Assembly: GCA_030525875.1 (NCBI GenBank) | Contig: JAUNDV010000006.1 | Span: 30,967-94,966 of the forward strand | Direction of reading: 5' to 3' | Origin: Eubacteriales bacterium | GTDB lineage: Bacteria; Bacillota; Clostridia; Lachnospirales; Lachnospiraceae | DNA: 64,000 nt | In this document: positions 1-64,000 of the stretch, in pieces | Position numbering within the stretch: the stretch's first letter is position 1 | Layout of the letters: every line of letters begins with the position of its first letter | The notes under the pieces: model-generated | What the model was told of the DNA's origin: nothing | The model's database searches: none | What the model saw: the letters and a program-made list of their open reading frames with translations, nothing else | Program-made: the position numbers and the translations under genes

Positions 1-1413
1 TTTAAGCAGGGAGATTTTACAGATCTTTGCGCAGGACCTCATCTTCAGAATACAAGAGCTGTAGGTAAGGCATTTAAGCTTATGAATCTTGCAGGTGCTT
101 ACTGGAGAGGCTCAGAAAAGAATAAGATGCTTACACGTATTTATGGTACTGCCTTTGCTTCTAAGGAAGAGCTTGAACAGCATCTTCATATGCTTGAAGA
201 GGCCAAGAAGCGTGACCATAGAAAGATAGGCAAAGAACTTTCACTCTTTATGTTCCATGAAGCAGGACCAGGATTCCCATTCTTCCTTCCTAATGGAATG
301 ACACTTAAGAATACTCTTATAGATTATTGGAGAGAAGTACATCATAAAAATGGCTATGTTGAGGTTGCTACTCCTATTATTCTTAACAGAAAGCTTTGGG
401 AGACTTCAGGTCACTGGGATCATTACAAGGAAAATATGTACACAACAGTTATAGATGATGAGGATTATGCAGTTAAGCCTATGAACTGTCCTGGAGGAGT
501 TCTTGTTTACCAGTCAGAGCCTAGATCATACAGAGATCTTCCTTTAAGAGTAGGTGAGCTTGGACTTGTTCACAGACACGAGAAATCAGGACAGCTTCAC
601 GGACTCTTCAGAGTCAGATGCTTTACTCAGGATGATGCACATATCTTTATGATGCCAGAGCAGATCAAGGATGAAATCTTAGGTGTTATCAAGATGATAG
701 ATGACCTTTACTCACTCCTTGGATTCAAATATAAGGTAGAGCTTTCAACAAGACCTGAGGATTCAATGGGATCTGATGAGGATTGGGAGCTTGCGGAAAA
801 TGGACTTAAGTCAGCACTTGAAGCAGCAGGCTTAGAGTATGTAATCAACGAAGGTGATGGAGCATTCTACGGACCTAAGATCGATTTCCATCTTATAGAT
901 GCTATCGGACGTGAATGGCAGTGTGGTACAATCCAGCTTGATTTCCAGCTTCCACAGAGATTTGAACTTGAGTATATGGGAAGTGACGGAGAAAAGCACA
1001 GACCTATTATGATTCACAGAGTTATATTTGGTTCTATCGAGAGATTTATAGGAATACTTACAGAGCATTTTGCAGGTGCTTTCCCTACATGGCTTGCACC
1101 AGTTCAGGCTAAGATTCTTCCTGTATCAGACAAATATATTGATTATGCAAGATCAATATATGATATTTTAGACAAGGCAGGAATCAGAGCTGCAATTGAT
1201 GAGAGATCAGAAAAGCTTGGATGGAAGATCAGAGAGGCACAGAAGGAGAAGGTTCCTTATATGCTTATAGTTGGTGAGAAGGATGAGGCAGAAAAGACTG
1301 TATCAGTTCGTTCACGTTTTGCAGGTGATGAAGGTGCTTTAGCTCCTGAAGTATTTGTAGAAAACATAAAGAAAGAAATTTCTGAGAAAATTGCAAGAGA
1401 AAAGATAAATTAA
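1..1413 (+). CDS. thrS: Threonyl-tRNA synthetase (5' end outside window)
   Basis: Charges tRNA-Thr with threonine in the cytoplasm. The reading frame is open from base 1, so the N-terminal TGS and most of the editing domain lie before the window; 470 residues are visible. The first residues carry [11 protein letters not shown] of the second editing-domain segment. Class II motif 2 appears as [14 protein letters not shown] and motif 3 near [11 protein letters not shown]. The zinc-binding Cys is in MNCPGG, and an anticodon-binding domain forms the last ~110 residues. The ATG at 82 is internal, because coding similarity continues upstream of it. Only a promoter separates the gene from the infC leader. 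Any T-box control would lie outside the window. Confidence 0.97.
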
Positions 1414-1416
1414 TGC

Positions 1417-1445
1417 TTGACAAGTATTAATGAATAATGTAAACT
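1417..1445 (+). promoter_or_regulatory. Candidate sigma-A promoter for the infC-rpmI-rplT leader
   Basis: TTGACA at 1417-1422 and TAAACT at 1440-1445 are separated by exactly 17 nt. The -35 starts just after the thrS stop, so the ribosomal operon has its own promoter. A start near 1452 would give a leader of about 170 nt before infC. The -10 is imperfect, so the call rests on the perfect -35 and the spacing. Confidence 0.55.
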
Positions 1446-1451
1446 ACAAGA

Positions 1452-1619
1452 GTTGTAAATAGAAGTAGGTTATCCGCCTCACCTCGTATGCATGAAGCGT
1501 GCAGGTTAATATCGTAGACAGACAGGTTTTGTCCTGTTGCAATTTCACGATTTTAAGCGGATACCGATATGAAGTATCCGCTTTATTTTGCGGATGATTA
1601 CTGAGGGAGGTGTGTTGAT
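1452..1619 (+). ncRNA. infC/L20-type autoregulatory leader with attenuator
   Basis: A structured 5' leader precedes infC-rpmI-rplT. It ends in a perfect 10-bp hairpin (AAGCGGATAC at 1555-1564 with GTATCCGCTT at 1574-1583) followed by TTTATTTT, a textbook intrinsic terminator before the infC ribosome site. TATCCGC at 1471-1477 repeats the 3' arm of that stem, so it can pair with GCGGATA at 1557-1563 and form a competing antiterminator. A further small hairpin surrounds ACAGG/CCTGT near 1521-1536. Position and organisation match the L20 leader family known in Firmicutes, in which ribosomal protein L20 represses its own operon by binding the leader. Assignment to that exact family is inferred without a covariance search. 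Confidence 0.75.
1555..1589 (+). terminator. Conditional (attenuation) terminator upstream of infC
   Basis: A 10-bp perfect stem with a 9-nt loop is followed by a U-rich run. It lies between the promoter and infC, so it must be bypassed for the operon to be expressed. It is the off state of the leader switch described for 1452-1619. Confidence 0.85.
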
Positions 1620-2135
1620 ATCAGCGACGTAAATGTACAGATTAACGAACAGATCAGAGATAAAGAGGTTCGTGTTATCGGTGAGAATGGAGAACAGCTT
1701 GGCATAATGAGTGCAGAAGAGGCTTTAAAGCTTGCTGATGAAGCGGAACTTGATCTGGTAAAGATTGCTCCAACTGCAGTTCCACCTGTTGTTAAGATCA
1801 TTGACTTTTCAAAGTATCGCTATGAGATGAAACGCAGAGAAAAAGAACAGAAGAAAAAGCAGAAGGTAATCGAAGTTAAGGAAGTCCGTTTGTCACCTAA
1901 TATTGACACCAATGATCTTAATACCAAGATCGGTGCTGCAAGAAAATTTATCGAAAAAGGTAATAAGACTAAGATCAATCTTCGCTTCAGAGGACGTGAG
2001 CTTTCAAGGATGATGCAGTCAAAGCCAATACTTGACGATTTCGCTGAGAAGCTTTCAGATATTGCACAGGTTGATAAGCCAGCTAAGGCTGAGGGCAGAA
2101 GCCTTGTGATGATACTGAGTCCAAAAAAGAATTAA
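1620..2135 (+). CDS. infC: Translation initiation factor IF-3, AUC start codon
   Basis: IF-3 binds the 30S subunit, prevents 50S joining and checks the start codon. The 171-residue product has the usual N-terminal motif QINEQIRDKEV and the C-terminal segment INLRFRGRELS. No ATG, GTG or TTG lies in frame upstream: the in-frame codons after the ribosome site are GTT GAT ATC. AGGGAGG at 1604-1610 is 9 nt before ATC at 1620, and translation from there gives the full-length family N-terminus. Starting at the first ATG (1707) would remove 29 conserved residues. Non-canonical AUU or AUC starts are established for infC elsewhere and let IF-3 repress its own translation. Followed by rpmI and rplT. Confidence 0.9.
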   Translation: MSDVNVQINEQIRDKEVRVIGENGEQLGIMSAEEALKLADEAELDLVKIAPTAVPPVVKIIDFSKYRYEMKRREKEQKKKQKVIEVKEVRLSPNIDTNDLNTKIGAARKFIEKGNKTKINLRFRGRELSRMMQSKPILDDFAEKLSDIAQVDKPAKAEGRSLVMILSPKKN

Positions 2136-2166
2136 TCGGTTAATTTAGCTTAAGGAGGAAATAGAA

Positions 2167-2370
2167 ATGGCAGTTAAGAAGTTCAAGACAAAAAGAGCAG
2201 CTGCAAAGCGTTTCAAGGTTACCGGTTCAGGTAAGCTTATGAGAAACCACGCAAATAAGAGACATATTCTTACAAAGAAGACAAGAAAGAGAAAGAGACA
2301 TCTTTGCAAGAATACAGAAATCGATGCAACAAATGTTAAGACAATGAAGAAGATACTTCCGTATCTGTAA
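2167..2370 (+). CDS. rpmI: 50S ribosomal protein L35
   Basis: This is a small, very basic 67-residue ribosomal protein beginning [16 protein letters not shown], with the family motif [29 protein letters not shown] provides a strong ribosome site. It is the second gene of the IF3-L35-L20 operon, 31 nt after infC and 25 nt before rplT, and is expected to be co-regulated by the L20-type leader. Confidence 0.97.
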
Positions 2371-2395
2371 TTTTTAGTGAGAGGAGGAAAGATAA

Positions 2396-2752
2396 ATGGC
2401 AAGAATTAAAGGCGCATTAAACGCAAGAAAAAAGCATAACAGAGTACTCAAGATGGCTAAAGGTTACAGAGGTGCTCGTTCAAAGCAGTATCGTATAGCA
2501 AAGCAGTCTGTAATGAGAGCTCTTGCAAACTCATACAGAGGACGTAAGGAGAAGAAGAGACAGTACAGAGCTCTTTGGATCACACGTATCAATGCTGGTG
2601 CTCGTATGAATGGTGTAAGCTATTCACAGCTTATGCATGGATTAAAGGTAGCTGGAGTAGATATCAACAGAAAGATGCTTTCTGAGCTTGCTATCAATGA
2701 TGCAGCTGGATTTGCACAGCTTTGTGAGCTTGCAAAGGCTAACTTAAAGTAA
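2396..2752 (+). CDS. rplT: 50S ribosomal protein L20
   Basis: The 118-residue product matches L20 throughout ([36 protein letters not shown]). L20 is needed early in 50S assembly, binding 23S rRNA, and in Firmicutes it is the known autorepressor that binds the leader of this operon. The start follows GAGAGGAGGAAAGATAA. A strong intrinsic terminator follows, so this is the last gene of the unit. Confidence 0.97.
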
Positions 2753-2793
2753 TAGATATATTATAAATTAAATGGGCTGTAAAACAGCTTTAG

Positions 2794-2832
2794 AAAAAAG
2801 CACTTACTCTGTTATGGAGAGGTGCTTTTTTA
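2794..2832 (+). terminator. Intrinsic terminator of infC-rpmI-rplT
   Basis: AAAAAGCAC and GTGCTTTTT form a 9-bp stem (inner end 2803/2822) followed by further T residues, 40-80 nt after the rplT stop. Confidence 0.85.
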
Positions 2833-2856
2833 TTATCAAGATATAAAAAGAATCTT

Positions 2857-2911
2857 ATATAAAAAGGACCTTTTGCTAATTCCTTAAAATGTGAATTACA
2901 GCAAAGGTCCT
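2857..2911 (-). terminator. Intrinsic terminator of trxB
   Basis: Read on the minus strand, AGGACCTTTGCTGTAATTC pairs with GAATTAGCAAAAGGTCCT (plus-strand outer ends 2865 and 2911) with one bulge, and is followed by TTTTTATA. It lies about 35 nt past the trxB stop codon and faces the rplT terminator. Confidence 0.85.
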
Positions 2912-2943
2912 CATTGTTATAATACAAAGAATGTGTTATTTAT

Positions 2944-3894
2944 TCATGAAAGTGAAGCAATATATTTTTCTGCCTCGTGTGCAGCAACTGCACCATCAGA
3001 AGCAGCTGTAATAACCTGTCTTAAAAGCTTTGTTCTTACATCACCGGCTGCAAAGACACCGGGGATATTGGTATGTGTGCTTTCACCAGCCTTTATATAA
3101 CCATTTTCAAATTCTATACCGCTATCTTTAAGAAATTCTGTATTCGGTTGCATGCCTATAAAGCCAAATAAGCCCATCATTCCATCTTTAGGATCTGCAT
3201 CATATTTAGTAAGCTCGCCTGTTTTTACGTTTTTTATAGTGATTGAATTTAATACGTCAGAACCATTTACCTCATCAACAACACTATCCCAGATAAAATC
3301 AATCTTGTCATTTTTGAAGGCCTTTTCCTGAACGGTCTTATTTGCTCTAAGCTCATCTCTTCTATGGATTATAGTAACTTTCTTTGCAAATTTAGTAAGA
3401 TATATAGCCTCTTCAACTGCGGAATCACCACCGCCTACTACAAATACCTGAAGGTTTCTGAAGAAGTTTGCATCACAGGTAGCACAAAATGAAATACCCA
3501 TTCCTCTGAATTTATCTTCATTTTTGCAGCCTATAGGGCGGAAGTGAGCTCCAGAAGCTATTATAACAGTTTTTGCTCTGTATTCATTTCCGTATGAAGA
3601 GCTAAGAACCTTGATATCTCCTTCAAGCTTAAGAGAGTTAATATCATCATTGATATGCTTTGCTCCAAAGCCGTCTGACTGCTTTCTCATACGGGCAATT
3701 AAATCATTACCACTTTCCTTTACGTCTATTATCTGTCCTGGATAATTTTCAATTTCTGATGTAAGTGAAATCTGACCTCCATCTTGGGCTTTTTCAATAA
3801 TCAGTGTATCAAGCTGATATCTTCCTGCATACAGCCCAGCGGCAAGTCCCGCTGGGCCAGCACCGATAATTATTAAATCATATATTTTATTCAT
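2944..3894 (-). CDS. trxB: Thioredoxin reductase (NADPH, flavoprotein)
   Basis: Reduces thioredoxin or a thioredoxin-like partner with NADPH through FAD. The 316-residue protein has an N-terminal FAD dinucleotide fold (IIGAGPAGLAAGLYAGR), the redox-active CATC pair at about residue 135, the NADPH fold (VVGGGDSAVEEA) and a C-terminal FAD segment (GVFAAGDVRT). The start at 3894 is preceded by AAAGGAT at good spacing and begins right at the FAD fold; a start 14 codons earlier would lack such a site. No thioredoxin gene is adjacent. It is divergent from the selenium operon, which may be functional since selenite can be reduced by thioredoxin systems, but that link is inference. Confidence 0.93.
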   Translation of the reverse strand: MNKIYDLIIIGAGPAGLAAGLYAGRYQLDTLIIEKAQDGGQISLTSEIENYPGQIIDVKESGNDLIARMRKQSDGFGAKHINDDINSLKLEGDIKVLSSSYGNEYRAKTVIIASGAHFRPIGCKNEDKFRGMGISFCATCDANFFRNLQVFVVGGGDSAVEEAIYLTKFAKKVTIIHRRDELRANKTVQEKAFKNDKIDFIWDSVVDEVNGSDVLNSITIKNVKTGELTKYDADPKDGMMGLFGFIGMQPNTEFLKDSGIEFENGYIKAGESTHTNIPGVFAAGDVRTKLLRQVITAASDGAVAAHEAEKYIASLS

Positions 3895-4229
3895 AAATTT
3901 TATCCTTTCATGAGTTAGTTTGATTTTATAATGCATATGATTTTAATGCGTTTTATTTACATATGCTGTTTTTCTATTGTAAACTATTAGTATAAAATTG
4001 TATAGAAATATTATCTGAATTATTTTTCTTTATCTTTTTGTTATCATTTATACCATGTTCATTTTGCATTAAATCAATACTGATAAAATTTTTAACTACT
4101 TAAAATACCCCAAAGCGTTATTATTCGAATACATAACGCGAAATTCTTTACAAAGAATAACGCAAGTGTTATTATATCTATATCAAAATTATTTAGATAA
4201 CATAATAAAAAATTAGAAAGGATATAGAT
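3895..4229. promoter_or_regulatory. Divergent trxB/selD regulatory region with palindrome array
   Basis: This A/T-rich gap has no coding potential that I can support. A promoter facing selD is clear: TTTACA at 4147-4152, 17 nt, TATTAT at 4170-4175. Around it lie repeated GCGTTAT half-sites: GCGTTAT at 4115-4121 and ATAACGC at 4133-4139 form an inverted repeat whose spacer holds the perfect palindrome TATTCGAATA (4122-4131). A third half-site, ATAACGC, lies at 4157-4163 and a degenerate fourth (GTGTTAT) at 4167-4173. ATTCTTT/AAAGAAT at 4143-4158 is an additional hairpin. The half-sites overlap the promoter, as expected for an operator. I saw no equally clear trxB promoter. Confidence 0.6.
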
Positions 4230-5261
4230 ATGAAGTTAAAAGATGTAGGTGGATCTGGCTGCGGGTGTGCATCCAAAGTTGATCCTGTATTCTTAAGAAA
4301 GGTGCTAAAGGGGCTTCCTACATTTGAAAGCGAAAATCTTATTGTTGGATATGATACAGCTGATGATGCAGCTGTTTATAGGATAAATGATGAGCTTGCC
4401 ATGATCCAGACAGTTGATGTATTTCCTCCGGTAGTTGATGATGCATATGAGTATGGACAGGTAGCTGCTGCCAATGCCATGAGTGACGTATGGGCTATGG
4501 GTGGAGAGGCAGCTACGGCACTCAATATCTTTATGTTTCCACAGGAACTGGATTCAGATGAAGTTCATGGTATTTTAGAGGGAGGTTATGACAAAGCGAA
4601 GGAAGCAGGCGTGATTATATGCGGAGGTCATACGATAAAAGACCCTATACCCAAATATGGTTTGTGTGTTTCAGGATTTGTTCATCCAGATAAGGTATTA
4701 AAAAATAATGGTGTAAAGCCGGGAGATGTACTGATTCTTACTAAACCACTTGGTGTAGGTATTCTCAATATAGCCAGAAAAGGTGGAGTTCTTGAAGAAA
4801 AACTTCAGAAAGAAGCCGTTAAAAATATGAGTTTGCTCAATAAACATGCAGCTTATGTTGGAAGAAAGTTTGATACTATCCATGCATGTACCGATATAAC
4901 TGGATTTTCATTGCTAGGTCATAGCTCAGAGATGCAGGATGGTTCAGGTTGTAGCTTACACTTTGATACAAAGAAGATTCCTGTTATAGAGGGAGCGCTT
5001 AGATATGCGGAAATGGGATTTGTGCCAAATCTTGCTTATATGAACAGAGGATATCTGGACGGAAAGATAAAATTTGCAAATGGAATAAGTGAGGCAATGC
5101 AGGATATCATGTATGATCCTCAGACCTCAGGAGGACTTCTTTTTGCAGTAAGTGAAAAGGATTCAGAAAGCTTGCTTGAGTTATTGGGAGAAAAGTATGA
5201 GGCAGCCAGTATAGTTGGTTATGCAGAAGCGGAATCTGAATATGCAGTATATGTAGATTAA
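4230..5261 (+). CDS. selD: Selenide, water dikinase (selenophosphate synthetase)
   Basis: Makes selenophosphate from selenide and ATP, the selenium donor for selenocysteine, 2-selenouridine and selenium-dependent hydroxylase cofactors. The 343-residue protein is full length. The catalytic motif reads GSGCGCASK: Cys13 with Lys16 aligns with the Cys/Sec-x-x-Lys of the family, and Cys11 is an extra neighbour. The Asp-rich ATP/metal motif YDTADDAAVY is at about 41-50 and the glycine-rich segment CGGHTIKDPIPKYGL at about 131-145. The catalytic residue is Cys rather than the selenocysteine found in many Clostridia. First gene of a five-gene selenium operon with its own promoter. No selA, selB, selC or selenouridine synthase gene is in the window. 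Confidence 0.95.
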   Translation: MKLKDVGGSGCGCASKVDPVFLRKVLKGLPTFESENLIVGYDTADDAAVYRINDELAMIQTVDVFPPVVDDAYEYGQVAAANAMSDVWAMGGEAATALNIFMFPQELDSDEVHGILEGGYDKAKEAGVIICGGHTIKDPIPKYGLCVSGFVHPDKVLKNNGVKPGDVLILTKPLGVGILNIARKGGVLEEKLQKEAVKNMSLLNKHAAYVGRKFDTIHACTDITGFSLLGHSSEMQDGSGCSLHFDTKKIPVIEGALRYAEMGFVPNLAYMNRGYLDGKIKFANGISEAMQDIMYDPQTSGGLLFAVSEKDSESLLELLGEKYEAASIVGYAEAESEYAVYVD

Positions 5262-5283
5262 GGATATATGGGAGGATGAGTAA

Positions 5284-6360
5284 ATGAAGAGCAGGGGTGT
5301 ATATGTTTTATCAGGAATAGTACTTGCGCTTATATGTATAGTTTTGATTTTTGCGGGTAATCCTGGCAATATGGCATTTTGTATTGCGTGTTTTATAAGA
5401 GATAGTGCAGGGGCTTTAAAGCTACATTCAGCACAGGTCGTACAGTATTTCAGACCTGAAATAGTTGGACTTCTTTTAGGTACTTTTATAATAGCAGTCG
5501 TAAAGAAGGAATACAGATCAACAGCTGGTTCATCACCAATGATTAGATTCTTTTTGGGCTTCACTATGATGGTTGGAGCACTTGTATTTTTGGGTTGTCC
5601 ACTTAGAATGCTTATCAGAATGGGAGCAGGAGATCTCAATGCCTGGGTTGGATTTATAGGCTTTGTTCTTGGTGTTCTCACAGGAGTATATGCATTAAGA
5701 AAAGGATTTTCACTCGGAAGATCATATGAAACAAGCAAGATTTCCGGAGCAATCCTTCCTGTTATGTGGGGAATAATATTTGTAGTATTTTTGTTTGTAC
5801 CTTCTTTATTTGTATTTAGTGAAAAAGGACCTGGCTCAATGCATGCACCTGTTTTCATAGCTCTTTTATGTGGCGTTGCTTTTGGAATAATAGCGCAGAG
5901 AATCAGATTATGTACAATAGGAATGATAAGAGATGCTGTACTTACAAAGACCTATGATCTTTCGATAATAGCAGCGGTATTTGTTATTTCACTTATCATC
6001 TTCAATGCTATAAATGGAAGCTTGAAAATCTCATTTTCAGGACAGCCTATAGCCCATTCAATGCATTTATGGAATATACTTGGCTTATATACAGTTGGTC
6101 TTGCAGGTGTTCTTGCAGGAGGCTGTCCTCTAAGACAGATAATACTCGCAGGTCAGGGATCTCAGGACGCAGCAGTGACATTTATAGGTATGCTTGTTGG
6201 TGCGGCAGTATGTCATAATTTTTCACTTGCAAGTGCGGCAGCAAGTGCAGAAAGCCTAGGCGGTCCATCTATAAACGGAAAGGTAGGACTTATATGCTGC
6301 TTAGCCATTACATTGATTATAGCATTTTCAGTTAAAGGAAGAAAAACAGTTAGAAAATAA
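5284..6360 (+). CDS. yedE: YedE/YeeE-family selenium-metabolism membrane protein
   Basis: A polytopic inner-membrane protein of 358 residues with about ten hydrophobic segments. Two GCPLR motifs (near residues 101 and 280) are the conserved Cys signatures of the YeeE/YedE sulfur/selenium transport family. Comparative genomics links this subgroup with selD, and a role in uptake or channelling of a selenium compound is the accepted proposal rather than a proven reaction. It lies 22 nt after selD with GGGAGGATGAG as ribosome site, and is followed by a TusA-like carrier. Operon position is the main reason to favour selenium over thiosulfate. Confidence 0.85.
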   Translation: MKSRGVYVLSGIVLALICIVLIFAGNPGNMAFCIACFIRDSAGALKLHSAQVVQYFRPEIVGLLLGTFIIAVVKKEYRSTAGSSPMIRFFLGFTMMVGALVFLGCPLRMLIRMGAGDLNAWVGFIGFVLGVLTGVYALRKGFSLGRSYETSKISGAILPVMWGIIFVVFLFVPSLFVFSEKGPGSMHAPVFIALLCGVAFGIIAQRIRLCTIGMIRDAVLTKTYDLSIIAAVFVISLIIFNAINGSLKISFSGQPIAHSMHLWNILGLYTVGLAGVLAGGCPLRQIILAGQGSQDAAVTFIGMLVGAAVCHNFSLASAAASAESLGGPSINGKVGLICCLAITLIIAFSVKGRKTVRK

Positions 6361-6388
6361 CTTGTGTTAAAATAGTGGAGGATATAAA

Positions 6389-6598
6389 ATGTTTGAAGTT
6401 GATGCTAGAGGACTTTCTTGTCCGGAACCGGTTTTACTTACTCAGATGGCAATGAAGGAAAATGATGACGATATTATCAAGGTTTATGTTTCAGAACCTT
6501 ATTGCTACAAAAATGTTGAAAAGTATGCAAAATCTCAGGGCAGAAAAGTTGAGGTTAAAGAAATAGGATCTGAATTTGAGGTTATAATTACAAAATGA
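6389..6598 (+). CDS. yedF: TusA/YedF-like sulfur or selenium carrier
   Basis: This 69-residue protein has the TusA fold signature GLSCPEPVLLT with the single persulfide/perselenide-carrying Cys at residue 11. TusA-type proteins accept a sulfane atom from a cysteine desulfurase and pass it on; members next to selD are proposed to do this for selenium. The ribosome site is GTGGAGGATATAAA. Its stop overlaps the next start (ATGA), so the two are translationally coupled. Confidence 0.88.
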   Translation: MFEVDARGLSCPEPVLLTQMAMKENDDDIIKVYVSEPYCYKNVEKYAKSQGRKVEVKEIGSEFEVIITK

Positions 6599-6831
6599 GA
6601 CAAAAGAGCCTGAAGCTTATAATATCTTTCAGTACAACAAATGATGCTTTATTCTGCGATAGTTTATGTATGAATAATTCGATTAAAGGTAGACTTATCC
6701 CGGTTCCAAGAGAAATATCGGCGGGCTGCGGTCATGCTTATATGACGGAGCCGGAAAATAAGGAAGAGATATTAAAGCTTTTTGAAGACAACGAAGTTAT
6801 GTATGAAGAAATGCGCATAATGCTTTATTGA
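6595..6831 (+). CDS. DUF3343 protein, putative selenium/sulfur carrier
   Basis: The 78-residue product fits the DUF3343 family: an N-terminal strand ending in a short aliphatic run (LKLIISFSTTNDALF) and the ISAGCGHAYM segment with a conserved Cys. Members occur next to selD, YedE and NifS-like genes and are proposed carriers of Se or S; no activity has been established that I know of. It overlaps the upstream carrier gene by 4 nt and is 33 nt before the desulfurase, which supports a relay of small proteins. Confidence 0.8.
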   Translation: MRQKSLKLIISFSTTNDALFCDSLCMNNSIKGRLIPVPREISAGCGHAYMTEPENKEEILKLFEDNEVMYEEMRIMLY

Positions 6832-6864
6832 TGCATTATGCATATTTCTTTTTGGGGCAGAAAA

Positions 6865-8022
6865 ATGGATACTAAATTTGAAAATGTTTATCTTGATAAC
6901 GCAGCTACAACCATGCACAAGCCAGACTGTGTGATAGAGGCAGTAGTGAATGCCATGCGTACAATGGGAAATGCTGGCAGAACGTCAAATAAAGGTGCGA
7001 TGGATTCAGGCCGTATAATATTTGATACCAGATTAAAGCTTGCACAGCTTTTTAATGCGGATGGACCAGCGCAGGTCGTATTTACAAAAAATTCTACAGA
7101 AGCGCTGAATATTGCTATAAAAGGACTTTTTAATAAAGGTGATCACCTTATAAGTACAGTTATGGAACATAATTCTGTTCTTAGACCAATTTATGCCATA
7201 GAAAAGGAACAGGAAGTTAGCCATACTTTTATAGGTACAGATAAAAAAGGCAGATTACTTATAGATGACATCGAGAAAAATATAAAAAGCAATACAAAAG
7301 CACTTATAGTCACACATGCCTCTAATCTTTCCGGAAATGTAAATGATTTATATACTATAGGAGAAATTGCAAAAAAAAATGAACTTTTATTTATTGTTGA
7401 TGCATCACAAACAGCGGGAGCTTATCCTATAGATATGAAGAAAATGAATATAGATGTTCTTTGCTGGACAGGGCATAAGGGACTTTTTGGTCCTCAGGGA
7501 ACAGGTGGACTTTGCGTAAGAAAGGGTGTTGACATACGTCCATTTACACAAGGAGGAACTGGAGTACAATCGTATCTTGAGGAACAGCCGGCAGAGATGC
7601 CTGTAAGACTTGAGGCAGGAACCCTAAATGCACATGGAATTGCAGGACTTAACGCTGCCATAACTTTTATTCATGATACAGGTATAGATAATATTCATAA
7701 AAGAGAAATCTGTCTTTTAAATCGTTTCAGAGATGGACTAAAGTCGCTGGATATGGTAAGCTTCTACGGAGATTATGATACTGACGAGCGTACTGCGATA
7801 GCAGCTATAAATATAGCTGATTATGATTCGGGAGAAGTTTCAGATGAGCTTGAGCATCGCTTTGGAATAAGTACAAGACCGGGAGCTCACTGTGCTCCTT
7901 TGATGCATAAGGCCTTTGGTACAGTAGAGCAGGGTATAGTTAGATTTTCATTTTCTTATTTTAATACAGAGGACGAGGTTGACTATGCTATAGAAGCAAT
8001 AAGGAAGCTTTGCCTTGAGTAA
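6865..8022 (+). CDS. NifS-like cysteine desulfurase / selenocysteine lyase of selenium operon
   Basis: A PLP-dependent class V aminotransferase-fold enzyme of 385 residues that removes sulfur from cysteine or selenium from selenocysteine. Motifs are VYLDNAATT at the N-terminus, the PLP Schiff-base Lys in WTGHKGLFGPQG, and the acceptor Cys in RPGAHCAPLMHK near residue 350. I chose the ATG at 6865 because it has a GGGG run 8-11 nt upstream and fits the family N-terminus; an ATG at 6838 would add nine residues. Last gene of the selD operon, so the likely job is delivering Se to SelD through the two small carriers. Confidence 0.85.
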   Translation: MDTKFENVYLDNAATTMHKPDCVIEAVVNAMRTMGNAGRTSNKGAMDSGRIIFDTRLKLAQLFNADGPAQVVFTKNSTEALNIAIKGLFNKGDHLISTVMEHNSVLRPIYAIEKEQEVSHTFIGTDKKGRLLIDDIEKNIKSNTKALIVTHASNLSGNVNDLYTIGEIAKKNELLFIVDASQTAGAYPIDMKKMNIDVLCWTGHKGLFGPQGTGGLCVRKGVDIRPFTQGGTGVQSYLEEQPAEMPVRLEAGTLNAHGIAGLNAAITFIHDTGIDNIHKREICLLNRFRDGLKSLDMVSFYGDYDTDERTAIAAINIADYDSGEVSDELEHRFGISTRPGAHCAPLMHKAFGTVEQGIVRFSFSYFNTEDEVDYAIEAIRKLCLE

Positions 8023-8043
8023 TTTTATCACGGAGCTATACTC

Positions 8044-8964
8044 ATGGTCTATTTCATGATAACACTTAAGCAGATAATTGAGCTGTTTTTTATTATTTTT
8101 CTTGGATATATTGCATTTAAAAAGAATATAGTTACAGAAGAATCTAAAAAATCATTTTCAGGAATACTTATCAATATAGTTGTACCGGCTGTAATAATAA
8201 ATTCATTTCAGTCCCAGCAGGATCTGTCAAAGCTTAAGTCATTACTTTTTGCCTTTTTCCTTGCTGTTTTTGTACATATATTTTTGATTATTTTATCGTC
8301 ACTGATTATAAGAAAAAGCAGCGGTCCAAATTATAAGCTGGAAAGAGTAGCCTGTATATATTCAAATGCCGGATTTATGGGAATACCTCTTTTATCAGCA
8401 CTATTTGGCGAGAATGGTGCGTTTTACGCTTCACTTTATGTTGTAGTATTTAATGTATTTCTATGGACCCAGGGCGTCTGGTCACTTACTGGATTTGCAG
8501 AAAAGGGTGATGGCTTTAAGGGGATAATAAAGAAACTTACAACTCCAACAATAATAAGTGTTATCTTTTCTTTTATACTCTATATTCTTCAGATCAGGCT
8601 TCCGGAGATGATATTGGAGCCTATAAGATATGTGGCAGATATGAATACTCCTTTTGCCATGCTTGTAACAGGTATTACCATTGCTTCAGCAGGAGTACAT
8701 GGAATATTTAATAAGAGGATAGGCTATATTGTATTTCTCAAGCAATTTATTTTGCCAGCAGCCCTTGTCTTTGTATTCAGACTTTTAGGCTTTGTGGATG
8801 AGACCTCAGTGTGTATTCTTGTTACAGCCATATGTCCATCAGCTGCAATGATACCTATGATGGCCTTGCAGTATGATCAGGATGAAAAGGCAGCTTCAGG
8901 CATATTTGTATTCAGTACACTCATAAGTCTGATATCAGTTCCTTTATTTATGTTATTTATATAA
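8044..8964 (+). CDS. AEC-family (auxin efflux carrier type) permease
   Basis: A 306-residue integral membrane protein with about ten transmembrane segments in two halves, typical of the AEC/MleP family of secondary carriers, whose bacterial members move malate, malonate or other organic acids. It starts 22 nt after the desulfurase, with CGGAG 8 nt upstream of the ATG, and may be read with the selenium operon. No substrate is evident and no selenium link is known for the family. A terminator follows. Confidence 0.85.
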   Translation: MVYFMITLKQIIELFFIIFLGYIAFKKNIVTEESKKSFSGILINIVVPAVIINSFQSQQDLSKLKSLLFAFFLAVFVHIFLIILSSLIIRKSSGPNYKLERVACIYSNAGFMGIPLLSALFGENGAFYASLYVVVFNVFLWTQGVWSLTGFAEKGDGFKGIIKKLTTPTIISVIFSFILYILQIRLPEMILEPIRYVADMNTPFAMLVTGITIASAGVHGIFNKRIGYIVFLKQFILPAALVFVFRLLGFVDETSVCILVTAICPSAAMIPMMALQYDQDEKAASGIFVFSTLISLISVPLFMLFI

Positions 8965-9037
8965 ATAGAATAGTATTTCTGAAAATGAATTTCGGGAAAA
9001 TTTCAGAAGAAAATAAAATATTTAAGATATAACGCAT

Positions 9038-9072
9038 AAAATAGCTTTCCTTGCAAGGAAAGTTATTTTATT
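9038..9072 (+). terminator. Intrinsic terminator before parE
   Basis: AAAATAGCTTTCCTT and AAGGAAAGTTATTTT form a long stem with one G-T pair around the loop GC, followed by ATTG. The stem is nearly symmetrical and could also act on the other strand. Confidence 0.7.
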
Positions 9073-9115
9073 GTATGATAAGGCGTAGTTTAAAAAGAAA
9101 GGTAGTTTGGAAAGA

Positions 9116-11044
9116 ATGGCAAAAAATCAGTATAATGCAGACAGCATCACAGTACTGGAGGGCTTGGAGCCTGTGCGTACAAGGCCGGGAATGTATATAG
9201 GAAGTGTAGGTCAGAAGGGTCTTAATCATCTTATATATGAAATTCTGGATAATGCAGTGGATGAGCATCTTGCAGGCTACTGTAATGAAATATGGGTTAC
9301 ACTTGAGGCTAACGGATCCTGTACTGTTAAGGATAACGGAAGAGGTCTTCCTGTAGATATGCATCAAAAGGGCGTTTCGGCAGAAAGAATAATTCTGTCC
9401 ACACTTCATGCAGGTGGTAAATTCGATGGAGAATCCTATAAAACGTCCGGAGGACTGCACGGAGTTGGATCTTCTGTAGTAAATGCCCTGTCAAAAGAAA
9501 TGACAGTCAAGGTGTTTAGAGATGGAAATATATATTTTGATTCCTATAGCAGAGGAATTCCTACAACTAAGCTTAATGATGGATTGTTACCAATAATAGG
9601 AAAAGAAAAAACAACAGGAACGGAAATTAATTTTACTCCTGATGATGAAATATTTGAAAGAACTGTATTTAAAGCAGACTGGATTAAGTCAAGACTTCAT
9701 GAGACAGCCTATTTAAATCCCGAGCTTAAGCTTAATTTTGAGGATAAGAGACCGGGAAGCGAAGAAAAGAAGGTTTACAGCGAGCCGGAAGGAATAAGAG
9801 CTTATGTTGAAGAGCTTAACAAGGGACAGGAAAAGGTAACTCCTTTAATATATTTTACAGATAGCTATGAAGGCTCAGAGGTTGAATGCTGTATTCAGTT
9901 TGTTGATGCCTTTGAGGAAAATATTCACGGATTTTGTAATAATATATTTACACAGGAGGGTGGAACCCACATAACAGGCTTCAAGACAAAGTTTACCCAG
10001 CTTGTAAATAATTATGCCAGACAGCTTTCTATTCTTAAGGAAAAAGATCAGAATTTTACAGGAGCAGATACTAGAAATGGTATGACCTGCGTTGTAGCAA
10101 TAAAATATCCAGATCCAATATTTGAAGGTCAGACAAAGACCAAGCTTGCTTCCCAGGATGCAGCACAGATAGTTGCAAATGTTACAGGGGAAAAGCTTGA
10201 GCATTATTTTGACAGAAATGTTGAAGTAATTAAGGCTATTATTTCCTGCGCAGAAAAATCTGCAAAGATAAGAAAACAGGAAGAAAAAGCTAAGACAAAT
10301 ATGCTTTCAAAGTCAAGATTTTCTTTTGATTCAAATGGAAAGCTTAAGGTTTGCACATCAAAGGAGCCTGAAAAGTGTGAGCTTTTCATTGTAGAGGGAG
10401 ATTCTGCCGGTGGCTCTGCTGGAAATGGAAGAGATAGAAGATATCAGGCGATTCTGCCTATCAGAGGTAAGATACTTAATGTAGAGAAGGCCTCTATAGA
10501 TAAGGTTCTTGCAAATGCAGAAATAAAAACCATGATAAATACCTTTGGTTGTGGATTTTCTGAAGGCTATGGCAATGATTTTGATATTTCAAAGCTTAGA
10601 TATAACAAGATAATATTGATGACAGATGCCGATGTAGATGGAAGTCATATCGATACACTTCTCCTGACATTTTTCTATAGATTCATGCCAGAGCTTATTT
10701 ATAATGGACATATATATGTATCAATGCCTCCGCTCTACCTGGTAACGCCTAAAAAGAAGGGGCAGAAACCTATGTATCTGTATGATGACAGGGAGCTTAT
10801 GAAATATCAGAAAAATCATGCGCCTAAAGAATTTGAACTTAAAAGATTTAAAGGTCTTGGAGAGATGGATCCTCCGGATCTCTGGGCTACAACTCTTGAT
10901 CCAGAGAGAAGAGTTTTAAAGCAGGTTGAGATAGAGGATGCAAGAATGGCATCAGAGGTTACCGAAATGCTTATGGGTTCAGAGGTTGCGCCTAGAAGAG
11001 ATTTTATATATACACATGCACATGAAGCTGAAATTGATACATGA
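9116..11044 (+). CDS. parE: Type IIA DNA topoisomerase subunit B (ParE/GyrB-like)
   Basis: ATPase subunit of a gyrase or topoisomerase IV-type enzyme that moves one duplex through another. The 642-residue protein has the GHKL ATPase domain (EILDNAVDEH, KDNGRGLPV, GGLHGVG), the transducer domain, and a TOPRIM domain with EGDSAGGSA, PIRGKILNVEKA and DADVDGSH. The C-terminal KRFKGLGEMDPPDLW segment is standard. The pair lies away from any dnaA-recF context and the partner has no GyrA box, so this is probably the second (topo IV-like) pair of Clostridia. ATG at 9116 is chosen; an in-frame TTG at 9107 is possible. The next gene starts 15 nt after the stop. Confidence 0.85.
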   Translation: MAKNQYNADSITVLEGLEPVRTRPGMYIGSVGQKGLNHLIYEILDNAVDEHLAGYCNEIWVTLEANGSCTVKDNGRGLPVDMHQKGVSAERIILSTLHAGGKFDGESYKTSGGLHGVGSSVVNALSKEMTVKVFRDGNIYFDSYSRGIPTTKLNDGLLPIIGKEKTTGTEINFTPDDEIFERTVFKADWIKSRLHETAYLNPELKLNFEDKRPGSEEKKVYSEPEGIRAYVEELNKGQEKVTPLIYFTDSYEGSEVECCIQFVDAFEENIHGFCNNIFTQEGGTHITGFKTKFTQLVNNYARQLSILKEKDQNFTGADTRNGMTCVVAIKYPDPIFEGQTKTKLASQDAAQIVANVTGEKLEHYFDRNVEVIKAIISCAEKSAKIRKQEEKAKTNMLSKSRFSFDSNGKLKVCTSKEPEKCELFIVEGDSAGGSAGNGRDRRYQAILPIRGKILNVEKASIDKVLANAEIKTMINTFGCGFSEGYGNDFDISKLRYNKIILMTDADVDGSHIDTLLLTFFYRFMPELIYNGHIYVSMPPLYLVTPKKKGQKPMYLYDDRELMKYQKNHAPKEFELKRFKGLGEMDPPDLWATTLDPERRVLKQVEIEDARMASEVTEMLMGSEVAPRRDFIYTHAHEAEIDT

Positions 11045-11059
11045 TAAAGGAGTTTGCAG

Positions 11060-13300
11060 ATGGCAGAAACAATACTGAAAACAGAATATTCCGAGGAAAT
11101 GCAAAAATCATATCTGGATTATTCCATGTCTGTTATTACATCAAGAGCCGTACCGGATATAAGGGATGGACTTAAGCCTGTTCAAAGACGACTCCTTTAT
11201 GATATGAATGATCTGCATGTAAACCATGATAAAAAGGAAATGAAATCAGCCAGAATAGCCGGAGACTGTATGGGACGTTTTCATCCTCATGGTGATTCAT
11301 CAATTTATGAAACCATGGTAGTTATGTCGCAGGCATTTAAGAAGTCAGTTCCGCTCGTAGATGGTAAAGGAAACTTCGGATCTATAGAGGGAGATTCAGC
11401 TGCAGCATACAGATATACTGAGGCTAAGCTTCAGGAATTTACAGATGAGGTTTTTTTAAGAGATATTGATAAGGCGGTAGAATATGTTCCGGCTTATACA
11501 AATACTGAAAATGAACCAGTGGTACTTCCAGTAAGAATACCTAATTTTCTGTTAAATGGTTCAGAAGGTATAGCAGTAGGTATGACGACATCAACACCAT
11601 GCCATAATCTTAAGGAGCTATGTGAGCTGTGCATAGCTTATGTAGATAATCCGTCAATGACAGTTGAGGAAATGCTTGAGATAATGCCGGGTCCTGATTT
11701 TCCTACAGGAGGCATAATAGCAAATAAGTCTGATCTTCCGGGCATTTACAAAACAGGAAGCGGAAAGCTTAAGATAAGAGGAAGATTTGAATATGAGCCT
11801 GTAAAGAAAAGGGGAGAAAAGGACAGACTTACTGTAACAGAGATCCCATATACCATGATAGGCGCAGGCATAGGTAAGTTTATGCAGGATACGGCTGAGC
11901 TTGCTGAATCAAAAAAACTTCCAGAGCTCATAGATATAGGAAATGCAAGCTCCGGAGATGGCGTTAGCATTTTCATGGAATTAAAGAAGGATTCCGATAT
12001 TGAAAAGATAAAAAATATTTTATACAAAAAGACCAGACTTGAAGATACCTTTGGTGTAAATATGCTGGCAATATGTGATGGAAGACCAGAAGTTATGGGA
12101 CTACCACGTATTCTTGAGGAGTGGCTTAAATTCCAGCATGGTATTATAGATAAAAAATACAAGGCTTTACTTTTAAAGGAAGAGGATCGCAGAGAGATTC
12201 AGGAGGGTCTTATAAGAGCCTGCAATATAATTGACGTTATTATTGCAGTAATCAGAGGTGCCAGGCTTAGAAAAGATGCAGAAAAATGTCTTATGACAGG
12301 AGATATCTCAGGTATAACATTTAAGGATAAGCAGTATGAAGAAGCGGCTAAGTTACTTGATTTTACCAAGAGACAGACAGATGCTATTCTTGATATGAAG
12401 CTGTACAGACTTATAGGACTTGAGATACTCGAGCTGGAAAAAGCATACAAAAAGACAGTTAAAGCCATAAAGGACTACAAAAAGCTTATAGCTGAGAAAA
12501 CTGCCAGAGATGAGCTTATCAAGGAAGATCTCAAAGCTATATCAGAAAAATATGGAACTCCTAGAAAGACACTTATTGAAGACTCAAAGGAGGCTCATTA
12601 TGATGAGCAGGCAATTGAGGAAGCACCTTGTGTATTTGTAATGGATAAGATGGGCTATTGCAAGCTTATGGATGTAGCTACATATGAAAGAAATATGGAG
12701 ACAGTAGATCTTGAAAACAGGTTTGTAATCAGATGTATGAATACAGACAAGATAATGATCTTTACGAATAAGGGTTATATGCATCAGGTAAAATGTCTTA
12801 ATATTCCTTTGAAGAAAATGAGAGATAAAGGTGTTCCTATAGATAATCTTACAAAATATGTGGCAAGCGAAGAAGAAATTATCTTCATAGATGCATTTGA
12901 TAATCTCAAGAATAAAAATCTGGCCTTCCTGACAGAGAGCGGATATGTAAAGCAGGTTCCAATAGAGGAATTTGATACAAATAACCGGATGGTATCTGCA
13001 ACAAAGCTTGAGGATGGAGATTATGTATCTGCTATTGAGATTATTGAGGAAATAGCGCAAAATACCATTGCTATATGGACTGACAACGGCTACTTCCTTA
13101 GATTTGCACTTGATGATATTCCTGTTTTGAAAAAGGCTACAAAGGGAGTTAAGGGAATAAAGCTTGGAAAAAATGCTAAGGCTATAGGTATAAAGCTTGT
13201 AGCAGGAGATCCGGTAGTTAAGTTCAAAAATAAAGAAATTCACCTTCACGCCTTAAAGACAGGAGTAAGAGGTTCACAAGGAACAAAGCAGAGGCTCTAA
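11060..13300 (+). CDS. parC: Type IIA DNA topoisomerase subunit A (ParC/GyrA-like)
   Basis: DNA-cleaving subunit partnering the preceding gene. The 746-residue protein has the winged-helix cleavage domain with IRDGLKPVQRR, the quinolone region GRFHPHGDSSIYE (Ser and Glu at the resistance-determining positions, so not an obvious resistant allele), and the catalytic Tyr in YRYTEAKL. The C-terminal beta-pinwheel is present, but I see no GyrA-box (QRRGGKG-like) motif, which argues for decatenation/relaxation rather than gyrase activity. The ATG at 11060 has AAAGGAG 7 nt upstream. topB starts directly after the stop codon. Confidence 0.87.
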   Translation: MAETILKTEYSEEMQKSYLDYSMSVITSRAVPDIRDGLKPVQRRLLYDMNDLHVNHDKKEMKSARIAGDCMGRFHPHGDSSIYETMVVMSQAFKKSVPLVDGKGNFGSIEGDSAAAYRYTEAKLQEFTDEVFLRDIDKAVEYVPAYTNTENEPVVLPVRIPNFLLNGSEGIAVGMTTSTPCHNLKELCELCIAYVDNPSMTVEEMLEIMPGPDFPTGGIIANKSDLPGIYKTGSGKLKIRGRFEYEPVKKRGEKDRLTVTEIPYTMIGAGIGKFMQDTAELAESKKLPELIDIGNASSGDGVSIFMELKKDSDIEKIKNILYKKTRLEDTFGVNMLAICDGRPEVMGLPRILEEWLKFQHGIIDKKYKALLLKEEDRREIQEGLIRACNIIDVIIAVIRGARLRKDAEKCLMTGDISGITFKDKQYEEAAKLLDFTKRQTDAILDMKLYRLIGLEILELEKAYKKTVKAIKDYKKLIAEKTARDELIKEDLKAISEKYGTPRKTLIEDSKEAHYDEQAIEEAPCVFVMDKMGYCKLMDVATYERNMETVDLENRFVIRCMNTDKIMIFTNKGYMHQVKCLNIPLKKMRDKGVPIDNLTKYVASEEEIIFIDAFDNLKNKNLAFLTESGYVKQVPIEEFDTNNRMVSATKLEDGDYVSAIEIIEEIAQNTIAIWTDNGYFLRFALDDIPVLKKATKGVKGIKLGKNAKAIGIKLVAGDPVVKFKNKEIHLHALKTGVRGSQGTKQRL

Positions 13301-15310
13301 ATGGGAAAAAATTTATTTATATCTGAAAAACCGTCTGTTGCGGCAGAATTTGCCAAAGCACTTAAGATAAACGGTGGAAGAAAAAATGGATATATAGAAA
13401 ATGAAAAATATATAGTGACCTGGTGTGTAGGACACCTGGTCACTATGTCATATCCTGAGATATATGATCAAAAATACAAAAAATGGAATATGGAAGATCT
13501 GCCGTTTATACCTGATAGCTTTAAGTATGAAATCGTAAAATCAGTAAAGCAGCAGTTTGATATAGTTGCTTCTCTTTTAAACAGAGAGGATGTAGAAAAA
13601 ATATATGTATGCACTGACTCAGGAAGGGAAGGAGAGTATATATACAGACTTGTTGAGCAGGAAGCGGGTGTAAAAGATAAGTTAAGATACAGAGTCTGGA
13701 TAGATTCCCAGACAGAGGAGGAAATACTTAGAGGTATAAAGGAAGCAAAACCAGAAAGTGAATATGATAATCTTGCGGCTTCTGCATTTTTAAGAGCAAA
13801 GGAAGATTATCTTATGGGTATAAATTTCTCCAGAGTTTTAACCCTGAAGTACGGCTTTTCAGTAAGCAATATTTTGAATTCCTTTGACAAAGACAGAGAG
13901 AATCAAAAAAATAAGCCAGCTGTCATTTCAGTTGGAAGAGTTATGACCTGTGTGCTCGGAATGGTGGTAAGAAGGGAAAGGGAAATCAAGTCCTTTGTAA
14001 AGACAAGCTTTTATAAAGTAAGTGCAAAGGCATATCCTGCTGGACTTGAAAGCTTCTTTAATGCTGAATGGAAGGTCTGCGAGACCTCAGCCTATGCTAA
14101 TTCTCCAAAGTTATATAAGGAAAATGGCTTTAAGAAGAAAGAGGATGCAGAGGCACTTATAAATAGACTTTCCGGGGCAGCGGTAGTAAAGGAAATCTCT
14201 AAAAAGAAGGAGATAAAGAATCCGCCTCTTTTGTATAATCTTGCTGAATTACAAAATGACTGTTCAAAGCTTTTCAAGATAGATCCTGATACAACACTCA
14301 GAATCGTGCAGGAATTATATGAGAAAAAACTCACTACCTATCCAAGAACGGATGCAAGAGTTTTATCTACTGCTGTTGCAAAGGAGATATATAAAAATAT
14401 ATCAGGTGTAAAAAATTATCCGCCACTTTCGGATTTTGCACAGTCTATTTTAGACTCAGGCTCATATAAAAATATTGCAAAAACAAAATATGTAAATGAT
14501 AAGCTGATAACTGACCATTATGCTATAATACCAACAGGACAGGGATTGCAAAATCTTGCAAGAATGAACCAGGTAAATCAAGAGGTATACAAGCTGATAG
14601 TAAGAAGGTTTTTAAGCATTTTCTTTCCGGCAGCAGAGTATAGGAAAATATCCATTATTCTTGAGACAAAGGAAAAAGAACAATTTACATCCAGCATAAA
14701 GGTACTTATAAAGGAAGGGTATCTTACAGTAGCAGCTCCTTCACAAAATCAGACCAAAAACGATGATACAGGCGAGACCACGGAGCAAAACACTTCCTAT
14801 GATTCAAAAATACTTGATAGTCTAAAAAAAGGCAGTGAAGTTTATTTAAAGGATATAGCTGTTAAAGAGGGAGAAACCTCTCCGCCAAAGCGCTATACTT
14901 CAGGTTCTATAATCCTTGCTATGGAAAATGCTGGGCAGCTTATTGAGGATGAGGAGCTTAGGGCCCAGATAAAGGGCTCGGGTATAGGAACCTCAGCGAC
15001 CAGAGCGGAAATACTAAAGAAGCTTTTTAACATAAATTATTTAAAGCTTAATTCAAAAACACAGGTAATTACACCTACTCTCCTCGGAGAACTTATAAAT
15101 GATGTAACCTATGCCTCTATAAGACAGCTTCTAAATCCTGAACTTACGGCAAGCTGGGAAAAAGGACTTACATACGTTGCAGAAGGCAGTGTAAGCGAAG
15201 AGGAGTATATGCAAAAGCTAAGAGACTTTGTTGGAGGAAGGACACTCAATGTGAAAAAAGCATTGAACTCTTATCAGATGGAACAATATTTAAGGAGCAT
15301 AAAAAGATGA
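13301..15310 (+). CDS. topB: DNA topoisomerase III (type IA)
   Basis: Single-strand-passing topoisomerase that resolves recombination and replication intermediates. The 669-residue protein begins with the TOPRIM segment FISEKPSVAAEFAK. The acidic TOPRIM triad region is CTDSGREGEYIYR, and the catalytic tyrosine is Tyr347 in TTYPRTDAR. IKGSGIGTSATRAEIL is the conserved C-terminal core motif. It begins at the base after the parC stop, so three topoisomerase genes are stacked in one unit. No C-terminal zinc fingers are seen, as usual for TopB. Confidence 0.93.
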   Translation: MGKNLFISEKPSVAAEFAKALKINGGRKNGYIENEKYIVTWCVGHLVTMSYPEIYDQKYKKWNMEDLPFIPDSFKYEIVKSVKQQFDIVASLLNREDVEKIYVCTDSGREGEYIYRLVEQEAGVKDKLRYRVWIDSQTEEEILRGIKEAKPESEYDNLAASAFLRAKEDYLMGINFSRVLTLKYGFSVSNILNSFDKDRENQKNKPAVISVGRVMTCVLGMVVRREREIKSFVKTSFYKVSAKAYPAGLESFFNAEWKVCETSAYANSPKLYKENGFKKKEDAEALINRLSGAAVVKEISKKKEIKNPPLLYNLAELQNDCSKLFKIDPDTTLRIVQELYEKKLTTYPRTDARVLSTAVAKEIYKNISGVKNYPPLSDFAQSILDSGSYKNIAKTKYVNDKLITDHYAIIPTGQGLQNLARMNQVNQEVYKLIVRRFLSIFFPAAEYRKISIILETKEKEQFTSSIKVLIKEGYLTVAAPSQNQTKNDDTGETTEQNTSYDSKILDSLKKGSEVYLKDIAVKEGETSPPKRYTSGSIILAMENAGQLIEDEELRAQIKGSGIGTSATRAEILKKLFNINYLKLNSKTQVITPTLLGELINDVTYASIRQLLNPELTASWEKGLTYVAEGSVSEEEYMQKLRDFVGGRTLNVKKALNSYQMEQYLRSIKR

Positions 15311-15978
15311 AAAAGGAAAATGCACTAATAAAAGATAACTATGATTTAAGCCATAGCATGGCAGTAGAGCTGTTAAGTGCTTTTGATTATCCATGGGAGG
15401 CACTTTCACATATTTCTGAGTTTATCATTGAGCTTGGAAAAAAGCTTCCAAAGGATGAGTATAAGCTCTTATCTGAAAATGTCTGGGTTCACAATACAGC
15501 TACCATTTTCCCATCAGCATACATAAAAGGACCTTGTATAATAGGTGCTGAAACAGAGGTAAGGCATTGTGCTTTTATAAGAGGTTCAGCACTTATAGGT
15601 TCAAAATGTGTTGTAGGCAATTCAACAGAATTAAAAAATGTAATTCTTTTTGATAATGTTCAGGTTCCACATTATAATTATGTAGGAGATTCAATATTGG
15701 GATACAAGGCTCATATGGGAGCGGGAAGTATAACCTCAAATGTGAAATCAGACAAATGTCTTGTAAAGGTTCATTTTGAAGATGGAGACTGTGAAACCGG
15801 ATTAAAGAAATTTGGTGCAATGATTGGCGATAAGGTAGAAGTTGGCTGCGGCTCTGTATTAAATCCGGGAACTGTAGTAGGAAAAAATAGCAATATTTAT
15901 CCTCTTTCAAGTGTAAGAAAGGCTGTAGATGCGGATTCAATATATAAAAATGAAAATGAAATAGTAGTTAAAAAATAA
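15307..15978 (+). CDS. Left-handed beta-helix acyltransferase / GlmU-like protein
   Basis: This 223-residue protein has an N-terminal helical segment and then hexapeptide repeats of a left-handed beta-helix (IKGPCIIGAETEVRHCAFIRGS, VVGNSTELKN, HMGAGSITSN, VGCGSVLNPGT, VGKNSNIYPL). It resembles the acetyltransferase half of GlmU without a pyrophosphorylase domain and could acetylate a sugar-phosphate or serve as a related nucleotidyltransferase-associated protein. The exact substrate is not visible. It overlaps topB by 4 nt (ATGA), so translation is coupled, though no functional link is evident. Confidence 0.78.
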   Translation: MKKENALIKDNYDLSHSMAVELLSAFDYPWEALSHISEFIIELGKKLPKDEYKLLSENVWVHNTATIFPSAYIKGPCIIGAETEVRHCAFIRGSALIGSKCVVGNSTELKNVILFDNVQVPHYNYVGDSILGYKAHMGAGSITSNVKSDKCLVKVHFEDGDCETGLKKFGAMIGDKVEVGCGSVLNPGTVVGKNSNIYPLSSVRKAVDADSIYKNENEIVVKK

Positions 15979-15993
15979 ATATATTTTTTTTTC

Positions 15994-16022
15994 TTGTACA
16001 ATCTGGAATACAGAATTATAAT
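15994..16022 (+). promoter_or_regulatory. Sigma-A promoter for upp
   Basis: TTGTAC at 15994-15999, 17 nt, then the consensus TATAAT at 16017-16022. The ATG of upp follows 31 nt later, with AGGAATAGGAG as ribosome site. Confidence 0.8.
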
Positions 16023-16053
16023 AAAAGCATAAAATAAGGAATAGGAGACCGAT

Positions 16054-16695
16054 ATGAAACAATTATATGAAAATGTATTCGAATGCACACATCCGCTTAT
16101 TCAGCATAAGATAACAATGCTTAGAAATAAAGATACAGGTACTAATGAATTTAGAAGCATAGTAGAGGAGATTGCAATGCTTATGGGCTTTGAAGCTCTT
16201 CAGGATCTCCCTACTGAGGATATAGAGGTGGAGACACCTATTGAAAAGTGCATGAGCCCTGTTATTGCAGGAAGAAAGCTTGCTGTAGTTCCTATATTAA
16301 GAGCTGGCCTTGGTATGGTTCCGGGTATACTTGCACTTACTCCATCAGCAAAGGTTGGACATATTGGAATGTATAGAGATGAGGAAACCTTTGAGCCTCA
16401 TGAGTATTTCTGTAAGCTTCCTAGACCTATAGAGGAGAGAATCATAGTTGTAACAGACCCTATGCTTGCTACAGGCGGATCAGCTATAGATGCAATTTCC
16501 CAGATAAAGAAGCATGGAGGAAAGAGAATTAAGTTCCTTTCTATCATTGCAGCACCAGCCGGTATAGAAAAGCTTCATAGTGTACATCCTGATGTAGAGG
16601 TCTATATCGGACATGTGGACAGATGCTTAAACGAATCTGCATATATCTGTCCTGGACTTGGAGATGCAGGCGACAGGATATTTGGTACAAAGTAA
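16054..16695 (+). CDS. upp: Uracil phosphoribosyltransferase
   Basis: Salvages uracil: uracil + PRPP gives UMP + PPi. The 213-residue product has the N-terminal [22 protein letters not shown] signature, the PRPP-binding loop [13 protein letters not shown] and the C-terminal uracil-binding [12 protein letters not shown]. Monocistronic, with its own consensus promoter; a long hairpin follows at 16719-16795. No pyrimidine attenuator is evident in the short leader. Confidence 0.97.
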
Positions 16696-16718
16696 TAAAT
16701 AAAAATTTATAACAAAAC

Positions 16719-16795
16719 AGCCTCCTTAAATTTTAAATATATCCTTCTTTATAGATTCTAGTATCAAAAGGGAGATATCAGGATTTAAGGAGGCT
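16719..16795. terminator. Long imperfect hairpin downstream of upp
   Basis: AGCCTCCTTAAAT (16719-16731) is a perfect 13-bp inverted repeat of ATTTAAGGAGGCT (16783-16795), with a 51-nt interior that can partly pair further (ATATATCC with GGGAGATAT). The plus strand lacks a clean U-run after the stem (AAAAATTTG follows), and the minus strand has TGTTTTGTT. It probably ends convergent transcription from upp and the tRNA. Confidence 0.5.
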
Positions 16796-16805
16796 AAAAA
16801 TTTGC

Positions 16806-16833
16806 ACAAAAAAAGGTACTACCAGAGTACCTT
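16806..16833 (-). terminator. Intrinsic terminator of tRNA-Leu
   Basis: On the minus strand AAGGTACT pairs with AGTACCTT (plus 16826-16833 and 16813-16820) around a 5-nt loop and is followed by seven T. It begins 7 nt past the tRNA 3' end. Confidence 0.9.
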
Positions 16834-16840
16834 GATATAA

Positions 16841-16920
16841 TGCCACTGATGGGACTCGAACCCATATGGTTTCCCGTACGATTTTGAGTCGTATGCGTCT
16901 GCCAGTTCCGCCACAGTGGC
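16841..16920 (-). tRNA. tRNA-Leu (anticodon CAA)
   Basis: The minus strand folds as a class II tRNA: acceptor GCCACTG/CAGTGGC with discriminator A, D-arm around GCGGAACTGGCAGAC, anticodon stem TACGA/TCGTA with loop CTCAAAA (anticodon CAA, reading UUG), a variable arm, and T-arm ATGGG-TTCGAGT-CCCAT. The 3' CCA is not encoded. A terminator follows immediately. Confidence 0.95.
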
Positions 16921-16986
16921 AACGTTTAATTTATACCATATAATTAAAAAAATTACAACGAAAAAATTACAAGCATTAATAACAAC

Positions 16987-17015
16987 TTGCAAATAGATGA
17001 GCTAAAATGTAAAAT
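16987..17015 (+). promoter_or_regulatory. Promoter for anti-sigma-like gene, near-leaderless
   Basis: TTGCAA at 16987-16992, 17 nt, TAAAAT at 17010-17015. The start codon of the next gene is at 17023, only 7 nt after the -10 box, and no Shine-Dalgarno sequence fits between, so the transcript should begin at or next to the AUG. Confidence 0.6.
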
Positions 17016-17022
17016 ATAACTT

Positions 17023-17364
17023 ATGGATTGTATTAGTTTCAGAAAACATGTAAATGATTATATTGAGGATAAGCTTGATGACGAACAGCTTTGCGAGTTT
17101 CTTCATCATTTAGAGTCATGCAAAAATTGCAGAGATGAACTTGAGATAAATTATATAGTGGTAGAGGGTGTAAGGATCCTTGACGAAAAAAGAAGCGATT
17201 ACAATCTTTCTAAGGCTTATGACAATATGATAGCCTCAGCAAATAAGTACATAAAGATGAAGCGTCGCCTGTTATTATTTGAATATATAATAGACACTTT
17301 GAAATTTTGGACGATGGTTACGCTTATTTTTTTATTTATTAGAATTTTATTATATGGAGTTTGA
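17023..17364 (+). CDS. Zinc-finger anti-sigma-factor-like membrane protein
   Basis: A 113-residue protein with an N-terminal zf-HC2 domain: MDCISFRKHVNDYIED, then FLHHLESCKNC, giving the H-x3-C-x2-C zinc site near residues 29-36. One transmembrane helix lies near the C-terminus (about 90-110). Proteins of this design usually hold an ECF sigma factor at the membrane or sense redox state, but no sigma gene is adjacent. The polA start is 2 nt after its stop, so they may be co-transcribed. It lacks a ribosome site and may be translated from a leaderless message. Confidence 0.75.
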   Translation: MDCISFRKHVNDYIEDKLDDEQLCEFLHHLESCKNCRDELEINYIVVEGVRILDEKRSDYNLSKAYDNMIASANKYIKMKRRLLLFEYIIDTLKFWTMVTLIFLFIRILLYGV

Positions 17365-17366
17365 TA

Positions 17367-20117
17367 ATGAAGGATAAAATACTTCTGATAGATGGACACA
17401 GTATATTATCAAGAGCATTTTACGGAATCCCTTTGCTTACAAACAGTAAAGGGATTTATACAAATGCTATATATGGCTTTTTGAATATAATGTTTAAGGC
17501 ACTCGATACAGAAGAGGCAGATCATATTGCAGTTGCTTTTGATATGGAGCGCTCTAAGCTTAAGAGAACCAAGCTTTTTCCAGAGTATAAGGGAACAAGA
17601 AAGGGAATGCCAGAGGAGCTTCTTTGTCAGGTTCCGTTGATGCAGGAAATGCTTGGATTTATGAATATCCCAATTATGACCTTAGAGGGATATGAGGCAG
17701 ACGATATATTGGGTACGGTTGCAAAAAAAGCTCAGGAAAAGGGATATGAGGTAACAATCCTATCTGGTGACAGGGATCTTTTGCAGCTGAGTGATGAACA
17801 TATAAAGATAAGTATACCTAAGACATCAAAGGGAAAGACTGAGATTTTTAATTATTATCCTGAGGATGTTAAAAATGAATATAAGGTAACACCACTTGAA
17901 TTTATAGATTTAAAGGCTCTGATGGGAGATACCTCAGATAATATTCCGGGAGTGCCTTCGATCGGAGAAAAGACAGCAACAGCTCTCATTACTACCTATC
18001 ATAGTATAGAAGAGTTAAATGAACATATAGAAGAAGTTAAGCCTCCAAGAGCAAAAAAGGCACTTGAGGAGCATTTTGATATGGCTGTGCTTTCAAAGAA
18101 GCTTGCTACCATAGATATAAATTCTCCTTTTGAATTAGATTTCGAAGCTTCCAAAATTATCAATTTATATACAGCTGAAGCACTTTCTCTTTGCAGGGAG
18201 TATGAGTTCAAATCCCTTATTCCTAGATTTTCAGAGGGGGATAATTCAAGTGATGAAAAAACAGAGCTTGACATATCCATGCATAAGCTTATTAAAGACA
18301 GATACTTTGCATCTATAGTTTTAGGAGATGCTTTATTAGAGAAGAAGATAGGCTTTTATGCAGAAACTGTTAAAAAGGAAAATAAGCATGGAGAGCAGCT
18401 CAATATATTTGATATAGAAAAAACAGAGATAGCTATAGGTCTTGTCCTTTCAAAGGATAGATATTATACCATTATTTCGAATGACGATTATTCCAGAGAA
18501 GAGCTTCTTAATGACGTAGCAGATATGCTTAAGGCACTTATAAAAAATGGATGTGAAATAAGTACCTTAAAGCTTAAGCCACAGCTCAAATTATTGGGAG
18601 TAGGAAGAAATGCCTGCTTTAGTGATATTTCAATAGCTGCATATCTTTTGAATCCTCTAAAAGAAAGCTATGAGTATTATGATCTTGCAAGGGATTATAT
18701 GGATGTTATGCTTCCACAGAAGGAAGAGCTTGTAGAAAAGAATAAATTATATGAAGCATTTTACGGAGAGGATAAGGAAGCTCTAAAGAAAGCTTCTGAA
18801 TATATTTTATACTGTGCTTATATTCCTTATCTGGCATCACAGAACATAAAAAAGAAGCTTAAGGAAGAAAAATGCTTAAAGCTTTATGAGGATATTGAGC
18901 TTCCACTCGTATATAGTCTTAATGACATGGAGCTTGAGGGAGTCAGAGTGGATCAGTCTGCATTAAACAAATATGCAGAAGAGCTTAAGCTTCAGATAGA
19001 CAGCATTGAAAAGGAAATCTACAAGGATGCTGGAGAAGAGTTTAATATTAATTCTCCTTCACAGCTTGGAGTAATACTTTTTGAAAAGCTGGGACTTAAG
19101 GGTGGAAAGAAAACAAAGACAGGTTATTCAACGGCAGCAGAGGTTCTTAATAAGCTTGCACCTGATTATCCTGTTGTAGAAAAAATACTCAATTACAGAA
19201 AGCTTGCAAAGCTGTATTCTACCTATGCAATTGGATTACAGCAGTATATCTCAGCTGATGGAAGGATACATGGAACCTTCAATCAGACTATAACAGCTAC
19301 AGGAAGAATATCATCTACGGATCCTAATCTGCAGAATATTCCTGTAAGAACGGATGAGGGAAGAGAATTCAGAAAGGTATTCATACCTAAGGAGGGTTAT
19401 ACCTTTGTAGATGCAGACTATAGTCAGGTTGAGTTGCGCATTTTAGCTTCACTTTCTGAGGATGATAAGCTTATAAGTGCCTATAGAGATGCTGTTGATG
19501 TACATAGTCTTACAGCCTCAGAGGTATTCAAGGTGCCTATTTCAGAGGTAACAGCAGATATGAGAAGAAATGCCAAGGCTGTAAACTTTGGAATTGTTTA
19601 TGGAATATCAGCCTTTGGGCTTGGAGAAGGTCTCTCAATAGGAAGAAAGGAAGCGCAGGAGTATATAGACCAGTATTTTGAAACCTATCCTGAGGTAAAA
19701 AATTATTTGGACAAGCAGGTACAAAATGCAAGAGATACAGGCTGTGTAAAAACGCTTTTTGGCAGAATAAGGCCTGTCCCTGAGATAAATTCTTCCAATT
19801 TTATGCAAAGAAGTTTTGGAGAGAGAGTTGCCATGAATTCCCCAATTCAGGGAACAGCAGCTGATATTATGAAAATAGCAATGAATAAGGTAAATATGGC
19901 CTTAAGCGGATTAAATGAAAAAGGTGAAAGAGTTTCAGAGCCTTTCAAATCCAAGATAGTTCTTCAGGTACATGATGAGCTTCTTGTTGAAACAGCCTTA
20001 GATGAGCTTGAAGCTGTGAAGAAGCTTATAAAGACAAATATGGAAAATGCTGCCAGGCTTCATGTTAAGCTTAGTGCAGATGTTAATTCAGGAGATAACT
20101 GGGATGACTGTCATTAA
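17367..20117 (+). CDS. polA: DNA polymerase I
   Basis: Replication and repair polymerase of 916 residues. The N-terminal 5'-3' nuclease domain (1-~290) has LLIDGHSILSRAFYG, YEADDILGT and GDTSDNIPGVP. The middle domain lacks the D-x-E of an active 3'-5' exonuclease, so proofreading is probably absent, as in Bacillus and Thermus enzymes. The polymerase domain has motif A DADYSQVELRILA, motif B around RRNAKAVNFGIVYG and motif C VLQVHDELLVE. ATG 17367 is chosen (GGAG 7 nt upstream) over an in-frame TTG at 17361. The 3' end overlaps the next small gene by 14 nt. Confidence 0.96.
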   Translation: MKDKILLIDGHSILSRAFYGIPLLTNSKGIYTNAIYGFLNIMFKALDTEEADHIAVAFDMERSKLKRTKLFPEYKGTRKGMPEELLCQVPLMQEMLGFMNIPIMTLEGYEADDILGTVAKKAQEKGYEVTILSGDRDLLQLSDEHIKISIPKTSKGKTEIFNYYPEDVKNEYKVTPLEFIDLKALMGDTSDNIPGVPSIGEKTATALITTYHSIEELNEHIEEVKPPRAKKALEEHFDMAVLSKKLATIDINSPFELDFEASKIINLYTAEALSLCREYEFKSLIPRFSEGDNSSDEKTELDISMHKLIKDRYFASIVLGDALLEKKIGFYAETVKKENKHGEQLNIFDIEKTEIAIGLVLSKDRYYTIISNDDYSREELLNDVADMLKALIKNGCEISTLKLKPQLKLLGVGRNACFSDISIAAYLLNPLKESYEYYDLARDYMDVMLPQKEELVEKNKLYEAFYGEDKEALKKASEYILYCAYIPYLASQNIKKKLKEEKCLKLYEDIELPLVYSLNDMELEGVRVDQSALNKYAEELKLQIDSIEKEIYKDAGEEFNINSPSQLGVILFEKLGLKGGKKTKTGYSTAAEVLNKLAPDYPVVEKILNYRKLAKLYSTYAIGLQQYISADGRIHGTFNQTITATGRISSTDPNLQNIPVRTDEGREFRKVFIPKEGYTFVDADYSQVELRILASLSEDDKLISAYRDAVDVHSLTASEVFKVPISEVTADMRRNAKAVNFGIVYGISAFGLGEGLSIGRKEAQEYIDQYFETYPEVKNYLDKQVQNARDTGCVKTLFGRIRPVPEINSSNFMQRSFGERVAMNSPIQGTAADIMKIAMNKVNMALSGLNEKGERVSEPFKSKIVLQVHDELLVETALDELEAVKKLIKTNMENAARLHVKLSADVNSGDNWDDCH

Positions 20118-20418
20118 AGATGAATTTAAATCCAAAGAGATAACCAGATATGACATTCTTCCACTATCATTTTTGAAAAAATCCAGCTATACAGGGTCGA
20201 AGGGAGCATTTTCATATAAATTTGAAAAAACAGAAATAGACGAAGGGGAAGAAGCAGAAGCTACAAAAAAAACAGTACTTAGAGTTTATTTCTGGAAAGG
20301 CTACTACGCCTTTAGCGAAACAGCTTCAGAGCTTATAAGACATGAGGATTTTAGCTTTGATGACAAGGGGATAGATGAGGCTATAGCATACTTAAATGCT
20401 AGGCTCAAGGAGCTTTAA
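20104..20418 (+). CDS. Conserved small protein of unknown function between polA and coaE
   Basis: I do not recognise a family. The 104-residue soluble, charged product starts MTVIKDEFKSKEI at an ATG inside the polA 3' end, with GGAG 9 nt upstream. It has an acidic middle (about residues 39-50) followed by beta-type segments (TVLRVYFWKGYYAF) and a C-terminal helix. Coding frame, ribosome site and tight packing (polA overlap of 14 nt; coaE start 2 nt after its stop) support a real gene. Co-expression with polA and coaE is likely; function cannot be inferred. Confidence 0.7.
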   Translation: MTVIKDEFKSKEITRYDILPLSFLKKSSYTGSKGAFSYKFEKTEIDEGEEAEATKKTVLRVYFWKGYYAFSETASELIRHEDFSFDDKGIDEAIAYLNARLKEL

Positions 20419-20419
20419 T

Positions 20420-20995
20420 ATGATATTAGGCATTACAGGCGGTGTAGGAGCCGGCAAATCCACTGTTTTAGATATACTTAACAGTAAATATGGATATGAA
20501 ATAATTAGGACAGACGATATTGCTAAAGAAATTATGGAGAGCACTGAGTGTATCTCGAGACTTATATGTCATTTCGGAAAAGATATATTAAATGATGAGT
20601 CTAAGCTTGACAAGGAAAAATATGCCGCTTTGATATATGCTGATAAAAAAAACAGAGATATATCAGACAGCATAATTCATCCAATGGTATGGGAGAAGGT
20701 GAGGAAAATTATAGAAACAGCGCCTTCAAAGGACTTTGCTGTGGAAACAGCTCTTCCATCTGGGATATTTAAAAAATTTTGCGATAAGGTTATCTTTGTT
20801 AAAGCTGATACCAGTGTCAGAATAGACAGACTTATGAAAAACAGGAATTATTCCGAGGAGTATAGCAGGAAAATAATTGCATCCCAGCTTAAAGATGAAA
20901 ACTTCATGCGCTTTTCGGATGTGGTACTTGACAATAGCGGAAGTATAAAAGATATAGAAAAGGAATTAGAGGGACTTCTTAAGTCCTTTAGATAG
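20420..20995 (+). CDS. coaE: Dephospho-CoA kinase
   Basis: Last step of coenzyme A synthesis: phosphorylates the 3'-OH of dephospho-CoA with ATP. The 191-residue protein has the P-loop GITGGVGAGKST at the N-terminus, the conserved TDDIAKE substrate segment and the lid region MKNRNYSEEYSRKII. The ATG at 20420 follows AAGGAG. It commonly sits beside polA in Firmicutes, and here it is the third gene of that unit. Confidence 0.95.
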   Translation: MILGITGGVGAGKSTVLDILNSKYGYEIIRTDDIAKEIMESTECISRLICHFGKDILNDESKLDKEKYAALIYADKKNRDISDSIIHPMVWEKVRKIIETAPSKDFAVETALPSGIFKKFCDKVIFVKADTSVRIDRLMKNRNYSEEYSRKIIASQLKDENFMRFSDVVLDNSGSIKDIEKELEGLLKSFR

Positions 20996-20999
20996 GATA

Positions 21000-21812
21000 A
21001 TGATATTTACTAGTTTTGCAAGCGGCAGCAGTGGCAATTGCACATTTATAGAATCAAATAATACTAAAATACTTATAGATTGCGGTATAAGCGCAAAACG
21101 TATAGATGAAAGTCTTAAGGAAATAGGCTATAAGGATGGAGTGACCTGTCTTGATGCGGTTTTTATTACGCATGAGCATTCTGATCATATAAAAGGTCTT
21201 AAACGTCTCATGGCTTCATATGGAATCCCGGTTTATTCTTCACAGGGAACACTCGGCAGCCTGTTTAAGGCAACCAGAGATGAGTATTTTCACTATGCCG
21301 GAGTTGAGCTTATGCATGTGGTATCAGAGGGGAGAGAAATCAATATAAAGGGATTAAAAATCATTCCTTTTAGAACCTTCCATGACTCAGCAATGTCACT
21401 ATGCTATAGAGTAGAGGATGGGGTACACTGTGCAGCTGTTACGACTGATACTGGATATTTTGATGATTATCTTAGGGATATGCTTCTGGATCTGGATGTT
21501 TTACTTCTGGAAGCAAATCATGACAGGAGTATGCTTGTAAACGGAAAATACCCTGTTTATCTGAAGCGCAGAATAATGTCAAGAGAGGGACATCTTTCAA
21601 ACAATTCTGCGGGAAGCCTATTGTCTGAGATAATATCGCCAAGATTAAAATATGTAATACTAGGACATCTTTCAAGGGATAATAATACTCCATCACTGGC
21701 TTTTAATACAGTGATGGAGGAAATAACTCAAAGATGTGGCAGTGAGAGAGCAGGCAATCTCAGCTTAAGCATCGCACCGCCTGATGGTATGTCTGAGCTT
21801 ATCAGATTATAA
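21000..21812 (+). CDS. walJ: WalJ/YycJ-like metallo-beta-lactamase-fold hydrolase
   Basis: A 270-residue MBL-fold protein with FASGSSGNCTFIE at the N-terminus and the metal site THEHSDH near residue 57; further ligands are in TTDTGYF and the C-terminal LGHLS. It matches the YycJ/WalJ family, tied in Bacillus to the WalRK cell-wall system and to DNA-repair-type nuclease activity. No walRK genes are here. It starts 4 nt after coaE and converges on tmcAL, overlapping its 3' end by 11 nt. Confidence 0.88.
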   Translation: MIFTSFASGSSGNCTFIESNNTKILIDCGISAKRIDESLKEIGYKDGVTCLDAVFITHEHSDHIKGLKRLMASYGIPVYSSQGTLGSLFKATRDEYFHYAGVELMHVVSEGREINIKGLKIIPFRTFHDSAMSLCYRVEDGVHCAAVTTDTGYFDDYLRDMLLDLDVLLLEANHDRSMLVNGKYPVYLKRRIMSREGHLSNNSAGSLLSEIISPRLKYVILGHLSRDNNTPSLAFNTVMEEITQRCGSERAGNLSLSIAPPDGMSELIRL

Positions 21813-23064
21813 CAATCTGCCTTTCGTATTCATTTTTTATATGATTAGTCTGTTCCTGAGTAAGAGAATAGTAAATATTATCTCTCAAAATGTCGTCTTT
21901 TAAAAGCTCTCTGTAATCAGCTGTATTTGTAATCATTGGACAGCTTTCACGCAGCTTTGAATTTTTAATAGCCTTGAGAAGCGGAGAGGCTTCTTTTCTA
22001 AAGCCGAGTATACGCAAGTATTCAGCGTATCCGGCTTCTTTTTTTTGCTTAATTTCTTCATCAGTTATATTAAGTATAATATGGAGCAGGGCTCTTTGAA
22101 TCCTTGTATAGGTATAGTTTTTCGTTTTTACAGCAGCTATACGCTTATTAAGGTCAAGAAAACTTCCGGCTGTATTTATAAGGCGGTCTGATATTTCTTT
22201 AGATATATCATTATATTTTGTAAAGTCAGCTTCTTCTGAAAATGCTTTATTTATGAGTATATAATTTAGGATATAGCCAAGCTTCTCAGTTTCAGGTATC
22301 GTAACTGTGCTGTCAGAATAATTTAAAGACAAGACATTTTCATATATCTTTAAGGCTTTCTCTGGAACATAACTTCTTAGCTGCTTTGTAATATATTGTA
22401 AATTAGCTGATTTATGCTCTCCATTGATAAGATTTCTTATTGCCGTAGCTGAAGTATAAGTTGCATCTTTAAAGTTCCTGTCATTATAGCCATCGCCAAG
22501 ACGTTTTACCGGAATTGCTTCAATATTGCTGTTTTCTTCAAGGATGGAAATGATATACGAAAGAGCCAGTATATTATTTGATGTTTTGAGTATATTTGTT
22601 TTAATGTCAGAAGCTTCACTTAGAGCTTTTTCTCTTGCAAGAGGATAGCTCATTCCTTTTTTTATATATTCTTTTAATTTGATTTGGAAATCGCCTGATT
22701 CATTCAAGAGATATGAGGCGCATTCTTTTAATTCGTCTATGCTTATATCATTTTCAGTTCCAAAGACAAGATAATCCACTACATCTGATTTTATAGCTGT
22801 CATAACACCGGCACGGGCAAATTCCATGGCTGAGGAAACGGCAAATACCATTGGGAGCTCTATAACAAGATCGGCTCCGCACAAAAGTGCCATTTCAGCT
22901 CTTTTATACTTATCAAATATTGCTGGTTCACCTCTTTGGACATAGTTTCCACTCATTATGGCTATAACATAATCTGCTTTAGTAAGCTTTCTTGCCTCTT
23001 TAAGAATATATTCATGTCCATTGTGAAAAGGATTAAATTCAGATATAACTGCAGCTGTTTTCAT
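21802..23064 (-). CDS. tmcAL: tRNA(Met) cytidine acetate ligase
   Basis: Acetylates the wobble cytidine of elongator tRNA-Met using acetate and ATP. The 420-residue protein (YlbM family) has the nucleotidyltransferase start AVISEFNPFHNGHEYIL, and SGNYVQRGEPAIFDKYKRA and LVIELPMVFAVSSA are family hallmarks. The ATG at 23064 follows GTGAGGACAAT; an ATG 13 codons upstream has no such site. It is the only minus-strand gene between upp and rpmF. Acetate as substrate is notable next to pduL-ackA, but the two are separate units. Confidence 0.92.
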   Translation of the reverse strand: MKTAAVISEFNPFHNGHEYILKEARKLTKADYVIAIMSGNYVQRGEPAIFDKYKRAEMALLCGADLVIELPMVFAVSSAMEFARAGVMTAIKSDVVDYLVFGTENDISIDELKECASYLLNESGDFQIKLKEYIKKGMSYPLAREKALSEASDIKTNILKTSNNILALSYIISILEENSNIEAIPVKRLGDGYNDRNFKDATYTSATAIRNLINGEHKSANLQYITKQLRSYVPEKALKIYENVLSLNYSDSTVTIPETEKLGYILNYILINKAFSEEADFTKYNDISKEISDRLINTAGSFLDLNKRIAAVKTKNYTYTRIQRALLHIILNITDEEIKQKKEAGYAEYLRILGFRKEASPLLKAIKNSKLRESCPMITNTADYRELLKDDILRDNIYYSLTQEQTNHIKNEYERQIVII

Positions 23065-23228
23065 ATTGTCCTCACTTTTGTATATTTGAATGTACAAAAA
23101 CAATTTACATAATTTTGAACAATTAGTAAAGTAGCATTTTACTTTTAATTGTGTTAAAATAATTAAACAATACCGTAGTCTTGTAATTATAAATTTTTTA
23201 GAAGTTCTACGTGACAGGAGGTGTTTAT

Positions 23229-23561
23229 ATGAAACTCATTTATGCGATTGTAAGAAATGACAATGAAGATGATGTTATTGCCGCATTAAATAAAGAAAAA
23301 TATAGTGTAACAAAGCTTGCTACAACAGGTGGATTCCTTAGGAAGGGAAATATAACCCTTATGATTGGTACTGATGATGACAAGGTTGACCACGCTATAG
23401 AAACTATCCGTAAGGAATGTGGCAACAGTCAGAACATAACTGTTAATATGCCTTACATTTCAGGAACAAGCATGGTTAATTATGCAACTATGCCTATGAA
23501 TGTAGAAGTAGGCGGAGCGACTATTTTTGTAGTTAATGTGGACAGGTTTGAAAAATTTTAA
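23229..23561 (+). CDS. darA: Cyclic di-AMP receptor DarA/PstA (PII-like)
   Basis: A PII-like trimeric signalling protein that binds cyclic di-AMP. The 110-residue sequence fits: MKLIYAIVRNDNEDDV, TGGFLRKGNITLMIG (loop that holds the nucleotide) and the C-terminal GGATIFVVNVDRFE. AGGAGGTG lies 6 nt before the ATG at 23229. Its target protein is unknown in most species. It stands alone between tmcAL (divergent) and pduL, 35 nt before pduL and possibly co-transcribed with it. Confidence 0.93.
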   Translation: MKLIYAIVRNDNEDDVIAALNKEKYSVTKLATTGGFLRKGNITLMIGTDDDKVDHAIETIRKECGNSQNITVNMPYISGTSMVNYATMPMNVEVGGATIFVVNVDRFEKF

Positions 23562-23596
23562 TTAAAATCATAAAATAAATTGGAGGCATATTTGTA

Positions 23597-24175
23597 ATGG
23601 CAAATGAATTTATGGTAGAAACCAGTGCTAGACACGTACATGTAACAAAGGAGACACTTGAGACTCTTTTTGGTAAGGGCTTTGAGCTCTCATTTAAGAA
23701 GGCTCTTTCACAGCCTGGACAGTTCGCATCAAACGAGCGTGTAACAGTAGTAGGACCTAAGAAGGAGCTTGCAAACGTATCTATTCTGGGACCATGCCGT
23801 AAGGCAGATCAGGTTGAGCTTTCAGCATCAGATGCTCGTTCTATCGGAGTTGATGCACCTATCCGTGAGTCAGGAGATCTTGCTGGATCAGGAGCATGTA
23901 AGCTCATCGGACCTATGGGTGAGGTTGAAGTCAAGGAAGGTGTTATTGTTGCTATGAGACATATTCACATGACACTTGCTGAGGCTGAGATGCTCGGAGT
24001 TAAGAATGGTGATATCGTAGATGTTCTCCTTGATTCAGGTAATGGCAGAAAGACAATCTTTGGTGATACTGTAGTTCGTGCTTCAGACAATTATGCACTT
24101 GCTATGCATATCGATACAGATGAGTCAAATGCTGCAGCATGCGGAAGAGATATGAAGGGTGTTATCGTTAGATAA
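23597..24175 (+). CDS. pduL: Phosphate propanoyl/acetyltransferase, PduL type
   Basis: Interconverts acyl-CoA and acyl phosphate. The 192-residue protein belongs to the PduL family, unrelated to classical Pta, with paired metal-site motifs SARHVHVT and AMRHIHMT. Directly upstream of ackA (36 nt), so it probably supplies acetyl phosphate for ATP formation, doing the job of Pta. There is no sign of an encapsulation peptide or microcompartment genes. Codon choice (GTA, CGT, AAC, AAG rich) suggests strong expression. Confidence 0.93.
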   Translation: MANEFMVETSARHVHVTKETLETLFGKGFELSFKKALSQPGQFASNERVTVVGPKKELANVSILGPCRKADQVELSASDARSIGVDAPIRESGDLAGSGACKLIGPMGEVEVKEGVIVAMRHIHMTLAEAEMLGVKNGDIVDVLLDSGNGRKTIFGDTVVRASDNYALAMHIDTDESNAAACGRDMKGVIVR

Positions 24176-24211
24176 TAATAAATTAACTGTATTTTTAAGG
24201 AGATGTTACCA

Positions 24212-25414
24212 ATGAATATTTTAGTTTTAAACTGCGGAAGCTCATCATTAAAGTATCAGATTATTAACATGGATACTAAGGATGTTATCTGTAAGGGACT
24301 TGTAGAGCGTATTGGTATTGAAGGCTCTAAGCTTACTCACAAGGTTCCTGGTAAGGATAATTACGTTATCGAAGAGGCTATGCCAACACATAAGAGAGCT
24401 GTAGAGCTTGTAATGGCAGCTATTACAGATGCTGATCATGGTGTTATTTCATCTGTAGATGAGATAGATGCTATAGGACATCGTGTTCTTCACGGAGGAC
24501 AGAAGTTTACAAAGTCAATCGTAGTTAATGAGGACGTTAAGGCTGCAATAAGAGAGTGCTTTGATCTCGGACCTTTACATAACCCGGCAAACCTTATGGG
24601 TATCGAGGCTTGTGAGCTTGCTATGCCTGGTAAGCCAAACGTAGCTGTATTTGATACATCATTTGGTATGGGAATGGAGCCAAAGGCATTTAGATATGCT
24701 ATTCCTTTAGAGTACCTCAATAAGTACAGCGTTCGTAGATATGGATTCCACGGAACATCTCACGATTATGTTTCTCACAGAGCAATTGAGATAGCAGGTC
24801 TTGATCCAAAGACAGCAAAGGTTCTTGTATGTCATCTTGGAAATGGTGCATCAATTTCTGCTTCTATAGGCGGAGTATGTGTAGATACATCAATGGGACT
24901 TACTCCTCTTGAGGGACTTATCATGGGAACCCGTTCAGGAGATGTAGATCCAGCAATCATCCAGTACATCTGCAATAAGGAAGGAAAGACAGTAAATGAG
25001 GTTCTTGATATCCTTAACAAGAAGTCAGGTGTATACGGAATGACAAATGGAATTTCATCAGACTTCAGAGATATTGAGATTGCAGCAGAAAATGGAAATA
25101 AGGATGCTGAGATCGCTCTCGAGGCATTCAGATACAGAGTAGCAAAGTACTGCGGCGCATATATTGCAGCTATGAACGGTGTTGACTGCATTTGCTTTAC
25201 AGCAGGTGTAGGAGAGAACGACAAGGTTACAAGAAAGATCGTATGTGAGCAGTATCTTGGATATCTTGGAGTTAAGATTGACGATGAGAGAAATAACGTA
25301 AGAGGACAGGAGAAGCTTATCTCTGCTGATGACTCAACTGTTAAGGTATATCTCTTACCTACAAATGAAGAGCTTAAGATTGCAATGGATACAGAAGAGC
25401 TTGTTAAAGGCTGA
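24212..25414 (+). CDS. ackA: Acetate kinase
   Basis: Makes ATP and acetate from acetyl phosphate. The 400-residue protein shows NCGSSSLKYQ at the N-terminus, GHRVLHGG, the catalytic-Asp segment FDTSFG, HLGNGASISA and GVGEND. The ATG at 24212 is 9 nt after AAGGAG; an in-frame ATG at 24203 would abut that site. It forms an operon with pduL and is highly codon-biased, as expected of a main fermentation enzyme. Confidence 0.97.
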   Translation: MNILVLNCGSSSLKYQIINMDTKDVICKGLVERIGIEGSKLTHKVPGKDNYVIEEAMPTHKRAVELVMAAITDADHGVISSVDEIDAIGHRVLHGGQKFTKSIVVNEDVKAAIRECFDLGPLHNPANLMGIEACELAMPGKPNVAVFDTSFGMGMEPKAFRYAIPLEYLNKYSVRRYGFHGTSHDYVSHRAIEIAGLDPKTAKVLVCHLGNGASISASIGGVCVDTSMGLTPLEGLIMGTRSGDVDPAIIQYICNKEGKTVNEVLDILNKKSGVYGMTNGISSDFRDIEIAAENGNKDAEIALEAFRYRVAKYCGAYIAAMNGVDCICFTAGVGENDKVTRKIVCEQYLGYLGVKIDDERNNVRGQEKLISADDSTVKVYLLPTNEELKIAMDTEELVKG

Positions 25415-25441
25415 TTTTATCTGAAAATATAAAGATTATTA

Positions 25442-25470
25442 TTGACAATACTAGATGTAGTATGTATAAT
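25442..25470 (+). promoter_or_regulatory. Consensus sigma-A promoter for rpmF
   Basis: Perfect TTGACA (25442-25447), 17 nt, perfect TATAAT (25465-25470). rpmF starts 35 nt later. This is the best promoter match in the window. Confidence 0.92.
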
Positions 25471-25505
25471 ATCAAAAGTTGTTTATAGATAAAGGAGGTG
25501 TTAAC

Positions 25506-25688
25506 ATGTCAATCTGTCCAAAGAACAAGTCATCTAAGGCAAGACGTGACTCAAGAAGAGCCAATTGGAAGATGAGCGCACCAAATCTTGTTAAATGCAG
25601 TAAGTGTGGAGCGTTAGTAATGCCTCACAGAGTTTGCAAGAATTGTGGATCATACAACAAGCGCGAGATTGTTAAGGTAGAAGACTAA
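25506..25688 (+). CDS. rpmF: 50S ribosomal protein L32
   Basis: A 60-residue basic protein, MSICPKNKSSKARRDSRRANW, with a C-terminal zinc ribbon (CSKCG and CKNCG), the zinc-binding form of L32. AAAGGAGG precedes the ATG at 25506. In most Firmicutes a DUF177/YceD gene precedes and plsX follows rpmF; here neither is adjacent: the gene has its own promoter and terminator and plsX is 17 kb away. Confidence 0.97.
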   Translation: MSICPKNKSSKARRDSRRANWKMSAPNLVKCSKCGALVMPHRVCKNCGSYNKREIVKVED

Positions 25689-25823
25689 TTTATTAGTTTA
25701 GAACAGATAAAGCTTATTGCTTTATACTTGTAAAATCATTCAGAACAACTGCATAATTGCAATTGTTTTGAAGATAAATTAATATTTCATTATTAATGAC
25801 ATATTAACTCTGTGTGCATAGAG

Positions 25824-25857
25824 AAAATCCCTCAATTGAATTTGGGGGATTTTTTTG
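25824..25857 (+). terminator. Intrinsic terminator of rpmF
   Basis: AAAATCCC and GGGGATTTT pair around a ~13-nt A/T-rich loop and are followed by a run of T. It closes the 135-nt trailer of rpmF. Confidence 0.85.
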
Positions 25858-25908
25858 TTATCATAATAAGGAAATAAGTTAAATCAGAAAATGTGGGAGG
25901 GTATCCTT

Positions 25909-26616
25909 ATGTATTCTTTGACATCTAAGCCACCGATTACATCAAGCGAAGTATACCAGGAAATATTAAATAGAATAATAACTCTAGATCTTGAACCAGG
26001 CAGATATATTAGTGAGAATCAGATGGCTAAGGAATATAATGTTTCCAGATCTGTTATAAGAACTGTTTTTGCAAGACTAAGCCAGATAGGATTAATAGAA
26101 ATTTATCCTCAGAGAGGAACATACATAAGCACTATGGATCTGGATTTTATTGCAGATATTCTTGTACTTAGAACAGCTGTTGAAAAAGAAGTTTTATACG
26201 AGATGTTTATGAAGCTTGGAGAAGCTGAAAGACTTAAGCTCGTAGAAAAGCTGGAGAAAAATCTAAAAGAGCAGGAGCTATGTAGAGATGAGGTAGACTA
26301 CTGCGGTAAGTTCCCTGAGCTTGATGCACAGTTTCATAAGATTATGATAGACAGTGTTGGAAGATATGCACTTCTTCAGGTTCTGGAAGATATAATGCTG
26401 CATATATCAAGATGGAGAAGCTTTGATGTAGCCTTTGATCAGAGAGTAGGAGAGCTTATAGATGAGCATAAGGCTATAGTAGAGGGGATTAAGATAGGAG
26501 ACCTTAAACTTGCCCAGCAGAAGATGGCAGAACATCTTGATACTATTACAGGAATAGCTGATAAGGCAATGGAGAAATTCCCTAACTACTTCCTTCAAAA
26601 ATCTAGAAATGAATAA
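25909..26616 (+). CDS. GntR-family transcriptional regulator (FCD/FadR subfamily)
   Basis: A 235-residue regulator with an N-terminal winged helix (SSEVYQEILNRIITLDLEPG, then ENQMAKEYNVSRSVIRTVFARL and the wing QRGTYIS), followed by an all-helical FCD effector domain. Candidate metal-binding residues are Asp and His in LDAQFHKIMI, then His in DEHKAI and in AEHLDT. FCD regulators usually sense carboxylic or hydroxy acids. The ATG at 25909 has GGGAGGG upstream. It is the first gene of the accessory island and a candidate regulator of the dehydratase/reductase cluster 4 kb downstream, which is inference. Confidence 0.88.
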   Translation: MYSLTSKPPITSSEVYQEILNRIITLDLEPGRYISENQMAKEYNVSRSVIRTVFARLSQIGLIEIYPQRGTYISTMDLDFIADILVLRTAVEKEVLYEMFMKLGEAERLKLVEKLEKNLKEQELCRDEVDYCGKFPELDAQFHKIMIDSVGRYALLQVLEDIMLHISRWRSFDVAFDQRVGELIDEHKAIVEGIKIGDLKLAQQKMAEHLDTITGIADKAMEKFPNYFLQKSRNE

Positions 26617-26619
26617 ATA

Positions 26620-26689
26620 AAAACCACCTTATCATGTGCCGGTTTCACTTATTGCAAAATTGTTTTACATCGGCAGATTAGGTGGTTTT
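26620..26689. terminator. Bidirectional terminator between GntR gene and NTPase gene
   Basis: AAAACCACCT (26620-26629) is perfectly inverted at 26680-26689 (AGGTGGTTTT), and an inner TGCCG/CGGCA stem (26637-26641, 26671-26675) extends it. It lies between converging genes, 4 nt from each, with T- or A-rich flanks on both strands. Confidence 0.65.
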
Positions 26690-26692
26690 GCT

Positions 26693-27175
26693 TTAGAAAT
26701 TTTTGATTATTTCTTCGACTTTGACCTTTGGGTGAGCCTTTATTGTATCTAGGAAGGCTGATTCAGCTTTTTGAATTACGCCAAGTATAGGTATATCTCC
26801 ATCAAGTAATTCAAGAACCTTCATTTTAAAGTCTGTAGCAAACTCTTCGTGTGGTCCTAGTTCGTCCATAAGTATAACATCAGCCTCGCTTGTATCGCTT
26901 AATATAAGGCTTCCTAAGCGGTTAAAACGCTCGATGCTTTCTTCCTCTGTAAGTCTCATACGATCTTTGCCACAGTAAAAGAGGAGATTGGAAGAATCAG
27001 GCTTTTCATCTGTACCTGCATGCAGTATATGCACAGAATAACTTCCATCGTCATTTAATGTTCTGAGAGTTAGAAATCCTTTAATTCGAAGTTCTGGATT
27101 TTCTCTAAGTATGTTTTTGATACGTGTGCTTTTTCCGCATCCCTTTTCACCAGTAAGAAATAAATGCTTTTTCAT
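26693..27175 (-). CDS. THEP1-type nucleoside-triphosphatase
   Basis: A 160-residue P-loop NTPase of the NTPase_1/THEP1 family: Walker A FLTGEKGCGKST, Walker B ILMDELGPHEEF with the acidic pair, and the family segment KGFLTLR. Members hydrolyse NTPs in vitro, but their biological role is not settled. ATG at 27175 is chosen (AAAGGTAT upstream); a start 16 codons earlier lacks a site. It trails the ABC-transporter ATPase gene on the same strand by about 95 nt, so it may serve the same metal or cofactor process. Confidence 0.85.
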   Translation of the reverse strand: MKKHLFLTGEKGCGKSTRIKNILRENPELRIKGFLTLRTLNDDGSYSVHILHAGTDEKPDSSNLLFYCGKDRMRLTEEESIERFNRLGSLILSDTSEADVILMDELGPHEEFATDFKMKVLELLDGDIPILGVIQKAESAFLDTIKAHPKVKVEEIIKNF

Positions 27176-27269
27176 AATCAGATACCTTTCATTTAAGTTT
27201 TTTCTTTGCGTTTTACTTTGCATTTTACTTTGAGTCGTTACTTTAAGTCTTTTCTTTCATAGAAAAATT

Positions 27270-28067
27270 CTAACTTAATTTACTCGTCTTTTGTACGGGA
27301 AGGCAGATAGTTCGCTTATTCCCATATCTGTCAGTAACGTTTACTACATCTATTTCAATTCCATAGACCATTTTCAGATTATCATTGGTTATTACCTCAT
27401 CTGAGCTTCCAAAGGCTGCAACCTGGCCTTCCTTAAGCAAAAGTGTCTTGTCACCTATAGAGGCAGGATGTTCAGGACTGTGGGTTGACATTATAATGCA
27501 GAAGCCTTTTTTGGCGAGATCTGATATCACGTTTATAAGAAGCTGCTGGTTAGCATAATCCAGACTTGCAGCAGGTTCATCAAGTACCAATATTTTTGAA
27601 GACTGACAAATTGCCCTTGCAATAAGTACGAGTTGTCTCTGTCCACCACTCAGATCCGTATATTTTCTGTCGGCAAGATGTAGAATGTGGAGCAGGTTCA
27701 AGGCATTTTTTGCTGCTTCCATATCCTTACTTCCGGGTGTTTTGAGAGATGAGATAAAGGCTGCACGTCCCATTAATACTACATCCAGAACACTATATGA
27801 AAATGATGGTGTGTGTGACTGCGGAATATAAGCAATAAGATTAGCTCTTTCCCTTTGCGATAGTGAACTTAAATCTTTACCATCAAGCATGATATTTCCG
27901 CTGCTTAGAGGAAGTATTCCTAAAATCATTCTAAACAGGGTTGTCTTGCCACAGCCGTTAGGACCAAGAAGGCAAAGTATCTCTCCTTTATCTGCCTTAC
28001 AGCTTACATTTTTTATTATTTTTTTATGACCATATCCGCCGGATACATTGTTGACCTCTAAAAGCAT
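27270..28067 (-). CDS. Iron-complex/cobalamin-type ABC importer, ATP-binding subunit
   Basis: A 265-residue FecE/BtuD-like ATPase. Walker A is GPNGCGKTT, the signature is DLSGGQRQLV, Walker B ILVLDEPAASLD, and the switch His is in MSTHSPEH. It energises the FecCD-type permease directly upstream on the same strand (3-nt gap). The substrate is not defined by this subunit. Confidence 0.93.
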   Translation of the reverse strand: MLLEVNNVSGGYGHKKIIKNVSCKADKGEILCLLGPNGCGKTTLFRMILGILPLSSGNIMLDGKDLSSLSQRERANLIAYIPQSHTPSFSYSVLDVVLMGRAAFISSLKTPGSKDMEAAKNALNLLHILHLADRKYTDLSGGQRQLVLIARAICQSSKILVLDEPAASLDYANQQLLINVISDLAKKGFCIIMSTHSPEHPASIGDKTLLLKEGQVAAFGSSDEVITNDNLKMVYGIEIDVVNVTDRYGNKRTICLPVQKTSKLS

Positions 28068-28070
28068 AAA

Positions 28071-29102
28071 TTAGTCCTTTCTCTTAATGATAAGGTAAAT
28101 AAAAAATGGAGCGCCTACAATACTTGTAACTACACCTATAGGAAGCTCAAGTGAGAGAATAGATCTGGCTATATCATCCATGAGTACAAGATAAGCAGCA
28201 CCAAGCAAGGCGCTAAGAGGAATTAAACGCTCATAGTTTACACCACAGATAGCTCTTGCCATGTGTGGAATCATAAGGCCGACCCAGCCAATAAGACCTC
28301 CGAGGCATACTGCTGCAGCACTTAACATGGTTGACGCTATAATAAATATAGCTCTGTAAAAACGTATATTTATTCCCATGGTCTGAGCTTCTTCATCGTC
28401 AAGTGTAAGAAGATTTATTTTCCATCTTAACAAAAATATAATAATAAGACCTAGAAGCATGGGAATGAAGCTCCATAGAAAGGCTTCATTATTTGTCTTT
28501 GTAAGACTGCCCATAAGCCAGAATGTAATCTGCTGCAAAACATCATTTGGGTCTGAAATATATTTTATAAGTGTAACACCGGCATTGCATAAAGCCATAA
28601 CCATTGAGCCTGTCAGAACCAGACTTATAATCTGTGAATGAGGAGAATTGCGACTGATAATATATGAAAATAAAACAGCTGCAATACCACCAAGGAAGGC
28701 TGACATCTGGATAGTGAAATTTGAGGATCCAAGAAGTATAGCTAAGGCAGCGCCAAGGCTTGCTCCCGATGAAACACCAAGTATATCAGGAGAAACAAGA
28801 GGATTTCTAAACATACCCTGATAGGTTGAACCTGCTACAGATAAAGAAGCGCCTATGAAACAGGCAGAAAGAATTCGAGGAAGTCTTATATTCCAAAAAA
28901 TAGTAACGGCCTGTTTTTTTATATCGTCAATTTCTATGAAACGTGAGAGAAAGGCCTTAAAGACTTCAGATGGAGAAAGAGGATAATAGCCTATACCAAA
29001 GGATATAATCACGATAGCAAACAAGGCCAGAGTCATAAATACAAAAATATATTTGCTTTTAAAAAATCTATCAAATTTTAATAACTTACTGTTTTTATTC
29101 AT
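28071..29102 (-). CDS. Iron-complex/cobalamin-type ABC importer, permease (FecCD family)
   Basis: A 343-residue membrane protein with about ten helices and the FecCD signatures NIRLPRILSA, GSTYQGMFRNPLVSPDILGVSSGA and GLIGWVGLMIPHMAR. The ATG at 29102 has AAGGTG 6 nt upstream; a GTG at 29111 is less likely. The importer is completed by the divergent lipoprotein gene at 29255, with the shared control region between. Confidence 0.93.
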   Translation of the reverse strand: MNKNSKLLKFDRFFKSKYIFVFMTLALFAIVIISFGIGYYPLSPSEVFKAFLSRFIEIDDIKKQAVTIFWNIRLPRILSACFIGASLSVAGSTYQGMFRNPLVSPDILGVSSGASLGAALAILLGSSNFTIQMSAFLGGIAAVLFSYIISRNSPHSQIISLVLTGSMVMALCNAGVTLIKYISDPNDVLQQITFWLMGSLTKTNNEAFLWSFIPMLLGLIIIFLLRWKINLLTLDDEEAQTMGINIRFYRAIFIIASTMLSAAAVCLGGLIGWVGLMIPHMARAICGVNYERLIPLSALLGAAYLVLMDDIARSILSLELPIGVVTSIVGAPFFIYLIIKRKD

Positions 29103-29111
29103 ATAAATCAC

Positions 29112-29254
29112 CTTAAGACATTTGGGTATACTATTACCTTAATTTTTTTTAGTATACTTGACATATTTTAATATATATGATATTTTGCAAAATGTAAACG
29201 ATATTTAAATAAAAAGATAACGAAATGTTATCTTAAAAGGGAGAGGTAGTAAAA
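29112..29254. promoter_or_regulatory. Divergent control region of the metal-chelate importer
   Basis: TTGACA (29158-29163), 17 nt, TATTTT (29181-29186) points to the lipoprotein gene. A perfect inverted repeat GTATACTA (29126-29133)/TAGTATAC (29150-29157) abuts that -35 and spans the likely promoter for the minus-strand genes, so one regulator could control both. A hairpin AAGATAAC/GTTATCTT (29214-29221, 29227-29234) lies in the 5' UTR just before the AAAAGGGAGAGG ribosome site. Confidence 0.6.
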
Positions 29255-30478
29255 ATGAAAAAAAATATGTCTAAGTTTATGGCGGTGTTAATGGCTGCAT
29301 CCCTGCTTACAGCATCAATAGCAGGATGTTCAGCAAAAAATGAAACAGCAGGTAAAAATGAAGAAACAGTTACAGAAGCAGTAGCTTCAGAAGAAAAAGC
29401 TTCAGTTTCCGAATCTGGAGAAGCTGAAACAAAAGATGCTGAAGCAGAAGAAGCAGAAACAGAAGCTGAGAAAAAAGCAGAAGCTACTACTGGTGAAACT
29501 TTAGAAATAACAGATATGTCAGGAAGAAAGATGGATATTCCAGTAGAAATTGACTCTGTATTTTCAACAGGCGCTGTTGCAGCGATTTACCTTTATACTC
29601 TTGCACCAGATAAGCTTCTGGGATGGAATTACCAGTTAAATGATTTGGAAAAAAGCGTAATTTTAGAGGAGTATCATGACCTTCCTAATTTTGGTCAGAA
29701 TGATGCAATTAACTTTGAAGCGGTAATAGCTGCTGAGCCAGATATAGCACTCATGGTAGGAAAATTAAATGATGCAACTAAGGATAAGGCAGACAAGATG
29801 TCTGACAGTCTTGGCGTTCCTGTCGTAGTTGTAGACAGCGATTTTGAAAAATCTGCTGATGTATACAGATTCCTTGGCGGACTTCTTGGAGAAGAAGAAC
29901 AGGCTGAGAAACTTGCAGCATATACAGATAAGGCATTCAAGGATATAGAAGACATGAAGCTTGAAGAGGGTGAAGCTGTAAGAGTTTATTATGGAAATGG
30001 AGAAGATTCTCTTGAGACACCTCCAAAGGGTTCAGAGCATGGCAGAATCTTTGATATCGTAAAGGCTGAAAATGTAGCAGACCTTGAAGTAGGAGATGGT
30101 TCAAGAATACAGATCTCAGCAGAGCAGCTTTTAGCATGGAATCCTGATGTCATAATATTAAATGGAGAACCAAAGAAAGATATAAGCGGAAAGAGTGCGG
30201 CAGAAAAGTTTAAGGCAGATCCTGTATTTGCAGAGCTGGATGCTGTTAAAAATGATACAGTATATGGATCACCAAATGCTCCATTCAGCTGGTTAGACAG
30301 ACCTTCAGGACCAAACCGTATTGTTGGTTTGAGATGGCTTCAGAGCAAGCTTTATCCTGATAAGGTAAATTATAATTTAGATGAAGAAGTAAAGACCTTC
30401 TTTGAGCTTTTCTATCATGTAGAGCTTTCAGATGAAGACCTTGTAAAAATATATAATGGCGAAATGTTAACAAAATAA
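29255..30478 (+). CDS. Metal-chelate ABC importer, substrate-binding lipoprotein
   Basis: A 407-residue class III binding protein. A lipoprotein signal with Cys25 (IAGC) anchors it to the membrane. Residues ~27-82 are an Ala/Glu-rich linker, and the periplasmic-binding-protein domain follows (ITDMSGRKMDIP, FEAVIAAEPDIAL, AWNPDVIILNG). A C-terminal stretch with NAPFSWLDRPSG would line the binding cleft. Cargo could be an iron complex, heme, cobalamin or an oxyanion such as molybdate, which also uses this importer class; I cannot decide. It is divergent from the permease and ATPase genes. Confidence 0.87.
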   Translation: MKKNMSKFMAVLMAASLLTASIAGCSAKNETAGKNEETVTEAVASEEKASVSESGEAETKDAEAEEAETEAEKKAEATTGETLEITDMSGRKMDIPVEIDSVFSTGAVAAIYLYTLAPDKLLGWNYQLNDLEKSVILEEYHDLPNFGQNDAINFEAVIAAEPDIALMVGKLNDATKDKADKMSDSLGVPVVVVDSDFEKSADVYRFLGGLLGEEEQAEKLAAYTDKAFKDIEDMKLEEGEAVRVYYGNGEDSLETPPKGSEHGRIFDIVKAENVADLEVGDGSRIQISAEQLLAWNPDVIILNGEPKKDISGKSAAEKFKADPVFAELDAVKNDTVYGSPNAPFSWLDRPSGPNRIVGLRWLQSKLYPDKVNYNLDEEVKTFFELFYHVELSDEDLVKIYNGEMLTK

Positions 30479-30484
30479 TATTAG

Positions 30485-30535
30485 AAAGCTGTAGCTTTGA
30501 TTGAGTTTAAATCATTAAAGTTACAGCTTTTTGAC
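30485..30535 (+). terminator. Terminator of the binding-protein gene
   Basis: AAAGCTGTA (30485-30493) pairs with TACAGCTTT (30522-30530), with a partly pairing interior (CTTTGATT with AATCATTAAAG), then TTT. It isolates the importer gene from the dehydratase cluster. Confidence 0.75.
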
Positions 30536-30769
30536 TGTATTTAAATATAAAGTATTTACATTTATGTATAATTTTGATAATATATGTCTGAAGTTAGTTA
30601 GTATTTTAACAAAACTGTTATTTTATTAACATCAACTGGTATACAAGAACACAAACGAAGAGCAGATAAACATGCTAGATTTCCAGTTTTTTTTATGGAA
30701 AATAGCATTCTCTTTTTTTGTGATATTACATAAATATTACATAGTTTAATCATTACTAAAGGGGTAAAT
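30536..30769 (+). promoter_or_regulatory. Control region of the 2-hydroxyacyl-CoA dehydratase cluster
   Basis: No protein gene is supported here. A promoter candidate is TTTACA (30555-30560), 17 nt, TAATAT (30578-30583), giving a leader near 180 nt. CTGGTATACAAG (30635-30647 region, core GTATAC at 30639-30644) is a near-palindrome resembling FadR/FCD-type GntR operators. Two direct ATTACAT copies (30725-30731 and 30736-30742, one helical turn apart) lie just before the ribosome site AAAGGGG; the first extends to ATTACATAAA, which recurs upstream of the CoA-transferase gene. Confidence 0.45.
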
Positions 30770-31546
30770 ATGTATATATTAGGAATTGATATAGGATCTA
30801 CAACTTCAAAAGCTGTCATCATGAATGACAAGAAAGAAATAGTAGCTTCATCTATAGTTGTTGCTACAGTTGGAACAGATGGTGTTTCACTTGCTCTTGA
30901 AGAGGTTCTTAATCAAAGTGGATTAAATGCTTCTGATATAAGCTGTACTGTTGCCACTGGCTATGGCCGTCAGACTTATGAAGGTGCTGATTATCAGGTA
31001 AGTGAATTGAGCTGCCATGCATTAGGTGTTAATTATATTTTTCCTGATGCAAGAACTGTCATTGATATCGGAGGACAGGATGCAAAGGTTCTTTCACTTA
31101 ATGAAAGCGGACGTATGGTCAACTTTATCATGAATGATAAATGTGCCGCAGGTACAGGAAGGTTTCTTGATGTTATGGCCAATATATTAAAGCTTGATAT
31201 TTCAGAGCTTGAGTCTGAGGCAAGGAAGGCTGCAAAACCTGCAAGCATTTCAAGTACTTGCACAGTTTTTGCTGAGTCAGAGGTTATATCCCAGCTTGCT
31301 GCAGGAACTTCGATTCCTGATCTTGTAGCAGGTATATGCCAGTCAGTTGCAACAAGGGTTGCTTCTCAGGCAAAGAGAATAGGAGTCAAGGAACGCGTAT
31401 GTATGAGCGGCGGAGTTGCTAAAAATGGTGGAGTAAGGGATGCTCTTTCAAAGGAACTTGGCGTTGAGATTGCATACAGCGATAAGGCACAGCTCATGGG
31501 TGCATTGGGAGCTGCTCTCTATGCATTTGATAAGATAAATAAATAA
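30770..31546 (+). CDS. hadI: 2-hydroxyacyl-CoA dehydratase activator (HadI/FldI type)
   Basis: ATP-driven one-electron injector for the dehydratase. The 258-residue protein is of the ASKHA/BadF family: phosphate loops GIDIGSTTSKAV and DIGGQDAKV, and Cys125 (NDKCAAGTGRF) and Cys164 (SSTCTVFAES), one from each subunit, which in a homodimer hold a single [4Fe-4S] cluster. Both positions match the known activators. It starts the cluster, 45 nt before the dehydratase alpha gene. The dehydratase is inactive without it. Reduced ferredoxin or flavodoxin is the expected donor. Confidence 0.94.
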   Translation: MYILGIDIGSTTSKAVIMNDKKEIVASSIVVATVGTDGVSLALEEVLNQSGLNASDISCTVATGYGRQTYEGADYQVSELSCHALGVNYIFPDARTVIDIGGQDAKVLSLNESGRMVNFIMNDKCAAGTGRFLDVMANILKLDISELESEARKAAKPASISSTCTVFAESEVISQLAAGTSIPDLVAGICQSVATRVASQAKRIGVKERVCMSGGVAKNGGVRDALSKELGVEIAYSDKAQLMGALGAALYAFDKINK

Positions 31547-31590
31547 TAATTTTTTTAAATCATCATGAGATAAAAAAAGGAGGTTTTGTC

Positions 31591-32826
31591 ATGGGTGAAG
31601 AAGTTAAAAAAAGCAGACCGGCACCTGATCCAAATTCAGCTAAGTTCAAATTAGGTTCAATTGCTGCAAAGGCTTATAGTGACTGTATTGAGGCAAAGGC
31701 CAGAGGAGAAATGGTCGGATGGTGTGCAAGTAACTTCCCAGTAGAAATTCCGGAGACCTTAGGATTATATGTATGTTATCCTGAGAACCAGGCCGCCGGT
31801 ATTGCTGCAAGAGGCGGCGGAGAGAGACTGTGTAATGTCAGTGAGGCTGAGGGATATTCAAATGATATCTGTGCTTACGCAAGAATTTCTCTTGCATATG
31901 CAAAATTAGGTCAGGCTCCAGAGCAGGATATGCCACTTCCAGATTTTGTATTATGCTGTAACAATATTTGTAACTGTATGATCAAGTGGTATGAGAACCT
32001 TGCAAGAGATCTCAACATTCCAATGATTATGATAGATATTCCATTCAATCCTGACTATGAAGTATCTGATGCAGAGGTTGAGTATATCAAGGCCCAGTTC
32101 TGGGATGCTATTCACCAGCTTGAAGAAATCACAGGCAAGAAGTGGAGTGATGAAAGATTCAAGGAGGTTATGGAGATTTCAGGTAAGGCAAGCCGTATGT
32201 GGATCGAGGCTACATCACAGGCTAAGTATGTACCATCTCCATTTAACGGATTCGATCTTCTTAACCACATGGCAGTAATGGTTACTGCAAGAGGTAAGGA
32301 AGCCGCAGCGGATGCTATGGAAACTCTTCTTAAGGAGTACATTGACAATCATGAGAAAGGTGTTTCAACCTTCCGTGCAGAGGAAAAATACCGTATCATG
32401 TTTGAGGGAATCGCTTGCTGGCCATGGTTAAGGGCAACCTCTACAGGACTTAAGAGCAGAGGCATCAACATGGTTACAACTATTTATGCTGATGCATTTG
32501 GATTTATATATGATGATTTTGACGGAATGTGCCGCAGATATGCAAGCGTTCCTAACTGTATGAACCTCGAGAAGGCAAGAGATAAGCGTATCAAGCTTTG
32601 CAAGGCTGACAGCGTTGAAGGACTTTTAGTTCATACAAACCGTTCATGTAAGCTTTGGTCAGGATTCATGCCTGAGATGAGCCGTCAGATCGGTGAGGCT
32701 TGTGGTATTCCTGTTGTTTCATTTGATGGAGACCAGGCAGACCCAAGAAACTTCTCTGAAGCTCAGTATGATACAAGAGTTCAGGGACTTATGGAAATTA
32801 TGGAAGCAAACAAGGGAGGTAACTAA
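31591..32826 (+). CDS. hadB: 2-hydroxyacyl-CoA dehydratase, alpha subunit
   Basis: One of two related subunits that remove water from (R)-2-hydroxyacyl-CoA through a ketyl radical, each with a [4Fe-4S] cluster. The 411-residue product belongs to the HgdA/HadB/FldB family. Candidate cluster Cys are Cys45 (VGWCASN), Cys81 (GERLCNVSE) and the CCNNICNC segment at 122-129. AAAAAGGAGG precedes the start; the beta gene follows after 2 nt. Codon choice is that of a highly expressed gene. Substrate could be aryl-lactyl-, 2-hydroxyisocaproyl-, lactyl- or 2-hydroxyglutaryl-CoA; the CoA-transferase and reductase partners disfavour 2-hydroxyglutarate. Confidence 0.92.
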   Translation: MGEEVKKSRPAPDPNSAKFKLGSIAAKAYSDCIEAKARGEMVGWCASNFPVEIPETLGLYVCYPENQAAGIAARGGGERLCNVSEAEGYSNDICAYARISLAYAKLGQAPEQDMPLPDFVLCCNNICNCMIKWYENLARDLNIPMIMIDIPFNPDYEVSDAEVEYIKAQFWDAIHQLEEITGKKWSDERFKEVMEISGKASRMWIEATSQAKYVPSPFNGFDLLNHMAVMVTARGKEAAADAMETLLKEYIDNHEKGVSTFRAEEKYRIMFEGIACWPWLRATSTGLKSRGINMVTTIYADAFGFIYDDFDGMCRRYASVPNCMNLEKARDKRIKLCKADSVEGLLVHTNRSCKLWSGFMPEMSRQIGEACGIPVVSFDGDQADPRNFSEAQYDTRVQGLMEIMEANKGGN

Positions 32827-32828
32827 AA

Positions 32829-33944
32829 ATGGCAGTAAAAGAAGAATTATTGGCACAGCTTCATGAAGTTGCTTCAAACCCAAGAAAACAGCTTGATTCA
32901 TATCTTGCCCAAGGCAAAAAAGTAGTAGCAGTTGCTCCTGTTTACACACCTATGGAGCTTATCCATTCAATGGGACTTGTTCCAATGGGCGTATGGGGCG
33001 CTGATGTAGAGATTAATGAAGCTAAGAAATATTTTCCAGCATTTATCTGCTCAATAATGCAGACAATATTAGAGCTTGGTATCAAGGGTGAGTATGACGG
33101 AGTATCAGCAATCGTTATTCCTTCATTATGTGATTCACTTAAGGCTATCGGACAGAACTGGAAATATGCAGTTAAGGATATTCCATTCATACCTATGACA
33201 TATCCTCAGAACAGAAAGCCTGAGTACGGCATCAAGTTCACAAAGGCAGGATATGAGAGAGTAATCAATGATCTTACAATTGCTACAGGACAGCATTATT
33301 CAGAGTTTGCTTTAGCTGAATCAAACAAGATTTATAACGAACACAATGCAGTTATGAGAGAATTTGCAGAGGTTGCAGCTACAGCAGAGCTCACAGCAGC
33401 TGAGAGAAGTGATGTATATAAGTCAGCATGGTTTATGCTTCCTGAGGAGCATACAGAAATAGTTAAAAAATTAATCGAGGAGCTTAAGCAGGGGCCTAAG
33501 GCAGAGGGCAAGGTAAGAGTTCTTGTATCAGGAATACTTGCAGATTCACCAAGTCTTCTCAATATCTTCGATGAGAACGGCATCAAGGTTGTATTTGATG
33601 ACGTAGCAGCAGAGTCAAGACAGTATCGCACAGATGTACCAGAAATGGAAAATCCTCTGGATGCTCTTGCTCATAAGTTTGCTGATATGGATAATTGTAC
33701 TCTTCTTTATGACCCTAAGAAGTCAAGAGTTGAATATATCATTGAACAGGCTAAGAACCACAATGCAGACGGCGTTATCGTTCTTATGACCAAGTTCTGT
33801 GATCCAGAGGAGTTCGATTACGTTCCAATTAAGCGTGCATGTGAAGCAGCTGGAATCCCTCATTTAAATATTGAGGTTGACCGCCAGATGGTTAACTATG
33901 AGCAGGCTAAGACAATGATTCAGGCATTTAAAGAAATGTTCTAA
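32829..33944 (+). CDS. hadC: 2-hydroxyacyl-CoA dehydratase, beta subunit
   Basis: Partner subunit of 371 residues (HgdB/HadC/FldC family). Likely cluster ligands are Cys74 (AFICSIMQ), Cys101 (PSLCDSLK) and a Cys near 310 (KFCDPEEFDY). The C-terminal segment HLNIEVDRQ is characteristic. It is translationally linked with the alpha gene (2-nt gap, GGAGGTAAC spanning the stop) and followed after 28 nt by a membrane carrier. Strong codon bias, as for the alpha subunit. Confidence 0.92.
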   Translation: MAVKEELLAQLHEVASNPRKQLDSYLAQGKKVVAVAPVYTPMELIHSMGLVPMGVWGADVEINEAKKYFPAFICSIMQTILELGIKGEYDGVSAIVIPSLCDSLKAIGQNWKYAVKDIPFIPMTYPQNRKPEYGIKFTKAGYERVINDLTIATGQHYSEFALAESNKIYNEHNAVMREFAEVAATAELTAAERSDVYKSAWFMLPEEHTEIVKKLIEELKQGPKAEGKVRVLVSGILADSPSLLNIFDENGIKVVFDDVAAESRQYRTDVPEMENPLDALAHKFADMDNCTLLYDPKKSRVEYIIEQAKNHNADGVIVLMTKFCDPEEFDYVPIKRACEAAGIPHLNIEVDRQMVNYEQAKTMIQAFKEMF

Positions 33945-33972
33945 ATAAATAACATCCTAGGGGGAATGTCAA

Positions 33973-35094
33973 ATGAAAAATAAGGAAAGAATGTCAATAA
34001 TAGTTGGTGTTGCCTTTGTATGGTTCACCACACAGTTTGGTGGTGGATTTGCATCTGGAAACCAGTTAAGACAGTATTTTGTACAGTTTGGTGTTTGGGC
34101 TTTCATAACATGTATCATGGCTCAGTGTATAGGTGCTTTCTACCAGTGGTATGGTTTAAAGTATGCCAAGAAGCACAATGTATATGATTACAAGAGCTTC
34201 AATGACAGCTTCTACGGCAAGTATTCACCGATTTTCTCTAACCTTTATGAGCTGGTTTATATTGTAACTATCTGTGTTGCTCCTGCAGCTGCATTTGCAA
34301 CAGGTGTTAGTACAATGGAAAGTGCTTTTGGTATCAACCATTGGATTGGTACAGCATTTGTAGGTGTATTCATTTTCATCGTTGCTGTTTATGGTACTAA
34401 CGTTGTTCGTAAGGTTGCTTCAACCTTATCTATTCTGATTGTTGTGGGATTATTCTTAGTTTATATCCCTAACATTTTTGTACAGTGGGATAGTATTTCA
34501 GCAAATATTTCAGCAAGCCTTGCAAACCCAGCACCTTTTGGAAAGGCAGTTTGGACAGGTATAGTTTATGCTGCATTCCAGTTAGGTTCAATTGGTCTTT
34601 TATTCCAGCATGCTAAGCCATTCGAGAGTCCTGACGATGCTAAGTCATCTATGATCTGGGGACTTGGTGTTAACAGTATTATCTGTCTCATGGCAGTACT
34701 TGGACTTATGGCTATTACAAATGATCCAGACTTTGCAACAGCAAGCATTCCTCTTTTAATTCTTGTTAATAAGGGTGTTGCTCCAGACTTATTAAGACCT
34801 ATTATCTCAATCCTTATTGTACTTGGATCAGTTTCAACTGCAGTTAACATGATTGCAGGTATGTCAAACCGTGTATGTAAGGCAATGGATAAGTCATTCG
34901 ATCCAGAAGCTAAGCCAGGAAGAAATGTTATTATCGTTACATTTGTATGTACCTTAGTTGCATTCCTTATCGCACAGCTTGGACTTAACAATATTGTTTC
35001 AATTGGATACAAGTATCTTGGATACCTTACAATCCCAGTAATCATGATTCCTTATGTAGTTCATATGATTGCAACAAAGTTTGATACAAAGTAA
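33973..35094 (+). CDS. YkvI-family membrane transporter in dehydratase cluster
   Basis: A 373-residue integral membrane protein with about ten helices. It opens GVAFVWFTTQFGGGFASG, the conserved first-helix signature of YkvI-like proteins, a branch of the amino acid-polyamine-organocation (LeuT-fold) carriers. Family substrates are essentially uncharacterised. Its place between the dehydratase and the CoA-transferase, with the same codon bias, suggests it imports the amino or hydroxy acid used by the pathway or exports the reduced acid. That role is inference from context. Confidence 0.8.
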   Translation: MKNKERMSIIVGVAFVWFTTQFGGGFASGNQLRQYFVQFGVWAFITCIMAQCIGAFYQWYGLKYAKKHNVYDYKSFNDSFYGKYSPIFSNLYELVYIVTICVAPAAAFATGVSTMESAFGINHWIGTAFVGVFIFIVAVYGTNVVRKVASTLSILIVVGLFLVYIPNIFVQWDSISANISASLANPAPFGKAVWTGIVYAAFQLGSIGLLFQHAKPFESPDDAKSSMIWGLGVNSIICLMAVLGLMAITNDPDFATASIPLLILVNKGVAPDLLRPIISILIVLGSVSTAVNMIAGMSNRVCKAMDKSFDPEAKPGRNVIIVTFVCTLVAFLIAQLGLNNIVSIGYKYLGYLTIPVIMIPYVVHMIATKFDTK

Positions 35095-35114
35095 TTAATT
35101 TAAACATTTTATTT

Positions 35115-35177
35115 ATCTAAGTCGGAGTTATGCTCCGGCTTAGATACAAATTACATAAAATATCAAAATGTAATTTG
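35115..35177 (+). promoter_or_regulatory. Hairpin plus 10-bp inverted repeat upstream of CoA-transferase gene
   Basis: ATCTAAGTCGGAG (35115-35127) pairs with CTCCGGCTTAGAT (35133-35145), with a single G-T pair and a 5-nt loop, but no U-run follows. Right after it, CAAATTACAT (35147-35156) and ATGTAATTTG (35168-35177) form a perfect inverted repeat with an 11-nt spacer. The left arm continues as ATTACATAAA, shared with the region before hadI. This looks like an operator at a second transcription start within the cluster, or a boundary between two units. Confidence 0.5.
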
Positions 35178-35210
35178 AAAAGTTACTAATATAGTAAAGG
35201 AGATAAAGAA

Positions 35211-36449
35211 ATGAGCAAACCATTAGACGGCGTACGTGTTGTTGAACTTGCTACATTTATTGCAGCGTCTGCAGCAGGAAGATTTTTAGCAGATTTAGGT
35301 GCAGATGTAATCAAGATCGAGTCTGCAAAGGGAGATCCTTTAAGATATACAGCTCCTTCAGAGGGACGTCCTCTGGATATGTATGAGAATACAACCTGGG
35401 ATCTTGAAAATGGAAACAAGCGTTGCCTTTCACTTAATATGAAGACAGCTGAAGGAAAAGAGGCATTCTTTAAGCTTCTCGAGACAGCAGACGTTCTTAT
35501 AACAAACTGGAGAGTTCAGGCTCTTGAGAGAGCAGGACTTGACTATGAAACACTTAAAGTCAGATTCCCTAAGCTTGTATACGCAATCTGCACAGGCTAT
35601 GGAGAGAAGGGACCAGACCGTGACCTTCCAGGATTTGACTTCACAGCTTTCTTTGCAAGAGGCGGATATTTTGATTCACTTCGTCAGAAGGGAACAGTTC
35701 CATTCAACGGAGTTCCAGGAATTGGTGATCACAACGTAGGTATGAACCTTGCAGCAGGAATCCTTGCAGCTTTATATCAGGCTAAGACAAAGGGAGTTGG
35801 AGAGAAGGTTGAGACTTCATTGTTTGAGTCAGCAGTATTCAACATGGGTATGATGGTTCAGGCATCTAACTATGAAGGAATCGCACAGAACTATCCTATC
35901 AATGTTCGTAATGGCGCAAACCCATTCCTTGGTGCATTCCGCACAAAGGATGATCGTTACCTTCAGTTCTGTACTCCTGACTACAATACTTACTACAAGA
36001 AGTTCATTGCAGTTCTTGGCAGAGAGGATCTTGTAGAAAACGAGAATTACTTCCCAATCTTAACATGTCAGGCTAAGGGACTTGTACCTGAGGTATATGA
36101 TATAGTTACAGAGCAGGTTGCTACAAAGACAGTTGAAGAGTGGAGACCTATTCTTGAGGCTGCTGATATTCCATTTGCATTATGTCAGAACTGGACTGAG
36201 ATCAGAAACGATCCACAGGCTATCGCAAATGACTGCTTCTATGACATGACATATGACAATGGTAATACAAGAAGACTTTGCAGACTTCCTGTTAAGTTTG
36301 AAGAGATGGGAGTACCTGAGTACAGAAGAGGTCCACTTATTGGTGAAAATGGTCCTGAGGTTCTTAAGGAGCTCGGATATAGTGATGAAGAGATCAATGC
36401 TATGCTTGAGAATGGAACATTATATGTTTGGAAGGACGAGCGTAAGTAA
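35211..36449 (+). CDS. Family III acyl-CoA transferase (CaiB/BaiF; HadA/FldA type)
   Basis: Moves CoA from the end product (saturated or enoyl acyl-CoA) to the incoming 2-hydroxy acid, so activation costs no ATP. The 412-residue protein begins LDGVRVVELATFIAAS, and the catalytic Asp143 lies in PGFDFTAFFARGG, which forms the acyl-enzyme anhydride in this family. HadA (isocaproate) and FldA (phenyllactate) are the closest functional precedents; substrate is not readable. AAAGGAG precedes the start, with a possible operator upstream. Strong codon bias. Confidence 0.92.
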   Translation: MSKPLDGVRVVELATFIAASAAGRFLADLGADVIKIESAKGDPLRYTAPSEGRPLDMYENTTWDLENGNKRCLSLNMKTAEGKEAFFKLLETADVLITNWRVQALERAGLDYETLKVRFPKLVYAICTGYGEKGPDRDLPGFDFTAFFARGGYFDSLRQKGTVPFNGVPGIGDHNVGMNLAAGILAALYQAKTKGVGEKVETSLFESAVFNMGMMVQASNYEGIAQNYPINVRNGANPFLGAFRTKDDRYLQFCTPDYNTYYKKFIAVLGREDLVENENYFPILTCQAKGLVPEVYDIVTEQVATKTVEEWRPILEAADIPFALCQNWTEIRNDPQAIANDCFYDMTYDNGNTRRLCRLPVKFEEMGVPEYRRGPLIGENGPEVLKELGYSDEEINAMLENGTLYVWKDERK

Positions 36450-36465
36450 TAAATTAAATAATTAC

Positions 36466-36488
36466 AGGGCTGCAAGCTATGCAGCCCT
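36466..36488 (+). terminator. Intra-cluster hairpin between CoA-transferase and ligase genes
   Basis: AGGGCTGCA and TGCAGCCCT form a perfect 9-bp stem around AGCTA, 16 nt past the CoA-transferase stop and 39 nt before the ligase start. No U-run follows, so it may be a processing or partial-termination site that lowers ligase expression. Confidence 0.5.
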
Positions 36489-36527
36489 ATGCAATTGAGT
36501 AGCTTGTATACTAGTTGCGGAGATGAT

Positions 36528-38123
36528 ATGGAACTTATAGATAAGACACTAGGTCAGTGTTTACATGAACAGGCTTTAAAATTTTCTACAAAAGATGCAA
36601 TAGATTTAGATGACTTTAGCTGTAGCTATCAGGAGCTTGATAATATTTCAAGCCGTATTGCATTAAAATTACAAAAATTGAATATAGTCAGAGGCACTCA
36701 TGTAGGCATATGGGGCGTTAATTCAGCAAAATGGGTTATTCTTTTTTATGCTCTTGAGAAACTAGGTGCTGTACCTGTATTGATAAATACCTGTTACAGG
36801 GAGATTGAAGTCAGAGATATATTAAATCACTTTGATACCGAGGTACTTTTTTATGGTGAAGGCTATAAGGATTTAGTTTATAGGGATATACTTGATAACA
36901 TTGAAGATGAGCTTCATTGCGTTCATGATATGTTTGCTATAGAGGACTTCATAGAATATGATTTTGCACCTTTGGATGAAGAGCATACTCATATGTTAAA
37001 TGACATAATGTCAAAGCTTTCATCATCAGATCCTGCCTGCATGATCTTTACATCAGGAACTACCTCGTTACCTAAGGGAGTAGTGCTTACACACCATAAT
37101 CTGGTCAACAATTCACTTGCTATGATTAAGGCAATGCATTGGAATGAAAATGATAAAATGTGTATATCTGTTCCTTTATTCCATTGCTTTGGAATCACCG
37201 CAGGCATAGTTTCATGTATGCTTTCGGGAATGTCCTTTTATCTTTTGGCATATTTCAAGACAAACCTTGTATGGAATGCTATTGAAAATTGTGGATGTAC
37301 AGTTTTAAATGGCGTACCTAGCATGTTTCTTGCTTTAGTCAAAAAGGAAAAATATAAGGACAGAAATGGCAACAGCCTGAAATCAGGAATAATTGCAGGT
37401 TCTGCATTTAAAGCTTCAGAATATATGGATATCTGCAGAAGATTTCCAAATATGCATTTGCAGCCATCCTATGGACAGACTGAGACCTCACCTTGCATTT
37501 CCATTGCAGACTGGGATGAGGATAATGAAATCAAAGCACTTTCCGGTGGCAAAGTAATTGAAAATGTAGATGTAAGGATAGCAGATCCGCTTACGAATGT
37601 TCCACTTGAAACAGGCACAGTAGGTGAAATTCAGGTTAAGGGCTACAATGTAATGCAAGGATATTACAACATGTCTGAGGCAAATAAAAGAGTATTTACA
37701 GATGACGGATGGTTAAAATGTGGTGACCTGGGTTATCTTGACAAGGATAATTTTTTATATGTTACAGGACGTATAAAGGAAATGATAATACGTGCAGGAG
37801 AAAATATTTCGCCTTTTGAGATTGAAGAAGCTATCATGGATATTGATGCTGTTGAACAGGTTAAGGTAGTAGGTGTACCGGCGCAGGTTCGTCAGGAAGA
37901 AATAGCTGCCTGTATAGTTCTTAAAGAAGGACGAAATATTAGTCTGGAACAGATAAAGGAATATCTCAACAGGAGACTTGCACATTACAAAGTACCAGAG
38001 TATTACATTTTCCTAGAGAAGCTCCCTCTAAATGCAAGCGGAAAGATTGATCTTAAAGAAATAAAAAAAATAGCATTACTTAAGGCCGAAGAAATGAGGC
38101 TCTTAAATCAAAATGAAATATAA
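36528..38123 (+). CDS. Acyl-CoA ligase (AMP-forming)
   Basis: Activates a carboxylic acid with ATP and CoA through an acyl-adenylate. The 531-residue ANL-superfamily protein has the P-loop MIFTSGTTSLPKGVVLTH, QPSYGQTETSP, the adenylate-binding GWLKCGDLGYLD, the hinge GRIKEMI and the catalytic Lys in NASGKIDLKEI. ATG 36528 (CGGAGATGAT upstream) is preferred to 36489. Its codon use is plainer (more AAA, ATA) than its neighbours. That fits a priming role, making the first CoA ester so the CoA-transferase can cycle, as for CarB of caffeate reduction and FldL-type ligases. Confidence 0.9.
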   Translation: MELIDKTLGQCLHEQALKFSTKDAIDLDDFSCSYQELDNISSRIALKLQKLNIVRGTHVGIWGVNSAKWVILFYALEKLGAVPVLINTCYREIEVRDILNHFDTEVLFYGEGYKDLVYRDILDNIEDELHCVHDMFAIEDFIEYDFAPLDEEHTHMLNDIMSKLSSSDPACMIFTSGTTSLPKGVVLTHHNLVNNSLAMIKAMHWNENDKMCISVPLFHCFGITAGIVSCMLSGMSFYLLAYFKTNLVWNAIENCGCTVLNGVPSMFLALVKKEKYKDRNGNSLKSGIIAGSAFKASEYMDICRRFPNMHLQPSYGQTETSPCISIADWDEDNEIKALSGGKVIENVDVRIADPLTNVPLETGTVGEIQVKGYNVMQGYYNMSEANKRVFTDDGWLKCGDLGYLDKDNFLYVTGRIKEMIIRAGENISPFEIEEAIMDIDAVEQVKVVGVPAQVRQEEIAACIVLKEGRNISLEQIKEYLNRRLAHYKVPEYYIFLEKLPLNASGKIDLKEIKKIALLKAEEMRLLNQNEI

Positions 38124-38170
38124 GTACATTTTATGTATATAGTAAACCTTATAAGGAGGAATAAACAAAC

Positions 38171-39319
38171 ATGGCAGAGGCGTTTTTTACAGAACAGCAC
38201 GAGCTTATAAGAAAGCTTGCTCGTGATTTTGCAGAAAAAGAATTGACCAAAGAAATCTTGGATGAGGTTGAGGAAACAGAGGTATTTCCTGAGGAAATCT
38301 TAGACAAGATGGCAAAGGCTGGTTTCTTTGGCGTTAAGATTCCTAAGGAGCTTGGCGGACAGGGAGCTGATGCTCGTTCATACGTACTTGTTATGGAAGA
38401 AATCGCAAGAGTTTCAGGCGTAGCAAGTATTTACGTTTCAAGCCCTAACTCACTTTCAGGCGGACCACTTTTACTTGCTGGAAATGATGAGCAGAAGGAA
38501 AAATATCTTAGACCTGTAGTTACAGGAGAGAAGAAACTCGCATTTGCTCTTACAGAGCCGGGTGCAGGTTCAGATGCAGGTGCAGTAGCTACAACAGCAA
38601 GAAGAGAGGGAGACCACTATGTACTCAACGGACGTAAGTGCTTCATCACAATGGCTCCATTATCTGATTATGCAGTTGTATTTGCAAAGACAGATGTTAC
38701 AAAGGGAAATAAGGGACTTTCAGCATTTGTTGTTGACATGCATGCACCAGGAGTATCTTGTGGTAAGCCAGAGAACAAGATGGGTGTAGTAGGATGTGCT
38801 ACTTCAGATATTATCCTCGAAAATGCAATCGTTCCTGTAGAGGACAGATTAGGCGAGGAAGGCGATGGATTTAAGATTGCCATGCAGACACTTAACACAG
38901 GACGTCTTGGTGTTGCAGCCCAGTCAATTGGTGTAGCCCAAGGCTGTCTTGATGAGGCTGTTAAGTATGCTAAGGAGAGAAAGCAGTTTGGCAGACCTAT
39001 AGGCAATTTCCAGGCAATTTCATTTATGATCGCTGAAATGGCTACAAAGCTTGAGGCAGCTAAGCAGCTTGTTTATAAGGCAGCATATATGATGGATACA
39101 AGACAGGATGCAACTTTAAATGCTTCTATGGCAAAGTATTATGCTTCAGAAGTATGTAATGAGATTGCACAGAAGGCAGTTCAGATCCATGGTGGATACG
39201 GCTTTATCAAGGATTACAAGATTGAGCGTATGTTCCGTGACTGTCGTGTATTTACTATCTACGAGGGTACAAGCCAGGTACAGCAGATGGTAATCAGCGG
39301 AAAGCTTCTTAAGAAGTAA
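38171..39319 (+). CDS. Acyl-CoA dehydrogenase acting as enoyl-CoA reductase
   Basis: FAD flavoprotein of 382 residues. Motifs: FALTEPGAGSDAGA for FAD/substrate binding, NGRKCFIT, QFGRPIGNFQAISF, and the catalytic Glu365 in IYEGTSQVQ at the place used by short-chain enzymes. In this setting it most likely runs as a reductase on the 2-enoyl-CoA from the dehydratase, taking electrons from the EtfBA encoded next (18-nt gap to etfB). AcdA-EtfBA of aryl-acid reducers and CarC are precedents. High codon bias. Confidence 0.93.
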   Translation: MAEAFFTEQHELIRKLARDFAEKELTKEILDEVEETEVFPEEILDKMAKAGFFGVKIPKELGGQGADARSYVLVMEEIARVSGVASIYVSSPNSLSGGPLLLAGNDEQKEKYLRPVVTGEKKLAFALTEPGAGSDAGAVATTARREGDHYVLNGRKCFITMAPLSDYAVVFAKTDVTKGNKGLSAFVVDMHAPGVSCGKPENKMGVVGCATSDIILENAIVPVEDRLGEEGDGFKIAMQTLNTGRLGVAAQSIGVAQGCLDEAVKYAKERKQFGRPIGNFQAISFMIAEMATKLEAAKQLVYKAAYMMDTRQDATLNASMAKYYASEVCNEIAQKAVQIHGGYGFIKDYKIERMFRDCRVFTIYEGTSQVQQMVISGKLLKK

Positions 39320-39337
39320 TGTAGGAGGATATAGAGA

Positions 39338-40123
39338 ATGAAGATATTAGTATGTGTAAAGCAGGTACCTGATACAAACGAAGTAAAAATCGACCCGGTA
39401 AAGGGAACTCTTATCCGTGATGGTGTACCAAGTATCTTAAACCCTGATGATGCAAATGCTTTGGAGGCAGCACTTCAATTAAAGGACAAGGATAATTCAA
39501 TCGTAGTTGATGTTATAACCATGGGACCTCCACAGGCAACATATATGCTTCGTGAGTGTCTTGCAATGGGTGCAGACAATGCATACCTCTTAAGTGACCG
39601 TGCATTTGGAGGAGCTGATACCTGTGCTACTTCTACAACAATTGCAGCCGGAATCAAGAAGGTTGGCGATGTAGATGTTATTTTTGCAGGACGTCAGGCT
39701 ATCGATGGAGATACAGCCCAGGTTGGACCTCAGGTTGCACAGAGACTTAACCTTCCTGTTGTTACCTATGTACAGGATATCCAGATGGGAGACGGCAAGG
39801 TTACAGTACAGAGACAGATGGAAGATGGATATGAGCTTATCGAGGTTCAGACACCTTGTCTCTTAACATGTGTTAAGGAGCTTAATGAGCCAAGATATAT
39901 GTCAATCGGAGCTATTGTAGATGCATATAAGAAGGAGATAACTGTATGGAATCATGAGGATGTTGAGCTTGATCCTGCTGATTGCGGTCTTAATGCATCT
40001 CCTACACAGGTATTCCGTTCATTTACACCTCCTCAGAAGGGTAAGGGAGAAATGCTCAACGGAACAATTGATGAAATGGCAGGCGCACTTGTTGGAAAGC
40101 TTGTTGAAAAGCATCTTATTTAA
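39338..40123 (+). CDS. etfB: Electron transfer flavoprotein beta subunit
   Basis: The 261-residue protein shows MKILVCVKQVPDTNEVK, the nucleotide-binding FAGRQAIDGDTAQVGPQ and the C-terminal recognition segment. EtfB binds NAD(H) and, in bifurcating Etfs, the bifurcating FAD. It forms a heterodimer with the EtfA encoded 21 nt downstream and delivers electrons to the acyl-CoA dehydrogenase upstream. Its start follows GTAGGAGGATATAGAG. Confidence 0.94.
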   Translation: MKILVCVKQVPDTNEVKIDPVKGTLIRDGVPSILNPDDANALEAALQLKDKDNSIVVDVITMGPPQATYMLRECLAMGADNAYLLSDRAFGGADTCATSTTIAAGIKKVGDVDVIFAGRQAIDGDTAQVGPQVAQRLNLPVVTYVQDIQMGDGKVTVQRQMEDGYELIEVQTPCLLTCVKELNEPRYMSIGAIVDAYKKEITVWNHEDVELDPADCGLNASPTQVFRSFTPPQKGKGEMLNGTIDEMAGALVGKLVEKHLI

Positions 40124-40144
40124 TCGTATAGGAGGATAGTTACA

Positions 40145-41338
40145 ATGGCAATTAAGGTTATCTTAGATAAATGTAAAGGTTGTACAAAGTGCGTTAAGTC
40201 TTGCCCATTTACAGCCATTACAATGGAAAATAAAAAGGCAGTGATTGGTGCTGCATGTACAGGCTGCGGACAGTGTGTAGATACATGTCCTTTTGGAGCT
40301 ATTGAAAAGGCAGATGATGGTAAGGAAGCAGCAGATCTTAGCGCTTACCATGGCGTATGGGTATTTGCTGAGCAGAGAGACGGAAAGCTTATGCAGGTTG
40401 CAAGAGAGCTTCTTGGAGAGGGAAGAAAGCTTGCTGATGCAGTAGGATGTGAGCTCTGCGCAGTTCTTTGCGGAAGCGAAGTAGATGGAATCATCAATGA
40501 TCTCTTTGAGTTTGGTGCTGACAAGGTTTACTATGCAAATGCTCCAGAGCTTAAGCAGTACACAACTGATGCATATACAAAGACAATTTACGAGGCTATT
40601 ACAGAGTATAAGCCAGAGATCGTATTACTTGGAGCTACACATATCGGACGTGACTTAGGTCCATGTCTTGCAGTTAGATGTAATACAGGTCTTACAGCAG
40701 ACTGTACAAAGCTTGAGATAAATCCTGAGACAAAGGGAATTATGCAGACCCGTCCAGCATTTGGTGGAAACCTCATGGCAACTATCGTATGTCCTAACCA
40801 CAGACCACAGATGTCAACAGTACGTCCGGGTGTAATGGAGAAGGCAAAGAGAGAGGCTGGAAGAAGAGGAGAGGTAATAGAGCTTCATCCTACATTTGCA
40901 GAGGGCGATATCCGTACAAAGGTTCTTGAGGTTGTTAAGTCAGCTAAGGAAATGGTATCACTTACAGATGCAGAAGTTATCGTATCAGGTGGTATGGGAC
41001 TTGGCAAGGCAGAGGGCTTTGAACTTCTTAAGAAGCTTGCTGACAAGTTTGGCGGAACAATTGCTTCTTCAAGAGCAGCTGTTGATGCCGGCTGGATTGA
41101 CCATGCATATCAGGTAGGACAGACAGGAACAACTGTTAAGCCTAAGATTTATTTTGCCTGCGGTATAAGCGGAGCTATCCAGCACGCAGCAGGAATGCAG
41201 AATTCTGGTCTTATAGTTGCTATCAATACAAATGAAAATGCACCTATCTTTGATATTGCAGATATCGGTATTGTAGGAGATCTTTACAAGGTTATTCCTG
41301 CTATTATCGAAGAGATGGACAAGGTTCCTCAGAAATAA
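40145..41338 (+). CDS. etfA: Electron transfer flavoprotein alpha subunit with N-terminal 2x[4Fe-4S] ferredoxin domain
   Basis: A 397-residue fusion. Residues 1-~55 are a bacterial ferredoxin with Cys10/13/16/20 and Cys38/41/44/48, two complete [4Fe-4S] motifs. The rest is EtfA, ending in the FAD-binding domain ([51 protein letters not shown]). This architecture is known from CarE of caffeoyl-CoA reductase and LctC of lactate dehydrogenase in acetogens, both in electron-bifurcating complexes. Here it suggests NADH-driven enoyl-CoA reduction coupled to ferredoxin reduction. Last gene of the core operon; a terminator follows. Confidence 0.93.
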
Positions 41339-41357
41339 TTTTAATTGATATTATCTG

Positions 41358-41392
41358 GCGTCCGGAATATAATTGTTCCGGACGCTGTATTT
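41358..41392 (+). terminator. Terminator after etfA
   Basis: GCGTCCGGAA (41358-41367) and TTCCGGACGC (41376-41385) form a perfect 10-bp, GC-rich stem around an 8-nt loop, then TGTATTTATT. The following gene still lies close and may be read through. Confidence 0.8.
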
Positions 41393-41420
41393 ATTTACAT
41401 TATAGATCGAGGTAAAGCTT

Positions 41421-42434
41421 ATGATTTCAGATCAGATTGAGGAATTTTTTCCGGGCATATATAGAATTTTAATTCCACTGGCTGGAAATCCTCTTAAGGA
41501 GCTCAACAGCTATGTTATTAAAGGAAATAGCGAATCCAACAACCTGCTTATAGATACCGGTTTTCAGACAAAGGAATGCTATCAGTGCATGGTAGAGAGT
41601 CTTGATAAGCTTGGTATATCCATGGATAATACAGATATACTTCTTACACATCTTCATGCAGATCATTCTGGAAATGCTGCTGCCCTTATAAAAGAAAATA
41701 ATAAAGTATATCTGAGTTCACTTGATACAGAGGTTCTTTTATCTCACAGCAGGAGTCTGCCCGGAGGCGAAGGCGGTATGTATGAATACCAGAGAAACAG
41801 ACTTATAAGGAACCAGATATCTCCTTTGCTTGTAGATAAAATGCTTGAAAATTCCACCTCATATAAGGTTAATCCTGATTATAGCTTTACAAACTATACA
41901 AAGCTTGAAGAGGGAAATATTATTGAAGCAGGAGATTACAAACTGGAAGCAATATATACCTGTGGTCATACCCCGGGACATATGTGCTTTAATGTTCAGG
42001 GAACAGGAATTATGTTTCTTGGAGATCATGTACTTTTTGGAATTACTCCTAATATCACGAACTGGCCGGGAGTAGAGGATTCTCTTGGCGATTATTTAAA
42101 AAGTCTGGATAAAATAAGTAAATATGATGTAAGTATTCCACTTCCGGGACATAGACAGACCGGGGATTTCTATGAAAGAATTGAAAGGCTTAAAGCACAC
42201 CATGAAAAAAGACTTAATGAATGTCTAAATATAGTTGGAAACAGTAAAGGTGCAAAGCTTTATGATATAGCTGGAAATATGAAGTGGAAGATAAGAGCAG
42301 CAAGCTGGGAGGATTTTCCTCCATTACAAAAATGGTTCGCTCTTGGCGAATGCTTATCTCATATTGACTTGTTAAAGAAACAGGGTAGAATTAAAGAATG
42401 TGGAACAGATAAAATCTGGTACGAGTTGTCATAA
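41421..42434 (+). CDS. Metallo-beta-lactamase-fold hydrolase at end of dehydratase cluster
   Basis: A 337-residue protein: MBL domain with the metal site THLHADH (residues 76-82), GHTPGHMCF and GDHVLFG, then a helical C-terminal part from about 240 with a winged-helix-like tail. This layout resembles LACTB2-like hydrolases, some of which act on thioesters or RNA. Position after etfA suggests it could cleave an acyl-CoA or remove a toxic intermediate, but no such activity is shown by sequence. The codon bias is weaker than in the core genes. A weak GAGG ribosome site precedes it. Confidence 0.8.
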   Translation: MISDQIEEFFPGIYRILIPLAGNPLKELNSYVIKGNSESNNLLIDTGFQTKECYQCMVESLDKLGISMDNTDILLTHLHADHSGNAAALIKENNKVYLSSLDTEVLLSHSRSLPGGEGGMYEYQRNRLIRNQISPLLVDKMLENSTSYKVNPDYSFTNYTKLEEGNIIEAGDYKLEAIYTCGHTPGHMCFNVQGTGIMFLGDHVLFGITPNITNWPGVEDSLGDYLKSLDKISKYDVSIPLPGHRQTGDFYERIERLKAHHEKRLNECLNIVGNSKGAKLYDIAGNMKWKIRAASWEDFPPLQKWFALGECLSHIDLLKKQGRIKECGTDKIWYELS

Positions 42435-42548
42435 TACTTCTCGTAATCAGCTTATCACAATTAAAAATTTATAAACTTGCTTATTAAAATATATTTTGAT
42501 AAAATAATCATTCAATTAAATATATTTTTATGAAAGAGAGGCATGCCA

Positions 42549-43592
42549 ATGATTAAGATTGCATTGGATGTAATGGGCGGAGATAACTGCCCAGATTCAA
42601 ATATAGATGGCGCTTTACTTGCTTTGGAAAAAAGCAGCGATATCCATATGGTTCTTTGTGGTCCAGAAGAGCTTATTAAAGAAAAGCTTGGAGCAAAGAG
42701 CAAGGTTTCTATGGATAGAATCAGCATAATAGATGCCAGTGAGGTAATAACTACAAATGAACATCCTGTTTCTGCTATTCAGAAGAAAAAGGATTCAAGC
42801 ATTGTAAAGGGAATTATGGCAGTTAAAAATAATGAAGCAAGTGCCTTCATATCTGCTGGATCTTCAGGTGCTGTACTTGCAGGAGGACAGCTTAAGCTTG
42901 GAAGAGTAAAGCTGGTCCAGCGTACACCATTAGCTACAATCATTCCTACAAAGAAGGGAGTATCACTTCTTTTAGACTGTGGGGCAAATGTCGATGCAAG
43001 GCCTGAATGGATATGTCAGTTTGCACGCATGGGTTCACTTTACATGGAAAAGGTAATGGGCATAAAGAATCCTGTGGTTAAGCTTGTAAACCTTGGCTTA
43101 GAGGATGAGAAGGGCAATGCTTTCATAAAGAGTGTAAAGCCTATGATTGAAGCTCTTCCTAATATAAACTATCAGGGATATATAGAAAGCAGGGAAATAC
43201 CTTATGGTGCAGCTGACGTTATAGTAACAGATGCATGGACAGGAAATGCCATGCTGAAGCTCTATGAGGGTACAGGAAGCGTACTTATAAGCACAATCAA
43301 GTCTACTCTTATGAGTGGCTTTATTACAAAGATAGGAGCTCTTCTTATCATGCCTAAGCTAAAGAAAGAACTTAAGCGTTTTGATGCTTCAGAATATGGC
43401 GGAGCACCTTTGCTTGGACTCAAGGGACTTATCGTAAAATGCCATGGAAATGCAAAGGCAAAGGAAATATGTAATGCTATCCTGCAGTGCGAAAGCTTTG
43501 TAAATGCAGGAATTAATGAAGTGCTTACAGAATATCTTGAAGAGGATGCAAAGGCAATTGATGAAGCTATGAAGCTTTTTGGAAATGCTTAA
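42549..43592 (+). CDS. plsX: Phosphate acyltransferase PlsX
   Basis: Makes acyl phosphate from acyl-ACP for phospholipid synthesis. The 347-residue protein begins MIKIALDVMGGDNCPDS, and GSSGAVLAGG, LLDCGANVDARPEW and DAWTGNAMLKLYEG are family motifs. The ATG at 42549 is 8 nt after GAGAGG; an ATG at 42543 abuts the site. It restarts the conserved plsX-acpP-rnc-smc-ftsY block after the accessory island that separates it from rpmF. Confidence 0.95.
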   Translation: MIKIALDVMGGDNCPDSNIDGALLALEKSSDIHMVLCGPEELIKEKLGAKSKVSMDRISIIDASEVITTNEHPVSAIQKKKDSSIVKGIMAVKNNEASAFISAGSSGAVLAGGQLKLGRVKLVQRTPLATIIPTKKGVSLLLDCGANVDARPEWICQFARMGSLYMEKVMGIKNPVVKLVNLGLEDEKGNAFIKSVKPMIEALPNINYQGYIESREIPYGAADVIVTDAWTGNAMLKLYEGTGSVLISTIKSTLMSGFITKIGALLIMPKLKKELKRFDASEYGGAPLLGLKGLIVKCHGNAKAKEICNAILQCESFVNAGINEVLTEYLEEDAKAIDEAMKLFGNA

Positions 43593-43653
43593 ATGCAGAT
43601 ACAAATATAAATACATAAATATAAACATATGAATATAAACACTTATTTATATA

Positions 43654-43682
43654 TTGATAAAACATTTAATATCTTATAAAAT
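43654..43682 (+). promoter_or_regulatory. Candidate promoter for acpP
   Basis: TTGATA (43654-43659), 17 nt, TAAAAT (43677-43682), 38 nt before the acpP start. The upstream trailer of plsX is A/T-rich with a degenerate repeat of AATATAAAC. Confidence 0.5.
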
Positions 43683-43720
43683 CATACATGAATATATTTT
43701 ACTAATTGAGGAGATTTACT

Positions 43721-43948
43721 ATGGAGTTTGAAAAGTTACAGTCTATCATCGCAGATATTATGAATATTGATGCAGAGGAAATCACATTAGATACTACTTT
43801 TGTTGATGATCTTGGAGCAGATTCATTAGATATTGCCCAGATTATGATGGGTATAGAGGATGAGTTTGGTGTAGAAATCCCATCTAATCTTATTGAGGAT
43901 ATTGTAACAGTAGGAGATGCAGTTGAGCAGATAAAAGCCGCTGTTTAA
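43721..43948 (+). CDS. acpP: Acyl carrier protein
   Basis: A 75-residue acidic carrier of fatty-acid synthesis with the 4'-phosphopantetheine Ser in GADSLD (about residue 37). It begins MEFEKLQSIIADIM at 43721, where GAGGAG is well placed; an upstream in-frame ATG would add five basic residues and is not favoured. It is 4 nt before rnc, so they are co-transcribed. Confidence 0.97.
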   Translation: MEFEKLQSIIADIMNIDAEEITLDTTFVDDLGADSLDIAQIMMGIEDEFGVEIPSNLIEDIVTVGDAVEQIKAAV

Positions 43949-43952
43949 TAAA

Positions 43953-44645
43953 ATGAATACAGATATCAGTAGTTTAGAAAAAATCATAAAATATAAATTC
44001 AAAGATATTAATCTGTTAAAGAAGGCTCTTACCCATCCATCATATTCAGGTGAGATGGGGCTTAAGAGATATGAAAGCAACCAAAGACTTGAATTTCTTG
44101 GAGATGCTGTTCTTGAGCTTGTTATATCCGAATATTTATACAAGACTCATTCAGAGACCGAGGAAGGCGAGCTTACAAGGATGAGATCCTCTCTTGTTTT
44201 TGAGGCTGCATTAGATGTCTGTGCAAGAGATATAAATCTTGGGGATTTTATACTTCTTGGCAAGGGCGAGAATCAGTGCGGTGGCAGAGAAAAGCCAAGC
44301 ATTTTATCTGATACCTATGAGGCGCTGATTGGAGCAATTTTCCTTGATGGAGGTATTGACTCGGCTAAATCGTTTATTTATGAATTTCTTATAAATGATA
44401 TCGACGAATTAACTCTCTTACATGATGGCAAAAGCATAATTCAGGAATATGTCCAGAGGTTCGAAGGAACCAGCTTAAGATATGAGACAACTGACATTGA
44501 AAGCCCGGATCATATGAAGAAATTCAGATCCGAGTTATATATCAATGATAAGCTTATTACAGTTGGCAACGGACATTCCAAGAAAAGTGCGGAGCAGGAT
44601 GCTGCCATACTTGCTATAAAAAAGCTTCAAATAGGGAAGAACTAA
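43953..44645 (+). CDS. rnc: Ribonuclease III
   Basis: Double-strand RNA nuclease for rRNA and mRNA processing. The 230-residue protein has the catalytic signature NQRLEFLGDAVLEL near residues 46-59, a second acidic site in SDTYEALIGAIFLDGG, and a C-terminal dsRNA-binding domain (IIQEYVQRF, GHSKKSAEQDAA). Its stop overlaps the smc start by one base (TAATG). Confidence 0.97.
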   Translation: MNTDISSLEKIIKYKFKDINLLKKALTHPSYSGEMGLKRYESNQRLEFLGDAVLELVISEYLYKTHSETEEGELTRMRSSLVFEAALDVCARDINLGDFILLGKGENQCGGREKPSILSDTYEALIGAIFLDGGIDSAKSFIYEFLINDIDELTLLHDGKSIIQEYVQRFEGTSLRYETTDIESPDHMKKFRSELYINDKLITVGNGHSKKSAEQDAAILAIKKLQIGKN

Positions 44646-47600
44646 TGTATTTAAAAAGAATCGAAATACATGGATTTAAGTCCTTCGCAAATAAAACTGT
44701 TATGCAGTTTCCAGAAGGAGTAACCTGTATTGTTGGTCCAAATGGATCAGGAAAATCAAATATATCCGATGCAATAAGATGGGTACTTGGAGAGCAGAAG
44801 GTAAAGCAGCTGAGAGGCTCTTCAATGCAGGATGTCATATTTGCAGGAACAGAAATTAAGAAGCCACAGGGGTTTGCCCTTGTGGCTATTACTCTTGATA
44901 ATAAAGAACATGCACTTCCTATCGACTATACAGAGGTAACCGTATCAAGACGCCTTTACAGGTCAGGTGAATCTGAATATATGATCAATGGAAATGAAGT
45001 AAGGCTTAAGGATATTCAGGAACTTTTTTATGATACAGGTATTGGCAAGGAAGGCTATTCAATCATAGGACAGGGACAGATTGATGCTATATTAAATGGC
45101 AGACCTGAGGATAGAAGAGGGCTCTTTGATGAGGCTGTTGGAATAGTCAAATTCAAAAGAAGAAGACAGCTTGCTGAGAAAAAGCTTGAATCAGAAAGAG
45201 CAAGTCTTATAAGAGTATCAGATATATTGAGCGAGCTTCAAAGGCAGGTCGGACCTCTCAAGAATCAGGCAGAAAAGGCAAGAAAATATCTTGATTACAG
45301 GGAAAATTTAAAAAAATACGATTTGAACCTTTTCCTTAGAAATACAGAAAGTCTTATAGAAGAACTTAACAGGATGAAGGAAAACTATAAGATAGCTGAG
45401 GATGCTCTTTGTGAAGCTAAGGCCGAGCAGGAAGATTTAAAGAATAAGTATGATGTATTTTCAGAAGAAATAAAGAGACTTTCGGCATTTTCAGATTCGA
45501 ATAAAGAGGAAATACAAAAGCTGCTTATTAGCATTTCGGACATACGCTCTGACCTTGAACTCACATCAGAAAGAATATCGTCTTCAGAGGCATTTTTAGA
45601 AAATACGAATGTACAGCTTGAAAAACTAGCTGATGATATTGAGCAAAGAAAACACAAAATCGCCGGATATATTGCGGAATTATCAGATATTGAAAATGAA
45701 ATCTCTATTCTATCAGAGGAAGAGGAGACAGATATACTTTTAAGCTCCTTATCAAAGCTTAGGCAGGATGTAGGATTTTATAAATTATTTTTAAAAAAGA
45801 ACCTTTTATTAAAGGATGATGAAATAGATAAGCTCATTGCAGAGCATTCAGCCAATGCTTACAAAAAGCAAGATGATAGTAATGCTTTGTCAGAAAACAA
45901 GACTTTCGCAGTAAATAATGACTGGCTTAATAGAATAAATATTAAAAAATCAAAGATAGCTGAGCTCTTAAAGGAAAAAGAAGATTCAGAGCTGGAAATA
46001 AAAAATCTAAGTGATAAAAATAATAAGCTCTCTGAGGATATTAAAAATCTCAAAGAAACTATAAATTCACTTAGCCGTGACTATCATATAGCTGATACCA
46101 GACTTGAAAATATCAAGAATATGGCCGAGAGATATGAGGGCTATGGACAAAGCATCAGATTTGTAATGCAGCTTAGGGACAGGGTCAGAGGAATAAGAGG
46201 TGTTGTTGCCGATTTAATACATACAAAGAAAGAATATGAAACAGCAATTGAGACAGCACTTGGAGGAAGTATTCAAAATATAGTAACTGACTCTGAAGAA
46301 ACGGCAAAGATACTCATACAACATTTAAAGAAAAATAAAGCGGGAAGAGCAACTTTCTTACCATTGTCAGCTTTAAGCTATAAGGAACAGACAGAGTATA
46401 AAAAGGCCTTGGCTGAAACAGGTGCTATTGGAAGAGCAAGCGATATTGTTTCCTGCGATGAAGAATTCAAGAATCTTTCAGAATATCTTTTGTCTAAGAC
46501 ACTGGTCGTAGATAATATAGACAATGCCTTGAGGATTGCTGCAAAGTTTAAGCATTCCCTAAGAATAGTAACACTTGATGGAGAACTTCTTTCTCCGGGA
46601 GGTTCACTTTCAGGTGGTGCTTATAGAAATAATTCAAACCTGATAGGAAGAGCACGAGAGGTAAAGGAACTTTCAGAAAAAAGAGATGAAATTCTCAGAA
46701 AAAATGAAAGTTTTAGCAGAGAACTTGAAGAGGCCGAGAAGAATTTAAATACTAATAATATACTCATAAATGAGCTTAGGTCTAAGGTTTCAGACATTTT
46801 GATGGAAGAAAATACTTTAAGACTTCAGATTTCATCAGATACAAAGCTTAGATATTCCGGAATCAGTCAGAATATAAGCTTTAAGCTTGAAAATCTTAAG
46901 AGACTTTCTGAAGAGCTTGGAGGTCTTATAACTGAGCTTTCAGATTCAAAAAGAAAGGCTTTATCTTCACAGGCTTTCTTAGAGCAGATGAAGGCGTCTA
47001 TAGCTGATAAGGTAAAGCTGAAAGCTGAAACAGAAAAAAAACTGGAAGAATTACGAGTCGTAGACAAACAAAATACAGAAAAATTATCCGAGCTATCACT
47101 AAATGAAAGAAGCTTCTTTGATAAGAGAGAAGAAAATTCATCAATTATACTTAACTATGAAAAGGAAATCTTAAGATTAGAAAATATAATTGAAAAGACT
47201 CAGGATAAGCTTGATAATATAACAGATTATATATGGAAGGAATATGAGTTAACATTTTCATCTGCAAAGGAATACTACGATGAAAATATCGGAAGCAGCG
47301 CATATATAAAAGCAGAGGCAGATAAGCTAAAGGCCTTGATCAGAGCGCTTGGCCCTGTCAATGTTCAGGCTATAGAGGAATACAATGAATGTTCTGAAAG
47401 GTATGAATTCCTTAAGGTCCAGTACAATGACCTTTCAGAATCGGAGAAGGCCATTGAAGCTATAATAAAAGAGCTTAATGTTGAGATGAGAAAGCAATTC
47501 TCTGAAAAATTTGAGGAAATCAGAATCAAATTTGACAAGGTATTCAAGGAACTCTTTGGAGGAGGATATGGTAATCTCGAACTTGTAACAGATGAGTCAG

Positions 47601-47962
47601 AAGATCTCCTTGAAGCGGGTATTGCAATAAATGTACAGCCACCGGGAAAGAAACTTCAAAATATGATGCAGCTCTCAGGAGGCGAAAAGGCCTTGTCTGC
47701 AATAGCTTTGCTATTTGCAATACAAAGCCTGAAGCCGTCGCCTTTCTGTGTTCTGGATGAGATAGAGGCAGCGCTTGATGATTCAAATGTAAGCAGATTT
47801 GCATCTTACCTGCACAGACTTTCAGACAAGACACAGTTTGTAGTTATCACACACAGAAGAGGAACTATGGAGTCAGCTGACAGGTTATACGGCATTACAA
47901 TGCAGGAAAAGGGAATTACGACTCTTGTTTCAGTTGATCTTGTTTCAGACAGGCTCAGTTGA
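44645..47962 (+). CDS. smc: Chromosome segregation ATPase SMC
   Basis: Core of the SMC-ScpAB condensin. Walker A GPNGSGKSN lies near residues 32-40, with the Q-loop region at GQGQIDAILNG. Two long coiled coils flank a hinge (about 480-640, with GIRGVVADLI and LDGELLSPGGSLSGG). The ABC signature LSGGEKALSA and Walker B FCVLDEIEAALDD are near the C-terminus. At 1105 residues it is about 80 shorter than the Bacillus protein, mostly in the coiled coil before the hinge. Start overlaps rnc. A 17-bp tandem repeat covers its stop codon. Confidence 0.96.
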   Translation: MYLKRIEIHGFKSFANKTVMQFPEGVTCIVGPNGSGKSNISDAIRWVLGEQKVKQLRGSSMQDVIFAGTEIKKPQGFALVAITLDNKEHALPIDYTEVTVSRRLYRSGESEYMINGNEVRLKDIQELFYDTGIGKEGYSIIGQGQIDAILNGRPEDRRGLFDEAVGIVKFKRRRQLAEKKLESERASLIRVSDILSELQRQVGPLKNQAEKARKYLDYRENLKKYDLNLFLRNTESLIEELNRMKENYKIAEDALCEAKAEQEDLKNKYDVFSEEIKRLSAFSDSNKEEIQKLLISISDIRSDLELTSERISSSEAFLENTNVQLEKLADDIEQRKHKIAGYIAELSDIENEISILSEEEETDILLSSLSKLRQDVGFYKLFLKKNLLLKDDEIDKLIAEHSANAYKKQDDSNALSENKTFAVNNDWLNRINIKKSKIAELLKEKEDSELEIKNLSDKNNKLSEDIKNLKETINSLSRDYHIADTRLENIKNMAERYEGYGQSIRFVMQLRDRVRGIRGVVADLIHTKKEYETAIETALGGSIQNIVTDSEETAKILIQHLKKNKAGRATFLPLSALSYKEQTEYKKALAETGAIGRASDIVSCDEEFKNLSEYLLSKTLVVDNIDNALRIAAKFKHSLRIVTLDGELLSPGGSLSGGAYRNNSNLIGRAREVKELSEKRDEILRKNESFSRELEEAEKNLNTNNILINELRSKVSDILMEENTLRLQISSDTKLRYSGISQNISFKLENLKRLSEELGGLITELSDSKRKALSSQAFLEQMKASIADKVKLKAETEKKLEELRVVDKQNTEKLSELSLNERSFFDKREENSSIILNYEKEILRLENIIEKTQDKLDNITDYIWKEYELTFSSAKEYYDENIGSSAYIKAEADKLKALIRALGPVNVQAIEEYNECSERYEFLKVQYNDLSESEKAIEAIIKELNVEMRKQFSEKFEEIRIKFDKVFKELFGGGYGNLELVTDESEDLLEAGIAINVQPPGKKLQNMMQLSGGEKALSAIALLFAIQSLKPSPFCVLDEIEAALDDSNVSRFASYLHRLSDKTQFVVITHRRGTMESADRLYGITMQEKGITTLVSVDLVSDRLS

Positions 47963-48001
47963 ATAATAAGCTCAGTTAAATAACAAGCTCAGCTAAATAT
48001 A
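47953..48001 (+). repeat. 17-bp tandem repeat across the smc stop codon
   Basis: Nearly three units of period 17: GCTCAGTTGAATAATAA (47953), GCTCAGTTAAATAACAA (47970) and GCTCAGCTAAATATA (47987). The first contains the smc stop (TGA at 47960-47962). The later copies are noncoding and lie before the ftsY ribosome site. Confidence 0.85.
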
Positions 48002-48035
48002 TTGATATTATTTAAAATGAATGTGAGGGAAAATA

Positions 48036-48953
48036 ATGGCAGGCTTTTTTGAACGTCTCAAGGAAGGATTGAAAAAAACAAGAAACAGCATTGCGGATAG
48101 TCTGGATAGCGTATTTGGAGACTATTCTCAGGTAGATGATGATTTTTTTGATGAGCTCGAAGAGGTTCTGGTAATGGCAGATATGGGTATACATACTACT
48201 GATGCCATCCTTTCCGATCTCAAGAAGAAAATACATGAGCAGCACATTAAGGAGCCGGGAAAATGCAGAGAGCTCCTTATAGAGAGCATAGCAGAGCAGA
48301 TGAAATTAAATCCGGCTGCATATGATTTTGAAAATACAAAGTCGGTTGTCCTGGTAATAGGTGTAAATGGTGTAGGAAAGACTACATCGATAGGAAAGCT
48401 TGGTATCAATCTTAAAAATGAAGGCAAAAATATTCTCTTTTGTGCAGCAGATACCTTCAGGGCAGCAGCAATAGAGCAGCTGACAGAGTGGGCAAACAGA
48501 GGCGGTATAGATATAATAAGCCAGAATGAAGGCTCAGATCCTGCCTCAGTTGTTTTCGATGCCATAGCAGCGTACAAGAAGAGAAATAAAGACATTCTCA
48601 TCTGTGATACAGCAGGAAGGCTTCACAATAAAAAGAATCTTATGGATGAGCTGTCAAAGATCAACCGTATCATAGACAGAGAGCTTCCGGGGATACATAA
48701 AGAGGTTCTGCTTGTATTAGATGGAACAACTGGTCAGAATGCTTTGAGTCAGGCTAAGGAATTCTTACAGGCAACAAGTGCTACAGGAATTATCCTTACA
48801 AAGATGGATGGAACTGCAAAGGGAGGAATAGCGGTTGCAATATCTTCTGAATTAAGCATTCCGGTAAAATATATAGGAGTTGGTGAGCATGCAGAGGATC
48901 TCCAGAGATTTGATGCAGAGCAGTTTGTAAGAGCTCTCTTTACAGAACAATAA
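48036..48953 (+). CDS. ftsY: Signal recognition particle receptor FtsY
   Basis: SRP receptor GTPase that docks ribosome-SRP complexes to the Sec translocon. The 305-residue protein is the NG domain with a short N-terminal helix (MAGFFERLKEGLKKTRNS) and no long acidic domain, as usual in Gram-positives. GTPase motifs: GVNGVGKTTSIGKL, DTFRAAAIEQL, DTAGRLHNKKNLM, TKMDGTAKGG. Follows smc; a terminator follows. Confidence 0.96.
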   Translation: MAGFFERLKEGLKKTRNSIADSLDSVFGDYSQVDDDFFDELEEVLVMADMGIHTTDAILSDLKKKIHEQHIKEPGKCRELLIESIAEQMKLNPAAYDFENTKSVVLVIGVNGVGKTTSIGKLGINLKNEGKNILFCAADTFRAAAIEQLTEWANRGGIDIISQNEGSDPASVVFDAIAAYKKRNKDILICDTAGRLHNKKNLMDELSKINRIIDRELPGIHKEVLLVLDGTTGQNALSQAKEFLQATSATGIILTKMDGTAKGGIAVAISSELSIPVKYIGVGEHAEDLQRFDAEQFVRALFTEQ

Positions 48954-48960
48954 ATATCAG

Positions 48961-48997
48961 AAAATCCGCTGGTTTCACAAAACGGGCGGATTTTCCT
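48961..48997 (+). terminator. Intrinsic terminator of the plsX-ftsY unit
   Basis: AAAATCCGC (48961-48969) and GCGGATTTT (48986-48994) pair around a 16-nt loop, then CCTTTAT. Confidence 0.8.
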
Positions 48998-49023
48998 TTA
49001 TAAAATAAGGATAAAATACGGGT

Positions 49024-50283
49024 ATGAAAAACAATATTTTGAATATTTTTAGGGATATATATTTTAATATAAAATATTTTTGCAAATGGGCATTCTTTGC
49101 ACTTGTATGTGGCCTGCTTGGTGGAATTATAGGTGCATCCTTCGTAAAGCTTATTATATATGCTACAGAGCTGAGAACTACTCATAAGTTCTTAGTGCTT
49201 GGACTTCCGGTGGCAGGATCAATTATCGTCTTTTTGTACGGACGATTTTTGAAAAATGGAAATAAGGGGACAAATCTTATACTTGAATCTGTTTCTGAAG
49301 GGGCAGAAATAGATAAGGCAGTAGGACCACTTATATATATTTCAACTGTACTTACTCATCTTACAGGTGGCTCAGCAGGAAGAGAAGGTGCTGCACTTCA
49401 GATAGGAGGAAGCATAGGAACAGCTGTAGGAAATATATTTGGCCTTGACGAAAAGGACATGAAAATAGGTGTCATGTGCGGAATGTCTGCAATGTTTGCC
49501 TCTGTGTTTGGAACACCTATAGCTGCAGCAATTTTTCCTATAGAGGTAATATCCATAGGAATATTACATTTTTCTGCCCTGCTTCCATGCCTTTTTTCTT
49601 CATTTATAGGCTATGAAATATCACTTATGTTTGGAACAGGCTTTGAGCAGTTTGTAATAGCTGAAATACCAGCCTTTTCTTTAAAACCGGCTTTGTACAT
49701 AATTTTGCTTGGTATTTTATGCGGTATCCTGGCGCAGTTTTTCTGCCTTATACTTCATTCGGCAGAAAAGACCTACAAAAGGCTTACAACAAATCTGTAT
49801 ATCAGGATAGTTATTGCTTCAGTAATTCTCCTAGTCTTAACTTATATATTAAAAACAGATATGTTTCTAGGTACAAGCTCTATTATACTTGAAGAAGCAT
49901 TTTACGGAGAACTACCATGGTATACCTTTATAATGAAGCTTATCTTTACAGCTGTCACTCTTGGTGCAGGCTTTAAGGGCGGAGAGATAGTTCCAACCTT
50001 TTGCGTAGGAGCAGCCTTTGGAGCCTTGTTTGGACAAATCACAGATATGCCATATGCTCTCTGTGCGGCGTGTGGAATGTCAGCCCTGTTTGTGGGAGTT
50101 ACAAATTGTCCAATAACAACTCTTATAATTGCCCTTGAAATGCTCTCAAAGGAGGCTATGCCATATTACAGCCTGATAATAGCAGTTTCATATTGTTTTT
50201 CTGGCTATGCAAGTCTTTATTCTTCGCAAAGAATAATGTACTCAAAGAGAAGAACAGAGTTCATAAATAATATTCATTCATAA
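49024..50283 (+). CDS. CLC-family anion/proton antiporter, possibly CLC-F (fluoride) type
   Basis: A 419-residue membrane protein with about ten to twelve helices and CLC motifs GSAGREGAALQIGG and GFKGGEIVPTFCVGAAFG. The classical GSGIP selectivity motif is not present; the corresponding region reads NGNKGTNLILE. The GFKGGE-x-x-P form resembles the fluoride/proton CLC-F clade rather than chloride channels, so fluoride export is a reasonable inference. No fluoride riboswitch is recognisable in the 70 nt upstream. The gene sits alone between ftsY and ylxM, which are usually closer together. Confidence 0.8.
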   Translation: MKNNILNIFRDIYFNIKYFCKWAFFALVCGLLGGIIGASFVKLIIYATELRTTHKFLVLGLPVAGSIIVFLYGRFLKNGNKGTNLILESVSEGAEIDKAVGPLIYISTVLTHLTGGSAGREGAALQIGGSIGTAVGNIFGLDEKDMKIGVMCGMSAMFASVFGTPIAAAIFPIEVISIGILHFSALLPCLFSSFIGYEISLMFGTGFEQFVIAEIPAFSLKPALYIILLGILCGILAQFFCLILHSAEKTYKRLTTNLYIRIVIASVILLVLTYILKTDMFLGTSSIILEEAFYGELPWYTFIMKLIFTAVTLGAGFKGGEIVPTFCVGAAFGALFGQITDMPYALCAACGMSALFVGVTNCPITTLIIALEMLSKEAMPYYSLIIAVSYCFSGYASLYSSQRIMYSKRRTEFINNIHS

Positions 50284-50355
50284 ATAAGCAAGGGAAAACG
50301 TTGGCATAAATATGAATAAATAAACATGAATAAGGATAAACAGATACAAAATACA

Positions 50356-50402
50356 GGTGTCAAGAAAAACTACTTGACACCCTCTAGGTTTTAAGGTAGA
50401 AT
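50356..50402 (+). promoter_or_regulatory. ylxM-ffh promoter overlapped by an inverted repeat
   Basis: TTGACA (50374-50379), 17 nt, TAGAAT (50397-50402). GGTGTCAAG (50356-50364) and CTTGACACC (50373-50381) form a perfect 9-bp inverted repeat whose right arm contains the whole -35 box. It may be an operator, or a hairpin terminator for the upstream CLC gene. The ylxM ATG is only 10 nt after the -10. Confidence 0.6.
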
Positions 50403-50412
50403 ACACATCGTT

Positions 50413-50655
50413 ATGGAAAAGATAGTACGTCAGGGAATGTTATATGATTTATACGGAGGGCTTCTTACAGATCATCAAAAGCAGATTTATGAGGAGCTTG
50501 TTAATAATGACATGTCATTGTCAGAGATAGCCGAGCAATATGGCATATCAAGGCAGGGAGTACATGATCTTATTAAGAGATGCGATAAAATCCTTGAAGG
50601 TTATGAATCCAAGCTGCATCTCCTGGAGCAAAAACTTAAAGAAAGTGAAGAATAA
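50413..50655 (+). CDS. ylxM: YlxM/P13-like DNA-binding protein
   Basis: An 80-residue protein of the UPF0122/YlxM family with a sigma-like helix-turn-helix ([21 protein letters not shown], residues ~36-56) and a charged C-terminal helix. It almost always precedes ffh, and a role with SRP has been proposed. No Shine-Dalgarno sequence precedes the ATG and the promoter is very close, so the message may be nearly leaderless. ffh follows after 6 nt. Confidence 0.93.
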
Positions 50656-50661
50656 ACCGAT

Positions 50662-52032
50662 ATGGCATTTGAGAATTTATCTGACAAGCTTCAGTCAATC
50701 TTTAAATCCTTGAGAGGTAAGGGCAAGCTTAGCGAAGAGGATGTAAAGGCTGTACTGAAAGAGGTTAAGTTAGCACTTTTGGAAGCTGATGTTAACTTCA
50801 AGATAGTCAAAAAGTTCATAAAGGACATAGAAGCACGGGCAATTGGAGAAGAGGTTATGAACAGCCTTACTCCCGGACAGATGGTCATCAAGATAGTTAA
50901 TGAAGAGCTTGTTAAGCTTATGGGCGGTGAGGTAGCAGTTTTGGAGCTGAAGCCGGCAAATGAGATAACAGTTATCATGATGGCAGGTCTTCAGGGTGCA
51001 GGTAAGACAACCACAGCTGCAAAGCTTGGAGCCAAGTTCAAGAAGAAGGGCAGGAAGGTACTTCTTGCAGCCTGTGATATATACAGACCAGCAGCCATAA
51101 AGCAGCTTCAAGTCAATGGAGAAAAGCTGGGGCTTCCTGTATTTTCACTTGGAACTGAGGTAAGTCCTGTTGAGATTGCGGACAGTGCCTATGAGGAAGC
51201 AAAGAAAACAGGAGCGAATGTGCTTATTATAGATACAGCAGGAAGGCTTCATATCGATGAAGATATGATGACTGAGCTGTGCAATATAAAGAGCAGGGTA
51301 GATGTAGATTATACCGTACTCACTGTCGATGCGATGACAGGTCAGGATGCTGTAAATGTTGCTTCAATGTTCTCTGAGAAGGTTGGTATAGACGGAGTAA
51401 TCGTTACCAAGCTTGACGGAGATACAAGAGGCGGAGCTGCATTATCTATAAGAGCTGTTACGCAGAAGCCTATTTTCTATGCAGGTATGGGAGAAAAACT
51501 CGAGGATCTTCAGGAGTTCTATCCGGATCGAATGGCTTCACGTATACTTGGCATGGGTGATATCCTTTCTCTTATAGAGAAGGCTGAGGCAAATATTGAT
51601 TTTGAAAAGCAGAAGGATATGGAGAAGCGCCTCAGGAAGGCAGAATTCACCTATGATGACTTTTTGGATCAGATGCATCAGATGAAGAAGCTTGGCGGAC
51701 TTTCAGCAATTATGAACATGATGCCGGGCATGAACGGTATAAGTCCTGATGATATAGACGAATCCCAGATGAACAGAGTTGAAGCTATAATACTTAGCAT
51801 GACAAAGGAAGAAAGAAGCAATCCTAAGCTTATGAATCCTTCAAGAAAGCAGCGTATAGCCAGGGGATCTGGTACAGATATTTCAGAGGTCAACCGTATA
51901 GTTAAGCAGTTTGAGCAGATGCAGAAGCTCATGAAGCAGATGGGCGGCATGATGAACAAGAAGAAAAAAGGCTTCCCGGGTCTTTCAGGCTTTGGAGGAA
52001 ATGCCTTTAAGGGAATGAAGTTCCCATTTTAA
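50662..52032 (+). CDS. ffh: Signal recognition particle GTPase Ffh
   Basis: SRP54 subunit of 456 residues. The NG domain has GLQGAGKTTTAAKL, DIYRPAAIKQL, DTAGRLHIDEDMM and TKLDGDTRGG. The Met-rich M domain (from ~300) has MKKLGGLSAIMNMMPGM and the RNA-binding RIARGSGT, and the tail is Gly/Met-rich. It targets signal-peptide-bearing chains to FtsY, encoded 2 kb upstream. Followed by rpsP after a 74-nt gap holding a TATAAT box but no convincing -35. Confidence 0.97.
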   Translation: MAFENLSDKLQSIFKSLRGKGKLSEEDVKAVLKEVKLALLEADVNFKIVKKFIKDIEARAIGEEVMNSLTPGQMVIKIVNEELVKLMGGEVAVLELKPANEITVIMMAGLQGAGKTTTAAKLGAKFKKKGRKVLLAACDIYRPAAIKQLQVNGEKLGLPVFSLGTEVSPVEIADSAYEEAKKTGANVLIIDTAGRLHIDEDMMTELCNIKSRVDVDYTVLTVDAMTGQDAVNVASMFSEKVGIDGVIVTKLDGDTRGGAALSIRAVTQKPIFYAGMGEKLEDLQEFYPDRMASRILGMGDILSLIEKAEANIDFEKQKDMEKRLRKAEFTYDDFLDQMHQMKKLGGLSAIMNMMPGMNGISPDDIDESQMNRVEAIILSMTKEERSNPKLMNPSRKQRIARGSGTDISEVNRIVKQFEQMQKLMKQMGGMMNKKKKGFPGLSGFGGNAFKGMKFPF

Positions 52033-52106
52033 CACACAGGAATGATAATATTTCGTCTATCAGACAATATTATATATAATGATATTTTATTTTAAGGAGA
52101 ATTAAC

Positions 52107-52352
52107 ATGGCAGTAAAGATTAGATTAAGAAGACTTGGACAGAAGAAGAGACCTTTCTACAGAGTTGTAGTTGCAGATTCAAGATCACCACGTAATGGCA
52201 GATTCATCGAGGAGATCGGATACTATGATCCTAATACAGAGCCAAGCACAATCAAGATTGATGCAGAGGCAGCTAAGGAGTGGCTTGCTTCAGGTGCTCA
52301 GCCAACAGAGACAGTTTCTAAGCTTTTAAAGGCAGCTGATATCGCTAAGTAA
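52107..52352 (+). CDS. rpsP: 30S ribosomal protein S16
   Basis: An 81-residue protein with the family start [26 protein letters not shown]. It assembles early in the 30S subunit. TTAAGGAG precedes the start. First of the conserved rpsP-khpA-rimM-trmD run, of which RimM acts on 30S maturation. Confidence 0.98.
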
Positions 52353-52385
52353 TAAAAAGTACCGCATTATAAAAAGAGGTGGCTT

Positions 52386-52613
52386 ATGAGGGATTTATTA
52401 GAAGTAATGGCAAAGTCACTGGTTGATCATCCGGATGAAGTACTGGTTACAGAAGAGAGTAGAGATGATATGCTTGTCCTTAATCTTAAAGTGGCACAGT
52501 CTGATATGGGAAAAGTGATTGGAAAATCAGGACGTATTGCAAAAGCATTAAGACAGGTTCTCAATGCAGCAGCTTCTAGAGATAAAATTAAAGTAATCGT
52601 GGATATAGGATAA
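52386..52613 (+). CDS. khpA: KhpA RNA-binding KH-domain protein
   Basis: A 75-residue single KH domain with the GxxG loop in VIGKSGRIAKALRQVL. KhpA, often with KhpB, is a global RNA chaperone affecting cell division in Gram-positives. AAGAGGTGGCTT precedes the ATG. Placed between rpsP and rimM as is usual. Confidence 0.95.
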   Translation: MRDLLEVMAKSLVDHPDEVLVTEESRDDMLVLNLKVAQSDMGKVIGKSGRIAKALRQVLNAAASRDKIKVIVDIG

Positions 52614-52638
52614 TTTAATTCTTAACGAAAGGTAATTA

Positions 52639-53151
52639 ATGAACAAGGAATTAAGAGTTGGAGTTATCGTTAAAACACATGGTATAAGGGGAGAGGTTAA
52701 GGTTTATCCGACGACCGACTCTCCTATGCGTTTTAATGAAATAACAGATATTAAGTTAAAGCTTGGAAAAAAGGTTAAGCAGCTTAAGATAGAGGATGTA
52801 CACTATTTTAAGAACCTTGCTATACTCAAGTTTGAGGGCTTGGACAGAATAGAGGATGTAGAGGCATATAAGGGTGCAGAACTCTATGTTTCAAGAGAGG
52901 ATGCTACAGAGCTTTCCGAGGATGAATATTACATAGCTGATCTTATAGATATCGAGGTCTATTCGGATGAGGGCAAATACATCGGCAGACTCAAGGATGT
53001 ACTTGAGACAGGCGCAAATGATGTATATATAGTCAGCAGGGAAGATGACAAGGATCTTCTTTTGCCGGCAATTCATGATTGTATAAAAGAAATCAATATA
53101 GAAGAAAATAAGATGACTGTACATATTATGGACGGTCTTTTGGATTTATAA
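52639..53151 (+). CDS. rimM: Ribosome maturation factor RimM
   Basis: A 170-residue 16S rRNA-processing factor. N-terminal domain: VGVIVKTHGIRGEVKVYP. C-terminal PRC-barrel: ELSEDEYYIADLIDIEVY, LLLPAIHDCIKEIN. RimM binds S19 during 30S head assembly. trmD starts at the base after its stop. Confidence 0.96.
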   Translation: MNKELRVGVIVKTHGIRGEVKVYPTTDSPMRFNEITDIKLKLGKKVKQLKIEDVHYFKNLAILKFEGLDRIEDVEAYKGAELYVSREDATELSEDEYYIADLIDIEVYSDEGKYIGRLKDVLETGANDVYIVSREDDKDLLLPAIHDCIKEINIEENKMTVHIMDGLLDL

Positions 53152-53931
53152 ATGAATTTTTATGTTATGACCTTATTCCCTGAGATGATAATGCAGGGTA
53201 TCAGTACCAGCATTACAGGCAGAGCTATGAACAAAGGCGTTATTAACGTCGAAGCTGTCAATATCAGGGATTACACAAATGAAAAACACGGACACTGTGA
53301 CGATTATCCATATGGAGGCGGAGCTGGCATGGTAATGCAGGCTCAGCCTATTTGTGATTGTTATGATGCACTGTCAGAAAGAATTGTAACAGAGTCTGGA
53401 GGCAAGAAACCAAAGGTAATATATCTTACACCACAGGGCAAGGTATTTAACCAGCAGCTTGCAGAGGAATATGCAAAGGAAGAAAATCTTGTATTTCTAT
53501 GCGGGCATTATGAGGGAGTAGACGAGAGAGCTTTGGAGATACTAGATACTGAAAATGTCTCCATAGGAGATTATGTCCTAACCGGGGGCGAGCTTCCGGC
53601 CATGATCATGATCGACTGTATATCAAGACTCGTACCGGGAGTGCTTGGCAAGGATGAATCAGCATATATAGAAACTTTTCATGACAATTTATTGGAATAT
53701 CCCCAGTATTCAAGGCCTGAGGAATATAGAGGAAAGAAGGTTCCAGCGGTACTTCTTTCAGGACATCATGCAAATGTTGAAAAATGGAGACGAGAGCAAT
53801 CTATAGAAAGAACTCTGGCCTATAGGCCGGATCTTCTTGAGAAGGCTGTCTTATCAAAGAAGGAACAGCAATATCTTGAGAGGCTCTTAGCCCAGCAAAA
53901 TAATATAGACAAATTTGAAGGAGAAATATAA
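53152..53931 (+). CDS. trmD: tRNA (guanine-N1)-methyltransferase TrmD
   Basis: Methylates G37 of tRNAs to prevent frameshifting, using SAM. The 259-residue SPOUT enzyme shows YPYGGGAGMVM, YLTPQGKVFNQ, LCGHYEGVDERA and the knot segment IGDYVLTGGELPAM. Directly joined to rimM; the transporter-like gene starts 3 nt after its stop. Confidence 0.97.
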   Translation: MNFYVMTLFPEMIMQGISTSITGRAMNKGVINVEAVNIRDYTNEKHGHCDDYPYGGGAGMVMQAQPICDCYDALSERIVTESGGKKPKVIYLTPQGKVFNQQLAEEYAKEENLVFLCGHYEGVDERALEILDTENVSIGDYVLTGGELPAMIMIDCISRLVPGVLGKDESAYIETFHDNLLEYPQYSRPEEYRGKKVPAVLLSGHHANVEKWRREQSIERTLAYRPDLLEKAVLSKKEQQYLERLLAQQNNIDKFEGEI

Positions 53932-53934
53932 ACA

Positions 53935-55203
53935 ATGGACACGGACACTGCGATACAGATTGCAGTCATATTCTTACTGCTTGTTTGTTCAGCATTCTTT
54001 TCATCTGCTGAAACTTCACTTATGGCGGTAAATAAGGTTAAAATGAAAAATCTCAGTCAGGAAGGAGATAAGAGAGCAGATAAGGTTCTCTATATCTTAG
54101 ATGATCAGGCGAAAATGCTTTCCACCATTTTGATTGGAAATAACATTGTAAACCTTACAGCATCTTCCATGACAACTGTTGTTGCTTCAAAGATCGGAGG
54201 AATGTATGTAGGCTTTGCTACAGGACTTCTTACCTTCCTTGTACTTATATTTGGTGAAATCACTCCAAAGACAGCAGCAACACTCAATGCCGACAACATG
54301 GCTCTAAGATATGCAGGTATCATACTACCGCTTATGAAGCTGCTTACTCCGATAATATGGATTATCAACAAACTAAGCCGGGTTGTTCTTACGATAATGG
54401 GAATTGATCCAGATAAGAAGCAGGAGGCTATGACTGAAGAGGAGCTCCGCACCATTGTAGACATAAGCCATGAGGAAGGCGTTATCGAATCCAATGAAAA
54501 GGAAATGATAACAAATGTTTTCGATTTTGGGGACCAGTCCGCAAGAGATATAATGATACCTAGAGTAGATATGACCTGTATTGATGTAAATGCAGACTAT
54601 GATGAGCTCATAGAAACCTTCCGCAAGGACAAATACACACGTATGCCTGTATATGAAGAGGATACAGACAATATAATCGGAATCATCAATATCAAAGATA
54701 TCCTGCTTATAAACCGTGATGAGGAATTTTCAGTCAGAAATGTCATGAGAGATGTACTTTATACTTTTGAGTACAAGAAGGTATCAAAGCTAATGAATGA
54801 CATGCGTAAATCCTCATGTAATGTTTCAATAGTAGTAAGTGAGTATGGCTCATGTGTTGGAATGATAACACTTGAGGATATGCTTGAAGAAATTGTAGGT
54901 GAGATCCGTGACGAGTTCGACGAGGATGAAGAGCATGAATCTGACAGCATATGCATATCAGAGGGAGAATATCTTGTCGAAGGAAGTATGAGACTTACTG
55001 ATCTCAATGAGATACTTGATACAGAGCTTGAATCAGAGGATTTTGATTCAATAGGTGGTTATCTTACAGAGTTACTTGGACATCTTCCTGAAACAGGAGA
55101 GTCCTGCGACAACTCAGGTTACAGATTTGTTGCAGATACAACAAACGAAATGAGAGTCGAAAAAGTAAGGATTTTCAGGCTTGACGAAGATGAGGCTCTG
55201 TGA
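53935..55203 (+). CDS. CNNM/CorC-type membrane protein with CBS pair
   Basis: A 422-residue HlyC/CorC-family protein: DUF21 membrane domain with about four helices (ends near 150), two CBS domains (~210-330: DIMIPRVDMTC, IGIINIKDILL, GMITLEDMLEEIVGEI), an acidic linker and a C-terminal CorC_HlyC domain. Relatives export magnesium or other divalent cations; older annotation as hemolysin is not meaningful. It follows trmD closely and is probably co-transcribed. Cargo is inferred from the family only. Confidence 0.88.
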   Translation: MDTDTAIQIAVIFLLLVCSAFFSSAETSLMAVNKVKMKNLSQEGDKRADKVLYILDDQAKMLSTILIGNNIVNLTASSMTTVVASKIGGMYVGFATGLLTFLVLIFGEITPKTAATLNADNMALRYAGIILPLMKLLTPIIWIINKLSRVVLTIMGIDPDKKQEAMTEEELRTIVDISHEEGVIESNEKEMITNVFDFGDQSARDIMIPRVDMTCIDVNADYDELIETFRKDKYTRMPVYEEDTDNIIGIINIKDILLINRDEEFSVRNVMRDVLYTFEYKKVSKLMNDMRKSSCNVSIVVSEYGSCVGMITLEDMLEEIVGEIRDEFDEDEEHESDSICISEGEYLVEGSMRLTDLNEILDTELESEDFDSIGGYLTELLGHLPETGESCDNSGYRFVADTTNEMRVEKVRIFRLDEDEAL

Positions 55204-55320
55204 TAATATAAATAAGTTGTTTAATCTCAAGTAAGAGATTGGATATAAAATCATAAAAGTAGGATGGTCCGCTGGCATATATTTGTTAAGAACATCAGAT
55301 TATTTTAGGAGGAAAGAAGA
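55204..55320 (+). promoter_or_regulatory. 5' region of rplS with a small hairpin
   Basis: The 117-nt gap contains AATCTC/GAGATT, a 6-bp stem around 55223-55240, and the ribosome site TTTTAGGAGGAAAGAAG. An L19 leader family exists in Firmicutes at this place, but I could not confirm the conserved motif by eye. Confidence 0.3.
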
Positions 55321-55668
55321 ATGCAGGAAATTATTGCTAAGATTGAAGAAGCACAGCTTAAGCCAGAAGTTGCAGAGTTCAACGTAGGAGATACAGTACG
55401 TGTACACAACCTTATCCGTGAGGGTGCTCGTGAGCGTATCCAGATTTTCGAGGGTACAGTAATGCAGAGACAGGGACATGGTGCCCGTGAGACATTTACA
55501 GTTAGAAAGCTTTCTAATGGAGTAGGTGTTGAGAAGACATGGCCTGTACACAGCCCATTTGTTGCTAAGATCGAGGTTATCAGATTTGGTAAGGTTAGAC
55601 GTGCTAAGCTTAACTATCTCCGTGACAGAGTTGGTAAGGCAGCAAAGGTTAAGGAGCTTTTAAAGTAA
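55321..55668 (+). CDS. rplS: 50S ribosomal protein L19
   Basis: A 115-residue protein with the L19 signature [22 protein letters not shown], and ending in [13 protein letters not shown]. It lies at the 30S-50S interface. Closed by a very strong terminator. Confidence 0.98.
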
Positions 55669-55687
55669 TTTAACAAGACTTATGATG

Positions 55688-55728
55688 AGCAATATTCTAT
55701 TCCCGGATAGAATATTGCTTTTTTTTTG
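55688..55728 (+). terminator. Intrinsic terminator of rplS
   Basis: AGCAATATTCTAT (55688-55700) and ATAGAATATTGCT (55707-55719), a perfect 13-bp stem with a 6-nt loop and nine T. The T-run end also provides part of the lepB -35 (TTGCTT at 55715). Confidence 0.95.
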
Positions 55729-55743
55729 ATATTCGTGTAAAAT
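55715..55743 (+). promoter_or_regulatory. Candidate lepB promoter, near-leaderless
   Basis: TTGCTT (55715-55720), 17 nt, TAAAAT (55738-55743). The lepB ATG is at 55753, 9 nt after the -10, with no Shine-Dalgarno sequence between. The -35 overlaps the rplS terminator stem. Confidence 0.5.
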
Positions 55744-55752
55744 ATTACAACT

Positions 55753-56298
55753 ATGGGACTTTATACTTATGAAGATAATTCAACATTGAGAGGAATAATA
55801 CACTGGGTAGTAGATATTATTGTAGTAATATCTTTTGCCTGGTTTATTGTATTTTCATTTTTTGATTCTACTATAATAAACGGGCACAGTATGTCTCCTA
55901 CACTTGAAGCAGATGATATGTGCCTCGTCAACCGTCTAAGTTATGATCTGGGAAATCCCAAGAGGTTTGATATCGTTGTGTTTGAAAGAAATGACACAAA
56001 TAAAACAAATGTAAAGAGAGTTATAGGACTTCCGGGAGAAACCGTACAGATTATATCCGGCGCAATATATATAAATGGAGAAAAGATCTCAGATGAGAGT
56101 ATAAGCAATATATCCCTGCCGGGCATTGCCGAGAATCCTGTAGAACTGCAGGATGATGAATATTTTTTACTTGGAGATAATGCAGACTCCTCTGAGGATA
56201 GCCGTTTTTCCAATATAGGAAATGTAAAAAGAGATAAGATAATAGGTAAGGTATGGTTTAGACTAAAACCATTTAAGTCCATTGGATTAATAAAATAA
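55753..56298 (+). CDS. lepB: Type I signal peptidase
   Basis: Membrane protease that removes signal peptides outside the membrane. The 181-residue protein has one N-terminal transmembrane helix (~17-37), the catalytic Ser in NGHSMSPTL (about 46), the general-base Lys in NVKRVIGLPGE, and the box E motif GDNADSSEDSR. It lies between rplS and rbgA, as in many Firmicutes. No ribosome site precedes the ATG, so translation may start on a leaderless message. Confidence 0.95.
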   Translation: MGLYTYEDNSTLRGIIHWVVDIIVVISFAWFIVFSFFDSTIINGHSMSPTLEADDMCLVNRLSYDLGNPKRFDIVVFERNDTNKTNVKRVIGLPGETVQIISGAIYINGEKISDESISNISLPGIAENPVELQDDEYFLLGDNADSSEDSRFSNIGNVKRDKIIGKVWFRLKPFKSIGLIK

Positions 56299-56310
56299 CA
56301 GGAGATATAT

Positions 56311-57216
56311 ATGAATATACAGTGGTATCCAGGTCATATGACCAAGGCAAAAAGGAATATGGCTAATGATGTCAAGCTTGTAGATATAGTCATAGAGCTT
56401 CTAGATGCCAGAACACCATATTCCACACAGAATCCCGACATAAAGAAGCTTACAGCAGGAAAGAAGCGACTTATACTTCTCAATAAGTCTGATTTAGCAG
56501 ATACAAATGTAACCAGCCAGTGGATACGCTTCTTTAGAAGTGAAGGCTGTGAGGTTGTTGCACTGGATTCAAGAAGAAGAGATGCAATAAATCTTGTAAG
56601 GCAGGCCATATACAGACTGGGTGAAGAAAAGAGAGAGAAGGATAAAAAGAGAGGACTTACAGAGATTCGTGCAGTAAAGGCACTTATCTGCGGTATACCA
56701 AATGTCGGTAAGTCTACATTTATCAATACGCTTGCTGGCAGAGCCTCAGCAAAGACAGGCAATAAACCGGGAGTAACCAAGGGAAACCAGTGGCTTACTG
56801 TAGGCAATGACTTCCTTCTTCTGGATACTCCGGGAGTATTGTGGCCAAAGTTCGAAGATAAAAATGTAGGATTACATCTGGCTATGATCGGTGCTATCAA
56901 TGACCAGATAATAAATCTGGAAGAGCTTAGCATGGAACTCCTCACATTTATTGACAATAATTATTCAGGCCTTCTCGAAGAAAAGTACAATATCAATAAG
57001 GATGAGCTAGCTAATGAAATAGAAGCAGCTGATCAGGGTATACTTGGAGTAAATCCAAGAGCTTTAGCTTTCCTTACACTCATAGCAAAGGCAAGAGGCT
57101 GCATAAGAAAGGGAGCTGCGCCTGATTACGAAAGATGTTCAAAGCTGCTCATTGATGATTTCAGAAGCGGAAGACTGGGTAAGATCTCATTAGAAAGACC
57201 TAAGGCAGACAAGTAA
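56311..57216 (+). CDS. rbgA: Ribosome biogenesis GTPase YlqF/RbgA
   Basis: Late 50S assembly GTPase of 301 residues with circularly permuted motifs: G4 LLNKSDLADT near 55-64, then G1 GIPNVGKSTFINTL near 129, and G3 DTPGVLWPKF. The N-terminus WYPGHMTKAKR is typical. The C-terminal domain is helical. ACAGGAGATATAT precedes the start. It stands 12 nt after lepB and before rnhB. Confidence 0.96.
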   Translation: MNIQWYPGHMTKAKRNMANDVKLVDIVIELLDARTPYSTQNPDIKKLTAGKKRLILLNKSDLADTNVTSQWIRFFRSEGCEVVALDSRRRDAINLVRQAIYRLGEEKREKDKKRGLTEIRAVKALICGIPNVGKSTFINTLAGRASAKTGNKPGVTKGNQWLTVGNDFLLLDTPGVLWPKFEDKNVGLHLAMIGAINDQIINLEELSMELLTFIDNNYSGLLEEKYNINKDELANEIEAADQGILGVNPRALAFLTLIAKARGCIRKGAAPDYERCSKLLIDDFRSGRLGKISLERPKADK

Positions 57217-57231
57217 GTGGAGGAAGTTTAA

Positions 57232-57942
57232 TTGGCTAAGATGAATGAAGAAAAGCTACAGCAGGAAAGAGAACGCCTGTATGAGCTTCACCGATTCGAA
57301 AGAGAGGCTATAGAGCAGGGCTTCCAATATATCATAGGAGTAGATGAGGTAGGCAGAGGCCCTCTCTGTGGTCCAGTCGTTACTGCTGCCTGCATACTTA
57401 AGCCATACCAAGAAGCTGAGCAGGAGATACTCTTTCTTAACGATTCAAAAAAACTAAGTGAAAAGAAACGGGAAGCGGTAAGTCTAGATATAAAGGAAAA
57501 GGCAGCTGCTTATGGCTTTGGTATAAGCGGACCTGAGAGAATAGACGACATCAATATCTTAAATGCAACACTTGAGGCCATGAAGGATGCCGTATATGAA
57601 TGCATAAAGACATATGAAGAAAGATATAAGGTAAAGCTTGACCATGACAAGATCATGGTCTTTGTCGATGGCAATAAGGAAATTTCCGGTCTTAAACTAT
57701 TTCAGAAAAGCATAGTATCAGGAGATGCAAATTCAGCTTCAATTTCAGCCGCCTCAATTCTTGCAAAGGTAAGAAGAGACCATATGATGATAGAATATGA
57801 TGACAAGTATCCAGGTTATGGTATGGCAAAGCATAAGGGTTATGGTACAAAACAGCATGTAGAAGCACTCAAAGAGCTGGGGCCAACTCCTATACACAGA
57901 AGAAGTTTCCTAAAGAAAATATTAGGCGATGTAAACTTCTGA
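57232..57942 (+). CDS. rnhB: Ribonuclease HII, TTG start
   Basis: Cuts RNA of RNA-DNA hybrids and single misincorporated ribonucleotides. The 236-residue protein has the catalytic motif GVDEVGRGPLCGPV, a second Asp in FVDGNKEI and HKGYGTKQHVEAL. A TTG at 57232 lies 8 nt after GGAGG, while the next ATG (57241) would be 17 nt away, so TTG is favoured. A 19-bp tandem repeat begins at the stop codon. Confidence 0.94.
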   Translation: MAKMNEEKLQQERERLYELHRFEREAIEQGFQYIIGVDEVGRGPLCGPVVTAACILKPYQEAEQEILFLNDSKKLSEKKREAVSLDIKEKAAAYGFGISGPERIDDINILNATLEAMKDAVYECIKTYEERYKVKLDHDKIMVFVDGNKEISGLKLFQKSIVSGDANSASISAASILAKVRRDHMMIEYDDKYPGYGMAKHKGYGTKQHVEALKELGPTPIHRRSFLKKILGDVNF

Positions 57943-57979
57943 TCTAAGAATTGACTTCAGATCTAAGACTTTGATTTAC
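57941..57979 (+). repeat. 19-bp tandem duplication at the rnhB stop codon
   Basis: GATCTAAGAATTGACTTCA (57941-57959) is followed by GATCTAAGACTTTGATTTAC (57960-57979). The first unit starts within the rnhB stop (TGA 57940-57942). It separates rnhB from yraN. Confidence 0.75.
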
Positions 57980-57991
57980 GGCTAGAAAAAT

Positions 57992-58366
57992 ATGGATATA
58001 TCAAATAAAAGAGCAGTCGGCAATAAATATGAAGATATTGCTGTACGTAACCTAAAGCAAAGTGGATATGTGATTCTGACAAGAAACTATTATACAAGAT
58101 ATGGAGAAATAGACATAATAGGAAGAGATGGAGACGTGCTTTGCTTTATAGAAGTCAAATACAGGAAAAGTTCCAGATACGGTATGCCTTATGAAGCAGT
58201 AGACAGCCGTAAGCAGAGAAAAATCATAAGGACTTCAGAAGAGTTTATTTATAAAAATGAAGATAAGCTAATCGAGCTGTTTCATGAATTCCCACAAATC
58301 AGATTCGATATAGTAGAAATACTTAATAATAAGATCAGGATAATAAAAAATGCATTTTATAAGTAA
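57992..58366 (+). CDS. yraN: YraN-family nuclease-fold protein
   Basis: A 124-residue protein of the UPF0102/YraN family with the endonuclease-like core YYTRYGEIDIIGRDGDVLCFIEVKYRK (Glu-Asp...Glu-x-Lys arrangement). No function is firmly established; a nuclease or resolvase role is suggested by the fold. It follows rnhB, as is common, but no Shine-Dalgarno site precedes its ATG. Confidence 0.9.
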   Translation: MDISNKRAVGNKYEDIAVRNLKQSGYVILTRNYYTRYGEIDIIGRDGDVLCFIEVKYRKSSRYGMPYEAVDSRKQRKIIRTSEEFIYKNEDKLIELFHEFPQIRFDIVEILNNKIRIIKNAFYK

Positions 58367-58415
58367 AAGAATTTTAAAAAATACATGAATAAAGAGAGAT
58401 TTTTTTGATAAATCC

Positions 58416-58443
58416 TTTACATTTTTAGAATTTACTATAAAAT
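58416..58443 (+). promoter_or_regulatory. Candidate promoter of the surface-polysaccharide locus
   Basis: TTTACA (58416-58421), 16 nt, TAAAAT (58438-58443), 42 nt before the LCP start. This is where the housekeeping run ends and the polysaccharide genes begin. Confidence 0.5.
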
Positions 58444-58485
58444 GATAGTCATGTTATAAAATATTTTAATAAGGGTGCGGATTTT

Positions 58486-59637
58486 ATGGATAATAAAGAA
58501 CACGTACATAAGCACCACAAGAATAAACACAAACACCATAGGCATTACTCGAGGTTGTATAAGGGTATGAGCAGAGAAAACCGCCATATCATGAAGAAAA
58601 TATATATTGGAGTAGGCCTATTATTTTTTGCCTTTATCCTTGTGCTTGTTCTTATGTATTTTAATAAGGCAAAAGTAGATAAGGAAATTGATGCACGCAA
58701 AGAGGCAGTAGCTGTACAGGAAGGAGCTGATAAGATAGCTGAAACTTCATCAGAGGACTTAGGCATTTCTCTAAGCGAGAATGAAGTTAGCTATGAGGGC
58801 AAGACCTATCTTCGCAATACATATATAAAATCCTATCTTGTCATGGGTATTGACAGGAAGGATAAACTTGAGGACAAGCAGGTAAATGGTTCAGGCGGAC
58901 AGGCAGATGCTGTATTTCTGGTGGCATACGACACCTCACACAATTCGGTAAAGGTACTTAAGATACCAAGAGATACCATGACACCTATCCCAATGACAGA
59001 CTTAAGCGGAAATCTGCTTGGAGTTGATTACCAGCATTTAACACTTGCCTTTGGCTATGGAGACGGAAGAGAGCAAAGCTGTGAATTTATGTGTGATGCC
59101 GTTTCCAATCTGCTGGCTGATCTTCCTATTGACGGATATATAGCTGCCACAACCAATGTTATAAATATCTTAAACGATATGATAGGCGGAGTTGATGTAG
59201 TTATAGAACAGGATGGACTTGAGAAAGCCAATCCAGCCTTTGTAAAGGGAGAAACAGTACATCTTGTTGGAGATATGGCTGAGAAATATGTAAGATATAG
59301 AGATATAACAGAATTTAACTCAGCAATAGACCGAATGCATCGTCAGACCCAGTATCTTATAAATTTTGAAAAGCAGTTTAAGGCGCAGGCAGTACAGGAT
59401 GATGAGCTCGTGGTTAAGATGCTTGATGCCATTACACCTTATATGATCACAGACCTTGACAAGGGAACATATCTGAGGTTAGCTATGGATATAGCAGCTT
59501 CAGAGGATCTTACAGAAGAGGACTTTGTTACTTTGCCGGGAGAGGCTGTAGAAGGTATAGATTTTGACGAATATCATCCACATGAGGATGAGATAGTAGA
59601 TTTGATGTTATCTCTCTTTTTTAGAGAGTCAACATAA
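58486..59637 (+). CDS. LytR-CpsA-Psr (LCP) family glycopolymer ligase
   Basis: Attaches lipid-linked glycopolymers to peptidoglycan outside the membrane. The 383-residue protein has a cytoplasmic tail, one transmembrane helix (~38-60) and an extracellular LCP domain with YLVMGIDRK, GQADAVFLVAYD, KIPRDTMTP, MIGGVDVVIEQDG and YVRYRDITEFNSAIDRMHRQ, the conserved Asp/Arg residues for pyrophosphate-lipid binding. The first 22 residues contain eight His and many Lys, which is unusual. First gene of the polysaccharide locus. Confidence 0.9.
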   Translation: MDNKEHVHKHHKNKHKHHRHYSRLYKGMSRENRHIMKKIYIGVGLLFFAFILVLVLMYFNKAKVDKEIDARKEAVAVQEGADKIAETSSEDLGISLSENEVSYEGKTYLRNTYIKSYLVMGIDRKDKLEDKQVNGSGGQADAVFLVAYDTSHNSVKVLKIPRDTMTPIPMTDLSGNLLGVDYQHLTLAFGYGDGREQSCEFMCDAVSNLLADLPIDGYIAATTNVINILNDMIGGVDVVIEQDGLEKANPAFVKGETVHLVGDMAEKYVRYRDITEFNSAIDRMHRQTQYLINFEKQFKAQAVQDDELVVKMLDAITPYMITDLDKGTYLRLAMDIAASEDLTEEDFVTLPGEAVEGIDFDEYHPHEDEIVDLMLSLFFREST

Positions 59638-59661
59638 ATATATATGAAAGGAAACAAACGT

Positions 59662-60291
59662 ATGAAAAAGAATGTATTTGCAGTAATTACACTTGCAATG
59701 GCACTCAGCGTTGCTACAATCGGTACTTCATTTGCAAGCGGAAGCAGCAGCACCGGTGGTTCAATCTCTGGTGGCGGCGGTGGCGGCGGAACATCTGTCG
59801 GAACCGGATATCATCCAGGTCAGTCTACACAGACAGCCGGAGCAGCAAATGGTGCAGGAATTGCAGGAACACAGGATGCAGCAGGAAAGACTGTAATTGG
59901 AGGAACTACAGCAGTTTACTTCCTTGCAGATAAGAATGCTTCAGTAGCAGGTCTTCCTGAGAATACTGTATCCCAGATCAATGGTATTAACAACGGACAG
60001 AAGCTCAATGAGCTTATCAAGGATGTTGACTTAACAGGATACAATGCTCTTATCAATACACAGGCATTTATCATGGAGGATACCAAGGGAAATGTTGTAA
60101 CTAACCCAACATCAGTTAGCCTTAACATTCCAAACCTTCTTGAGGGACTTAACAATGTACAGATCCTTTTCTATAACAACGCTACAGGCAAGTGGGAGGT
60201 AATTGCACCAACTGCTGTTGATTTTGCTAACAAGCTTGTTACAGTAAATCTTCCTGGATCAGGCACATTAAGTGTTATCTACAAGAAGTAA
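59662..60291 (+). CDS. Small secreted Gly/Ser-rich protein of unknown function
   Basis: I do not recognise a family. The 209-residue product has a clear Sec signal (MKKNVFAVITLAMALSVATI, cleavage likely after SFA), then a Gly/Ser-rich stretch with seven consecutive Gly (about residues 41-47), and a C-terminal beta-rich domain (VYFLADKN, VQILFYNNATGKWEVIAP, GSGTLSVIYKK). There is no LPxTG or other anchor. Its codon use resembles highly expressed genes. ATG 59662 is chosen because AAAGGA precedes it. It sits between the LCP ligase and CpsB genes and has its own terminator, so it may be an abundant surface or matrix protein. Confidence 0.75.
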   Translation: MKKNVFAVITLAMALSVATIGTSFASGSSSTGGSISGGGGGGGTSVGTGYHPGQSTQTAGAANGAGIAGTQDAAGKTVIGGTTAVYFLADKNASVAGLPENTVSQINGINNGQKLNELIKDVDLTGYNALINTQAFIMEDTKGNVVTNPTSVSLNIPNLLEGLNNVQILFYNNATGKWEVIAPTAVDFANKLVTVNLPGSGTLSVIYKK

Positions 60292-60315
60292 TTTGTTCTA
60301 TTACAGCATTTATTT

Positions 60316-60345
60316 AAAGGTCATCATACAAAGATGACCTTTATT
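60316..60345 (+). terminator. Intrinsic terminator after secreted-protein gene
   Basis: AAAGGTCATC (60316-60325) and GATGACCTTT (60333-60342), a perfect 10-bp stem with 7-nt loop, then ATTAT. It is only about 20 nt before the CpsB start, so some read-through or a separate promoter must serve the next genes. Confidence 0.75.
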
Positions 60346-60363
60346 ATGCGATTTGAGGTATAT

Positions 60364-61065
60364 ATGGTTGATATACATTCACATATAATATGGGGAATTG
60401 ATGATGGTGCAAGAAGCATCGAAGAAGCAATCAAATTAATCAGGGAAGCGCATAGTCAGGGTGTAAATGCAATATTCGCAACCCCACACTATAATCCGGC
60501 AGGAAGCCCAAAGGCAGAGCAAATAAGAGAAAGAGCCAGTGATTTAAATAAACGTCTTAAGGATGAGGGCTTAGATATCATTATATATACAGGTAATGAA
60601 GTAATGTATTTTGAGGATATCATTTCACATCTAAGAGATGGAAAAATCCTCGGACTTGCTGATTCAGATTATGTCCTTATAGAATTTTATCCGGATGATG
60701 AGTACAGAAATATTGTCAAGGCAGTAAGAAGCATGGTAAATGCAGGCTATTGTCCTGTAATCGCCCATGCAGAAAGATATAAGAGCCTGTATGAGTATGG
60801 TCTCGATGAGCTTATATCCATGGGAGCCTATATCCAGCTAAGTACAGAGCCACTTCAGGGAGGCATTTTTAGAAAAGATAGTACCTTTATCAAAAAGCAG
60901 CTCAAGAAGGGTAATGTACATTTCATGGGCAGCGATATGCACAACATGGACAAGAGACCGCCAAAGAATGCTAAGGCAATCAGATGGATAAAAAATAATA
61001 TTGAAAATGCAGATGACATTTTGGAAGAAAATGTCAGATTTATCATAGATAATGAAATTTTATAA
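60364..61065 (+). CDS. CpsB/YwqE-type tyrosine-protein phosphatase (PHP fold)
   Basis: Manganese-dependent phosphatase that dephosphorylates the bacterial tyrosine kinase of polysaccharide loci. The 233-residue PHP protein has VDIHSHIIWGIDDGA, ATPHYNP, TGNEVMY, AHAERY and GSDMHNMDKRP, the metal-binding motifs. ATG 60364 follows GAGGTATAT. It is 15 nt before the CpsC gene. Confidence 0.92.
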   Translation: MVDIHSHIIWGIDDGARSIEEAIKLIREAHSQGVNAIFATPHYNPAGSPKAEQIRERASDLNKRLKDEGLDIIIYTGNEVMYFEDIISHLRDGKILGLADSDYVLIEFYPDDEYRNIVKAVRSMVNAGYCPVIAHAERYKSLYEYGLDELISMGAYIQLSTEPLQGGIFRKDSTFIKKQLKKGNVHFMGSDMHNMDKRPPKNAKAIRWIKNNIENADDILEENVRFIIDNEIL

Positions 61066-61080
61066 AATGGAGGTGGAGCA

Positions 61081-61818
61081 GTGGAAGAATTAAATCAGAA
61101 AACAGGCGATGATGAGATTGAAATTGATTTAATGGAGATCTTTTACGCACTTAAGAAAAAAATTGCGATTATAATATTAGCCTGTATACTTGGCGGTGGT
61201 ATTGGATTTGGCATAAGCAATTATCTTATCGTACCTCAGTACAGCTCTCAGTCAATGATCTTTGTAATGACCAAGGAAACAACTATTACTTCACTCACCG
61301 ATCTTCAGATAGGTTCACAGCTTACAAAGGACTATGCTGTACTTATCAAGAGCAGAACAGTTATGGAGAAGGTTATAGAAAACCTTGGCTTAAATATGAG
61401 CTACAGGGCACTGAGCAATAAAATAACTGTAGAAAATCCAAGTGCTACAAGAATCATAGAGATAAGTGTAACTGATCCAGATCCACAGATGGCAAAAATG
61501 ATAACAGATGAGGTTGCAAACTGTGCATCTAACTACATATCTGAGATAATGGAGCAGGCACCACCTAAGATCATTGAATATGGCAATCTACCATTAGGTC
61601 CTATATCACCTAATATTCCGAAGTACATAGTACTTGGAGCATTCCTTGGAGGAATAATTGTATCACTCTGGATAGTAGTATCAGTACTTCTCAATGATAC
61701 AATAATGTCTGAGGAAGATATTACTAAACTTACAGGAGTACCAGTACTTGCGGCTATACCTACTACGGATGCAGCATATAAGAAGAATGCAGGAAGAGGC
61801 AGAGGTAAGAGTAAATGA
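61081..61818 (+). CDS. CpsC-type chain-length determinant / kinase modulator (Wzz family)
   Basis: A 245-residue protein with two transmembrane helices (~28-48 and ~177-200) enclosing an extracellular Wzz domain. The proline-rich PPKIIEYGNLPLGPISPNIPK segment precedes the second helix, and a short cytoplasmic tail activates the partner kinase. GTG start, set by GGAGGTGG upstream. The stop overlaps the kinase start (ATGA). Confidence 0.93.
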   Translation: MEELNQKTGDDEIEIDLMEIFYALKKKIAIIILACILGGGIGFGISNYLIVPQYSSQSMIFVMTKETTITSLTDLQIGSQLTKDYAVLIKSRTVMEKVIENLGLNMSYRALSNKITVENPSATRIIEISVTDPDPQMAKMITDEVANCASNYISEIMEQAPPKIIEYGNLPLGPISPNIPKYIVLGAFLGGIIVSLWIVVSVLLNDTIMSEEDITKLTGVPVLAAIPTTDAAYKKNAGRGRGKSK

Positions 61819-62507
61819 AAGAAGTAGTGCTTAGACATATAAAAAACGAAGATTTCAAGTTTAATGAGGCAATGAAGACCCTAAGAACAAATATTTTCTT
61901 CTCTGGGTCAAATGTAAAAAAAATACTCTTTACCAGCACAGAACCAAACGAAGGTAAAAGCTTCATTTCCCTTAATCTTGCAGTATCACTTGCAGAATCA
62001 GGTAAAAAAATCTGCTATATCGATGCGGATATAAGAAAATCTGTCTTTAAGGGCAGATATAATGTCAAAGAGGAAGTAAACGGACTGTCCCAGATACTAA
62101 GTGGTCAGGCAAAACTCGAGGAAAGTATATATAAGACAAATGTAGAGAACCTGCATGTAATCTTTGCTGGGCCATATTCCCCAAGCCCTACAGAGCTCTT
62201 TGAGGATAAGCTTTGCAATGAAATGTTTGAAAAGCTTGCAGAAATGGATTATGATTATCTGATAATAGATACAGCACCGCTGGGCGTTGTAATAGATGCT
62301 GCCATACTTGCCAAATTCACAGATGGCATTATAATTGTAGCAAGACAGGCTAGTACAAAAAAGAAGGTTCTGTCAAGGGTGAAGGATCAGATAGAGAAGA
62401 CAAATACAAGGCTGCTTGGCGTTGTATTAAATGATGTCAACCTTAAGAAGAGCGGATATTACGGATCGTACTATTCCAATTATTGGGAAGAGTATAAAGA
62501 AAGATAA
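61815..62507 (+). CDS. CpsD-type tyrosine kinase (BY-kinase)
   Basis: Autophosphorylating kinase that, with CpsC, controls polysaccharide polymerisation. The 230-residue protein has Walker A STEPNEGKSFISLNLA, Walker A' CYIDADIRKS and Walker B YLIIDTAPLG. The C-terminal tail has a Tyr cluster (SGYYGSYYSNYWEEY), the phosphorylation sites. It overlaps the CpsC gene by 4 nt. Confidence 0.94.
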   Translation: MKEVVLRHIKNEDFKFNEAMKTLRTNIFFSGSNVKKILFTSTEPNEGKSFISLNLAVSLAESGKKICYIDADIRKSVFKGRYNVKEEVNGLSQILSGQAKLEESIYKTNVENLHVIFAGPYSPSPTELFEDKLCNEMFEKLAEMDYDYLIIDTAPLGVVIDAAILAKFTDGIIIVARQASTKKKVLSRVKDQIEKTNTRLLGVVLNDVNLKKSGYYGSYYSNYWEEYKER

Positions 62508-62560
62508 ATTATAAGTTTAGTATTAATAATTACTCTTTTATAAAATACCGAGGTAAAATA

Positions 62561-63799
62561 ATGCAACATGAAAACGAAGTACAACATGTGTTTTTGATTG
62601 GAGCTAAAAGTTTAGGTGCATATGGAGGATACGAGACTTTTGTTTATAAACTTACAGAATACCATCAAAACAATAAAAATATTAAATACCATGTAGCATG
62701 CAAAGCGAATGGCGATGGTTGTATGGATGAGACAAAAGTTAAGGGTGCAACCAAAATAAACGATCACGAGTTTGAACTTCATAATGCACATTGTTTCAAA
62801 ATTGATATTCCACAGATTGGTGCAGCACAGGCAATATATTATGATGTTATGGCACTGGAAGCTTGTTGCAAATATATAAAAGAACATCATATTAGTAAGC
62901 CTATTATTTATATATTAGCATGTCGTATAGGACCTTTTGCCAGATATTTTTATAAAAAAATTCATAAACTAGGTGGAACTATATACTTGAATCCAGATGG
63001 ACACGAATGGATGCGAGCAAAATGGTCGGCTCCAGTTAGGAAGTATTGGAAACTTTCAGAAGGTCTGATGGTTAAATATTGTGATCTTGTAATATGTGAT
63101 TCTTTAAATATCGAGAAGTATATACATGAGTGTTATGACGGTAAAGGAATTAGAGGGATAAATCCCAAAACTACATTTATAGCTTATGGTGCTGACTTGA
63201 CATTAAGTAAATTAGCTGACGATGATATGAAGCTTGTTGATTGGTATAAGGAAAAAGGCTTAGAAAAGAAGAATTATTATTTGGTTGTTGGACGTTTTGT
63301 TCCAGAGAATTCTTTTGAAATCATGATTCGTGAGTTTATGAGGAGTAACAGCACTAAGAGTTTTGCATTAATTACAAATGTTAATGATAAATTTTTAAAT
63401 GAACTTGAAGAAAAGCTGCATTTCAAAAGTGATAGAAGAATAAAATTTGTCGGTACTGTTTACGATCAAGAACTACTTAAAAAAATCAGAGAGAATGCTT
63501 ATGCATATCTTCATGGTCATACTGTTGGAGGTACAAATCCATCATTAATTGAAGCTTTAGGAAGTACAGATTTGAATCTTTTAGTTGATGTTGGATTCAA
63601 TAATGAGGTTGCAAAAGATTGTGCTCTGTACTGGAGTCGTACTGAAGGAAGTTTATCTAAGCTCATTGAAAAGACTGAAAAAATGAGCGTTGATGAAATC
63701 ACATATATGGGATGTAAGGCAAAAAAACGTGTTTCAGAGGAGTACACATGGGAAAAGATATGTAATCAGTATGAAGATGTGTTTTTTAATGCAAGGTAA
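62561..63799 (+). CDS. GT4-type glycosyltransferase with DUF1972 N-terminus (rhamnosyltransferase-like)
   Basis: A 412-residue cytoplasmic glycosyltransferase. The N-terminal half matches DUF1972 proteins (AKSLGAYGGYETFVYKL; NPDGHEWMRAKW), and the C-terminal half is a GT-B nucleotide-sugar domain (YYLVVGRFVPENSFE, GHTVGGTNPSLIEALG). Relatives transfer rhamnose or another sugar in capsule assembly. Codon use is more A/T-rich than the CpsBCD genes, as expected of variable polysaccharide genes that move between strains. Confidence 0.87.
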   Translation: MQHENEVQHVFLIGAKSLGAYGGYETFVYKLTEYHQNNKNIKYHVACKANGDGCMDETKVKGATKINDHEFELHNAHCFKIDIPQIGAAQAIYYDVMALEACCKYIKEHHISKPIIYILACRIGPFARYFYKKIHKLGGTIYLNPDGHEWMRAKWSAPVRKYWKLSEGLMVKYCDLVICDSLNIEKYIHECYDGKGIRGINPKTTFIAYGADLTLSKLADDDMKLVDWYKEKGLEKKNYYLVVGRFVPENSFEIMIREFMRSNSTKSFALITNVNDKFLNELEEKLHFKSDRRIKFVGTVYDQELLKKIRENAYAYLHGHTVGGTNPSLIEALGSTDLNLLVDVGFNNEVAKDCALYWSRTEGSLSKLIEKTEKMSVDEITYMGCKAKKRVSEEYTWEKICNQYEDVFFNAR

Positions 63800-63843
63800 T
63801 TAATTTTATTAAGTAAATATAATTAAAGAAGAGATAAAGAATA

Positions 63844-64000
63844 ATGGCTTGTAAGAATATATTACTAGTAACTAATATGTATCCATCAAAAAAATATCCA
63901 CATTATGGTGTTTTTGTTAAAAATACAGCGGAGGCACTTTTAAAAGCTGGATATAAAGTAGATACTATAAGTCTAGAAAAACATGATAGTAAACTTTCCA
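63844..64000 (+). CDS. Glycosyltransferase, 5' end only
   Basis: Fifty-two codons are visible before the window ends. The start KNILLVTNMYPSKKYPHYGVFV is the N-terminal Rossmann edge of GT4-type glycosyltransferases (conserved NMYP and GVFV). It would act in the same polysaccharide pathway. The ATG follows AAGAAGAGATAAAG. Confidence 0.75.
   Translation, partial: MACKNILLVTNMYPSKKYPHYGVFVKNTAEALLKAGYKVDTISLEKHDSKLS

Follow-up and report, generated by a model that had tools for sequence, protein, structure and literature searches.

Which substrate is consumed by an operon that combines a 2-hydroxyacyl-CoA dehydratase with an acyl-CoA reductase of the electron-bifurcating kind? The question is raised by nine genes in 64,000 nucleotides of DNA from a Lachnospiraceae bacterium, probably a gut bacterium (the whole stretch analysed is here called the window). 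A preliminary description of the locus saw a hybrid cluster encoding a complete route from a 2-hydroxy acid to the saturated acid, and left the substrate open between aryl-lactates, 2-hydroxyisocaproate and lactate. Here, we propose, with a probability of roughly 85%, that the operon codes for the Fld pathway of aryl-lactate reduction.

Operon organization

ORFs and family matches agree with the gene order first described: nine ORFs at 30770-41338 lie on the + strand, with intergenic gaps of 2-116 bp (Table 1). As also stated there, the ORF list contains neither a hydroxyacid dehydrogenase nor an aminotransferase inside the nine-gene operon. The set is more than a chance grouping, given that dozens of named loci contain it as well. 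The probable start of the ligase is 36528 and not 36489, because a GGAG stands just upstream of the former. The transcription unit probably ends at the predicted hairpin 3' of etfA, found in a terminator scan that gave 10 sites over the whole window and 10.4 in shuffles. Beyond this hairpin lies a recurrent neighbour, an MBL-fold hydrolase gene, which probably forms its own unit and whose product might, as a guess, be a thioesterase.

Table 1 Features of the operon and its surroundings in the window
Feature	Position	Strand	Evidence or remark
GntR/FCD-type regulator, candidate operon regulator	25891..26616	+	name by reading
Predicted operator AACTGGTATACAAGAA, upstream of activator gene	30634..30649	.	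second-best position in 64 kb, 16.9
Dehydratase activator, FldI/HadI-like ATPase, BcrAD_BadFG family	30770..31546	+	TIGR00241 274.8 bits, cut-off 125.4
2-Hydroxyacyl-CoA dehydratase alpha, FldB-like	31591..32826	+	HGD-D 242.8 bits
2-Hydroxyacyl-CoA dehydratase beta, FldC-like	32829..33944	+	HGD-D 288 bits
Permease, LeuT/APC fold, candidate 2-hydroxy-acid importer	33973..35094	+	predicted fold
CoA-transferase family III, FldA-like	35211..36449	+	PF02515 284.6 bits
11-pair hairpin between CoA-transferase and ligase genes	36464..36490	scan match on -	no T-run on + strand
Predicted operator AGCTTGTATACTAGTT, just 5' of probable ligase start	36501..36516	.	best position in window, 17.2
AMP-forming acyl-CoA ligase, FldL/CarB-like priming ligase	36528..38123 (ORF opens 36489)	+	PF00501 251.5 bits
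Acyl-CoA dehydrogenase (arylacryloyl-CoA reductase), AcdA/CarC-like	38171..39319	+	73% identical to CarC; trees
EtfB, CarD-like	39338..40123	+	NF040731 482 bits, cut-off 445
EtfA with N-terminal two-[4Fe-4S] ferredoxin domain, CarE-like	40145..41338	+	72% identical to CarE over 394 residues
Probable intrinsic terminator, 3' of etfA	41356..41387	+	14-pair stem, T-rich tail
MBL-fold hydrolase	41421..42434	+	PF00753 72 bits; ORF group in 9 loci

Dehydratase and CoA-transferase

Gene content, homology, key residues, two predicted sites and the clade membership of the alpha subunit, the CoA-transferase and the reductase can be read from the sequence itself. Homology bears out the complete route from a 2-hydroxy acid to the saturated acid, including CoA-transferase recycling, a priming ligase and a CarCDE-like reductase. 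In the alpha subunit, Cys94, Cys127 and Cys353 align with Cys84/117/346 of 3o3m_A in 61/61 rows, and the beta subunit has Cys74, 101 and 324, kept in 52, 53 and 56 of 70 rows; these three cysteines per subunit are presumably cluster ligands. An activator with a two-subunit dehydratase carrying three aligned cysteines per subunit is expected of an Fld operon, as are a linked acyl-CoA dehydrogenase with EtfBA and a family III CoA-transferase that groups with Fld and not with Had, and all are present here.

A Had-type operon, converting (R)-2-hydroxyisocaproate from leucine to isocaproate, would have the same kinds of genes and the same mechanism. The window HadB and HadC are 47% and 46% identical to C. 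difficile HadBC (3o3m), and HadC, EtfB and EtfA are somewhat closer to the P. anaerobius Had-type set (45% for HadC, 64% each for EtfB and EtfA) than to the Peptostreptococcus Fld-type set (42%, 57% and 53%). However, both equivalog cut-offs are missed (HadB 495 against 750, HadC 440 against 700), whereas the Had-type HadB of P. anaerobius passes at 760; the HadB scores of its Fld-type cluster and of C. cadaveris are 541 and 517. On these HadB scores aryl-lactates are favoured over hydroxyisocaproate. By identity, the alpha subunit ranks C. cadaveris (76%) before the Fld-type (60%) and Had-type (46%) clusters of P. anaerobius, and the beta subunit is 66% identical to that of C. cadaveris. The HadB tree, built on a comparison set without C. 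sporogenes Fld and without authentic LcdAB or HgdAB, sets the Had clade apart (support 100) and places the window in a 41-row clade (99) adjoining a 20-row Peptostreptococcus clade (98), the node uniting the two types having a support of 88, not 95. This placement covers the alpha subunit, and the beta subunit was compared by pairwise identity and equivalog score. The CoA-transferase is 67% identical to that of the P. anaerobius Fld-type cluster but just 41% to that of its Had-type cluster, and in its tree, which carries long-branch warnings, it shares a clade of 63 rows (95) with those of Peptostreptococcus, the Had-type rows falling outside. Its Asp173, which we take to be the catalytic Asp, sits in a GDHNVG motif. 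We consider the Had-type reading very unlikely.

Dehydratases for lactate (propionate by acryloyl-CoA) or 2-hydroxyglutarate (a glutaconyl-CoA route) belong to the same superfamily, and the acyl-CoA dehydrogenase of the window matches the AcrC model. Yet all three acrylate-pathway equivalogs stay below their cut-offs (AcrC 440/640, AcrB 333/475, AcrA 434/600), and aryl-lactates are favoured over lactate because of the AcrC score. In the HadB tree the window also lies outside a separate five-row clade (support 100) that probably represents the 2-hydroxyglutarate route, as judged for locus L158 from its gene content (two CoA-transferase-like genes, a decarboxylase-like subunit and a GltS-like protein) and for its four kin by reading; the operon studied here has no decarboxylase. 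A grouping with 2-hydroxyglutaryl-CoA dehydratases, which would have counted against the preliminary description, is not what the tree gives for the alpha subunit, and we rate a lactate or 2-hydroxyglutarate dehydratase as highly improbable. The choice of substrate, at first left open, can be narrowed by equivalog scores to favour aryl-lactates.

Reductase module and proposed pathway

The reductase genes resemble the A. woodii car operon, with 74% identity for EtfB and 43% for the ligase. EtfA has two N-terminal CxxCxxCxxxC motifs, and its Arg203, whose role is taken from an excerpt of PMC5861303, is located in TRPAF. The 2[4Fe-4S] domain, Arg203 and the position in the CarC clade of the trees together mark a CarCDE-type complex; the substrate of CarCDE itself is an arylacryloyl-CoA according to the same paper (PMC5861303). 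Rnf-linked energy gain is unlikely, given that no Rnf-Nqr match was found in the organism's own genome (97.75% complete).

The reaction steps follow established knowledge of these families, and we infer substrate, stereochemistry, bifurcation here, regulation and flux direction. The ligase would prime the pathway by making an initial CoA thioester. From then on the family III CoA-transferase would take CoA off the product, arylpropionyl-CoA, and pass it to (R)-aryl-lactate, that is phenyl-, 4-hydroxyphenyl- or indolelactate derived from phenylalanine, tyrosine or tryptophan. The activator would pass one ATP-driven electron to the two-subunit iron-sulfur dehydratase, which would take off water to give arylacryloyl-CoA. 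This would be reduced with NADH by the CarCDE-like acyl-CoA dehydrogenase-EtfBA complex, and bifurcation would also reduce ferredoxin, part of which could re-arm the activator. Phenylpropionate, hydroxyphenylpropionate or indolepropionate would be the products, with NADH reoxidised.

A shared predicted switch

With a matrix built from relatives only, the two best positions of a 16-bp palindrome in the window stand upstream of the activator gene and where the ligase gene starts; the third best in 64 kb scores 11.9, and 0/40 simulated windows reached 16.9. Because of this placement, a single regulator of the GntR family probably governs both halves by way of the two palindrome copies. This probable shared switch for the dehydratase and reductase halves is new here, and through the predicted operator the two halves would be linked, as the reading of the preliminary description had required. 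Regulator homologues (36-66%) occur in window-type relatives, and in most of the relatives drawn they stand directly 5' of act; the regulator gene of the window is separated from act by an ABC-transporter block. Operator sites scoring at least 13 are found around the lig start in 19/42 window-type relatives, and the operator lies around lig in 9/12 Peptostreptococcus-type operons. At a threshold of 15.5 it was not found in 7 Had-type loci, a further point against the Had-type reading, and is missing from some fld-type loci (L250, L251, L256, L075, L082 and L109). The motif is a candidate regulon marker, present in most Fld-type and no Had-type clusters among the loci scanned.

Permease and source of the hydroxy acid

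Searches of NCBIfam and Pfam at E<=0.001 gave no model for the permease, and a sequence-profile search gave no PDB relative. Its predicted structure (pLDDT 87.3, pTM 0.85) has Nramp, BetP, ApcT and AdiC as best folds, at E of about 1e-5 and 12-16% identity, and we take it to be YkvI-like. Its recurrence, without a name in the protein libraries searched, is also new here. Relatives fall into two architectures. The Peptostreptococcus type includes genes for BrnQ, an aminotransferase and a hydroxyacid dehydrogenase, and the window type has the LeuT-fold permease and a ferredoxin-fused EtfA. Among 40 window-type loci, BrnQ and aminotransferase occur in none, hydroxyacid dehydrogenase in 3 and a close permease in 32, whereas the corresponding counts in the 21 other loci are 18, 18, 19 and 0.

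The window type may feed on imported hydroxy acids. A tentative variant, compatible with the Fld reading, is that the main input would be aryl-lactate taken up by the permease rather than amino acids after deamination inside the cell. Besides the split between architectures, close permeases found with EtfBA and an LctD-like FAD dehydrogenase point this way, as does a LarA-like gene near the operon in 7/61 relatives (once with LarC-, LarE- and LarB-like genes). Bifidobacteria, the main aromatic-lactate producers of the infant gut according to an excerpt of PMC10294742, could be a source. However, the organism itself encodes a hydroxyacid dehydrogenase that shares 45% identity with one next to the C. 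uliginosum operon, as well as an aminotransferase that shares 46% with that of Peptostreptococcus, and its genome gave no LarA match over the cut-off. A LeuT/APC fold also suits amino-acid uptake, ApcT and AdiC being among the best folds, and C. cadaveris, with the same architecture, is listed for indolepropionate, a tryptophan product (PMC9824871, table). A broader picture, speculative and in our view rather doubtful, casts the window-type operon as a module for respiring aryl-lactate supplied by other gut bacteria: the permease would import 2-hydroxy acids, a LarA-like nickel-pincer racemase would in relatives make either enantiomer usable, the GntR regulator with its two operators would induce both halves together when aryl-lactate arrives, and acetogens would have derived their caffeate reductase from this module by loss of the dehydratase.

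Indolepropionate is host-active and circulates in the host, and the host turns phenylpropionate from the fld locus into hippurate (excerpt of PMC9889317). With this operon, Lachnospiraceae join the likely arylpropionate makers. If the permease and racemase reading is true, producers would split into amino-acid-fed and aryl-lactate-fed, and it would become testable gene by gene whether bifidobacteria and other makers of aryl-lactate cross-feed them.

Comparison with known systems

The operon is no hybrid, as had been suggested, because the set is known in C. cadaveris and, in other order, in Peptostreptococcus; fld loci are known to combine a dehydratase with acyl-CoA dehydrogenase and EtfBA. 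C. cadaveris shares the same nine genes (48-85% identical) and the operator 5' of act and lig, but its CoA-transferase gene follows etfA behind a DUF6198 gene, whereas that of the window lies between permease and ligase. Its genome has one HGD-D pair, inside the fld cluster, and one single HGD-D gene. It is a listed indolepropionate producer with fldBC-acdA-etfAB in the table of PMC9824871, and an excerpt of PMC6098093 also lists it with fldBC, acdA and etfA-etfB. The operon has no linked hydroxyacid dehydrogenase (FldH); fldH is likewise missing from the C. cadaveris and P. anaerobius rows of the table in PMC9824871, although the P. anaerobius cluster does contain such a gene, and FldH is taken as not required for Fld membership.

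The fldAIBC-type clusters of P. anaerobius and P. russellii share the CoA-transferase (67%), dehydratase alpha (60-61%), ligase, acd, EtfBA and the operator 5' of lig. They differ in having BrnQ, aminotransferase and hydroxyacid dehydrogenase, and in lacking both a permease of the window kind and the ferredoxin domain of EtfA. Had operons (C. difficile HadBC; P. anaerobius L155) are alike in gene kinds and mechanism but have a separate HadB clade and no operator at 15.5; EtfA of the Had-type loci L155, L156, L157 and L261 is without ferredoxin motifs, and L155 has an adjacent hydroxyacid dehydrogenase gene, unlike the window operon. The A. woodii carABCDE operon, identified by a reductase 100% identical to 6fah_C, shares the ligase-acd-etfB-ferredoxin-EtfA block at 43-74% identity. 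Its transferase is of the PF01144 (CarA-like) kind and its stretch contains neither dehydratase nor activator, whereas the window has both, together with a family III transferase, which sets it apart from the caffeate operon.

Gene set and genomic site

The nine open reading frames of the operon lie where the preliminary description had placed them, all on the plus strand and spaced 2 to 116 bp apart. Pfam and NCBIfam name the families of eight of the operon genes, the permease alone being left without a name. At the gathering threshold Rfam gave a single match, one tRNA, and nothing else.

Positions of features in the window and, where stated, in locus L250.
Feature	Position	Strand	Details	Basis
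SelD-like, YedE-like membrane and cysteine-desulfurase-like proteins	4230-8022		consecutive	names by reading
NTPase-, ATPase- and permease-like genes of ABC-transporter block	26693-30478	-		by reading
Binding-protein-like gene of the same block	26693-30478	+		by reading
Weak operator-like site	29147		score 11.3
Predicted operator, act	30634-30649		score 16.9, second in window	matrix
Predicted operator, ligase	36501-36516		score 17.2, first in window	matrix
Ligase start, most likely	36528
Hairpin	41356-41387		14 pairs and T-rich tail, 3' of etfA	hairpin scan
LarA-like, KdgT, nickel-insertion, PP-loop and AIRC proteins, in that order	L250, 13461-18338		directly 3' of fld-type operon

In the own genome, of 1.83 Mb (36 contigs, 97.75% complete), ackA and plsX flank the operon. 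In a genome of the same genus (G117) the flanks are identical in kind, but no operon gene was matched at this site. Recent arrival of the operon is not established, given that a genome of another genus (G059) carries a homologous operon at the same ackA-to-plsX site. A HadB match at E<=0.001 is found in 30 of 150 family genomes, the own genome included; besides the latter, only the G059 HadB (91% identical) is of this type, and the remaining family matches reach at most 56%. Elsewhere in the window, the row of SelD-, YedE- and cysteine-desulfurase-like proteins suggests selenium use.

Conservation and two architectures

The cluster had been described as a hybrid of dehydratase and reductase halves, which was not borne out, as the same gene set is conserved across relatives. 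Using the CoA-transferase as query over named genomes gave 76 loci, and the operon genes recur in Clostridium cadaveris, Lachnoanaerobaculum, Caproicibacter, Lacrimispora and uncultured Lachnospiraceae, with the CoA-transferase placed after etfA in several of them. A hybrid origin by recent fusion was rejected on this retained gene set and on GC content, 0.405 in the operon against 0.377 in the window. A Lachnoclostridium locus (L065) carries the operon genes as two sets in tandem, and for the second of these no separate dehydratase pair is in view. Three leads merit follow-up, namely the permease, the operator with its two sites and the existence of two distinct architectures.

Architectures were counted over 72 loci (L044-L115), four proteobacterial loci (L116-L119) being excluded from the outset. 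A HadB open reading frame led to 61 being kept, and 11 without one were dropped (L046, L062, L066, L073, L095, L099, L100, L102, L107, L110 and L113). Splitting at 69% HadB identity placed 40 loci at or above this value and 21 in a second group, including L078, which falls just below 69% and supplies that group's single LarA-like gene. Loci end at contig ends, so absences in the following counts are partly unseen sequence: the first group has the close permease in 32/40 loci, ferredoxin-fused EtfA in 31 of the 33 with EtfA in view, hydroxyacid dehydrogenase in 3, LarA-like genes in 6 and neither BrnQ nor aminotransferase, whereas the second has no close permease (0/21, a distant one in 2) and no ferredoxin-fused EtfA (0/18), with hydroxyacid dehydrogenase in 19 loci, BrnQ in 18 and aminotransferase in 18.

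Predicted operator

A GTATAC core was first noticed 5' of act in the window and then collected 5' of act in relatives; the operator matrix was built from 33 such GTATAC-centred sites in relatives, with the window excluded. Ranked over the 64-kb window, the third-best score after the ligase and act sites is 11.9, and the ligase site, unlike the act site, was picked out by the matrix itself. The maximum over 40 first-order Markov windows was 16.0, none scoring as high as the two window sites. With one mismatch allowed, the 12-base core alone occurs nine times genome-wide against eight for a reversed control, and hence is not enriched. The full matrix was applied to the 64-kb window and to these nine core sites, of which only the two window sites pass 15.5, the next reaching 15.3 and 15.0.

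Predicted operator sites around gene starts in relatives (leave-one-locus-out, score 13 or more; relatives are not independent, several coming from one genus).
Gene	Window type	Peptostreptococcus type
act	24/34	0/18
hadB	1/41	0/20
hadC	0/40	0/20
permease	0/34
CoA-transferase	0/43	0/19
lig	19/42	9/12
acd	2/41	7/19
etfB	0/38	0/16
etfA	0/36	0/17
gntR	0/20	6/13

At 15.5 no operator was found in seven Had-type loci, five permease-LctD loci, three fld loci with LarA or 3/10 of the window-type loci listed. The fld-type loci without a site, among those listed, number six (L250, L251, L256, L075, L082 and L109, the last with a sequence that begins at hadB), and the single match in a car locus (L252) falls inside a coding region. 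The two sites are probably a shared switch for the operon, and we infer that the linked GntR protein may bind them. The GntR gene and the activator adjoin in most of the window-type relatives drawn; in the window, the ABC-transporter block separates them. In L088 and L094 (Aedoeadaptatus/Peptoniphilus) the ligase gene and gntR diverge, and a strong operator lies in the space separating them. No paper in the literature searched brought together the GntR family, phenyllactate and dehydratase.

Permease, LarA-like genes and partners

The predicted permease structure (pLDDT 87.3, pTM 0.85) matched Nramp, BetP, ApcT and AdiC in Foldseek at E of about 1e-5, with TM-scores of about 0.6-0.7 over the query and 12-16% identity; a profile search against the PDB gave no match. 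The model points to a LeuT/APC-fold transporter, a fold that would fit hydroxy-acid and amino-acid transport alike. The protein may be YkvI-like, although none of the libraries searched supplied a name for it. Close permeases (35% or more identity) occur five times outside the own genome among 391 genomes; one belongs to a dehydratase operon (L254), and the other four (L257-L260) adjoin EtfB-EtfA and an FAD dehydrogenase. The FAD dehydrogenase of L258 has LctD of Acetobacterium woodii as its best PDB match, and those of L257, L259 and L260 are 61%, 62% and 35% identical to it. The wider permease family is not specific to these contexts, because homologues of 33% or less occur in many others.

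In L250, an fld-type locus, a LarA-like gene follows the CoA-transferase (Lar_N 34.1 bits, cut-off 23.3); its neighbours, the nickel-insertion, PP-loop and AIRC proteins, are presumably LarC-, LarE- and LarB-like. The LarA-like protein of L109 stays under the cut-off (21.5), the own genome gave a 20-bit LarA match only, and the LarA-like protein had no PDB match.

Partner enzymes are encoded elsewhere in the own genome: an aminotransferase shares 46% identity with its Peptostreptococcus counterpart, and a hydroxyacid dehydrogenase shares 45% with the enzyme encoded next to the C. uliginosum operon. An amino-acid-fed route is therefore possible. The Rnf-Nqr family had no match in the whole genome. 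Reduced ferredoxin, an expected product of the operon, must therefore go elsewhere, for example to the activator or a hydrogenase.

Substrate and comparison with known systems

The window reductase is 72-74% identical to CarCDE, and PMC5861303 gives the substrate of CarCDE as an arylacryloyl-CoA. Among 391 genomes of the class, seven further matches reach 64% to the window reductase: four in dehydratase operons (L250, L251, L254 and L256, of which L251 and L254 are records of L076 and L101 and hence not new cases), two in car operons (L252, L253) and one (L255) with no dehydratase in the reductase neighbourhood. The L253 reductase is A. woodii CarC at 100%. In a tree of references and 22 loci hand-picked for spread, a sample weighted towards loci found by CoA-transferase, CarC, L253 and L252 form one clade (99/97, starred) nested in a 24-row clade (99/96, starred), the other 21 rows of which all come from dehydratase-operon loci. 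Because of this nesting, the caffeate reductase looks like a relative from within the dehydratase-operon module, with the inner placing nodes under the star level.

The preliminary description had left the substrate open among aryl-lactates, 2-hydroxyisocaproate and lactate. Compared with the Fld-type and Had-type loci of Peptostreptococcus anaerobius (L098 and L155), the window CoA-transferase is 67% against 41% identical, HadB 60% against 46% and acd 59% against 55%. The opposite trend in HadC (42% against 45%), EtfB (57% against 64%) and EtfA (53% against 64%) counts against Fld. In the HadB tree, a Had clade and a probable 2-hydroxyglutarate clade (each 100, starred) are both separate from the window, which lies with C. 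cadaveris in a 41-row clade (99, starred) adjoining a 20-row Peptostreptococcus clade (98, starred) through a node of 88. In this tree the window's alpha subunit does not group with those of the probable 2-hydroxyglutarate clusters. The CoA-transferase tree agrees with that of HadB, with long-branch warnings printed. Alpha subunits of four probable 2-hydroxyglutarate clusters (L036, L037, L038 and L041) have 479-503 residues and contain an insertion close to positions 105-110 in window-protein numbering. None of the window proteins reaches the equivalog cut-offs for HadB, HadC, AcrC, AcrB or AcrA. Aryl-lactate is the best call for the substrate from these comparisons, because of the CoA-transferase, HadB and acd identities, the trees, the missed equivalogs and the CarCDE-like reductase.

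The assignment of the operon to the Fld family, as a typical representative, is well supported. C. cadaveris is listed in PMC9824871 and PMC6098093 as making indolepropionate and as having fldBC, acdA and etfA-etfB; its genome has three HGD-D genes, the pair in this cluster and one single gene. In P. anaerobius, the Fld-type locus comprises ligase, CoA-transferase, activator, dehydratase, acd, EtfBA, hydroxyacid dehydrogenase, BrnQ and aminotransferase, whereas the Had-type locus has a HadB that is 74% identical to that of C. difficile and passes the HadB equivalog.
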